Below are positions 1 through 44,053 of a DNA stretch of 44,053 bases, in pieces. Origin of the DNA: Phycisphaerales bacterium (GTDB lineage Bacteria; Planctomycetota; Phycisphaerae; UBA1845); the NCBI GenBank assembly GCA_013140575.1, contig JABFSN010000148.1, forward strand, positions 1 to 44,053. The letters run 5' to 3'. Each line of letters starts with the position of its first letter. Position 1 is the stretch's first letter. A program made the translations under genes and the position numbers. The notes under the pieces were generated by a model. It saw only the letters and a list, made by a program, of their open reading frames with translations. It did no database searches and was not told the origin of the DNA.

Positions 1-146
1 AAGAGCGATACTGGTGTCGTTTTCGCTGGTGCGAGAATTCGCTGGTGCAAGAATCCTTTCTCGCACCCACTCTTCGCGGGAATCCCGTCCCGCGAATTCC
101 CCCAACCCCGCCCCCGGTTTGATGCCGTCCTCCATCGCGGGTAGAA

Positions 147-1136
147 ATGCCCGCCGGTCAACGTATGAATCCTTCATCGCCGCCCGACTGGTCCCTCGTT
201 CATTTCGACGTGCCCTGCGCCCGTTGCGGCCGCGACCTCCGCGGTCGGACCGAACCGACGTGCCCCGACTGCAAACTCGAATTCGACTGGTCCGACGCCG
301 TCCCCCTCGAACGCATGACATGCGGTCAATGCGGCTATCAGCTCTTCGGCTTGTCCAACACAATCTGCCCGGAATGTGGCACGCCGTTCACATGGGAAAA
401 CGCCCTGGCCGCGTATCACCGCGGCAAAACCAACCTGTTCGAGCATCACTGGCGAAGGCGTCCCGTGCGGTCATTCGTCCGCAGCTTCCGTTATGCTCTT
501 CGTCCCGCCCGTCTGTGGCGAGAAGTCAGCCTCCACGACCAGCCACCGGTCGGACCGCTGATTGCCCTGGCGGTCATCGCTACGGCTACGGCCATGGGCA
601 TTTCCATTGCTGTGCATGTGCTATCGATGGTCATTCTTTACAACGTCGCTGTCCCATACGCGTTTCCCGGTCAATCGTGGGCCGTCAATACCGTTTGGGG
701 GGCCGTTCGCGCCGCTGCCGGTTATCCGTACTGGATGCGCGAGTTCGCAACTGCGGTGACATGGGTTGTGTGCATCCTCGCCTCGCTTATGCTCTTCCGG
801 CAGTCGATGCGCCGCTACCGCGTGCGTAACGATCACATCATCCGCGCGTGGGCCTACGTCGCACCGCTTCAGCTCATCGTCTTCGCTTGCCTGTGGGGCG
901 CGATGGGGCTTGCCGCCGGCCCGGCTGCGATCATCTTCAACATCGAAATTATGATGGACACATTCAATTGGTTGTTCGTCACGCCCTTCATTGTTCAGAT
1001 TGTCCTGGTGACCCGTTCGATGGCGCTGGCCTACCGGCACTACCTGCGCATGGACCACGCGTGGGCTGTGGCCATATCGGCGCAGATCATCGCCCTGTTG
1101 GCGACACTGATAGTGCTTGCAAACATTACCCTGTGA
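147..1136 (+). CDS. Double zinc-ribbon multi-spanning membrane protein
   Basis: The protein has 329 residues. Its N-terminus carries two successive zinc ribbons of the form CxxC-x11-CxxC (Cys 24/27/39/42 and 59/62/74/77), a cytoplasmic metal-binding module often fused to membrane domains in planctomycetes. The rest is hydrophobic, with about five membrane segments (roughly 135-165, 203-220, 235-262, 275-290 and 308-329), giving a Yip1-like or polytopic layout. The function is unknown to me; zinc binding is inferred from the cysteine spacing alone. The start is uncertain: ATG at 147 and ATG at 165 are both in frame and neither has a clear ribosome binding site. The gene stands alone, with non-coding repeats downstream. 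Confidence 0.75.
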   Translation: MPAGQRMNPSSPPDWSLVHFDVPCARCGRDLRGRTEPTCPDCKLEFDWSDAVPLERMTCGQCGYQLFGLSNTICPECGTPFTWENALAAYHRGKTNLFEHHWRRRPVRSFVRSFRYALRPARLWREVSLHDQPPVGPLIALAVIATATAMGISIAVHVLSMVILYNVAVPYAFPGQSWAVNTVWGAVRAAAGYPYWMREFATAVTWVVCILASLMLFRQSMRRYRVRNDHIIRAWAYVAPLQLIVFACLWGAMGLAAGPAAIIFNIEIMMDTFNWLFVTPFIVQIVLVTRSMALAYRHYLRMDHAWAVAISAQIIALLATLIVLANITL

Positions 1137-1572
1137 ACGGAATTACATGAATCGATCAATCATGCGTGGGGTCGGCGCCGCTCCGAATCAGAACCCGCCA
1201 CGCAGTATGCGTCCGGCGTCCCGCAGGCACCCGCTGATTGTATCCCGGCACTTCGTATGTGTTTCGCGTCCCGCAGGGACGCACTGAATATAGCCCAGCA
1301 CTTCAGTGCTGGGATGACGCCTCGTGTTTGATTCCTTTAGTCCCGAAGGGACGGCTGAAACGAAGGCGGCGTTTCAGCCGTCCCTACAGGACTCCAAATG
1401 CAAGAATCGCCCGCGAACCCCGCGTTGAAACGCGGGGCTACATTCATGCCAGCCTCTGGCACCAAGCCCCCATCGAGGCGATAGACACGTGCGCCACGTG
1501 AGCGACGGGCCGAACGAAAAACACGGGCGCGGGGTCTTGATGAACGCCGCGGCTTTGTGCGTGCTCGGCCAA
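1137..1572. other. Non-coding stretch with palindromic repeats
   Basis: I see no credible gene between the zinc-ribbon gene and the terminator of the PEP-CTERM gene. The short ORFs here have no recognisable content. The middle of the stretch (1266-1437) is a series of four palindromes, listed as a separate repeat feature. Confidence 0.6.
1266..1437. repeat. Cluster of four REP-like palindromes
   Basis: Four perfect hairpins lie within 172 bp. They are 1266-1282 (7-bp stem, 3-nt loop), 1294-1313 (9-bp stem, 2-nt loop), 1348-1361 paired with 1371-1384 (14-bp stem, 9-nt loop), and 1418-1437 (8-bp stem, 4-nt loop). Text such as GTCCCGAAGGGAC and CCCGCGTTGAAACGCGGG resembles dispersed intergenic palindromes I recall from planctomycete genomes. 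None is followed by a T-run, so they look like repeats rather than ordinary terminators. Confidence 0.7.
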
Positions 1573-1573
1573 G

Positions 1574-1600
1574 AAAAAAACCGCGGCCTCGCGGCGCGGT
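1574..1600 (-). terminator. Rho-independent terminator of the PEP-CTERM gene
   Basis: On the minus strand, ACCGCG and CGCGGT form a 6-bp stem around a 9-nt GC-rich loop, followed at once by a run of seven T (A1574-A1580 on the plus strand). It lies 36 bp past the stop codon of the PEP-CTERM protein gene, the classical position for an intrinsic terminator. Confidence 0.75.
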
Positions 1601-1636
1601 CTGGAATGAACATTGTGAAGGTCGCCGACCCGACGA

Positions 1637-2356
1637 TTACCGCCGGCGGCGAAGCGCCAGCAGGCCGGCGCCGATTAGGAACGCCGTCGCCGGTTCCGGA
1701 ACCACGGCCAAACGGAAATCGAACGAGCCGAAGAAATCGGACGGGACGTTGTGGGGCGCGTTCAACGCGCTAAACGCACCGCCCGCCTCCAGTGTGTATT
1801 GCCCCGGTTGCAGAACGCCAGCGGCCAGGATCGACGACGCCCCGCCGGAAAACACGAAATTGACCAGATCCCCGCCGGGTCCGGTCAGCCGGAATCCGGC
1901 CGACACCGCCCCAAACCCCGGGGTGCCTTCGGAAAACAGACTCGCCTGAGCCGTGTACGCCACCGCCTCGCTGATGAAAAACGTGACCAACAGCGCCGAG
2001 TCGGCGATCACCACGTCCAGCCCGTCGACGCCTTCGTCCAGCGCCGACGCGGCCACCGCGCCATGACCGCTGATCTCGAACGGCGACAATTCGGAAAACT
2101 GGGTCGCTTCGGCGTGCGCGGTCGCGACATGCGGCAACGACGCATCGGCCGACACGAACGCATCAAACACGTTGAAATCGGGTGCGGACTCGGTGTTTTG
2201 CTCGAGATCGTGCGACCCGCCGAACACCACGCCCGCCACCGCAGCCACGCTGCGGTCCTGCGAAATAAACGAAATCGCATCGGCCGAGGCGGTTTTCACC
2301 GCGCCCGCCGCGACAACCGCTACCGCGAACAGTCCACGCAATCCCCTGCAGCGCAT
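1637..2356 (-). CDS. PEP-CTERM sorting-domain surface protein
   Basis: The protein has 239 residues. It starts with a signal peptide (MRCRGLRGLFAVAVVAAGAV, then an Ala-rich cleavage region) and ends with a canonical PEP-CTERM tripartite signal: VVPEPAT, a short hydrophobic helix, and RRRR as the last residues. This signal is known to be processed by an exosortase for surface or extracellular delivery, so the genome should encode an EpsH-type exosortase elsewhere. The central region is Ala/Ser/Phe-rich, probably beta-rich, with no recognised catalytic motif. The start at 2356 was chosen because GGAGGT lies 6 nt upstream. An in-frame upstream start would add 14 residues ahead of the signal peptide. 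Confidence 0.85.
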   Translation of the reverse strand: MRCRGLRGLFAVAVVAAGAVKTASADAISFISQDRSVAAVAGVVFGGSHDLEQNTESAPDFNVFDAFVSADASLPHVATAHAEATQFSELSPFEISGHGAVAASALDEGVDGLDVVIADSALLVTFFISEAVAYTAQASLFSEGTPGFGAVSAGFRLTGPGGDLVNFVFSGGASSILAAGVLQPGQYTLEAGGAFSALNAPHNVPSDFFGSFDFRLAVVPEPATAFLIGAGLLALRRRR

Positions 2357-2480
2357 TCTCCCACCTCCGCCTCGCCTGTTAACCCCGTTGCTGTACAATC
2401 ACCCCACGCGGGTCGGAACCGCAATGTGTATCCTACAGCCCCCTGCTCCCTATTTCAACACCCCAAACGCCACAAGCCAG

Positions 2481-2819
2481 TCATGCGAGCAGGGATTTCT
2501 TGGCCGCTTCCAACGTGGGGACGATTTCAAACCAGTTATTCAGCCGGGTAACCTCGAAAACCCCCATCACAAACGCGGACGGCGCTGCCAAAACCAGCCT
2601 CGACTTGTTCATTCTGGCCCGGACCACCGCGTTGATCAGCTCGCTCAATCCCAGCGAGTTGATCTGCTTCAATTGAGACATTTCCACCGCCACGCGGGCG
2701 TTCGGCTCCAATATCAGCGGCTGCAACTGCTCGGCCAGTTTCGTTTCGTCGCCCAAATCAAAATCACCCTTTAATTTTGCGACATGTATTCGTCCTTCTT
2801 TTTCGATCGTGATTTCCAT
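2481..2819 (-). CDS. STAS-domain protein (anti-anti-sigma factor type)
   Basis: The protein has about 112 residues, the size of a lone STAS domain. It keeps the family signature: a beta-rich N-terminus (ITIEKEGRIHVAKLKGDFDLGD) and the INSLGLSEL loop, whose serine is the residue phosphorylated by anti-sigma kinases in SpoIIAA/RsbV-type proteins. A role in a partner-switching pathway is therefore likely; no cognate RsbW kinase lies in the window. The ATG at 2819 was chosen, with GGGA about 10 nt upstream; a TTG at 2828 would add three residues. It lies 36 bp downstream of the secreted protein gene and may share its transcript. Confidence 0.8.
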   Translation of the reverse strand: MEITIEKEGRIHVAKLKGDFDLGDETKLAEQLQPLILEPNARVAVEMSQLKQINSLGLSELINAVVRARMNKSRLVLAAPSAFVMGVFEVTRLNNWFEIVPTLEAAKKSLLA

Positions 2820-2855
2820 TGGATGCAATTCCCGTGCCGCCCCATCCTCGCGCCG

Positions 2856-3554
2856 CTAGCGCTCCAGATTCACCGGCGTTTTACGCCGCAGCACCTTGCG
2901 AAGCAACAGGTAATTCTCGGATTCGAACATGGTCACCTCGCCGGATACGACATATAGGACACCTTCGCTGGCGGCCTCCGTTTCGCGGACCATTCGTTCC
3001 AGCAGTTGATTGGGGAGCAACCGGATCGGCGCCATGGGCGCGGCAGCCGAATCCGACTCGAACCGCAGCATCCGCCAGGGGCCTTCCTCGCTCAGTCGAC
3101 CGACGTAATCGGTGATGTACTGACCTTCGCGAAGCAGCGACCCGTCGGGCGTCCCATCACCCGCCGCGGCGGTCGCACCCACGGGCCGCACCGGCTCGTC
3201 GACCGGCGTCTGCTTTTTGAACATTTGAATGATTTCTTCCTGCGTGGGAGCGTGCCCGTCCCGACCGGCCGCCGGAACCGATTCCTTCGGCGCCACGTCG
3301 GCTTCGGTCTTTCCGGCGGCTGGATCCATCGGCGAATGCTCTTCCTGCGGGGATGCCGCGTCGGGCTTGGCCTCCGGTTTCTTCGCGGGAGCCGGTTTCG
3401 CCGGCATTGGCTTCGCCTCTTCCGGCTTTTTCTCGTGCTTCGGCGCGGAATCGCCGGACTTCTTTGGCGGCGGCGCTTCGTGTTGAGCGCGGGCGATCCG
3501 CTCCGCGCCGACAAGGAACAACACCATCGAACCGACCAGCATGATGTGCCGCAT
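2856..3554 (-). CDS. Secreted protein with Pro/Lys/Ala-rich linker, function unknown
   Basis: The protein has 232 residues. It has a signal peptide (MRHIMLVGSMVLFLVGAERIARAQ), then about 90 residues of low-complexity Pro/Lys/Glu/Ala sequence that is probably a disordered linker. A compact C-terminal part contains LREGQYITDYVGRL and a segment ending in LLLRKVLRRK. The C-terminal part looks like a conserved planctomycete domain of unknown function. It could be a cell-wall-spanning or periplasmic protein. The start at 3554 is supported by GGGAG 8 nt upstream; a longer ORF upstream has no such support. It lies 51 bp downstream of the DUF255 gene, in the same direction. Confidence 0.7.
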   Translation of the reverse strand: MRHIMLVGSMVLFLVGAERIARAQHEAPPPKKSGDSAPKHEKKPEEAKPMPAKPAPAKKPEAKPDAASPQEEHSPMDPAAGKTEADVAPKESVPAAGRDGHAPTQEEIIQMFKKQTPVDEPVRPVGATAAAGDGTPDGSLLREGQYITDYVGRLSEEGPWRMLRFESDSAAAPMAPIRLLPNQLLERMVRETEAASEGVLYVVSGEVTMFESENYLLLRKVLRRKTPVNLER

Positions 3555-3605
3555 CGTCGTTTCTCCCGGACGGCAATCGCACCCGTCCCGCCTAACCCTC
3601 ACCCA

Positions 3606-5870
3606 TCACGATCCGCCGTCGGCATTCAGCGCCGCGACGAATTCCGCGACGCCCGTCGCCGGTTTCGTGCATACGTATCCCCGGCAGACGTAGCCCGTCG
3701 GTTTTCCGTCGACCCGCTTCTTGCCCCGCAGCAGCGGCAACTGCCCGGCGACCGCCGTCGCCGACGATTCGTCGGCCGCGAACGTCACCACCTTGTTCGG
3801 CCGATAGCCCTCGTGAACGGCCCGCAGCATGGCCCGCGTCTGCGGCGCGTCCGGCGCTCCGACGACGGCGATCTCCTTGGTCGCCGCATGATAGAAATCG
3901 GCCGCGCACAGCATCCGCTCGAATTGCGCCGGCGATTGCCCAACCTGCGCCGCGAACGCCCGAAACACAGATTCCGCCCGCTCGCGGTATTCCGGCTTGT
4001 GGACCAGAACCGCCAGACGCAGCAAATTCAATGCCGCCACCGAATTGCCCGACGGAATGGCCCCGTCGCTGGCGTCCTTGGTTCGGACGATCAGCTTCTC
4101 GCCGTCCGTCGCGGTCATGAAAAACCCGCCGTGCTCATTATCGGCATACCGCGAGATCATGTCGTCGGTCAGCGCCACGGCCTCGCGGATCCACCGCGGA
4201 TCGAACGTGGCCTCATACAGATACAACAGCCCCTCGACGAAAAACGCGTAGTCGGTCAAATAGCCGGTCAATCGCGACCGGCCTTGCCGATGGCTGCGCA
4301 GCAACCGACCGTCGGCACGCATCTGCTTCAAGACGAAATCGGCCGCCCGCGCCGCCGATTCCGCGTAGCGCGGCTCGTCGAACGCCTGCGCCCCCTTGGC
4401 CAGCGCCGCGATCATCAGCCCGTTCCATTCCGTCAAAATCTTGTCGTCCAACCCCGGCGGCACGCGTTTTTCCCTCGAGGCCAGCATCTTGCCGCGCATG
4501 ACTTGCAAACGGCGGCCCAGTTCACTCGAATCGATCCCGTTCAGCTTGGCCACCGTTTCCACATCGCGTTGGACATTCAAAATGTTCTTCGCACCGGGCG
4601 GGGCGTGCCCCCGCGATTCAAACCAGTTGCCCGATTCGGTGACGTCGTAATAGGAACAAAACAACCGGGCATCGTCATCGCCCAGCACCTCGGCCGCCTG
4701 CTCGATGGTCCAGATGTAGTACTTGCCCTCCATGCCCTCGCTGTCGGCGTCGCGCGTGGAATAGAATCCGCCCTCCGGCGATTGCAGATCGCGCAGCACA
4801 TAATCAAAAATGCCCCGCGCCGTTTCGCGAAACAACGGCTCGCCGGTCATCTGAAACGCGTCGACGTAGATCGCCCCGACCAGCGCCTGGTCGTACAGCA
4901 TTTTCTCGAAATGCGGCACCAGCCATTGCGGATCGGTGCTGTACCGGCAAATTCCGCCGGCGAGGTGATCGTATATGCCCCCGCGGGCCATCTTCGACAG
5001 CGTCAGTTTCACCGCGTCGATCAATCGCGAATCCGGCTTGCGCCGATGAACCCGCAGCATCAACTCCATGGCCATGCTCGGGGGAAACTTGTTCCCGTCG
5101 CTGGACAACCCACCGTCGGTCATGTCGAAATGCCCGACCAACATTCGTGCCGTCCGATCGACCGCGTCGGCGTCGATCGCGGCGTCGCCGGCCCGCGCCT
5201 GCCCCGCCCATTCCGACAGATAGTCCGACATCTGCTCGCCGGATTCCAACAGCCGGTTGCGGTCGGTCTTCCACAGCTCCGCGATCTGCGTCAGCGCCCG
5301 TTCAAATTGCGGCCGCGGAAAATAGGTGCCCGTGAAAAACGGCTTGCCGTCCGGGGTGATGAACACGGACATCGGCCAGCCCCCGTGACCGGTCATGCGC
5401 ATGGTGGCCTGCATGTAGATTTCGTCGATGTCGGGCCGCTCCTCGCGATCCACCTTGATGGACACGAACGACGCGTTCAGCAGCCCGGCGATTCCCTCGT
5501 TTTCGAATGATTCGTGCTCCATCACGTGGCACCAGTGGCACGCCGAATATCCGATGCTCAGAAAAATGGGCTTGTCTTCGTCGCGGGCCTTCTTCAGCGA
5601 CTCGTCGCCCCATTCAAACCAGTCGACCGGGTTGTGGGCGTGTTGCAACAAATACGGGCTTGTCGCGTGGATCAACTGATTGGTGTGTCGATGCTCGGCC
5701 GGGTTCGTCATGGCGTCATTCTCGGCGGCTTCGGGCGGCTGTCCCCGCGCCGCGACGGAGACGATCGCGATCGCGCCGACGATCGCCCGACAACCGCCGG
5801 CCGCTCGAATGATATCCCATCGTCTGTTTGTCGCACGTACACCCCGTGCCGACGACGGACTGCGTTTCAT
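3606..5870 (-). CDS. DUF255 thioredoxin-fold protein, YyaL/SSP411 family
   Basis: The protein has about 754 residues, slightly longer than the usual 650-700. The N-terminal domain carries the family hallmark [14 protein letters not shown] and a thioredoxin-like SACHWCHVM motif, with CHWC at about 111-114. The C-terminal two thirds match the (alpha/alpha)6-barrel part of the family, for example [14 protein letters not shown]. Such proteins are uncharacterised in bacteria; redox or sugar-processing roles have been proposed. Before the conserved core, residues 28-43 form a short hydrophobic stretch that could be a signal anchor, so this copy may be exported. Starts at 5870 (ATG) and 5711 (ATG) are both possible, and neither has a strong ribosome binding site. 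Confidence 0.85.
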
Positions 5871-6307
5871 CACGGGAATTCTACGCTGCGCCCACCGCGC
5901 GTCAAAAAAAGGCAGGTTTCCGCCAAGGGGTCAGGGGGGATTTGTGTGCGACCGGGCAGCGCGGTATGATGGTGCTTCACGGAAGCTGGGGGGGAGTTGG
6001 CGGCGCGGTGGGGGAACCGCGCCGAATCGTCGCCGGAAGATGTTCCGTGTTGGTATCCGGGGGGATACCGACATGAACGGCGAACCACCTCGGGTCCGAC
6101 GAACCGATCCCAAACGACCCGCGATCAGCGGGCCGGCTTTGGGATTCCGTTCGTGTTCTTCATTTCCGCTTTATCGGCGTTTGTTGTCCTTTCGTGAAGG
6201 CGGCGGCACTGCGCGCGCGAGTCGTGTTCATCGGTCGCACCCCCCGGCGACGCGGCGATCATCGACGGCGACGGCTGGTGTCACGCCCTGTCATCAAGGA
6301 GATCAGA
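5871..6307. other. Divergent intergenic region, no gene seen
   Basis: This 437-bp region separates the divergently transcribed DUF255 gene and the secreted protein gene at 6308. No convincing ORF or consensus promoter was found. One perfect hairpin occurs at 6052-6069: ggtatcc, a GGGG loop, ggatacc. It lacks a T-run, so it is not an obvious terminator. The promoters of both flanking genes must lie here. Confidence 0.45.
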
Positions 6308-8356
6308 ATGCTACGCAAACCGGTTAGCCTGTATGCGCTCTTGATCGCGTTGTTCGCCGTGAACGAATCCAGCGGACAGTTCTGCCCCCACGGTGAGCCG
6401 CCGGCCGACTTTTGCTCGGCCGCACGGATCATCCCCGGCAACCCCGGCCAGCACGTCGTGCTGGTCGACGCCCACGACGCGACGGCCGTCGGCGAAACCC
6501 ACTGCGGCATCGACGCCGGACATACCACGTGGTTTTCGGTGACGCCGACGGTGAGCGGACCGATGACCATCAGCACGTGCCACCCGCACACCACGTTCGA
6601 CACGGTGATCGCGGTGTTTGCGGGAGGGGAAGGCTCCTGCGAGTTCATGCAGCCGATGGGCTGCAACGATGATACCTACCGGCAGGAATGCAACAACGGT
6701 TGCTCGTACTGGGGGTCGGACGTCACGGTCAATGCGTCGGCCGGGCAGCGCTACCGTTTCGTGGTCGGCTCGGTCAATCAAAACCTGGCCGGTTGCCCGT
6801 TGTGCCTGGGCGTGGTGGTGACGATCGAACCGACGTGCGGCGAGCCGCCGTACGGGTTCATCTGCGACACGGCCCGGGAACTTCCCGGAACGCCGGGCGT
6901 CCACGCGGCGCAGGTGGACGCGCGGGACCTGCCGTCCATGCCGCACGAATATTCGTGCACGCCGAACGCGGGTTCCAACGTCTGGTTCACGTTCACGTCG
7001 GAAGTGGACGGCGTTGCGCAGTTTACGACCTGCCACGAGAACACGCAGTACGATACGGTGGCGCGGGCTCTGACCGGTGATTGCACGAGTCTGCTGGCCA
7101 CGCTGCGCTGCAACGACGATTGGCCGGACCCGTCGTGCAACAACGCGTGCGGCGAGCAGCGCGGGTCGGCGCTGTCGTTTCGAGTGGCCACGGGGAGCCG
7201 GTACTTTCTGGAAGTCGGGTCGTACGCCAATAACGCGGCCGGCTGCGCGCTGTGCCTGGGCGCGACACTGGAGATCGTGGATTGCGCCACGGAAACGCCG
7301 CCGGTGGCCGAGATCACCGGCCCGCCGGAGCTGGGGGGGGGATGTGCGTGCCCGCCGGTGTTGGTGACGGGGTCGGCGTACGATTTCGACGGGACGTTCG
7401 TACGGTATCTGCTCGAGTATCGACAAACGGGCGATTCTGATTGGACGTTGATCGAGGAGTCCACCGAACCGGTCTACCAAGGCCTGCTCGGCGAGTGGGA
7501 CGCGGAGCATCTGCCCCAAGGGTACTACCTTCTGCGGGTGACCAGCGTGAACGCGTGCGACCAGGTGCGCAGCGACACGCGGGTTGTGTTTCTCGATTCG
7601 GAGTTCGATACCATCGATGTCCGCTACCCGCCGGATTCGGCCGTGCTGGGGCACGTGCCGGTGGTTGGCGGAAGCGTCTGTCTGGAGGGGACGGTGTACG
7701 AGAGCTGGTGCTACCATCCGGCGACGGACGGCGCGCACTTCACGGTCCGGTATCGACCGGGGGGCGGGGTGTTTCAGCCGGTCGATCCGTCGCAGGCGGA
7801 GTACGTGACGTTGCCGGTAAACGACCCGTTCGCCTCGTGGGACACGGTGGGCTTGCACCTCGCGGATGGCGACTACGCACTCCGCGTGGACGCGATCAAC
7901 GACTGTGGAGAAACACGATCGGTGACCCGCGCGGTGGTGGTGGACAACACAACCCCCATCGCCCTCCTCACCGAGCCGCAGTCGTGTCACGCGATGGAAG
8001 GCGTGGTGGAGATCCGCGGCACGGTTCAGGACGCCCATCTCGATCGTTGGGAGCTGCAATTCAGCGGCGACGGCGTACACGGCTGGACCACGTTGGCGAC
8101 GGGTACGACGCCGATGAACGACGACGTGTTGTGGATGTGGGACACGAGCCGGCTGGAACCATGTCCCTACGTCCTGCGCCTGATCGTGACGGACGAGGCC
8201 GTGCTGGGCTGCGGCTCGCCCTTCCGCAATCGCACCGAATACGTGGTCACCCTCAACGTCGGTTATTGCGGGGATTTTGACGCGGACAACGACGGGGACA
8301 CCGACCTGATCGACTTCGGCGAGTTTCAGGAAGCGTTCACCGGTCCATTGCCGTGA
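6308..8356 (+). CDS. Secreted repeat protein with dockerin-like C-terminus
   Basis: The protein has 682 residues. A signal peptide (MLRKPVSLYALLIALFAV) is followed by two homologous Cys-rich modules of about 150 residues each. Both open with C/G-x-PP-x-x-F-C-x-x-A-R and end near C-x-LCLG, and they look like disulfide-stabilised beta-sandwiches. Next come about 330 residues of Ig/fibronectin-like repeats, several ending in 'G.Y.LRV...'. The C-terminus is GDFDADNDGDTDLIDFGEF, a dockerin/EF-hand calcium loop of the kind common on planctomycete secreted proteins. The start is set by AAGGAG 7 nt before ATG 6308; a longer ORF extends upstream without support. Its role is probably structural or adhesive at the cell surface. 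No enzymatic motif was seen. Confidence 0.8.
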   Translation: MLRKPVSLYALLIALFAVNESSGQFCPHGEPPADFCSAARIIPGNPGQHVVLVDAHDATAVGETHCGIDAGHTTWFSVTPTVSGPMTISTCHPHTTFDTVIAVFAGGEGSCEFMQPMGCNDDTYRQECNNGCSYWGSDVTVNASAGQRYRFVVGSVNQNLAGCPLCLGVVVTIEPTCGEPPYGFICDTARELPGTPGVHAAQVDARDLPSMPHEYSCTPNAGSNVWFTFTSEVDGVAQFTTCHENTQYDTVARALTGDCTSLLATLRCNDDWPDPSCNNACGEQRGSALSFRVATGSRYFLEVGSYANNAAGCALCLGATLEIVDCATETPPVAEITGPPELGGGCACPPVLVTGSAYDFDGTFVRYLLEYRQTGDSDWTLIEESTEPVYQGLLGEWDAEHLPQGYYLLRVTSVNACDQVRSDTRVVFLDSEFDTIDVRYPPDSAVLGHVPVVGGSVCLEGTVYESWCYHPATDGAHFTVRYRPGGGVFQPVDPSQAEYVTLPVNDPFASWDTVGLHLADGDYALRVDAINDCGETRSVTRAVVVDNTTPIALLTEPQSCHAMEGVVEIRGTVQDAHLDRWELQFSGDGVHGWTTLATGTTPMNDDVLWMWDTSRLEPCPYVLRLIVTDEAVLGCGSPFRNRTEYVVTLNVGYCGDFDADNDGDTDLIDFGEFQEAFTGPLP

Positions 8357-8401
8357 ACGCCGCGATGGTCCGCACTGTCCGTCGTTTGCCGGAACTGGTG
8401 A

Positions 8402-8485
8402 ATGGGCGATGTCGTTGCGTCGCCCATCGCCGTACCCAGCTCGGATACAAGAAGGGCCGGTCACCCGACGATGGATGACCGGCCC
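8402..8485. terminator. Two hairpins between convergent genes
   Basis: The gap between the two convergent secreted-protein genes contains two hairpins. One is 8402-8409 paired with 8420-8427 (8-bp stem); the other is 8454-8463 paired with 8476-8485 (10-bp stem, 12-nt loop). Neither has a T-run, but the position and symmetry fit a bidirectional transcription end. Confidence 0.5.
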
Positions 8486-8516
8486 GAGTGCGCGTGCCCA
8501 TGCCCCGTGATGCGGG

Positions 8517-11500
8517 CTAGCGCACGTTAACGACCACACCCCGGCCCCGTGTCGTTTCGATCACGGCGCCGTTCGCGTCCACGAGAACGGTCCGTTCGGC
8601 GTCGGTGGTCACGCGGAACGACCCGCGGGCGTCGGCCGACGCACGCAGGCGGAACGTCGTCAGGTAGGCCGACCCTTTCACCGTGACCCCGCCCGTGGAC
8701 AACACGTTCACCACGCGTCGTTCGTGCCGGTCGAACGCGTCGAACGACCGGCCGGTGGCGAAGACGTGGTCGGCGTGTCCGGCGTCGATGCCGGCCGATT
8801 CCACGACCAGTTCGCCGCCGTCGCCGCCGGTGACATTCAGGACGACCTGACCGCCACGAAGATCGGCGACGTCGTGAACGAACACGTCGATGACGAACGA
8901 CTCGCCGGGTCGCACGCCGCCACGCACGCGTGACAGCGTCACGCCGGCTCGCGCGGTCCGATCGCCGGCGCGCAGCGCCGCGCCCGCGTCGGGGGCGGTC
9001 CGGCGTGCGACGGACGCACCCGAACAACACGGATCGACGCCCGCGAACGCGTCCAGAACGGCCAGGATATCAAAAATGTCGACCACGCCGTCGGGCGGAT
9101 CGCAACTCATGATATCGACGTTGCACTTGGCGCAGATGCTGTAGTCGCCGGCGAAACCGTCGAGCACGCACAGGATGTCGAAAATGTCGACATCCCCGGT
9201 GTTGTTCACGTCGCCGTACAGGTGATCCAGATTCGTGCACAGTCCGGCCTGGCAATCGTCGTACGTGCACACGTTCAGATCGTCGCAGTCCTGGTCGTCG
9301 TCGCACGGTAACGCCAGGACGGTGGTCAGGACGAAAGCGGCGTCCCACGACACGCCGGGCGGATCCTCGATGGGCTCACCGAATTCGAACGGCATGCCCG
9401 GCTGCGGCGCGAGCGGCGCGGAAATGCGGATCGCGTCGTCCATGAAGAATCGCGGCCGCGTCTTCCAGCCCCACGGATGGGCCGCCGGTTCGACGTTCGG
9501 ACAGCAGACCTGCGGCGGCTGGCCGTTTGTCAGGCACTGAACGGCGTTCGCGTCGGCCTGGTCGATGACGCCGTTGCAGTCGACGTCGGCGCGGGCGCAG
9601 GGTCCGACGGGCGGCTGTCCGATGCAGTTGATCACCATCAGCAGATCCGCGAGATCGACACCGCCGACGCCGTCGACGTTGCCGTCGCACGGGCACGCGG
9701 GACCGCCCAGTGCCGCGATGCTGATCCAGTAAATCGTGGACGCGCCGGCCGGGTTCTGGAAGAACCACTGGCTCTGCGGCAGCGTCACGTCGTACCGGAA
9801 ACAGCCGTCCGGTTGGATCATGTGGCCCGGATGGAAATCGCAGGCCACCGGCCGCTCGTTGGTCGCGGCGCGGGGGATGATCCACTCGCGAAGCATGACC
9901 CCCGGATGGCTCCACGGCAGGATGACGCCCGCGGGGACGTCGGTCCAGATGCCGATGTGGAAGGAGTCGGCCGCATTCGTCGGCGGTTCGGTCCCCTGCC
10001 AGCCGATGTACGACCCCCACCAGTGAATGTCCGCAACCGGACGCGGGTCGACGCACAGCCAGTCATCGGCGACGATCCACGGCGGCCGGCCGAACATCGA
10101 CGGCTCGTCCCATCCGTAGAAGCACTCGGGATGGGGCGACGCCGGGCTGAACAACGGCGGCTGCGCCCACTTGATGGGCTGACAGATCACGCCGGTCGTG
10201 CAATCCGTGGTCGGTCCCTGCGGATCGCCGCCGGCCGCGACGCAATCGTCGTAACGCAAATCCTGGCACGATGCATCCGGCAGGCAGCATGCCTGTGTGC
10301 GTTCGCAGGCGTCGTCGATGCCGTTGCCGTTGGGATCGCCCAGGCACGCGGGCTCGAAGGACGGCGACGGAATGCCGCCCAGGTCGTCGCAACAGAGCGG
10401 ATCGACGTTTCGGCAATCGCCGCTGCCGTCTTGCAGGCAGCACGCGATTGTCGCGGCGCTGCATGGGGCGCCCTGTGGCGCGCCATTTAGATCAGCACAA
10501 CACAGCGGGTCCAGGTCGACGCACGTGCCATCGGGCAGGCAACAGCCTTGCCGTTGCGTGCAGGCGGAACCCGCACCGTGATGGATGCTCGGCGGGGCAC
10601 AGCAGATTTCCGCCCAGTCCGAACAGTTGCCGGTCGCATCACAACACGCGCCCACCGGACCGCAGACGGAAGCATCCCCCATGTAGTTTCCGCCGGCGCT
10701 TGCACACTCGACCGCGGTCAGATTGTCAAGGCACGGATCACCCGGCTGATCCGGGCAGCAGGCGCCGGTCGGCGGGAGACCCGTGGTCTTCAATACAAAG
10801 GCCAGGTCCCACGAATCGGCCGGCGTCGGCCACCACAGCGGCTCCCCCAAGGCATAGAACGACCCCACCGTGGGCGCCTGCGGCACGCGGATGCGGACAG
10901 CGTCGTCCGGCGCGTTGGTCACATGCGGTCGCGTCTTCCATCCCCACAGCGGGTCTGGCGGCATGAAGGGATCATCCACCGCGATGCTGATCCAGTACAC
11001 ATTGCAAGCCGATGGTTGACGGAATTCGGCCGCGTCGGGGAACGTGCATTCGAACCGATAGCACGATTCCAGACCCGGCTGCAATCCGCGCGGATCGATG
11101 TCGTAGCCTTCAAATACCCAGGTGAAGGTCTCGCATCGGTATTCCCACACCACCTCACCGGGGTGGCTGAACGGCCCGTCGATCCCCGCGGGAACGTCGG
11201 TCCAGATGGCCATGTGGAAGGCGTCGGGCACTTGCGGCGGCGTCACCTCGCCCCACGCAATGAACGATCCCCACCACTGCACCCCGGTGACCGGGAACTG
11301 CCCGGTGCACACCCAGTCGTCGGCCGCCAACCCGTTGATCGGATCATTGTAGATGGAGAGCTGGTTCCACCCGTTGAACAACCGCTCGCCGGTGTAGCGC
11401 ACGGGCGGTTGCGACCACTTGGTAAAGGGCTCGCCCGGCGCCGATGAAATCAGGGCAAACGCCGTATCCCACTCGCCAGCGGTCGTCGTGATCGGCTCGC

Positions 11501-13520
11501 CCGCAAAATACGTATTGACATAGGGCGGCCACATGCGTACGGCTGCGTCCGGCGCCAGCCCCATCCACGGTCTTGTTTTCCATCCCCAGACGAATTCGGC
11601 GGCGGTCGGCTGCGTGCAGCAGTTCGGCAACTGTTGGAATTGGCACAACACGATTTGCAGGTCCATGGCATTGACGACGCCGTCGCAGTTCAGATCGGCG
11701 AGCGCGCAGCGTCCCACCGGCGGCGGCAACATCGGGATGCAGTCAAGCACGGTCGTCACGTCCGTGGCGTCGACCATGCCGTTGTGATTGAAATCCCCGT
11801 CGCAGGCGCAGGGAATCGAAACCGGATAGGTCGCGGCGACGCTGATCCAGTAAACGGTGGACGCACCGGGCGGGCTCTGCATGAACCACTCGTTTTCGGG
11901 AATGTCAAACGTGTACAGAAACGTGGCGTCGGTCGGCGGTCCGCCGGTCGGGTAGCAATCCCATCCGACCCAGGTTTCGAACGTCTGATCGCGCGGAACC
12001 CACCACTCGTGGACCTTGTTCACCGGGTGGCTGAAGGGCTCGGGCGGGCTGGGGGCGTCGGTCCAGACGGTAATTCTGAATCCGTCCGGCGCGCCAGGCG
12101 GCGGCGTGATGTTCAGCCATCCGCGATACGATCCCCACCAAGTGATATCCGTCACCGGATTGTCGTCCGTGCAGATCCAGTCGTCGGCCACGATCTGCGG
12201 GCTTCCGTAGACCGACCACTCGTCCCATCCGTAATGGCAGTCCGGCGGAACGAACTCGGGCGGCTGGTTCCACTTGATCACGGACACGCCGGTACTGCCG
12301 ATCAACTCGAACGCCATGTCCCACGAATCGCCCGGCATCGGCCACTCAATCGGCTGGCCGCCGCCCCACGTCGCGCCGACATTCGCGGGCACCGGGTCAA
12401 ACACCCGCACCGCGTCGTCCGGCGCGAGCGAGTTGATATCGCGCGGACGCGTTTTCCAACCCCACGGATACGGCGGAATCACGGGGATCATGTACTGCGC
12501 GTCGATGCTCAACCACAACAGGTTGTCGCCCGCGGGCTGATGGAACCACGATGGGGACGGCAGGTTGCAAACGAATTCAAACGCCGCCTCGACCGTTCCG
12601 TCGATGGGGCTGATGTCCCATCCGGCGAACGTCATCGTCGGCGTCGTACAGATCGCCTCCCAAACCACTTGACCGGGATGACTGAATGACTCGTCCACCC
12701 CCGCGGGGACGTCCGTCCAGATGGCCAGATGGAAGCTGTCGGGCATTTCCGCCGAATACGCCGGCTGTTGCCAGCCGATGAACGATCCCCACCAGCGGAT
12801 CGCGGTGATGGGATCGCTCGTGTCGCAGCGGAAATCGTCGGCGACGATCTGCCCGGCCGCGACCGTTGAAATCTCGTTCCAGCCGGTGAACGCGGTATTG
12901 GGGTCCAGCGGTTCGGGCGGCTGGTACCATTTCGGTTCCAGCACGGCCGCCCCAAACGTGGCCACGTCCTGACCGAAGGCCCCCGCGCCCAAATCGAGCA
13001 CGTCGATCGTGTGCAATCCGAGGGCAAGTTCTTCAACGAGTATGAATGCCCGTTGCGCCGGCGATGAACCCATGTCGATTCGAGCGACGACGGCGCCATC
13101 GACGTGCACTTCAGCAATTCCGTCGTTGCCGTCGCCCATCAGATGAACGGAGACGATGCGTCCGGGAACCGTCGTCGTCGTGGTGATCTTCTGCCCGGCG
13201 AATCTCATCCAAACTTCAGTTGCCATACCGTCGGGCGTGCCGATGCCGGTATTGGTCCAGTCGTCGTACGGCGTGGGCGTGAACGGCTGGTAGTCCGCGT
13301 CCCGCCAATCAACGACGTGGTAGCCCTGCACGTTTTCATAACCCGTCAGCGGATTCTCGTATTCCGGTGCCAGCCCCAGCGTGACCGTGGTGTTCGGCGC
13401 CGTCCACAGCACGACCGCGCCGACCGCACGAGACGTCAAGACACCAAACACAATGATCGCACCGGCCACGACGGTCATCACCGCCTGCCGATGCGTGGAT
13501 CGTTCGGACAAGCAAGTCAT
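8517..13520 (-). CDS. Giant modular secreted protein with four large repeats and dockerin-like domains
   Basis: The protein has 1,667 residues. It opens with a signal peptide and a roughly 160-residue N-terminal domain. Four copies of a module of about 200 residues follow, each recognisable by KW.QPP, GW(N/D)E, (V/A)ADD(W/F).C, WWGS(F/Y).GW, WTD(V/A)P, FSHP and WGWKTRP. They are encoded at roughly 12945-12290, 12285-11440, 11425-10770 and 10180-9300. Copies 2 and 4 are interrupted by dockerin-like calcium loops. A Cys-rich stretch with repeated 'ACCL.DG.C' motifs separates copies 3 and 4. Near the C-terminus are two further loops (GDVNNTGDVDIFDIL and GVVDIFDIL), then a beta-rich domain faintly like a cohesin. 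The start is supported by GGAG 9 nt upstream. I recall the module as a planctomycete domain of unknown function; a surface or matrix role is inference. Confidence 0.8.
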   Translation of the reverse strand: MTCLSERSTHRQAVMTVVAGAIIVFGVLTSRAVGAVVLWTAPNTTVTLGLAPEYENPLTGYENVQGYHVVDWRDADYQPFTPTPYDDWTNTGIGTPDGMATEVWMRFAGQKITTTTTVPGRIVSVHLMGDGNDGIAEVHVDGAVVARIDMGSSPAQRAFILVEELALGLHTIDVLDLGAGAFGQDVATFGAAVLEPKWYQPPEPLDPNTAFTGWNEISTVAAGQIVADDFRCDTSDPITAIRWWGSFIGWQQPAYSAEMPDSFHLAIWTDVPAGVDESFSHPGQVVWEAICTTPTMTFAGWDISPIDGTVEAAFEFVCNLPSPSWFHQPAGDNLLWLSIDAQYMIPVIPPYPWGWKTRPRDINSLAPDDAVRVFDPVPANVGATWGGGQPIEWPMPGDSWDMAFELIGSTGVSVIKWNQPPEFVPPDCHYGWDEWSVYGSPQIVADDWICTDDNPVTDITWWGSYRGWLNITPPPGAPDGFRITVWTDAPSPPEPFSHPVNKVHEWWVPRDQTFETWVGWDCYPTGGPPTDATFLYTFDIPENEWFMQSPPGASTVYWISVAATYPVSIPCACDGDFNHNGMVDATDVTTVLDCIPMLPPPVGRCALADLNCDGVVNAMDLQIVLCQFQQLPNCCTQPTAAEFVWGWKTRPWMGLAPDAAVRMWPPYVNTYFAGEPITTTAGEWDTAFALISSAPGEPFTKWSQPPVRYTGERLFNGWNQLSIYNDPINGLAADDWVCTGQFPVTGVQWWGSFIAWGEVTPPQVPDAFHMAIWTDVPAGIDGPFSHPGEVVWEYRCETFTWVFEGYDIDPRGLQPGLESCYRFECTFPDAAEFRQPSACNVYWISIAVDDPFMPPDPLWGWKTRPHVTNAPDDAVRIRVPQAPTVGSFYALGEPLWWPTPADSWDLAFVLKTTGLPPTGACCPDQPGDPCLDNLTAVECASAGGNYMGDASVCGPVGACCDATGNCSDWAEICCAPPSIHHGAGSACTQRQGCCLPDGTCVDLDPLCCADLNGAPQGAPCSAATIACCLQDGSGDCRNVDPLCCDDLGGIPSPSFEPACLGDPNGNGIDDACERTQACCLPDASCQDLRYDDCVAAGGDPQGPTTDCTTGVICQPIKWAQPPLFSPASPHPECFYGWDEPSMFGRPPWIVADDWLCVDPRPVADIHWWGSYIGWQGTEPPTNAADSFHIGIWTDVPAGVILPWSHPGVMLREWIIPRAATNERPVACDFHPGHMIQPDGCFRYDVTLPQSQWFFQNPAGASTIYWISIAALGGPACPCDGNVDGVGGVDLADLLMVINCIGQPPVGPCARADVDCNGVIDQADANAVQCLTNGQPPQVCCPNVEPAAHPWGWKTRPRFFMDDAIRISAPLAPQPGMPFEFGEPIEDPPGVSWDAAFVLTTVLALPCDDDQDCDDLNVCTYDDCQAGLCTNLDHLYGDVNNTGDVDIFDILCVLDGFAGDYSICAKCNVDIMSCDPPDGVVDIFDILAVLDAFAGVDPCCSGASVARRTAPDAGAALRAGDRTARAGVTLSRVRGGVRPGESFVIDVFVHDVADLRGGQVVLNVTGGDGGELVVESAGIDAGHADHVFATGRSFDAFDRHERRVVNVLSTGGVTVKGSAYLTTFRLRASADARGSFRVTTDAERTVLVDANGAVIETTRGRGVVVNVR

Positions 13521-14175
13521 TTCGAATTACTCCTTTCGCGTGACGTCACGACACGCCGTCGGGATGCTCCGGTAAGCCGTGGCTATGTATGATTCGAGAT
13601 GTGTCGGCGAGTGGCCTGAAGGCGGCGCGCGGATGGACTCCAGCCGATCGTCACCGTGGTTTCTGCGGTGATGGTTGCCGTACGCCGCGCGAGATGACAG
13701 CGCAGCCATGACGTTCATGTGCGTCGGTCGGAATGACGTGCCCCGACCGCGTCCTCGATCGAAGCCACCAATAAAAGGCTGCGGGCGTCCAGCGGCGGTG
13801 GATTCAGATCGTGCCGGCACCGCGCGGCGCTCGGCGTCGGTTTCCCCTCTCCGAGCGCCGCACCGACACCTACCCCGGGCGCACGTTCGCACAATTGCGA
13901 CGCCGTGTACCCGTGAATCAACGAACACTCAATCAGCCGGACCGAATTGTCGAGCAAACCCCCGTCGAAAGCCGCTGGAGACGCTCAATGCTCCCCCGTC
14001 AGCCGCACCACACGGTTATCGCTTCCCCCCTTGACCGTGCCCGTGGCCAATATACACCATAATCCTCCCGCTGTCCAATAAATCCGTGGCGCGTTTCGAA
14101 GCGCCTCGCCGCAGTTATCGTGTCCATTCGATTCTCCTGCCGCTCCTTCCGATCGCCGCGAATCGCCGCCGCGGT
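13521..14175. other. Non-coding stretch upstream of the giant protein gene
   Basis: These 655 bp separate the end of the MFS gene from the start of the giant secreted protein. ORFs on both strands have shadow-like, Arg/Pro-rich compositions and no recognisable domain. A GC-rich hairpin (14165-14173 paired with 14185-14193) straddles the stop codon of the MFS gene and may help end its transcript. No consensus promoter for the 13520 gene was found. Confidence 0.45.
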
Positions 14176-15840
14176 TCACGCCGTCGCGGCGGCACGGGTT
14201 CGACCCAACAACAACGACAGAACTCCCGACGCGAAGCACAGGCACGCGGCCGCTCCGAACGCCGCGAAATAGCTGCCGGTCAGGTTCTGGGCGGCGTTTC
14301 CCGCCCACACCCCCAGCACGCCGGCGACGCCGTACGACGTAAACACCCAACCATAATTCGCCCCGAAGTTTCGTGAACCGAACAAGTCCGCGGTCAGCGA
14401 CGGAAACAACGCAAAATTGCCGCCGAAGTTGAAGCCCACGCACGCCGCCCCGATCGTCAGTTCCATCTCGCTGTCCAGCCCCGTCAGACACAGCAGGGTG
14501 ACCCCTTGAAACACAAACATCGCCGTCATAGTGACCGATCGTCCGATCCGGTCCGACAACCATCCCCAGAGCACCCGCCCGGCCGCGTTGAACAGGGCCA
14601 GCACCCCCACGGCCGTCGCGCCCTTGAGCAGCAGCTCATTTCGCAATGCGGCACCGACGACGCCTTCCGCGGTCTCCGCGGCGCGAAGGAGCTGGCTTCC
14701 GGCGAAGGGCTTGAGGATTCCGATGACCATCAGCCCGGCCATCGCCCCGCTGAAGAACATGGCCCACACGGCGTAGAAACGCCCGCTGCGCAACAATTCC
14801 TGCCATGTGGTGTCACTCCCGACCGGTTCGCCCGGGACGGAAGGACGGGCCGCCGGCACCGGCGGGTTGCGCAGCAGCATCGCCCCGCCGCACACCACGG
14901 CCGCGGCGATGACGCCGTGCACGCGGAAAAACGTCTCGATTCCGTGGGTCTCAATGAAACCCACGCCGCCGAATCGCGTCCGGCCGGAAAAAACGTACGC
15001 GCCCAACCCGAATCCCGCGACGGCCACACCCGACACCAGCCCCTTGTGCCGCGGGAACCACTTCACCAGCGCCGCGATGGGACACACATATGCAAACCCG
15101 ATACCGGCGCCGGCCAGCAATCCCACGGTGCCCCATAACAGGAACACCTTGTTGGCCGGGCTGGTGGAGATGTACGCACGTCCCAACGCCACGCCGCCGA
15201 CAATAACCGCGGTCATGATCCCGTACGGGACGAAGCCGACCACCGCGGAGCGAATGGCGCGATCGCCACGGTCGTCGGACCGTGAACGGCGCCGAGTCAA
15301 ATAGTCGAACACGGTCAACAGCACCACCACGCAGACACCCATCGACAGGGCGTGACACACGTAGTACACCGCCGGCGAATTCATGAAGCCCGCGAGAAGA
15401 AACGCGGTGCCCAGCGTCAACCCCCCGATGACGGCCGTGAATCGAGGCCCCTTCACGTCCTGCACGCGACCGGCCGCCACCATCGACGCGGCGAACGCCA
15501 GCAGGCAGATGGCAAACGAGTATTTCAGCAGCCCCTCGCGATGTTGCCGCTCCTGCGCCAGGCGCGCGACGTCCTCCACGATCACGACCTGGGGCGCGAC
15601 AAGCCCGGCGGCGGTGGTGTCGGGGACCGACGACGGGGCGGAAACGGCCGCCGCCGACGCAGCCTGGGTCAGAATCGGCGGCCATATCTCCGCTTCCAGC
15701 GGCTGCCAGAAGATGCTGTAGCCGTAAACCGTGCCCAGAATGAGTTGAACGAGCACTGCGCCGACCAGGACGGTTGATCTCCGCACCGCATGCTCGAGGT
15801 CCGGCACGACTGCCGGATGAATAGCCACAAACGTCGCCAT
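14176..15840 (-). CDS. OFA-family major facilitator transporter
   Basis: The protein has 554 residues with about 12 hydrophobic segments, so it is an inner-membrane transporter. It shows features of the oxalate:formate antiporter (OFA) branch of the MFS: GTVYGYSIFWQPLE in helix 1, FPRHKGLVSGVAVAGFGLGA in the middle, and a C-terminal NFALFPSLTADLFGSRNFG...YG motif. OFA members exchange small carboxylates such as oxalate, formate or lactate; the substrate here cannot be read from sequence. An insertion of about 80 residues between helices 1 and 2 (periplasmic side) is longer than usual. The start at 15840 is backed by GGAG 8 nt upstream. It is divergent from the thiolase-fold operon, which suggests a shared metabolite. 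Confidence 0.85.
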   Translation of the reverse strand: MATFVAIHPAVVPDLEHAVRRSTVLVGAVLVQLILGTVYGYSIFWQPLEAEIWPPILTQAASAAAVSAPSSVPDTTAAGLVAPQVVIVEDVARLAQERQHREGLLKYSFAICLLAFAASMVAAGRVQDVKGPRFTAVIGGLTLGTAFLLAGFMNSPAVYYVCHALSMGVCVVVLLTVFDYLTRRRSRSDDRGDRAIRSAVVGFVPYGIMTAVIVGGVALGRAYISTSPANKVFLLWGTVGLLAGAGIGFAYVCPIAALVKWFPRHKGLVSGVAVAGFGLGAYVFSGRTRFGGVGFIETHGIETFFRVHGVIAAAVVCGGAMLLRNPPVPAARPSVPGEPVGSDTTWQELLRSGRFYAVWAMFFSGAMAGLMVIGILKPFAGSQLLRAAETAEGVVGAALRNELLLKGATAVGVLALFNAAGRVLWGWLSDRIGRSVTMTAMFVFQGVTLLCLTGLDSEMELTIGAACVGFNFGGNFALFPSLTADLFGSRNFGANYGWVFTSYGVAGVLGVWAGNAAQNLTGSYFAAFGAAACLCFASGVLSLLLGRTRAAATA

Positions 15841-16210
15841 CGTGACTTCTCCGCCGCAAAACCAGACCTTTGGGGCATTCGACCCGCAATCCCAAGATCT
15901 CCGGCGAAGGACGACCGACTCCCCGCATTGTTTCCAGCACGTCGCGTGCCACCCGCCGCCGTTTACCTGCGATTGCCGCTCGCGAGTCGGACCAATCGCA
16001 GCGCTCGGGGTGCGATGGTGGCGGGGTAACTGGATGCGAGTCCGCGCGATGTCGTTTTCTCGCTTCCGTGGCACGCGAATTGCAGGGACATTTGCGACGA
16101 CGAGTAGCCGGACGGGAGTGGCCGCGTCGCGCCGCCGCATTCCAGACAGCCCGCGGCCAAGCGGTTAGTCTGCACCCGACGCGGACGACACCAAGCTGGA
16201 GGCATTGAGC
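15841..16210. other. Divergent promoter region, no gene seen
   Basis: This 370-bp interval lies between the starts of the MFS and thiolase-fold genes. Reading frames from both genes run into it but show no domain and no ribosome binding site. It should contain the promoters of both units; I found no clear -35/-10 pair. Confidence 0.4.
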
Positions 16211-17581
16211 ATGATTCGTTTCGGCCCGGGAAACCTGCGCATCCCCCGGTTTGAGCGGCCTGTCTACATTGTCGCCGGCGGCCTGACCGATTACCGCAAA
16301 CGCTATCCCGAAAAGAACACGTGCCAGTTGTGTGTGGAAGCCCTGCGGATGGCCGTCGAGGAGAACGACCTCAAGGTGGAGCCCGAGGTCTTTCGCCGCA
16401 TGGTCAACTGGTGCGTGTACTCGCAATTCGCCGACCACTTCGGCGACCAGTTGCTCGCCGCGGCGAAGGTCCATGACTACCTCGGTTTCGATCCGCTGGG
16501 CAACATCGAAGTCAAAACCGGAGGCGCGACCGGCGGATCGGCCGTCCTCGCCGCCGCCCAGGCCGTCGCCAGCGGCTACGCAAGCTGCGTGCCCGTCATC
16601 GGCTGGGAGCGGATGGACGAAGTTTCCACCAAGGTCGGCAACTCCTACATCGCCAGCGCCGCGTGCAAGGACTTCGAAAGCGAACTGGGCTGGATGTACG
16701 CCAGTTACTACGCGCTGATGGCCCAGCGCTACCAGTTCGAAAACAACGTCCCGCGCGAAACGCTGGCCCGCATTGCCTGCAAGAACCACGACTACGCGCG
16801 CTACTCGCCCTATTCGCAGAACCCGGGCCAATACACCATCGACGATATCCTCAACAACGAGATCGTCTCCCACCCGCTCTCCTACCTGGAATGTTGCGTG
16901 ATGAGCGTGGGGGCGGCCGTGCTGATCGTCGCCGACGAAGAGACCGCGTTCAAACTGACCGATCACCCGGTCCGTCTGTCGGCGATCTGCGGAGGCACGC
17001 ACACGCTGCGAACCGCTGACCGGCGGCACATGCCCATTCTGCTCTTGCCCCACGAATCGCAGGAGACGTACCGGCACTACTTCGAAGGTGAGCGTCGGGA
17101 TTGGCCGGGGTTCAGTTCGTTTCTCGCGTCGCGGATGGCGGCGTACCTTGCCTACAACATGGCCGGAATCAAAAACCCGCTCGACGACTTCGATCTACTG
17201 GAGACGCACGACGCGTTCACCATCAGCGACGTGCAGACGTACGAAGACATCGGCCTGCGGCCCTACGGAAAAGGCCGCGAGTTCATCGAGTCCGGCGACG
17301 CCTATTTCGAGGGACGCCTGCCCACCAATCTGTCCGGCGGGCTGATCGGAACCATGCACGCAGTCGGCGCGACGGGGATTTTTCAACTGGTGGAAATTCT
17401 ATGGCAGATCCAGAACCAATGGGACAAGTTCCACGCCGACCCGAAGCGCTGGGAGCGTTACGGAAAGACGAAGCCGGCCGATTTCCGGAGTTTGCAGGTG
17501 AAGAACGCCCGCCGGGGCTGCGCGATTTCGCACGCCGGCACCGGCAGCCACGTCACCTGTGCCATTATGGAGAAGGCGTAG
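16211..17581 (+). CDS. Thiolase-superfamily protein lacking the nucleophilic cysteine (possible aldolase)
   Basis: The protein has 456 residues of the SCP-x/archaeal thiolase type. The usual nucleophile motif (C-A/S-S/T-G-G) reads GGATGG here, so glycine at about 105 occupies the cysteine position. The HDAF histidine (about 333) and the second catalytic-loop histidine are retained, although the second motif reads MHAVGAT rather than GHPxGAT; SHAGTGS closes the fold. Without the Cys nucleophile, Claisen thiolysis is unlikely. Established precedent is the steroid side-chain aldolase Ltp2, a thiolase-fold lyase that pairs with a DUF35 protein. A DUF35 gene follows here, so an aldolase or lyase acting on an acyl-CoA is my inference. 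The start at ATG 16211 has GGAGG 8 nt upstream. Confidence 0.75.
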   Translation: MIRFGPGNLRIPRFERPVYIVAGGLTDYRKRYPEKNTCQLCVEALRMAVEENDLKVEPEVFRRMVNWCVYSQFADHFGDQLLAAAKVHDYLGFDPLGNIEVKTGGATGGSAVLAAAQAVASGYASCVPVIGWERMDEVSTKVGNSYIASAACKDFESELGWMYASYYALMAQRYQFENNVPRETLARIACKNHDYARYSPYSQNPGQYTIDDILNNEIVSHPLSYLECCVMSVGAAVLIVADEETAFKLTDHPVRLSAICGGTHTLRTADRRHMPILLLPHESQETYRHYFEGERRDWPGFSSFLASRMAAYLAYNMAGIKNPLDDFDLLETHDAFTISDVQTYEDIGLRPYGKGREFIESGDAYFEGRLPTNLSGGLIGTMHAVGATGIFQLVEILWQIQNQWDKFHADPKRWERYGKTKPADFRSLQVKNARRGCAISHAGTGSHVTCAIMEKA

Positions 17582-17590
17582 CGAGAAGAA

Positions 17591-17764
17591 TTCACCGCGG
17601 AGGCGCAGAGAGCGCAGAGAGGGAGGGAATGTCTATATTCCCGGCCGAACCGGTACTGATGAATGAGCTTTGAAGGAAACAAGCGCGGGGGTCCATTGAA
17701 ACAACGGAGGGCGTTTCCCGATTATCTCTTCTTCGCTCTGCGCTCTCTGCGCCTCCGCGGTGAA
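17591..17764. repeat. MITE-like element with perfect 29-bp inverted ends
   Basis: Positions 17591-17619 and 17736-17764 are perfect inverted repeats of 29 bp (start TTCACCGCGGAGGCGCAGAG). They enclose 116 bp with no transposase. Text of this kind (CACCGCGGAGGCGCAGAG) recurs between genes in many bacterial genomes, as far as I recall. The element sits between the thiolase-fold and DUF35 genes. It contains a 14-codon ORF at 17629-17673 behind a purine-rich GGGAGGGA, which is probably fortuitous. Confidence 0.85.
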
Positions 17765-17789
17765 TCGAATCTCGAAATGGAGCACGCGA

Positions 17790-18287
17790 ATGGCGATTGA
17801 CTGGCCCACCACGCCGTTGGATGTAATCAATCGGGATCCGCTGGTGGTGCGGAATCCCAAGACATGGTCCCACCATCACTCGTACGGTGGATGGGGCAAG
17901 TTCTTCCTGGGGCTGCGCGAGCGGAAAATCCTCGCCACGCGCTGCACAAACGCCGCCTGCGCCGAGAAGAGAATGTGGCTGCCCCCGCGCTGCCAGTGCC
18001 CGGACTGCTGGCGCGACATGGAATGGGTCGAGGCGCCGCGGGAGGGACGCATCTTCACGTGGAGCGTGGTGAAGTATCCGGGCGAACTGTTCAAACTCCC
18101 CGCGGGCACGCCGCTGATCAGCGTCGAGCTGGACGGCGTCTGCACCAAACTGATGAGTTGGCTCAAGCAGGCCGACGGCGATGCCGGCGGAAGCCCGACG
18201 CCGAAGATCGGACTGCGCGTCCGCGCGGTCTTCAACACGGACAGGCCCACAAACACCATTCTGGACCTTGCGTGGGTTCCGCTATGA
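17790..18287 (+). CDS. DUF35 Zn-ribbon/OB-fold protein, partner of the thiolase-fold protein
   Basis: The protein has 165 residues. The N-terminal half has a rubredoxin-like zinc ribbon (Cys 52 and 57, then 68, 70 and 73), and the C-terminal half is an OB-fold (GRIFTWSVVKYPGE...GTPLISVELDG). This is the DUF35 architecture, known to form complexes with thiolase-superfamily enzymes: archaeal thiolase/HMG-CoA synthase and the Ltp2-ChsH2 aldolase. A role as an acyl-CoA-binding or channelling subunit of the preceding protein is the natural inference. The start is set by GGAG 7 nt upstream of ATG 17790. Its stop overlaps the start of the cupin gene (ATGA), so the two are translationally coupled. 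Confidence 0.85.
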   Translation: MAIDWPTTPLDVINRDPLVVRNPKTWSHHHSYGGWGKFFLGLRERKILATRCTNAACAEKRMWLPPRCQCPDCWRDMEWVEAPREGRIFTWSVVKYPGELFKLPAGTPLISVELDGVCTKLMSWLKQADGDAGGSPTPKIGLRVRAVFNTDRPTNTILDLAWVPL

Positions 18288-18649
18288 ACACGGCATTCGA
18301 TTCACCGACATCTGCGTCGCATTCCCCAAGCTCAGCACTCCCGCCGTTTGTCCAGCACTGGCCCGAGGCGCGCATGGAGATGCCCGGCCTGTCCGGGCGG
18401 ATTCTCAAAGGCGACTGCGGCTGGATCATCTTTATGACCGCCGATCGCGACGTGCTAGTTCCCACGCATCATCACGGAGCCCAATGGGGATTGGTGATCG
18501 AGGGGCGCATGGAACTCACGCTCGGCGACCAATGCCGGGTCTATGAGCGCGGGGAGACTCACTTCATTCCCGCCGGCGTGGATCACCAGGCGTTGCTCTA
18601 TGCCGGCTGGCGCGGACTGTACGTCTTCGAACGTCCGCCGACCGCGTAA
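18284..18649 (+). CDS. Small single-domain cupin
   Basis: The protein has 121 residues with one conserved beta-barrel cupin domain. Motif 1 is represented by PTHHHGAQWGLVIEGRM (metal-binding histidines and a Gln), and motif 2 by HFIPAGVDHQALL (P-x-G-x-x-H). It probably binds a divalent metal. Small cupins can be isomerases, dioxygenases or ligand sensors, and the sequence does not decide between these. It is the last gene of the thiolase-fold/DUF35 operon, coupled by an ATGA overlap, so it probably acts on or senses the same metabolite. Confidence 0.8.
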   Translation: MNTAFDSPTSASHSPSSALPPFVQHWPEARMEMPGLSGRILKGDCGWIIFMTADRDVLVPTHHHGAQWGLVIEGRMELTLGDQCRVYERGETHFIPAGVDHQALLYAGWRGLYVFERPPTA

Positions 18650-18670
18650 CGTCTCGGCCGAAAACGTCAC

Positions 18671-18684
18671 GGCGCTCCAGCGCC
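18671..18684. terminator. Short hairpin between convergent operons
   Basis: GGCGCT-CC-AGCGCC forms a compact GC-rich hairpin in the 40-bp gap between the cupin gene and the convergent hemerythrin-like gene. There is no T-run. Its role as a terminator for both units is inferred from position only. Confidence 0.3.
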
Positions 18685-18689
18685 ACTGC

Positions 18690-19262
18690 TTACGCGTCGC
18701 CGCAGTCGGACTCGAGATCATCGGCGATGCGGCTTAGTTCCTCGCGTCGTTTGCCCTCAAAGACGCGGCAGTTCACCTCGCAAAACCGGCTCGCCATCGT
18801 CGACTGATCCTCCGGGTTCAGCACGCGATCGCCCATGTTGAACAGAACGTTGTCTTCTTTGAAGATGTGCTGGGTGAGCAACTCGTGATATTGCCGCGCG
18901 GCCCGGAGAAAGCGACTTTGGGCGCCGGCGTCGGCGCCCACGGCGTTCAGGGCGTCGGCCATGTCCCGCGTCAGTCCGCGAGCCACTTGGTGTTCGTAGA
19001 GCATGACTCCAATGGGGCCGCCGTCGCGCGGGATGCCGCGCGATTCGAGAACCGGGAAAAGCAGGTCCTCTTCCTTGGCGTGATGGCAGGCGTCGGCGAA
19101 CAAGCGAAAGAACTTGACGCATTGAGCAAGAGGCTTTTGAGGAAACTCACCGCCCTGCTCGATGCGGTCGGCAAGTTTATCCAAAACACATAAGACTCGG
19201 AGGATGACCTGGTGCTCGGCTTTCAGAACCGCTGAGGGTCGATCTTGCTCGTTTGGTTGCAT
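18690..19262 (-). CDS. Hemerythrin-like (HHE) di-iron protein
   Basis: The protein has 190 residues, all-helical, with the ligand pattern of hemerythrin HHE domains: His17, His60/61 followed by EED (64-66), the YEH motif at His91, His126, and HIFKED with His132 and Glu136. It probably binds a di-iron centre that can meet O2 or NO. No signal peptide is visible, so it should be cytoplasmic. It is the last gene of the long respiratory cluster, 116 bp after the CMD-fold gene. HHE proteins such as YtfE/Ric and related ones are linked to nitrosative stress and Fe-S repair. That fits a nitrogen-oxyanion reductase cluster, but the exact role is inference. Confidence 0.8.
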   Translation of the reverse strand: MQPNEQDRPSAVLKAEHQVILRVLCVLDKLADRIEQGGEFPQKPLAQCVKFFRLFADACHHAKEEDLLFPVLESRGIPRDGGPIGVMLYEHQVARGLTRDMADALNAVGADAGAQSRFLRAARQYHELLTQHIFKEDNVLFNMGDRVLNPEDQSTMASRFCEVNCRVFEGKRREELSRIADDLESDCGDA

Positions 19263-19378
19263 GTGTTTGTTCCGGCCAACCGGCGAACATCACCGTGTTG
19301 GGAATATCATCTGTCGTCACCCTGACTCAACGATTCCGGTCCCCATTCGGCGCCGCGTCCCAAGCCGAACGCGTCGGC

Positions 19379-19720
19379 TCAACGTCCGCGCTTGGACGGC
19401 TTCCGGGTCCATTGCCAGGCGGCTACGGTGCGGGGAAAGCCGCACGTGGTCATTCCGAGAAGAACAGCCTGCTCGATCTCGGATTCCGAGGCTCCGAGCT
19501 CCCGCGCCCGTCGCGCATGACTTCGCAAAGCGCTTTCCAAACCGCCGCCCAGGCAAATCCCGATCTTGATCAGTTCGCAGGTCTTTCGGTCCAGCGGACC
19601 GGCGTCGTCGACCACCTTGGCCACGCGCTCGTGCGTATCGGCCAACTCCGGGAAGGCTCTGATGAACGTACGGAAGGTCGGTGGCAGGTCGCGTACTTTG
19701 GGTTTTCGTTGCGTGGCCAT
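19379..19720 (-). CDS. Carboxymuconolactone decarboxylase (AhpD-like) fold protein without CxxC
   Basis: The protein has 113 residues, the length of a single CMD domain, and has the family's helical core (LDRKTCELIKIGICLGGGLE and the H-x3-A-x3-GA segment). AhpD-type members carry CxxC-x3-H at this site. Here the cysteines read Leu and Ala (LESALRSH) while His is kept, so a thiol peroxidase or reductase role is unlikely. It lies 12 bp downstream of the NapH/TPR gene in the respiratory operon. The function is unknown. Distant CMD proteins without the cysteines include gamma-carboxymuconolactone decarboxylases proper, which use other residues. Confidence 0.75.
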   Translation of the reverse strand: MATQRKPKVRDLPPTFRTFIRAFPELADTHERVAKVVDDAGPLDRKTCELIKIGICLGGGLESALRSHARRARELGASESEIEQAVLLGMTTCGFPRTVAAWQWTRKPSKRGR

Positions 19721-19732
19721 GGGACAGCACTC

Positions 19733-21628
19733 CTAGGGCTTCGGCGCCTCGTGCAGCATAGCGTACAGCGCGGCGATCTGCGAGTCATCGGGTTTGAGAG
19801 CGGCGGCGCGGGCCGCGTGCCGTCGGGCCTCATCGTGGCGCCCGACCACGGCCAGGCCGACAGCGAGATTGTAATGGGCGTCGGCAAAACCCGGTCGAAT
19901 CTCGATCGCGCGTCGCAAGTGGTCCATGCCGGCCGCCACCTCACCCATTTCCATTTGCAAGGCTCCCAAATCATACTGGGCTTCGGCGAATTCGGGTCGA
20001 AGTCGAATCGCCTCCCCCAAATGCCGGCAGGCTGCCTCACGGTCGCCCGTCCGAAAGTACCAGCCCCCGACGCGATATTGCAAATCAGGACACTCGGACG
20101 CCTCGAGCAGCGCTCGGCGACCGTGTTCGATCGCCTCTCCAAGACGACCCTGACCGGCCAGGGATACGCCCAGTTGCTCCAAGGTCCAGTGGTCTTGCTG
20201 ATGGCGACGAAGCCTGCCTCGAAGCAGCGCCTCGGCCTCCTTCCAGTGTGCCTGTCGATGATACAGTTCGACAAGGGGGCGTTCGACGCTTTCGGTCGGC
20301 CAGAATCCCCAGTCGATCGCGCGCCGCAAATGGTGAAGCCCCGCGGCGCTGTCTGCTAATTGGGTCGGCGCCGTGTTCGCCGTCGATTCCGTCGCGGCCC
20401 GCGCCAACACGGATGCCGCCAGCGAACGCCCGCGGTACGTGTCGTAGCGAATGAGGCCGCTATGAATGGTCAGTGCGCCACAACCCAGCATCACCGCTAC
20501 AAACACGACCCCCACACGCGTTAGTCGACCCTGACGTTTCACCGGCGTGCGGTTAAACGAGACATTCGCCTCACTCATAAGGCGAACGCAGACGATGCCG
20601 GAGTATGATGCTGTCCCCGCAAGGCCCAGCGTTAATAGAAACGGAATCTTGTCATAGAGGCCTCTGTAAACGAGCAGGACCGCTACGAAGATCAAGGCCA
20701 TCAGGCATTCCTGTGGCCACGAGAAGTCGTATTGCTTCCTGACTCGAACATCGCGGTACGGCACGGCCCCAAGAGCGGGGCGTCCGAAAGCGTACCGCAC
20801 GGCCTCGTTCGGACACGCCGCCACACAATCGAGGTCTTTCAAGCACGCGGGGTTGACGACGGCGCCGAATCGCTGAAGTTCCTCGTGGACGCGGACATTG
20901 GATTGACAGACGGCGGTGCATACGCCGCATTGCGCGCAGTCCTTAACCAGGCGTATTCGGCCGAGGGCGATCCGATCCACCACACCGAAGATGGCCCCAT
21001 AGGGGCAGCCGTAACGGCAGAAACTCCGTGATCCCAAAACGTATATCACCAGGAATCCGACGACGAAGAAGGTCAGTGCCGTAATGCCGGGCTGGGGGAG
21101 ATTCCTCCAGAAGTTTTGTGTGGTGAACGACGCCCAACCATCCGCATCCGTGGCCACGCGAAGCTCCACCCACGGCCGTCCCTGCCACAGCCGCAGAATT
21201 TGCGGCCAGGCGAACATGTAGCCCGCGGCGATGGCGGGCACGCAGAGCAAAGCCCGACTTCGAATGGGCTTGGGGCGAAGGCGCAGTTTCCGCAGGATCC
21301 ACGCGGACAGGTCTTGTAGCGCCAGAATATGGCACCCCCAGGAACAAAAGAACCTCCCAAAGACCGCGGTCGCACAGACGACCGTCACCATGAACAGAAA
21401 ACCCGCGGTGACGATTCCAAGCTCAAGGGTATAAAGAACCTCATTCAACTCGAGTGGGGCAAGCGTTTTTCCGGTAATTCGCCAGTGGGCGATATGAATG
21501 CCGGCAAGCACATGCACCAGCACTAGCGTGGCCACGCGCCAGCGCGTGTAGTCGCGCTGGCGCCGCGGCGTCTCGCGCCCTGGAGAGGCGATCGATCCCT
21601 TCGCCGTTTTCGACATACGCCGCATCAT
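19733..21628 (-). CDS. NapH/CcoG-like membrane polyferredoxin fused to TPR domain
   Basis: The protein has about 631 residues. The first 300 match membrane polyferredoxins of the NapH/NosR/CcoG type: several membrane helices, the two motifs FCSWGC (95-99) and FCRYGCP (204-208), a CxxCxxCxxxC cluster (231-241) and a second Cys group CLKDLDCVAAC (262-272). Two more membrane helices follow, then at least four tetratricopeptide repeats from about 425 to the end. NapH-type proteins pass electrons from menaquinol to periplasmic reductases, so this is a candidate quinol-linked donor for the cluster's enzyme. The TPR tail is unusual for NapH and may dock a partner. The start is uncertain: ATG at 21652, 21628 or 21616 are all possible. 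Confidence 0.8.
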   Translation of the reverse strand: MMRRMSKTAKGSIASPGRETPRRQRDYTRWRVATLVLVHVLAGIHIAHWRITGKTLAPLELNEVLYTLELGIVTAGFLFMVTVVCATAVFGRFFCSWGCHILALQDLSAWILRKLRLRPKPIRSRALLCVPAIAAGYMFAWPQILRLWQGRPWVELRVATDADGWASFTTQNFWRNLPQPGITALTFFVVGFLVIYVLGSRSFCRYGCPYGAIFGVVDRIALGRIRLVKDCAQCGVCTAVCQSNVRVHEELQRFGAVVNPACLKDLDCVAACPNEAVRYAFGRPALGAVPYRDVRVRKQYDFSWPQECLMALIFVAVLLVYRGLYDKIPFLLTLGLAGTASYSGIVCVRLMSEANVSFNRTPVKRQGRLTRVGVVFVAVMLGCGALTIHSGLIRYDTYRGRSLAASVLARAATESTANTAPTQLADSAAGLHHLRRAIDWGFWPTESVERPLVELYHRQAHWKEAEALLRGRLRRHQQDHWTLEQLGVSLAGQGRLGEAIEHGRRALLEASECPDLQYRVGGWYFRTGDREAACRHLGEAIRLRPEFAEAQYDLGALQMEMGEVAAGMDHLRRAIEIRPGFADAHYNLAVGLAVVGRHDEARRHAARAAALKPDDSQIAALYAMLHEAPKP

Positions 21629-21760
21629 CCCATGTACCCCGGACGTGCCCATCGAGCGCACCACGGAAACGGGAATGCTGGTCCGCAAGATTGGTGCGCA
21701 TCGTCCTTGCGGTGTCTCCCCGAGGCTGAAGGGCGCGTGTGGGTCACGTATTGACGAGCA

Positions 21761-23608
21761 TCACTCCGGGAATGCAATCTGAAACCCGGCGAAGTCTCTG
21801 AGATCAACGTCGCCGCCCCCATTGAAATCCATGCACAGGCAGCCCTCCGCGCCGACACCCCCCGGACCGGAGGCGCATTCGACGTACCGACTCAAGTCGC
21901 CCAAGTCGAGGTCGCCGTCCGCGTCGGCGTCCCCGCGTAGAAAGGCCGCGAGAGCCAGTTCGTCGGACACAATGGGAATCGGCGGACCCTTGTCGGTCGC
22001 AAGCCACAGATCGTACAGTATGTCGCCCCACTGATCCGAGTGGTTACCGTCGCGCAAGGCTTCGATGTAGTGCCGGGTTACCGTCTGGTAATTCACCACA
22101 ACCTCCACCCGAGCGGCGCTATCCGGGATCCAGAAATCAGTGTCATCCCAATACTGGTTGTCGGCATAGACGCTGCCAACCGCCGGAGCGCCGGCAGCGC
22201 TATACGCTGCATTGTTAAATCCGCGTGGCGGAATACGAGTATCCTTTTCGATGGTGTCGGCCAGGGCCATATGCGTCGTCACGCCGGGAGGATAACCCGT
22301 CGCCGACGCGGCGGACTCACTCAGACCCACATGCATTTCGTACACCTCGGTGGACGCATCGTCGAGTTCGGCTTCGTCGTCGTCGTAGTGCCCGTACTCG
22401 CGCACCAGTTGATCTGCCTGGTCAAATACACGGACGTTGACCCATATGCGCCGGCCCTCGATATGACCGGTGGGGATCTTGTGACCCGATTCATTGATCA
22501 CGCGAACACGCACCGCGCCGCATTCCTGATGTATCTCGAGGGATGCGGAACGCTGCAACATGTCTATGGCCTTGGCAATGCCGACGTCGAGCGCCGCGGG
22601 ATCCATGGCCGGATCTCCCGCATAGTGGAGTTTCGTAATCTCAAGAACCCAGGCGCTCGCCCCGGCAAAATCATGCCTCGCCAGGTCTTCGCGGACGTCT
22701 CCGTTGACACATCCGTAGCCGCTCGCCTTGGGCATGTGGCAGTCCTGGCAGGTACTGACGACGGTGGAGCCTGTCCCACCGAAACGCCCGCCCATATCCA
22801 CGCCGCCATCGGCAAACGCGCTTAGCTTCCACTCCGTATACGTGCGCTCCAATGGAAACTGCTCCCACGGGTCTTCGTCCGCGCAAGGCTCGTTCAGGTT
22901 GTTATACCGATACGCCCCGTCCGGTTGACGCGCGACGGCCAGATTCCCCACGTCGTGGCAGGTGCCGCACATGTCGCCCGATTTGACAAAAGGAGAATAG
23001 ACCCACGGGTGCATGGGATGTCCGTCGGTGTAGGGGCCGCGGCGCAAACCGTTGGTGTCGAGCACGAACATGGCGTTGCCGTAATAGTCCGGCACGGACT
23101 CCAGTGCTTGCAGGATCGGAATGTCCTGCACTGGACTGACCCCGGCCACGTAGACCGGATCCACCATGCTGTGACACAGATGGCAGGTGACGCCGTCCCG
23201 GTCATAGTTGTTCAACGTTTGACCGGTGGCGTCATGGGCGTGTCCGCTAACGAAAGACAACGGCACGTGACAGCGCAGACAATAGTACCCCACATTGTCG
23301 ACGTCCTGGTTCGCGGTCGCCAGTTGCGCGAAAAAGAGAGGGTCCCGACCGGCATTGGCCATCAGACTGCCCTGCCACGTGTCGAACGGATCGTTGGGCG
23401 GATCTATCGCCGCGTGGCACACGGAGCAGTTCTGCGCCGGAAGAATCACGGATGGTTCGACGTCGCCGATCTGAGTTCCCGAAATGTGAAAATCAAGCAG
23501 GGTCATGGGGATGCCGCCGGCGACCACCATGCTCGTCGCGGCCAGCACACCCAATACCGGCACTCTCCTCGCTCGCCGACGGGCGAGCGCCACCATTCCT
23601 CGGTCCAT
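21761..23608 (-). CDS. Secreted pentaheme cytochrome c with dockerin-like C-terminus
   Basis: The protein has 615 residues. A signal peptide or anchor (about 16-36) precedes five CxxCH heme c sites: CSVCH 61-65, CLRCH 110-114, CHLCH 142-146, CGTCH 214-218 and CQDCH 287-291. The C-terminal half is heme-free, beta-rich (HKIPTGHIEGRRIWVNVRV), and related in layout to the heme-free part of the pentaheme encoded at 32546-34966. The last 55 residues form a pair of dockerin-like calcium loops (GDADADGDLDLGDL and DFNGGGDVDLRDF). It probably carries electrons outside the membrane for the cluster. The start at 23608 has GGAGG 6 nt upstream. A dockerin-like tail on a multiheme cytochrome is odd and may anchor it to a surface scaffold. 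Confidence 0.85.
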   Translation of the reverse strand: MDRGMVALARRRARRVPVLGVLAATSMVVAGGIPMTLLDFHISGTQIGDVEPSVILPAQNCSVCHAAIDPPNDPFDTWQGSLMANAGRDPLFFAQLATANQDVDNVGYYCLRCHVPLSFVSGHAHDATGQTLNNYDRDGVTCHLCHSMVDPVYVAGVSPVQDIPILQALESVPDYYGNAMFVLDTNGLRRGPYTDGHPMHPWVYSPFVKSGDMCGTCHDVGNLAVARQPDGAYRYNNLNEPCADEDPWEQFPLERTYTEWKLSAFADGGVDMGGRFGGTGSTVVSTCQDCHMPKASGYGCVNGDVREDLARHDFAGASAWVLEITKLHYAGDPAMDPAALDVGIAKAIDMLQRSASLEIHQECGAVRVRVINESGHKIPTGHIEGRRIWVNVRVFDQADQLVREYGHYDDDEAELDDASTEVYEMHVGLSESAASATGYPPGVTTHMALADTIEKDTRIPPRGFNNAAYSAAGAPAVGSVYADNQYWDDTDFWIPDSAARVEVVVNYQTVTRHYIEALRDGNHSDQWGDILYDLWLATDKGPPIPIVSDELALAAFLRGDADADGDLDLGDLSRYVECASGPGGVGAEGCLCMDFNGGGDVDLRDFAGFQIAFPE

Positions 23609-23707
23609 TTTCCCCCTCCTCGGCTCCTGTCTTGGGAGCAACAAGAGGCCGTCGCCTTCGGACGAACCAGGCGAACGGGCCTACAGAGTTCTCTTATCCA
23701 TATTTGC

Positions 23708-24706
23708 TCACCGGGCACTCACGACCCGCCCGACAGCGGGGTCCCCGCGCAGGCGGTCCGTGAAATCAAAACCCAATGCAACATTTTCGCTCCATGCCGC
23801 ACTGGATTCGACACACTGGCGGCACGCACCGTCATCGGCGTTCCACTTGGGAAAGACCCGGCGGACGCGGGCCACGATTGTCGCATCTCGATCCGACTCA
23901 AACCAATGCCAGTCGCAGGTGGGAAAACGACACAGCGGACACAGATCACCCGTTCCCGTTTTCCCTACGCGGCTCTTCACCGCGCCTGTCCCGAGCGCCG
24001 TGAAGTTTTCGGCCCACGTCCAGAGATCACAATGCGTCAATGATCCAGCATACACGACTCTGGCGAACACGGCCGGATCCGCTCCGTAATAATCGGTCGC
24101 GAAGGCGCGATCGAAGGCCCGCTTCAGCCGATCCACCTCGGCGATGGTCGATCGGCCCTCGCTCAACAGTCGGCCTTCGACATAGCCGTTCCACAGAACT
24201 CCGTAACGGTCGCGCACGAGATTCCGCCGCGACGCCGGGCCCTCCCATTCCTCTTTTCTGTAACCGAACCGGTCATCCAACATATCCGCGATGTGCAGCA
24301 GCTCACGTCGCAGATAAAGTTGCAGCGATTCGCCGTCGCACAGTTGTTCCGCCGTCACGGCGATCACGACCGTCTGTTCCGCCCCACCGGCGCCATCCGC
24401 GCTGGGCCGCACAAACAACTCGGCCCCGCCGTCCTTGACGCCCCCGGCGCGGCGGACCAGAAAGCGATGCGCCCGCTCCGCGATGATGGGTCGCTCCGCC
24501 AACAAAGCCGCGATCACTTCATCGAGTCCGAATCGATGGAACAACTGACTGTATGTCTCGCTAAACTTGGACTCACGCGCATGTCCCGGCGCACTCGCGT
24601 AAAACGGATCGGTCGCCGTGTGCAGCTCCCGTTCCAGGCGCCGGTCCATTCGGGCCTTTAGAAAGACGGCTTGCTCGATCAGGTTCGGATCGTATTCAAT
24701 TCGCAT
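23708..24706 (-). CDS. Unrecognised conserved-looking protein with C-terminal CxxC pairs
   Basis: The protein has 332 residues and no signal peptide, so it is probably cytoplasmic. I do not recognise the family. The N-terminal 230 residues look helical (RRELLHIADMLDDRFGY, LKRAFDRAFATDYYGAD). The C-terminus has a likely zinc site: CPLC...C near 257-265 followed about 35 residues later by CRQC. It lies between the TorD-like chaperone gene (20 bp gap) and the pentaheme gene in the operon. By analogy with FdhE, a zinc-ribbon maturation protein for formate dehydrogenases, a role in maturing or delivering the molybdoenzyme is plausible. This is inference from layout and context, not from sequence identity. 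Confidence 0.75.
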   Translation of the reverse strand: MRIEYDPNLIEQAVFLKARMDRRLERELHTATDPFYASAPGHARESKFSETYSQLFHRFGLDEVIAALLAERPIIAERAHRFLVRRAGGVKDGGAELFVRPSADGAGGAEQTVVIAVTAEQLCDGESLQLYLRRELLHIADMLDDRFGYRKEEWEGPASRRNLVRDRYGVLWNGYVEGRLLSEGRSTIAEVDRLKRAFDRAFATDYYGADPAVFARVVYAGSLTHCDLWTWAENFTALGTGAVKSRVGKTGTGDLCPLCRFPTCDWHWFESDRDATIVARVRRVFPKWNADDGACRQCVESSAAWSENVALGFDFTDRLRGDPAVGRVVSAR

Positions 24707-24726
24707 GACGTCAACCGATTAAGCGG

Positions 24727-25521
24727 CTAAGTCCCATCGATGCGGAGAGGTACGAGCTCCTCCCGCGCCGAACCAGAACCGCATTCCCTTGAACCACATG
24801 AAATGCCGGCGTCCTCTTGAATCTCCGCGGGGGCCAGTTGCAGATGGCTCGAGCCCCGGGGCGCCTCGCATTGCTCGCATTCGTCTCCGATGAAATCCAG
24901 TCCAAACGCCGCCAATGAACCAAAGAACCCTCTTCCATCGGCCTGCGCAACACGCCGCGCGAAAGCCGGAAACCAACGCCCCAGGTGGTCGGCCAGAAAG
25001 GCGCGCTGGGCGGAGCGAATCGTCTCCAGTCCCGCTTCGTCGCCGACGCTCTCAGCCCACGCCTCTTTCATGGCCAAAACCGACATGAACTCACATTCCA
25101 CCGACACGTGATCCGCGCGTTCGTGCGAGGCGGCGCCGATTTCCAATCCAAATGCGGTATAGAAACCCACTATGTCCGCCAGCTCCGGGGCCTGTTGCAC
25201 AATGTCCCGCCGCCCATACTCCAGCTCGTACGGCGGGCACTGTCCGCGCACGGCATGTCCGAACAGGCGGCCGTAAGACTCCTGCAACGTCTCCACCGAA
25301 GACCGACCCGCGCCGCGCAGATGTCTCAAGAGACGCATCCGCGTCGCGCTGTGTCGCTCGGCCAGATGCCCCGTGGCGCTGCGCAGTTCCAACCGCCGCG
25401 CAGGGTCGGACAGGGTCTGCGTCATTTCGGCGTCCGGGTAGCGAAACGCGCAGGCTAAAAGTCCCCACACACACTGCCGCCCCGCGGCGGCTTTCACTTC
25501 GTCACCCATGGTACACTGCAT
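24727..25521 (-). CDS. TorD/NarJ-type molybdoenzyme chaperone
   Basis: The protein has 264 residues, all-helical, cytoplasmic. The core matches the TorD/DmsD/NarJ superfamily: an N-terminal WGLLACAFRYPDAEM, YGRLFGH...CPPYELEYG, and a FYTAFGLEIG...ERADHVSVECEFMSVLAMKEA helix pair. These chaperones bind the catalytic subunit's leader and core during cofactor insertion and prevent premature Tat export. Its position directly after the Fe-S subunit gene identifies the NxrA-like protein as its client. The last 50 residues are less ordered and contain a few cysteines (CEQCEAP). The ATG at 25521 is preceded by GGGG about 7 nt upstream. Confidence 0.88.
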   Translation of the reverse strand: MQCTMGDEVKAAAGRQCVWGLLACAFRYPDAEMTQTLSDPARRLELRSATGHLAERHSATRMRLLRHLRGAGRSSVETLQESYGRLFGHAVRGQCPPYELEYGRRDIVQQAPELADIVGFYTAFGLEIGAASHERADHVSVECEFMSVLAMKEAWAESVGDEAGLETIRSAQRAFLADHLGRWFPAFARRVAQADGRGFFGSLAAFGLDFIGDECEQCEAPRGSSHLQLAPAEIQEDAGISCGSRECGSGSAREELVPLRIDGT

Positions 25522-25572
25522 GTTATCGCCCCGTACGCCGGCCTCAGTCCTAATGTTGTCCAGACGTCCGCA

Positions 25573-26850
25573 TTAGATTGAATTCGCGTGCGCGGCCGGC
25601 CGCACGTGCACCGGCTCCTCCACCTGGGTGCGGAACATCTCCTGATCCCGCCGATCGAACGCAATAATGGTATCATCGTACATTTCGAATTTCTTCCCGT
25701 CGCGGATTGTCTCATAAACCTTGGGGCCCTCTTTCACTTCGTAGCGGAAGATGATTCGATTCGACCGGCGAAACAACTGCAAAACGGCCAGCAACTCGCG
25801 ATCGGGAGTGCGGTACCGTTCCACCGCGTCGCGAACCCCGGGGCCGAACATCTGTTCAAGATACTTCACCGGCACCCAACGGGGCGGAATATAGTAACCA
25901 TTGGGTTCGGTGCCAAACTGGGGATACAGCGGCAGCGCCACCCTGGCCACATGCACCAGATAATAAAGAGGATTGTAACGGTCCTCGATCCAGGTCGTGT
26001 CCTCCTTCACTTTGACCAGCCCCTGCATGCGCACCTGCCCGATGCACGCGGCCATGCAGCGCGTCTCCATCGGCACTCCGCCCGACTCGGGGTCGCTCCC
26101 CTCAATCCGCGGATAGCAGGCTATGCACTTTTCACTGGTGCGGGTGGTGCCGCGATACATGGACTTCTTGTAGGGGCATGCCTCCACGCATTTCCGATAA
26201 CCGCGGCACTCCTTCTGGTCGATCAACACGATGCCGTCTTCGGGACGCTTGTAAATCGCATTGCGCGGGCACGCGGCCAGACACGCCGGATACGAACAGT
26301 GATTGCACAGCCGGGCCAGGTAGTAGAACCAGGCGGAGTGCTTGGTGTCCCCGGACACCTCTTCGCCCCGACCGAAATCCATCGGCTTCGACTGGCCCCG
26401 CTGCGGCACGTCCTCGTGCATGTTCGGGGACTGCCACTCCTCGTCACTGGGAAGGTACCCGAGCACCTGGTTCGGTTGACCCCCGCGAGCCACGAATTCC
26501 GGCGCCTCGAACACGGTCTTGCCGGCGAAGCGGCCATAAGGGTCGCGCGGGGCGCCCGAGGGGCGTCCGTTCCATCTCTGCCCGCCGGGATCGGCCCGAT
26601 CGAGCAATTCCAGAATCTTGGCGTCCCAGTGATGCGGGTATCCGCCGTAGGGCTTGGTCTCGACGTTCGTCCACCACATGTGCTCCTGACCCTTGGCAAA
26701 CGTCCATGTGCTCTTGCACGCCATGGTGCAGGTCTGACACCCGATGCACCGGTTGATGTTTATGACGAATGCGAACTGTTCCTTGGGAGCGGCCTGCTCG
26801 TACGGGTATCGCATTTGCCGTCCCAGTTGCCAGTTATAGACGGTGGGCAT
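25573..26850 (-). CDS. nxrB-like: NxrB/NarH-like four-cluster Fe-S electron-transfer subunit
   Basis: The protein has 425 residues. The sequence closely follows NxrB of Nitrospira and anammox bacteria as I recall it: VYNWQLGR at the N-terminus, RCIGCQTCTMACKSTW, MWWTNVETKPYGGYP, CNHCSYPACLAACPRNAIYK, PYKKSMYRGTTR and EKCIACYPRIEG. Fifteen cysteines are placed for clusters (35/38/41/45; 182/185/190/194; 215/221/225; 242/245/265/269), fitting three [4Fe-4S] and one [3Fe-4S]. It relays electrons from the molybdenum subunit to the heme subunit. It has no signal peptide, so it would be carried out by the Tat-dependent alpha subunit. Position 45 is Cys; I recall Asp there in several true NxrB proteins. 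Confidence 0.92.
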   Translation of the reverse strand: MPTVYNWQLGRQMRYPYEQAAPKEQFAFVININRCIGCQTCTMACKSTWTFAKGQEHMWWTNVETKPYGGYPHHWDAKILELLDRADPGGQRWNGRPSGAPRDPYGRFAGKTVFEAPEFVARGGQPNQVLGYLPSDEEWQSPNMHEDVPQRGQSKPMDFGRGEEVSGDTKHSAWFYYLARLCNHCSYPACLAACPRNAIYKRPEDGIVLIDQKECRGYRKCVEACPYKKSMYRGTTRTSEKCIACYPRIEGSDPESGGVPMETRCMAACIGQVRMQGLVKVKEDTTWIEDRYNPLYYLVHVARVALPLYPQFGTEPNGYYIPPRWVPVKYLEQMFGPGVRDAVERYRTPDRELLAVLQLFRRSNRIIFRYEVKEGPKVYETIRDGKKFEMYDDTIIAFDRRDQEMFRTQVEEPVHVRPAAHANSI

Positions 26851-26859
26851 GGCTGTCTC

Positions 26860-27183
26860 CTATTCCTGCAGGACCGGCAAACTGACTCGCCCGTCCGGCG
26901 TGCGTTCCAAGATTAACTTCGACGACCGGTGATTGCGTAGCGCCATGTGATCCTCAAGCAAACTTTGAATCGCCGCCTCTCCCAAGGCGCGATACGCCAT
27001 GTACGGTCCGGCGTATCCCGGCGTTTGGAAAATGCGCATGATTCGGATCGCGTCGCATCCCAATCGCGCATATTCCTCAACAAAGCACTCCGCCATCTCA
27101 CGCATCGCGCTGTCATCCTCCGTCTCCACGGCGACACCGTGAAGCGTCATCGGATCGGTCGGGTCGGGATCGTCATAGGGCAT
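26860..27183 (-). CDS. Small unknown protein between alpha and beta subunit genes
   Basis: The protein has 107 residues, acidic at the N-terminus (MPYDDPDPTDPM) and helical after that (MREMAECFVEEYARLGCDAIRIMRIF). No signal peptide or known domain is seen. The start was set by GGAGG 9 nt upstream of ATG 27183; the longer ORF reading has no support. It begins 4 bp after the alpha-subunit stop and ends 9 bp before the beta start, so it is co-translated with the enzyme subunits and is likely a dedicated accessory or assembly factor. I do not recognise it as a subunit of characterised NarGHI or NXR enzymes. Confidence 0.75.
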   Translation of the reverse strand: MPYDDPDPTDPMTLHGVAVETEDDSAMREMAECFVEEYARLGCDAIRIMRIFQTPGYAGPYMAYRALGEAAIQSLLEDHMALRNHRSSKLILERTPDGRVSLPVLQE

Positions 27184-27187
27184 TGTC

Positions 27188-30100
27188 TTATTCCTCCGCC
27201 TCGCCATCGACCTCTTCTTCATCAGCCCCGCCGACATACCCGCCGGCCAGGTATCGTCTCATGACGTCGCTTTCGTTGCCGGGCGAGTATCCGCCCGTCG
27301 CCGCCGCCCACACGCCCTTGCCGCCCAGTCCGCCGTCTTCCGCTTTCACCACCCGCACCAGCGTCTCCTTGGGCACGGTGTTGATGGCATGGTTGTCGGC
27401 CTCTCCCCCAAAGAGGAACCCCATGAAAACCTTGCTCTTGTGAAACAGCGTGTCGGTCTGATGCATCGGCATGTGCCAGTTCCGCGTAACGCTCTGTTGC
27501 GAGCCGTAACGCAGGTTGGCCTGATACCCGTCGTCGGACAGGGCTCTTCCGTCCGGGCGCGCCTCATGGGCTTTCACGCTCTTCTCCGTTGCAATGTACG
27601 GGGCGTGCTTCATCATCACCACGTTGTACGGATAGGCCGGGTTATAGACCGCCCGCAGCATCAAACGCGCGACTTTGTAGTACGGGTCGTCCGGCCGGGC
27701 GCCCCGATAGGGGCGGTCCGCGGGATTGGCATCGACGTACACATAATCGCCGTCTTGAATGCCCTGGTCTTTGGCCGCCTGTGGGTTCATGTGCATCTGA
27801 TGCTCTCCCACATAGGGCGCCCGCCGGTCGATACGGTGCGGATCGCCGAAATTACTGTCGTAGATCATGTGCCAGTCCACATTGCTCCAGCTCGAATGCA
27901 CGCGGTGCCGCGTCTTGGGAGTCAGGCAGTAGAAGTGAAACCCACGCGCCCACAAAAAGTTCTGGGTCTTCCGCACCTGTTCCCATGGCATCTTGATATT
28001 TCGGATAGTCCGCTCATCCCAATGCTCGGCGTCGGGACTGACACCGTAGTCGTCGGGACGAACATACGGGTTGCTTGAAACGATGACGTTTGGAAGGTAC
28101 GGCGTCGCCTCCGGGCCCTCGCGATGGACAATGAAGTTCTCGCCATATTCGATCGCCTCAGGCACGTCGGCATACGCGTGCAGCCGGCCCGTGTCGGTAT
28201 GGAACGGCTCGTCGTCGTGCACCTGTTCCCAGAACGGTATGCGCGGATACGTTCGGAATAGAAGCAGAGACGCCCCCGGCGGGCCGTACTTGCCCGCCAT
28301 GATGTCGTCCAGCAAGTATCCCGCCGTCGTGGTGCATGAATCCAGCAGCCTTTGAATGTACACCCGACGCTTGCCCTCGTGCTCGAATTTGAAATAATCG
28401 AAAAACCGCCGGTCACCCGTCTCGTCCGCCATCGCCTTGGCGATGCCGGCCAAAATGGTGAGGTCGTCCTTGGTATCAAACAGCGGCTTGATCCCGCCCT
28501 TCCAAATCTGAAGAAACGGATTCGAGCACGACGCAGTGATCTCCAGGTCCTCAAATTCCACCCAACTGTTCGCGGGCAGACCAATGTCCGCGTATTGAAC
28601 CGACGACGTCATCACGATGTCCTGCGCGACGATCATCTCGATCATCGGATTGACGTTCTTGAACATGTCGTAACAGTGCTTGGCGTTGTTGAAGAGATTC
28701 ACGTTGGTGAAGTGCAGCGTCTTCGTCGGCGTGGGCATGTGCGTCTTGCCGGTGAAGACCTTGCGACCGGCCTTGGGAGTTTCCACGATCAGCGGCCGGT
28801 CCCCATGATTCCAGTACGCCGGCTCTTCATCCTTGCAGTAATTGTGCGCGTGAATGTCGCGCCCGTGGGCTTTCTCATCCAGATTGGCCTCGAAGGGATC
28901 CTCCGCCACCCATCCCTTGAATCCCGGACCGGTGATCTTGCTTCCCTGGAACAGTGCGGCCTTGTAGTTGCCCGCCCAACCGTGCACACCGGTTCCTTTC
29001 TTGCCGATGTTACCGGTCAGCATAATCGGCAGGTAGGCCGCCCGATTCGCCTCCGTCGCGTGAAACCAGTGGTTGATCCCCTCTCCCTGATGAATGGCCA
29101 CCGGGCCGTTCGACTGCGTCGTCTCCCAGATGTCTCGAGCCAGCCGCTCGATCATGGCTTTGGGCGCGTGGGTGATCTCCGCCACTGTATCGAGGTCGTA
29201 GTCTCGCAGATGCACCTGGTACAGCGACCAGAGCGTTTGCACTTCCACTTCCGTTCCGTCGACCAGCTTGATTTTCCAAATGCCGTCCAATGTCGGCTCT
29301 ACGCCCTTCTCCACCATCCGCCGGCCCACGTCGTCCCGGGTGATGGCCACTGGACCACCGCTTTTTGCGTCCCAGACTACGCGGTCGCCGATCTTGGCGT
29401 ACTGCTCGTCCGTCAACCCTTGGACTCTGTAGCTCGCGCCCTCTTTCGCCAGTCCGCGTTCGTAGTTGGAAAACACCTCGTCGGCGCGCACGCGCGTCAG
29501 TGTGTCCGTCCGAACCAATAGCGGGAAGTCCGTAAACTGCTTGATAAACGCTTCGTCGTACCACTTGTTGTCTATCATGTGCCGGGCAACGCCCAGCCAG
29601 AACGCCGCATCCGTCGCGGGGCGGATCGGAATCCAATAATCCGCCTTGGTGCTTGGGGCTCCGTATTCCGGCGCGATCACCACGATTCGCCCGCCCCTCT
29701 CCATGCACTCGATAAACCAGTGCGAATCGGTCAGTTTGTTCTCCACGAGGTTTTTGCCGTTCATAATGATGAGCTTGCTAAACCTCAGGTCGTTGAAATC
29801 GCAATCGGAATTCTGCAGACCATGCACCCAGGGTTGTCCGGGCGTCTGATCGCCGTGCCAGGTGTAGTTGCTCCAGTTGCGGCCGGCCTTCGCCTCTTTG
29901 GGACCGACTTTGCGAATGTGCGCGTCCAACAGGGCCATGGAATTGTTCAGCCGATACATGCCGTATTTGCCGATGACGCCGGTGAGTCCCATTCCGCCGC
30001 GCATCTTGAAGGTCCGCGTGCCGGCGCCGCCCATCTCCTCGATCATCTCCTCCGGATAGCCCTGTGCCCGCAGCCTGGTCGCGCCGGCCTCGCCGCTGTA

Positions 30101-30690
30101 TCGTGTTGCGACGCTCACGTATGCTTTCGCAATGTAGCGCCAGACCTCGTCCCACCCGATGCGCACGTGTACGTCCGAGCCGCGGCTGTCGAATTGGAAT
30201 TTGGTGCGATTTCCGTCAGCGTCCAGGTCTGGGAAGCCGGCGTCCGCCCACTCCTTCCACCCCTTTCGAATAATCGGATGCTTAAGCCGGTATGGACCGT
30301 AGACCAGCCGGTGAAATGTATAGCCCTTGGCACACTGCCGCGGGTTCCAGTTGGCCGTCGCATGGTTTCCGTATATGTCGGAATAGTTCTGATAGTCGTA
30401 TTGCGCTCCCATGCGCGTGATAATCCCGTTCCGCACGTACGCCTGAACGCGGCACGCGTGCGTGTCGTTCGGAGAGCACACCCAACTGAACGTATGGTCG
30501 TAACGGAACTGGTCGCGGTAGATTTGTTCCCACTCCCGTGCGGGATAGTAGGCCAGCGGGTTGACGATGTCAGGACGGAACGCCAGTGCCCGAAGTGGCC
30601 AGCCTCCCGCGAGTGTGCCCACGGCGACGCCGGACGTCTTGAGAAACTCGCGACGCGTTGCATGACTCGCCAGTCGCTCAGCTTTCATTG

Positions 30691-30694
<4 letters not shown>
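27188..30694 (-). CDS. nxrA-like: Tat-exported molybdopterin catalytic subunit, periplasmic NxrA/NarG-like
   Basis: The protein has 1,168 residues. A twin-arginine leader (TRREFLKTSG at 13-22) shows export of the folded enzyme. It is a type II DMSO-reductase-family subunit: the N-terminal FS0 cluster region has Cys73, Asp77, Cys81 and Cys121. The block around 278-330 (YTWHGDQTPGQPWVHGLQ, then NSDCDFNDLRFSK, GKNLVENKL) matches periplasmic nitrite oxidoreductases as I recall them, with Asp297 the candidate Mo ligand. It should bind bis-MGD and interconvert nitrate and nitrite, or act on a related oxyanion; direction cannot be read from sequence. The start has GGAGGT upstream and overlaps the stop of the UnbV gene (ATGA). 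Confidence 0.92.
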
Positions 30695-32545
<1,851 letters not shown>

Positions 32546-32571
<26 letters not shown>

Positions 32572-34966
32572 CCAAAGACACCTGTTCCCCGCCATCGCGC
32601 CGAACGCGAATAACCGCCTCCGCGCGAGCAATGGGTGTAACCTCGCTCCTTACTTTCTTCTCCGTCCCGAACAGCCGATCGAGAAACGGCGCACTGTATT
32701 TGCAATACATCACCGTCGCCGTGACTCTTAGTTGATCGCCGGCCACCGCGGCGGGCACGGCAAACTCTTTCGCGTCCGTGCCGGAAACCACCGTCCGCTT
32801 CGATGCGTCCGCCGGCATGGCCGGACACTCAAACGAGAAGTCGGTCGTGTCGGCGAACCCCGGGAAGAGCGTTCGCTTGAACCGGGCGCCCACCATGTGC
32901 CACAACTCGTGCCGTCCGATCAGGTCCGCCTGCTTGTCGATGAGCTCCGCCTTGAAGACGATCTTGGGATTGACCAGGTACCCGCGATCATCCGGCCTGG
33001 CGGACGCAAACACCACGTTCCCCGAATCATCGGTGACGGAAACTTCCACCCAACCTTCGATCATGTCCATCGGACCGGTCGGGAAGTCGTGGCCCGCCTT
33101 GTTGTTCGTCACCACCGCCTGGATTGTGACCGATTCCCCCGGACGCACCTCTTCCGGCGCGGCAAGATCGACGCGCACCACCGGCCCCGCGGTCCACCGA
33201 TCCTCGATTTCCGGCACCTCATACTCCCCGCGCAGCCACTTGACTGTCAGTTCGCAATGCTCCTCCGCGCCCGGCAACTTATGGACTCTGGGAACGAACT
33301 GGTTCGCGCCCAGAAACCTATGGCTGCGGTGTTTCCCGTCGTTCGCACTGCGGTTGGGATCATCCACATCCCCGGCCGCCGGATCTCGTGAGTTTGCCAC
33401 CAGCGGCATATGGCACTCCCGGCAGGACACGGTCTTCACCGGATCCCCTTCCGTGTGCCATCGGCTCTTCCGCCAACTGTCGTACTGGTTCTGTCCCTGC
33501 ACCCAGCCGAAGTCATTCAGCTCTTCGTCGACGAACTGCTTGTGACACGCCCCGCATGCCTCCGCCGTCTTGTACAAGCGCCGCGAATACGACTCGACGT
33601 GCTGCCGGGGATACGCCCGAATCAGAAAATCGCTTACCGTCTTCGCCACCACGCCGTCGTGAAGCTCGTAGACGTATCGCGTCGCCGGATCGATCGTATA
33701 ATCCGCGTTGCCGCGCACATCCGTCTGGGTCGTGCTATGACACGAGAGGCAGGAGACGCCCTCGTCCGCTCCTTCCGCACTGAGCGTCTCATTGCCGACG
33801 TTCTTGGCTCCGCTGAAGAGCGAGATGGGGTCGTGGCACCCGGCGCAATAACGCGTCGCCTCCGGAATCAACTCCGAAGCCATGTTGACCTGCACGGCCT
33901 GAAACACGAAGTCCATCGACGCATACCGATGGGCACTCGGCGTCCACTCTTCCACGATTTCAGGGTGACAGCCGCTCGTCCCGCATCCTGCCGAACCCGC
34001 AAGCGTTCGCGGATCGATCCCACCGCTCGTCGCGAACTCCGCCCGTGCGTCGGCCAGCGCTGAGTCGACGGCCCGCCGCCGCCCCTCTTCAAGCTCCATT
34101 GCGTCGCACAATTGCTCCGCCACCGTGACGATCCCGACGTGTTTGTTCGGATCGATCTTCAGATTCTTCAGAAACACCTGCCTCTGCGAATCGTTCAGCA
34201 CCGAAGCTACGCGGCTTGTCAATCGCTTCTCGGTCTCGCTCATATCCTTGCGCGCCAGGCTCGGGGCAAACGGACGGTCCTGGCCGTATCGAAAACTGTA
34301 ATTCGCGGGAAACGACTCGTTGAGTGCGACCGGCGCATAAGTCAACGCCATCGCGACACACGCCGCCGACGGCGCCGCGCCCCACGCGATCGTCTGAACC
34401 ATGCACGATCGCATGGCCGACCCCATCCGCTGACGGACCTCCTGATTGTTGCTCTTGCGGAACACCAGTGTGGCCAGATGCGCCCCCAGCCCCGCGACGA
34501 AAACCACGCCCGTCACGATATGAACCAGGTCCCAGCCATACTCAATTCGCGTCCCGGCAATCGCCTGCCACGTCAGCACACCGCCGCTCACGAACAGAGC
34601 CAGCAGCGCCGCCGCCGACACATACCCCAACAACTGATAATGACTGAGGTTCCCGCGAAACCGCATCCACCAGTGTTGACCGACATACCACCCCACGGGC
34701 ACTACCATCAGTACCCCCAGCACCGTGTGCCAGAGCACAGAAAACTGATTGGCGACGGAAAAGTCGAGGAGATAAATCGCGAATCCGGTTACCGTCTCGA
34801 ACAAGAGCAGTCCCAGGGTCAGACCCGTCAACGGACGCCGCCATTCACTGGCCGCGTCCACCCGGCCCGCCGGCGTCGCCCGCGGGTTCGCCGCGCGGTC
34901 CGGCAAATCCGACGTGCCGCACGACGTCTCTTCTCTTACAACACCTGGCGTTGTCCACCGATCCAT
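32546..34966 (-). CDS. Membrane cytochrome b fused to extracytoplasmic pentaheme cytochrome c
   Basis: The protein has 806 residues. The N-terminus has about five membrane helices (46-70, 74-96, 111-135, 146-170, 192-212) with histidines (80, 98, 110, 149, 163) suited to b-heme ligation, like a b561/NarI-type quinone module. The following domain has one CX4CH site (328-334) and four CxxCH sites (CAGCH 374, CLSCH 406, CGACH 471, CRECH 515), then a beta-rich part containing NNKAGHDFPTGPMDMIEGWVEVSV split over loops. It probably exchanges electrons between the quinone pool and the exported enzyme, replacing NarI. The start at 34966 was chosen over an in-frame TTG at 35026 because it has a purine-rich site and avoids overlap. 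Confidence 0.88.
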
Positions 34967-35018
34967 CGCACCGGCCCTCTCAAAACGGTGCCCCTCGACG
35001 GCAGCCCCGCTCGACGCG

Positions 35019-36869
35019 CTATTCAATCACTAGCTTCTGCCAGATGCTGATGTTCTTCTTTCCGTCCCGATCACCCGCGCCGCCGTTCCAAATGGCGAAC
35101 GACACCGGCAGATAATCGCCCGCGTCGAACGCCCGCTCGTCTGCGTCCTCGTGCGCGTGCGGCAGCGCCAGCGACCGCTGCATCTGCACATACCACACGC
35201 CCCGATGATGCACCGCCTCCCCTTGCACCATCTGCACATTCGACGGCTTGCCCGCCAGCGTCCCGGGGCCCCGGGCCACCAGACATTCGACCGGCGTGGT
35301 CAGCTCCGGATCCGCCACCAGATTTCCCGCGCCCCACGCAGTGATGAACTGCGCATCGTGCTCGGTGATCGTCGCCGGCGGCAACGGCCACACCGCCATC
35401 GCTGAAGTCGTGACCCGTTGCTCGGGATACCGGTCCACCGCCCGGTCGGGAAACGCGGCGTCCACATCCTGGTACCCGTCCTTGATGTTCTTCTGGCGAT
35501 CCGCCTTCCAAAACCAGATGTTCACGCCCCCGTGCTCGCCCGTGTCGCCCATGTAGAACGGCGGATCGCTGCTCAGCGAAAACTGAATGGCCACGCCGTC
35601 GCGAAATTCGTCCTGCCGCACCGCGCGCTCGTCCGGCGCCGCGTCGATCCACACCAACCGAAAAGCCAGCTCGTCATCATTGTGCAACGCCTGCACCGTC
35701 AGGCCTTCCACTCGGTCTTCCGTCCACCACAGAGGAGTCAACGCCACGTACACCGCGCGGGCCTGCTCCCACTCGGGCGCCATCGGTTCCGACGGCAACG
35801 GCCCGCGAATGTTCGGCGCCACGATCGTCCGTTGCTGCAAGCGCGCCCGCTCCTGCGCCCCTTGGCGCGACAACGACTGCACGTAGTGAATCAGGTCCCA
35901 CATCTCCTCATCGTTGTAGACGCTGCCATACCCCGGCATCGGCGTCCCCTTCAGCCCCTTCACGATCCGTGCGTAGAGCTGATGCCCCTCGTCTCCCCCC
36001 TTGAAAATGCCGTTGACGAACGACCGCGGCGGAACCGGATAGCCCTCGTTGTCGTACTTCACGGCCTCCGCCACCGGATGACCGCTTTCTCCGTGACAGG
36101 TCGCACACCCTTCCAGATACGTCCGCCGCCCCCGAAACCAGTGTACGTCATCAAACGCAGGTTCCGGCGGAACGACTAGCGGGGCTTCCGACTGCGTGCG
36201 CTCCGCCAACGCGTCCGCAAGCTCTTCAGTCTTGATCGTTCCCTCGGCGACCCACTTTTCCAGTTCCGTCCGCGCCCCACCGACGTGCAGTTGCCGCACC
36301 AACGTCACCAGCGCTCGAAGGTCCGTCGCCGGCAGATGCCCCCACGGCGGCATCGCCGACCCCGGCATCCCGCGGCTGATGGTCTGCAACAGATCGTCGT
36401 CCGACGGAATCTGGTTCCGCGTCGTCGCCAGCTTGAAATTCCCCTGCTGCAGGTTCCGCGGCCGTGGATTCATCAGATACGCAAACTTGCCGGCCCCGTC
36501 ACCCTGATCGCCGTGGCAGATCGAACAGTACTTGGCGAACAGCGTCGCGCCCCGGGCCGCGAGGGGATCAGCCGACGATGCGGCCGCAGCGGCTTGGCCT
36601 TCTCCCGGGGCAGCGCGATCCGCTTCGGCCGCCTTCGACTTCGGCGAATTCGCAACCCCATCGGACGAAGCGTTGCGAACTTGGTGCGATTTTTCCACTG
36701 CTGTGTCGCTCCGCAGGTCGACCGACGGAGGCGCCTCATCCGGCGCACCCTCCAGCTTCGCGACATTCGCCACGCACGCGCTGATCGCCATCGTCGCCAG
36801 CATGACGCCCACCGCGCAACCCCAACCGTGGTCCGGCAGACGGATCCGCCCTAAACCTTGACGATTCAT
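35019..36869 (-). CDS. nxrC-like: Dicytochrome c fused to ethylbenzene-dehydrogenase-gamma-like heme b subunit (NxrC-like)
   Basis: The protein has 616 residues. A lipoprotein-type signal ends in ISAC (Cys32), followed by an Ala/Ser-rich linker and two mono-heme cytochrome c domains: CSICH 115-119 with GMPGSAMPPW, and CATCH 255-259 with GTPMPGYG. From about 362 to the end it is a heme-b-binding domain of the EBDH-gamma/DdhC/NxrC type (VNIWFWKADRQ, PVSFAIWNGG, ISIWQKLVIE). In this enzyme family the gamma subunit takes electrons from the beta subunit. Here two c-hemes are fused on, making a built-in exit to other cytochromes. The start overlaps the Rrf2 stop (ATGA) and has AAGGGA upstream. Confidence 0.9.
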   Translation of the reverse strand: MNRQGLGRIRLPDHGWGCAVGVMLATMAISACVANVAKLEGAPDEAPPSVDLRSDTAVEKSHQVRNASSDGVANSPKSKAAEADRAAPGEGQAAAAASSADPLAARGATLFAKYCSICHGDQGDGAGKFAYLMNPRPRNLQQGNFKLATTRNQIPSDDDLLQTISRGMPGSAMPPWGHLPATDLRALVTLVRQLHVGGARTELEKWVAEGTIKTEELADALAERTQSEAPLVVPPEPAFDDVHWFRGRRTYLEGCATCHGESGHPVAEAVKYDNEGYPVPPRSFVNGIFKGGDEGHQLYARIVKGLKGTPMPGYGSVYNDEEMWDLIHYVQSLSRQGAQERARLQQRTIVAPNIRGPLPSEPMAPEWEQARAVYVALTPLWWTEDRVEGLTVQALHNDDELAFRLVWIDAAPDERAVRQDEFRDGVAIQFSLSSDPPFYMGDTGEHGGVNIWFWKADRQKNIKDGYQDVDAAFPDRAVDRYPEQRVTTSAMAVWPLPPATITEHDAQFITAWGAGNLVADPELTTPVECLVARGPGTLAGKPSNVQMVQGEAVHHRGVWYVQMQRSLALPHAHEDADERAFDAGDYLPVSFAIWNGGAGDRDGKKNISIWQKLVIE

Positions 36870-37312
36870 TGTCGTTCCCTTTTTCCAGAACCGTTGCCGC
36901 TTGCGCCGTTTTGCCCGACGCTGACGTCTTGAATCGAGGTCGTCCGCAGGAACTCGCCGTACGCGTCCCGCACGCTCTTCCAACGCGCGTGTCCGGCACA
37001 GGGGTTTGCATCACCACAGATTTCATTCCCGAACGGACACGGACGACTCGGACCCAGCGCCGGTTCAAAAGGCGTGAGGATTTCGTGAAGCCGCACCTCC
37101 TGCGGCCGACGCACCATTCGAAACCCGCCGCCGACTCCCGGCGTCGCGACCAGCACACCCGCCCGCACCAGTTGCCCCAGAACATTGGACAGGTACTTGC
37201 GCGGAATCCCCGTCTCCTCCGCGATCTTCGGCCCGGGAATCGGCCACTCGTCCACGTGTCGCGTCAGACACACCATCGCCCGTAACGCATATTCGCTCGT
37301 TCGAGAAAGCAT
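36866..37312 (-). CDS. Rrf2-family Fe-S transcription regulator, IscR/NsrR-like
   Basis: The protein has 148 residues. Residues 1-65 form the Rrf2 winged helix (SEYALRAMVCL, PRKYLSNVLGQLVRAGVL, GVGGGF). Three cysteines at 92, 99 and 105 plus His108 match the CCCH cluster ligands of IscR closely (IscR 92/98/104/H107), with one extra residue in the first spacing. It therefore probably senses via an Fe-S cluster: NO, O2 or cluster status. It is the first gene of the respiratory operon, translationally coupled to the NxrC-like gene, and should control the cluster and itself. The ribosome binding site is weak, which fits low expression of a regulator. Confidence 0.9.
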   Translation of the reverse strand: MLSRTSEYALRAMVCLTRHVDEWPIPGPKIAEETGIPRKYLSNVLGQLVRAGVLVATPGVGGGFRMVRRPQEVRLHEILTPFEPALGPSRPCPFGNEICGDANPCAGHARWKSVRDAYGEFLRTTSIQDVSVGQNGASGNGSGKRERQ

Positions 37313-37333
37313 AATCAGCTATCGCCTATACGT

Positions 37334-37366
37334 CTACAATTATGTAGTTAATACGCGTCGTGTCAA
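37334..37366 (-). promoter_or_regulatory. Sigma70-type promoter with overlapping palindrome, respiratory operon
   Basis: On the minus strand, a perfect -35 TTGACA (37361-37366) is followed after 16 bp by a -10 CATAAT (37339-37344). The predicted transcript start lies about 20 nt ahead of the Rrf2 start codon. A 14-bp inverted repeat with 5-bp arms, CTACA-N4-TGTAG (37334-37347), covers the -10 exactly. A repressor bound there would block transcription, and the Rrf2 protein is the obvious candidate. Confidence 0.75.
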
Positions 37367-37515
37367 GCGGATTCTCCAAAAAAACTGGCCGTCCCCAAAA
37401 AGGCCCCAACGCTTCAGCGAAACCATCATAACTATATATTTTACAAACTGTTATAAATCGCTTAGTCCATCGTCAACTTACGCCGGTCGGCGTCGACAAC
37501 GGCGACCGGTTGGCC

Positions 37516-40101
37516 TCAGCGGACGGCGCAGAGTCGGCGGAAGTCCGGAAGGATATCGGCAAGCCGGGCGGAATCACCCTCGGCGAGGATCAGGGCACGT
37601 TGGTACGTCTCGACGGCAGCTTCGAGTTGGCCCAGCGTCCAATAAACGTTCGCCAATGTCTGCAAGCTCTCAATGTCGCCGGCGGTCGAGACTTCCACGC
37701 ATTTCTCCGCCGCGGCGAGGGCCATGTCGGGGTCAAGTAGATCGGCGACGGCGTCGTGCCATAATCGACGAGGAAAGTGCCGCAGAACGGCACGCGTGGC
37801 CTTGCCGTCGCGAATGGCCTCTTCAGCGATTCCCACCGCGCGTCGACACTGCTCTCGTCCTTCGTCAACTCGGCCGAGATTGACCAGAAACTCACCCAGA
37901 TCGGCGTTGGAGAGGTACAGACGCTCAATACTCTCGCGGTGGTCGGGCGCTCGAATCATGGCTGTTTCGCAAACACTCACCGTTCGCCGATAAAAGCCTT
38001 CGGCCGCGACGTAATCGCCCAGAAGTTTGGACACGTTCGCCAACCCGTTGAGGGCCTTCGTCAGGCACGACGGTGGAACTTCATCCGTTTTTTTCTGAAG
38101 AAGCTCCTCAGCGAGCTGCAGAGCGCGGAGGAACCACGCCCGTTCGGACTCGGCATTGCCCTTGCTGCGTTCCTTATGTGCACGGTCGATGTACCACCAT
38201 GCAAGTTTGTCGACGTAATAGGCGTTGGCGGGATCGAGTCGCACCATACGTTCCGCCAATTCCGTCGTTCGCCGGCAGTGGGCGCACGGTGTCGTGCGAT
38301 CGAGACAGTCCGCTCGTCGGCCGGGGTGCGCCAGTGCCGAAAACAAACCACATAGGCGGCCGGCGTTGTTGGGTTCCTCCGCGACCAGCCGCTCGCCCAC
38401 CGCTTCCTGCTTCGCTTGCCACGTTTCGGCCTGTGCCTGGTCATTAAGCTCGTAGGCGATGCCCCGCATGCGGTCGTAGCTCCAGAGCAGATTGTCCAGA
38501 AAATCGAGGTTGCCCGCATGTTCCGCAACCAGCCGTTCATCGATGGCCAGCGATTCATCGTAGTGTCGCTTGGCCGTCGCAATCTCGTTGCGCGCCTTGG
38601 CCATGTCTCCGACGCGAACGATGCTGATTGAGAGATGGGCCTGGAGTTCCGCGTTTCCCGGGTCGGCGGCGGTAAGTCGGCGACGGATGGCCAACGCCCG
38701 TTCACAATACTCCGTCGCCCGCGAGAGGTCGCCCATTCCTTCAAACAACCCTGTCGAGTGCCGGAGGGCCTCCGCGAAGTCGCTGAGCAACGCGGCGTCG
38801 TCGGGCGACTCCTGTATCATCGATTCGTAGCGGGGAATGGCGGTCGCCAGAATCTCACGTCGCACGTTTTCAGCCCCGGCCACGCGATCCAGCCGCTGGG
38901 ATACATCCTGAATAAAGAACCGGAGGTCTTCGCGAGTCTGTTCATACTTCATCCGGGCGTTCGCGGCGTGCTGGGCCTCACGCTGTCGTGCCGTACGCGT
39001 CATTTGAAGCAACACGGTCGAGGTCGCCGCCCAGCCGATGAGCAGAACCACGGCCATGGCCGTCCCCCAGGCCAGCGCCCGATGGCGGCGAACGGTCTTG
39101 TTCAGAACGTACCACGTGCTGTCGCCTCTGGCGTGAATGGGTTCACCCTGCAAATAGCGTTCGATGTCATCCCCCAGTTCCGCGGCGCTTTGATATCGCC
39201 GGTCGGGCTCTTTTGGCAGGCACTTGAGTGCGATGGTGGCGAGGTCGGAGTCGATTCCACGGACCACGCGGCCGGGGGGTTCGGGTTCGGTATGGAGGAT
39301 CGCGTCCAGAACCGTCCCCATCGAGCCGGTGACGTTGTATGGCATTCGCGCGGTCAATAGATGGTAGAGAATCAACCCCAGGGCGTAGACGTCGGTGCGG
39401 ACGTCGATGCGGTCGCGATCGCCCTCGGCCTGTTCAGGCGTAGCCCACGGCAACGAGCCGATGAACTGGCCGGTTACGGTGATGGCCGGCGCGTCGGGCT
39501 GAGGAATCGCACCGTCGTCGGTCAGCCGGGCCAGGCCGAAGTCGAGCACGCGCGGTTCGCCGCGGTCGTCAATGAGGATGTTGCCGGGCTTGAGGTCGCG
39601 GTGAATGATGCCGCGTTGATGGGCGGCGACGATGGCGTCGCAGATTTTTCCGAACACGATCAGCTTGTCGCGGATCGACAGGCGGGCCTTGGCCACGTAG
39701 ACATCCAGCGGGCGACCGGCGATGTAGTCCATGACGTAATAGCACCGCCCGTCGGCCGCTCCCCCGTCGTGCAGACGAACGATGTTGGGATGCTGCAACC
39801 GCGCCAGGGCCTGTACTTCCCGTTGAAAGCGGAGCCGATCGAGCGGCGTGGACAATGCGTGGTCGCGCAGCACCTTGACGGCCACGTCGCGCCGCGTGGA
39901 ATGCTGCCGGGCGAGATAGACCGCCCCCTGCCCGCCGCGGTGCAATTCCTTTATCAGCGTGTATCCGGGAATCGCGTCCGGCCGAAGCGCGGGCGCCGCC
40001 ACCGCGGCATCAGGAATCGCGTCCACCTGCCGCCGCGCGAGGGTGATGATCTGGCGGGAGTGTGGTGGCGCGTCATTATTGGGCGGGTCGATGCGGATCA
40101 T
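37516..40101 (-). CDS. Transmembrane Ser/Thr protein kinase with TPR extracellular region
   Basis: The protein has 861 residues. The kinase domain spans about 46-320: glycine loop GGQGAV (56-61), VAVK lysine (76), HRDLKPGN catalytic loop (167-174), DFG (187-189) and ATPEQ. It therefore has all the residues of an active Hanks-type kinase. A single membrane helix follows (about 343-366), and the remaining 490 residues are tetratricopeptide-type helical repeats on the other side of the membrane. This kinase-TM-TPR layout is common in planctomycetes. It lies downstream of an ECF sigma factor on the same strand, suggesting a signalling pair. The start at 40101 was preferred because a GTG at 40203 lies inside a palindromic repeat; no strong ribosome binding site is visible. 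Confidence 0.88.
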   Translation of the reverse strand: MIRIDPPNNDAPPHSRQIITLARRQVDAIPDAAVAAPALRPDAIPGYTLIKELHRGGQGAVYLARQHSTRRDVAVKVLRDHALSTPLDRLRFQREVQALARLQHPNIVRLHDGGAADGRCYYVMDYIAGRPLDVYVAKARLSIRDKLIVFGKICDAIVAAHQRGIIHRDLKPGNILIDDRGEPRVLDFGLARLTDDGAIPQPDAPAITVTGQFIGSLPWATPEQAEGDRDRIDVRTDVYALGLILYHLLTARMPYNVTGSMGTVLDAILHTEPEPPGRVVRGIDSDLATIALKCLPKEPDRRYQSAAELGDDIERYLQGEPIHARGDSTWYVLNKTVRRHRALAWGTAMAVVLLIGWAATSTVLLQMTRTARQREAQHAANARMKYEQTREDLRFFIQDVSQRLDRVAGAENVRREILATAIPRYESMIQESPDDAALLSDFAEALRHSTGLFEGMGDLSRATEYCERALAIRRRLTAADPGNAELQAHLSISIVRVGDMAKARNEIATAKRHYDESLAIDERLVAEHAGNLDFLDNLLWSYDRMRGIAYELNDQAQAETWQAKQEAVGERLVAEEPNNAGRLCGLFSALAHPGRRADCLDRTTPCAHCRRTTELAERMVRLDPANAYYVDKLAWWYIDRAHKERSKGNAESERAWFLRALQLAEELLQKKTDEVPPSCLTKALNGLANVSKLLGDYVAAEGFYRRTVSVCETAMIRAPDHRESIERLYLSNADLGEFLVNLGRVDEGREQCRRAVGIAEEAIRDGKATRAVLRHFPRRLWHDAVADLLDPDMALAAAEKCVEVSTAGDIESLQTLANVYWTLGQLEAAVETYQRALILAEGDSARLADILPDFRRLCAVR

Positions 40102-40195
40102 GTCGTTTGCGCCATTGTCAATCGAACGGAGCCTGTCAATTTCGAGCCGCGTGCGCCCTTTCCGAGCCGCGCCCGCGAGGAAGCGGTCTTGTAAA

Positions 40196-40254
40196 GTGGG
40201 CACCGCCCACCTTTTGGAGCATCGCGTCGCGCGAATTGGTGGGCAGTGCCCACC
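40196..40254. repeat. Paired GTGGGC palindromes
   Basis: Two related palindromes lie close together. They are 40196-40201 paired with 40205-40210, and 40238-40245 paired with 40247-40254, separated by about 27 bp. Text of the type GGTGGGCAGTGCCCACC is a dispersed intergenic repeat I recall from planctomycete and other genomes. Confidence 0.7.
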
Positions 40255-40292
40255 CTACCAAGCCTGCGCGCCCGTCGGGCAAAGCACCCATG

Positions 40293-40328
40293 AAATCTTG
40301 TAAATCTTGTAAATCTTGTAAATCATGT
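40293..40328. repeat. Four tandem 9-bp repeats (AAATCTTGT)
   Basis: AAATCTTGT occurs three times in perfect tandem from 40293, followed by a fourth copy with one change (AAATCATGT). It lies between the ECF sigma and kinase genes. It has no spacers and is not CRISPR-like; similar short arrays are scattered in many bacterial genomes. Confidence 0.9.
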
Positions 40329-40393
40329 CCATTCCATGAAACGCCGTTCAAGCCATTCCTGACTGCGCCTCAAGCGACGGATCCGCGGCCCAC

Positions 40394-41017
40394 TCACGAG
40401 GACGAACTCAAATAATTCGACCGGCTGCCCATCAGCAACGCGAGCCGTTCGTGCGCCCGCGCCCGGAGCATGTGCATCGCCCCTTTCGAACGCCCCATCG
40501 TGCCGGCCGCGTCCTCGGCGGCCATGCCGTTCAAGTCCATCAGCGTGACCGCGTTGCGGTAATCCTCGGGAAGCCGGGCGATGGCGGCCTCAAGGAGCGT
40601 TTTGGCCTCGCCACGGGCAGCGCGGCGGTCGGGCGTGGAGCTTGTGCCGCCGAGAAGCTCCAACAGGACGACGAACGAGTCGTCGGCGTGGGGCAGGCTG
40701 ACCTGCCGACCCCGCGGCGGGCGTTTGGCCCGGTTCAACTCGCGGACCGCGTCGCGAATGTTGTTTTCGCCGATGGCCGACACCCACTCGAAAAACGAAT
40801 CCGGCCCCGACGGTATGAACTGCTCGATCTTCAGGAACACCTCGAGATAGGTCACCTGCATCACGTCGTCAAGATCAAAAGCCGACCGATACGCCGCCCC
40901 AATCCGCCCGGCCAGCCGCCGCCGCACGCGTTCGTCGTACTTGTCCAGCACTTCCTCGAGCGCATCCCGATCGCCGGAAAGCGCCCGGGTGGTCAACGTG
41001 TCCAGCGAAACGATCAT
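40394..41017 (-). CDS. ECF-type RNA polymerase sigma factor
   Basis: The protein has 207 residues. Region 2 is visible as FDLDDVMQVTYLEVFLKIEQF, and region 4 as LPEDYRNAVTLMDLNGMAAEDAAGTMGRSKGAMHMLRARAHERL split over helices. Both regions are intact and match the planctomycete ECF subgroup. The anti-sigma factor is not evident next to it; instead a kinase-TPR gene follows on the same strand, a common planctomycete arrangement in which phosphorylation may replace an anti-sigma switch. The start at 41017 has GGAAGG 9 nt upstream; two further in-frame ATGs lie just before it. Confidence 0.9.
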   Translation of the reverse strand: MIVSLDTLTTRALSGDRDALEEVLDKYDERVRRRLAGRIGAAYRSAFDLDDVMQVTYLEVFLKIEQFIPSGPDSFFEWVSAIGENNIRDAVRELNRAKRPPRGRQVSLPHADDSFVVLLELLGGTSSTPDRRAARGEAKTLLEAAIARLPEDYRNAVTLMDLNGMAAEDAAGTMGRSKGAMHMLRARAHERLALLMGSRSNYLSSSS

Positions 41018-41365
41018 CCGGGCCATCCTTCCGCGCCGCGTACCCAACCGGAGACACGGATTCTAGTCGCACCGGCGAAAATATTGCAATTCCCGCGTGA
41101 TTCGCCGCCCAAATCGGCGCTAACGACCGGTGGAGCGTAATACCGGTTTGGCGGGCGTTCGACCATGTGAGTTTCCGCCCCGGTGGGACGGCTTCTGTCG
41201 CCACGGGCGGAGCGACGCACAGCACGGCACAACCGGTGGTCTTCGTACCGCGGGGATTTCCGCCCCGACAGGCGCCCGGTATAACGCGGCGCGAATTCAA
41301 GGGAGGGAGTCCACGAGTCAGAGAGGATGGCCTTGGAACAATGACCAAGAAAAAGGGAGGAACGG
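41018..41365. other. Divergent intergenic region, no gene seen
   Basis: These 348 bp separate the ECF sigma factor gene from the Cys-rich secreted protein gene, which is transcribed the other way. Overlapping ORFs here have shadow-like composition. ACCGGT occurs twice (41126-41131, 41142-41147) and TTTCCGCCCCG-like text twice. No consensus promoter was found. Confidence 0.4.
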
Positions 41366-43930
41366 ATGTCACCGGGATTTCGCGTACGAATCGGTAAATG
41401 TGGAGGATTCTGTGGCGCACTGTCAATCGCCGTCGGCGCACCGAGTATTGCGCAAGTGTGCTCGGACCCGAACACAACGTGTCTGTTCGCGACCAACGTG
41501 CCCGCCGTCTGCGGCTGGGATCAGGAAGGTCAGGCGGAAGGACACCCCAGTACGTCAAATTGTAACGACAGTTCGCTCCCCTACGCCGTTCAAAGCGACG
41601 GGTTCATTGAATGGGACGGTAGTGGGTCCGGCGCATGCGACAACAACGGCGGTGCGTGTTCGGCGGATTTCGGGTGCTCGTGCGAGTTTGCGGAGGATTG
41701 TGAATGCTATCTGGAGGCCACACAGTTTGGCGCGTACTCCCTACCGCCCGGCAGGGCGATCAGATCGGTGTTTGCAGACGTTCAGTGCCGATTCAACCAC
41801 CAGACCGCACAGTGCGGTCCCGACGCGGGACGGGTAAGAGTTCGTGTTCAGCTTCCGAGCAGCGCGCTTTCCACCGTGATCGAATTGCCGAGTCAATTCT
41901 CAAACGGACTGAATGACGACAACTGCAAATACCGCCTGAGTGCACAGTCTGTGGCAAATATCACGAACTTGATTGCAGGTGCCTGGGACGCCGGGTTGGT
42001 GAATGATCTCCAGGTGGCCGTGCGCAGGGTCGAAGACGGCGGAGCCAACACCGCGCTGCGTGTCAATGCGTTTCGCATTGCTGTAATCGACTGTTCGGAT
42101 TGCAGTGGATTTGGCGTAAATGGCGACGGCGTATGCGATTTCTGTGATGGCCAACCGAATGGAACCCCGTGCGCGATTGATTCCAATGTGTGCACGGACG
42201 ACAGGTGCGCCAACGGGTGCTGCGTGCCGGTAAACAACACGGCCCCGTGCCCTGACGGAATCTTCTGCAATGGCGTGGACACGTGCAGCAACGGCGCCTG
42301 TCAGCACACAGGCGATCCGTGCCAGAGTTCCTGTACGGCCCCGGGCACGGACGACAGCGACTGCGCCGGCTGCTGCAACGAGGCACAGGACAATTGCAGC
42401 GCTCCGGAGCCGGACCATTCGCCTTGCAACGACAGCCAGCACTGCAACGGGGCCGACACGTGCAACAGCAGCGGGAGCTGCAGCAACCACGCGGGTGATC
42501 CGTGCCAGAGTTCCTGTACGGCCCCGGGCACGAACGACAGCGACTGCGCCGGATGCTGCAACGAAGCTTCGGACAACTGCAGCGCCCCGGAGCCGAACAA
42601 CTCGCCTTGCAACGACAGCCAGCACTGCAACGGGACGGACACGTGCAACAGCAGCGGGAGCTGCAGCAACCACGCGGGCGATCCATGCGCCGGCGGGTCC
42701 GAATGCGCTGATGCTTGCAATGAATCCGCCGACAACTGTTTTGACCCCGCGGGAACCGGGTGCGTCAGCGACAACATGGAGTGCACGAACGACGTATGCA
42801 ACGGAAGCGGCGCTTGCACGCACCCCAACGCGCCGAATGGGACCACGTGCGGAGACAACGACGCCTGCACCACGGGCGATGTGTGTTCAGGCGGCATGTG
42901 CGCTGGCACGCCCGTGGTGTGCTCCGACGACGCAAACGTTTGTACGGACGACGCCTGCATGGGCGGATCATGCCCATACACACCCATCATCGGCCCTTGC
43001 GATGACCACGACCCGTGCACGCTCGACGACGAATGTTCGGGCGCGGAGTGCTCCGGGACGCCCAAACAATGCGACGACGGGTTCTTCTGCAACGGAATCG
43101 AGAAATGCGTGAATGGCGTGTGCGTGGACGGCGAGGAGCCGGATTGCAAGGACGACGTCGAATGCACGGCCGACTTCTGCGAAGAAACCACGCATGGATT
43201 CGTCTGCCACCACGTGCCCGACGACGCGCATTGCGGGCCAGGCCAAACCTGTCATCCGAACCTCGGCTGTAGACCCGTCTGCCTGGACGTCATCCCGCCG
43301 GTCATCGTCCACAACGCGGGTCACCCGGGATCGACGCGCCCTTGTTCCGGCTACATCGACCCGCGGATTGAAAGCTCGAACGGACTGGCGTTGGACCGCG
43401 GTGTGAACAGCATCGACATTCGATTCAGCGAGCCGGTGTATAAGATCGGCGGCGATGACGTTGACGCGACCAGTTTTGTGGTCACCGAAACGGGCGGCGC
43501 CGCACCGCCGGGGGTTCTCTCGGTAGGGCAGATCGACGGCACGGCGTATCGGGTCAGGCTGGCGCGTTTCATTACGCTTCAGGAATGGACGACGATTCGG
43601 GCCATCGTCGAGGACGATTGCGGAAATCCCATTCTGAACACCGGCCCCGGCGGGCCGATCGACGAGCCCGACCGCGTCGACGTCGCCGCCCTTCCGGGTG
43701 ACGTGAATCAGAACGGCGCTACACGACCGGCCGACCTGATCAATCTCCGGCAGGCATTTGCGGGCGGGTTCCTCGCACCTTGTGAATCGGAGACCCTGTA
43801 CTTCGACATCGACCGCAATGGCGTCCCGTTGCAGCCGGTCGACCTGATCCGCTTCAGGCAGATCGTCGCCGGCACTGCTCCGGCCACCACAATCTGGCAT
43901 GGAAAGAACTTGAACGCCTTCCGACCCTAG
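41366..43930 (+). CDS. Cys-rich secreted protein with tandem repeats and dockerin-like C-terminus
   Basis: The protein has 854 residues. After a signal-like N-terminus (ending in APSIAQ) comes a domain of about 220 residues. A very Cys-rich stretch of about 400 residues follows, made of disulfide-type modules (C-N-G-x-D-T-C, C-T-D-D-x-C). It includes two nearly identical 61-residue tandem units encoded at 42314-42496 and 42497-42679. A beta-rich domain (IDIRFSEPVYKIGGDDVDA) and a dockerin-like pair (GDVNQNGATRPADL and DIDRNGVPLQPVDL) close the protein. The calcium-binding acidic residues of the last pair are partly replaced, so it may not bind calcium well. The start is backed by AGGGAGG upstream of ATG 41366. 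A surface adhesion or matrix role is inference. Confidence 0.82.
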   Translation: MSPGFRVRIGKCGGFCGALSIAVGAPSIAQVCSDPNTTCLFATNVPAVCGWDQEGQAEGHPSTSNCNDSSLPYAVQSDGFIEWDGSGSGACDNNGGACSADFGCSCEFAEDCECYLEATQFGAYSLPPGRAIRSVFADVQCRFNHQTAQCGPDAGRVRVRVQLPSSALSTVIELPSQFSNGLNDDNCKYRLSAQSVANITNLIAGAWDAGLVNDLQVAVRRVEDGGANTALRVNAFRIAVIDCSDCSGFGVNGDGVCDFCDGQPNGTPCAIDSNVCTDDRCANGCCVPVNNTAPCPDGIFCNGVDTCSNGACQHTGDPCQSSCTAPGTDDSDCAGCCNEAQDNCSAPEPDHSPCNDSQHCNGADTCNSSGSCSNHAGDPCQSSCTAPGTNDSDCAGCCNEASDNCSAPEPNNSPCNDSQHCNGTDTCNSSGSCSNHAGDPCAGGSECADACNESADNCFDPAGTGCVSDNMECTNDVCNGSGACTHPNAPNGTTCGDNDACTTGDVCSGGMCAGTPVVCSDDANVCTDDACMGGSCPYTPIIGPCDDHDPCTLDDECSGAECSGTPKQCDDGFFCNGIEKCVNGVCVDGEEPDCKDDVECTADFCEETTHGFVCHHVPDDAHCGPGQTCHPNLGCRPVCLDVIPPVIVHNAGHPGSTRPCSGYIDPRIESSNGLALDRGVNSIDIRFSEPVYKIGGDDVDATSFVVTETGGAAPPGVLSVGQIDGTAYRVRLARFITLQEWTTIRAIVEDDCGNPILNTGPGGPIDEPDRVDVAALPGDVNQNGATRPADLINLRQAFAGGFLAPCESETLYFDIDRNGVPLQPVDLIRFRQIVAGTAPATTIWHGKNLNAFRP

Positions 43931-43960
43931 TGTTCCGTCACACCTAATTTTTCGGGGTGG

Positions 43961-43988
43961 CACGGGCAAGCGTACTCGCTTGCCCGTG
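43961..43988. repeat. Strong 12-bp hairpin after the Cys-rich gene
   Basis: CACGGGCAAGCG and its exact complement form a 12-bp stem with a 4-nt loop, 30 bp after the stop codon. No T-run follows. It may end the transcript, but the GGGTGGCACGGGC text also resembles dispersed planctomycete repeats. Confidence 0.6.
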
Positions 43989-44053
43989 ATCTCCGACTTT
44001 CGGCCTCGACTGCGATTTCAACGCGCTGGCGGGTTTCACACGGACAACGGAGT

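Follow-up and report, generated by a model that had tools for sequence, protein, structure and literature searches.

RESULTS

An Rrf2 gene heads a predicted nitrite oxidoreductase operon

The window analyzed here, a stretch of DNA of 44,053 nucleotides, carries on its minus strand a gene for an Rrf2-family regulator of 148 residues (36866..37312, minus strand). As the sequence-only reading had noted, the stop codon of this gene overlaps the start of the next one, the ATG (36869-36867) and the TGA (36868-36866) sharing the letters ATGA. This second gene encodes an NxrC-like subunit (35019..36869) in which Pfam recognizes two cytochrome c domains and a haem b domain of the ethylbenzene-dehydrogenase type; through the latter it matches chain C of 7b04, the structure of the nitrite oxidoreductase (NXR) of Kuenenia (anammox).

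The genes that follow, all on the minus strand and separated by overlaps or short gaps, encode a large multihaem cytochrome with a membrane part (32546..35026) together with the FG-GAP/ASPIC-UnbV protein that accompanies it (30691..32631), the NXR catalytic subunit NxrA (27188..30694; 1745.7 bits with 7b04 chain B), a small protein of 125 residues, p125 (26860..27237), the Fe-S subunit NxrB (25573..26850; 564.7 bits with chain A), a NarJ/TorD-type chaperone (24727..25521; PF02613, TIGR03482) and a protein of 332 residues (23708..24706). p125, which keeps its place between nxrA and nxrB in the majority of orthologous clusters, matched no Pfam or NCBIfam model, and the 332-residue protein, present in orthologous clusters, matched no NCBIfam model. 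The probable tail of the operon consists of a multihaem c-type cytochrome (21761..23644), with homologues of 62-66% identity downstream in loci L036 and L043, and of a NapH-like 4Fe-4S membrane protein with TPR, recognized from its translation only (19733..21688). With homologues of NxrA, NxrB and NxrC in one cluster, we identify the operon from its sequence as encoding an NXR of the periplasmic (anammox) type in the Phycisphaerae family UBA1845.

On the other side of the Rrf2 gene, directly upstream, the translation suggests a serine/threonine kinase with a tetratricopeptide-like tail (37516-40203, minus strand) and, beyond it, a sigma-factor-like gene (40394-41047).

The regulator is probably of the Fe-S type

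The regulator scored 90.8 bits with PF02082 (cut-off 30) and 90.1 bits with TIGR00738 (cut-off 73.3), which places it in the Rrf2 superfamily. Its C-terminal part holds three cysteines and a fourth candidate ligand, as in the Fe-S subgroup, and these residues (C92, C99, C105 and H108, in the pattern CX6CX5CX2H) were invariant in 41/41 members of its clade. The regulator had earlier been called an Fe-S-type Rrf2 protein, and the family match and the invariant residues agree with this, the bound cluster being a prediction. Within the family, it remained below the NCBIfam cut-offs of IscR, CymR, RirA and NsrR. The highest score with a curated Rrf2 subfamily was that of the IscR equivalog model, 52 bits, yet this is far under the cut-off of 207.55; the NsrR equivalog model gave 25.3 bits against a cut-off of 182.

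It is possible that the protein senses Fe-S or redox state as IscR does, and would thus adjust respiratory enzymes rich in Fe-S clusters and haem to the supply of clusters; this would refine the repressor mechanism proposed below. Indeed, the ligand candidates look more IscR-like than NsrR-like: they follow the Cys, Cys, Cys, His order of IscR, a [2Fe-2S] Rrf2 regulator in which C92, C98, C104 and H107 are spaced CX5CX5CX2H (PMC5411485). In addition, like IscR, the regulator heads its own operon and would regulate itself. However, its first two cysteines are one residue further apart, and no isc or suf operon was found downstream of the Rrf2 genes inspected. Furthermore, IscR controls Fe-S assembly, whereas the window protein is predicted to control respiration operons.

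A single strong promoter is overlapped by a palindrome

Upstream of the Rrf2 gene, the sequence-only reading had placed a near-consensus promoter, which we recovered on the minus strand with exactly the same positions: the -35 hexamer TTGACA (37366..37361) is followed, after a 16-bp spacer, by the -10 hexamer CATAAT (37344..37339). The Rrf2 start codon at 37312 lies downstream, and the transcript is expected to start near 37332. The window held one promoter agreeing with the consensus in 11/12 positions, and 20 dinucleotide shuffles contained no such promoter. A pattern scan of positions 19,000-38,000 gave 5 promoter-like sites against 4.6 expected, and only the Rrf2 promoter reached 11/12. 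TTGACA-16-CATAAT is the one strong promoter predicted ahead of the rrf2-nxr operon, and its TTGAC was invariant among 25 aligned homologous promoters.

The palindrome CTACA-N4-TGTAG (CTACAATTATGTAG, 37334-37347, minus strand) was likewise found where it had been reported, and it covers the entire -10 box. By itself it is no evidence for an operator, because perfect inverted repeats of the 5-4-5 type, whatever their letters, occur 76 times in the 44-kb window, and it does not go beyond chance. Nor is its rarity informative, since exact CTACANNNNTGTAG occurred once in the 5.05-Mb genome and a reversed-pattern control also occurred once.

A conserved 22-bp candidate operator covers the -10 box and the predicted start

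We collected 58 upstream regions of Rrf2 homologues from 60 related genomes as a training set from which the window was excluded. Expectation maximization at width 26 yielded a motif with a log-likelihood of 401, compared to 90-100 for shuffled sets. The learned motif reads TTGACa-N14-CkATATRnMTATRGAYRTATRG. In the homologues, the 22-bp site usually begins 14 bp past TTGACA; the -10 hexamer (TATaNt) lies inside the motif, most often 17 bp from TTGA (19/41 sites).

When both strands of the window were scanned with the position weight matrix, the best place was 37326-37349 (25.3 bits); the runners-up, at separate places, reached 16.3 and then 11.4 bits. The first of these (37418-37441) was judged close to chance level. 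R1, a profile of promoter plus site built from sequence alone, had one match in the 5.05-Mb genome at E<=10, at 37326-37367 (E 0.014). Since a motif trained without the window ranks this site first in the window and the site is the sole R1 match in the genome, we consider it real, and the reading of the palindrome as a chance repeat was dropped once the independent motif had chosen the same place. The candidate operator (CTACATAATTGTAGACGTATAG, 37326..37347, minus strand) spans the -10 box and the predicted start, and CTACA-N4-TGTAG forms its left 14 bp.

The check that the earlier reading had set for itself, conservation in syntenic loci, came out in its favor, with the correction that the longer 22-bp site is what is conserved; the literal CTACAnnnnTGTAG was found only in this genome. 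The proposal of an operator linked to the Rrf2 gene and heading a respiratory operon is supported by the candidate operator and the nxr genes, but the conserved unit is not the 14-bp palindrome.

The motif holds two overlapping dyads of similar strength, with centers at 9.5 and 13.5. In the window, only the inner, 14-bp dyad is perfect, and the outer, 22-bp one matches in 5/11 pairs. Covariation between column pairs of the half-sites revealed nothing beyond composition, and this test did not separate the inner from the outer dyad. We prefer the outer dyad, which includes the outer TATRG, because its length comes closer to that of Rrf2 operator fragments already described; for the Rrf2 repressors NsrR and IscR, operators measuring 23-29 bp are well documented (PMC9338935, PMC5411485).

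As the motif is A+T-rich and overlaps the promoter, part of its conservation must be conservation of the -10 box. The conserved sequence might even be a strong sigma-70 promoter and nothing else, with the palindrome arising incidentally from an A+T-rich -10 region. The abundance of 5-4-5 palindromes fits this, as does the fact that the -35 and -10 hexamers belong to the conserved block. However, conservation extends 8-15 bp beyond the -10 box, as TATRG-N3-TATRG, where sigma-70 makes no such demand. Furthermore, the genome matches cluster ahead of Rrf2 genes and linked operons instead of marking many promoters, and the site tracks one Rrf2 clade: it was present for 38/41 proteins of this clade (support 99/94) versus 4/18 outside. 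We thus regard a promoter without an operator as very unlikely. Within the site-bearing clade, K39, which adjoins the presumed recognition helix, was found in 40/41 members, versus mixed residues outside.

Relatives carry the site ahead of nxr, nar, nap-like and hemerythrin operons

The relatives were Phycisphaerae MAGs by contig identity, several of them from the OFTM set that the Oslofjord tunnel study assigns to family UBA1845 (PMC10732223). When R1 was run over 60 relatives, almost every strong match preceded an Rrf2 gene of the window's clade, and most matches were Rrf2 upstream sites already known. Among loci outside the training set, L141 and L150 have the site at the head of nxr operons, and the L150 copy (CTACATAATTGTGG) is almost identical to the letters of the window. 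At most other close Rrf2 loci outside the training set, the site was the best or second-best place in the locus. Of two further strong sites outside the training set, one lies upstream of a multihaem-ASPIC operon (L125) and the other upstream of hemerythrin-TnaA-like-MoaA-Rrf2 genes (L126). One R1 match, in G001:C320, had no clear target.

In L124 and L127, where R1 gave strong matches that were likewise not part of the training set, both promoter and site ahead of nxrC-nxrA are kept, although the Rrf2 gene is frameshifted in the former and nearly erased in the latter, with only faint traces left; both genomes encode intact paralogues elsewhere. Because the site is retained ahead of nxr despite the wrecked Rrf2 genes, it appears to serve the operon and not autoregulation alone.

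The multihaem cytochrome-ASPIC pair (30691-35026, minus strand) is inserted between nxrC and nxrA in the window; in relatives (L125, L062, L071 and L134) it forms a separate operon with the same operator, and this operon has its own Rrf2 gene in L062 and L071.

Paralogous Rrf2 genes bearing the site stand at the head of other gene sets: in L054 and others narGHJI together with NarK-type transporters, in L056 and others a NapA/NapG-like operon that also encodes a Rieske protein and cytochrome b, and in L050, L057, L066 and L069 hemerythrin genes. In the window, a hemerythrin-like ORF of 190 residues (about 18690-19262, minus strand) lies after the nxr operon; homologues lie directly behind the site-bearing Rrf2 genes of L050, L057, L066 and L069. 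A weak site (E 0.03) was also seen in L132 (G021:C65), ahead of a multihaem cytochrome related to hydroxylamine/hydrazine oxidoreductases.

Two of the nearest Rrf2 relatives of the window protein, in L035 and L051, have no upstream site of their own; the L035 gene seems to be the last of an operon with the site at its head. Some nxr clusters of the same family, L036 and L077, have a weak site (E 0.2-0.4). In nxr clusters from other families of the order, where the Rrf2 protein belongs to another clade, the site was absent or poor. Upstream of Rrf2 in five nxr clusters of other families (L079, L080, L086, L090 and L176), a different dyad, approximately TTGAC-N6-GTCAA, was seen by eye just past the -10 box. 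This dyad may be the operator that the other Rrf2 clade uses.

The content of the linked operons bears on the signal. It is possible that the regulator senses NO in the manner of NsrR, so that NO would destroy the cluster and derepress nxr, nar, nap and hemerythrin genes; like the IscR-like reading, this refines the repressor mechanism, and the likelihoods given to the two are not exclusive. The linked operons (nxr, narGHJI-narK, NapA/NapG, hemerythrin and MoaA) deal with nitrate, nitrite or chemistry of the NO type, and E7 and R11 occupy the places of ScNsrR D8 and R12 (36/41 each). In addition, a weak site (L133, E 0.09) precedes hcp, a classical NsrR target (PMC1274295), but we discounted it as support because several matches so weak are expected over 60 genomes. 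Against an NO sensor of this kind stand the low NsrR score, the fact that E7 is not invariant while H108 is, as in IscR, and the operator, which is unlike both the NsrR consensus gATGyAT-N5-ATrCATc (PMC1274295) and the Thermus site CTTGACCNNGGTCATGG (PMC5748679). Overall, the content of the regulon speaks for nitrogen oxides as the signal, while the ligand pattern speaks for an IscR-like cluster.

DISCUSSION

The site lies over the -10 box, is conserved, is tied to one Rrf2 clade and is retained ahead of nxr after rrf2 has been lost. We consider it probable that it is the operator of an Fe-S-type Rrf2 repressor, and DNA binding, repression, the cluster and its signal are what we infer. A dimer would bind 37326-37347 in one cluster state and, as the site spans the -10 box and the expected start near 37332, should block RNA polymerase from the promoter. 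It would thereby keep rrf2 as well as the rest of the nxr operon repressed (rrf2-nxrC-(multihaem cytochrome-ASPIC)-nxrA-p125-nxrB-chaperone), until a nitrogen oxide or the redox state alters the cluster and releases the protein. Both autorepression and repression of the operon are deduced from the position of the site and from how the family is known to act.

Activation instead of repression, as described for some targets of the Thermus NsrR, seems unlikely. NsrR-Th is reported to act as both activator and repressor (PMC5748679), and several homologous promoters have spacers other than 17 bp. However, the site covers the -10 box and the start region, and the -35 and -10 hexamers are already near consensus, as expected of a repressed promoter.

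The predicted repressor system resembles several known ones. It shares with NsrR of Streptomyces and enterobacteria the Rrf2 fold, three conserved cysteines, a near-palindromic site (23 bp in NsrR) and targets linked with nitrogen oxides (PMC1274295, PMC9338935). The operator sequences are nevertheless unrelated, and the window protein has an extra invariant histidine and heads catabolic nxr, nar or nap operons instead of hmp. NsrR-Th of Thermus thermophilus is also an Rrf2 regulator; its gene belongs to a cluster for nitrite/NO respiration, and palindromic sites mark its own promoter and those of the cluster, but these sites differ in sequence and control nir and nor genes (PMC5748679). Finally, the Oslofjord study of UBA1845 MAGs, which covers the same genome set, draws an 'FeTF', or 'iron-dependent transcriptional regulator', beside nar, nxr and nap clusters; the available part of that paper describes no operator, regulon or regulatory prediction for it (PMC10732223).

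A literature search returned no description of the 22-bp operator and no paper that connects Rrf2 regulators to NXR in planctomycetes. The site and its regulon thus appear undescribed, whereas the type of regulator, an Fe-S-type Rrf2 protein with its own operator, is already known.

UBA1845 has been proposed to include novel anammox bacteria (PMC10732223). We tentatively raise the idea, which we hold to be rather doubtful, that one type of operator, read by paralogous Rrf2 proteins, could act in this family, its candidate anammox relatives included, as the master switch that selects either nitrate reduction (nar, nap) or nitrite oxidation (nxr). The paralogues would act in trans on each other's operons, and local loss of an Rrf2 gene would thus be tolerated. 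The control of NXR genes is hardly known, and through the compact candidate operator, the nxr, nar, nap and hemerythrin operons would come under an Fe-S-type regulator; the operator motif may be used to predict members of the regulon in uncultured genomes.
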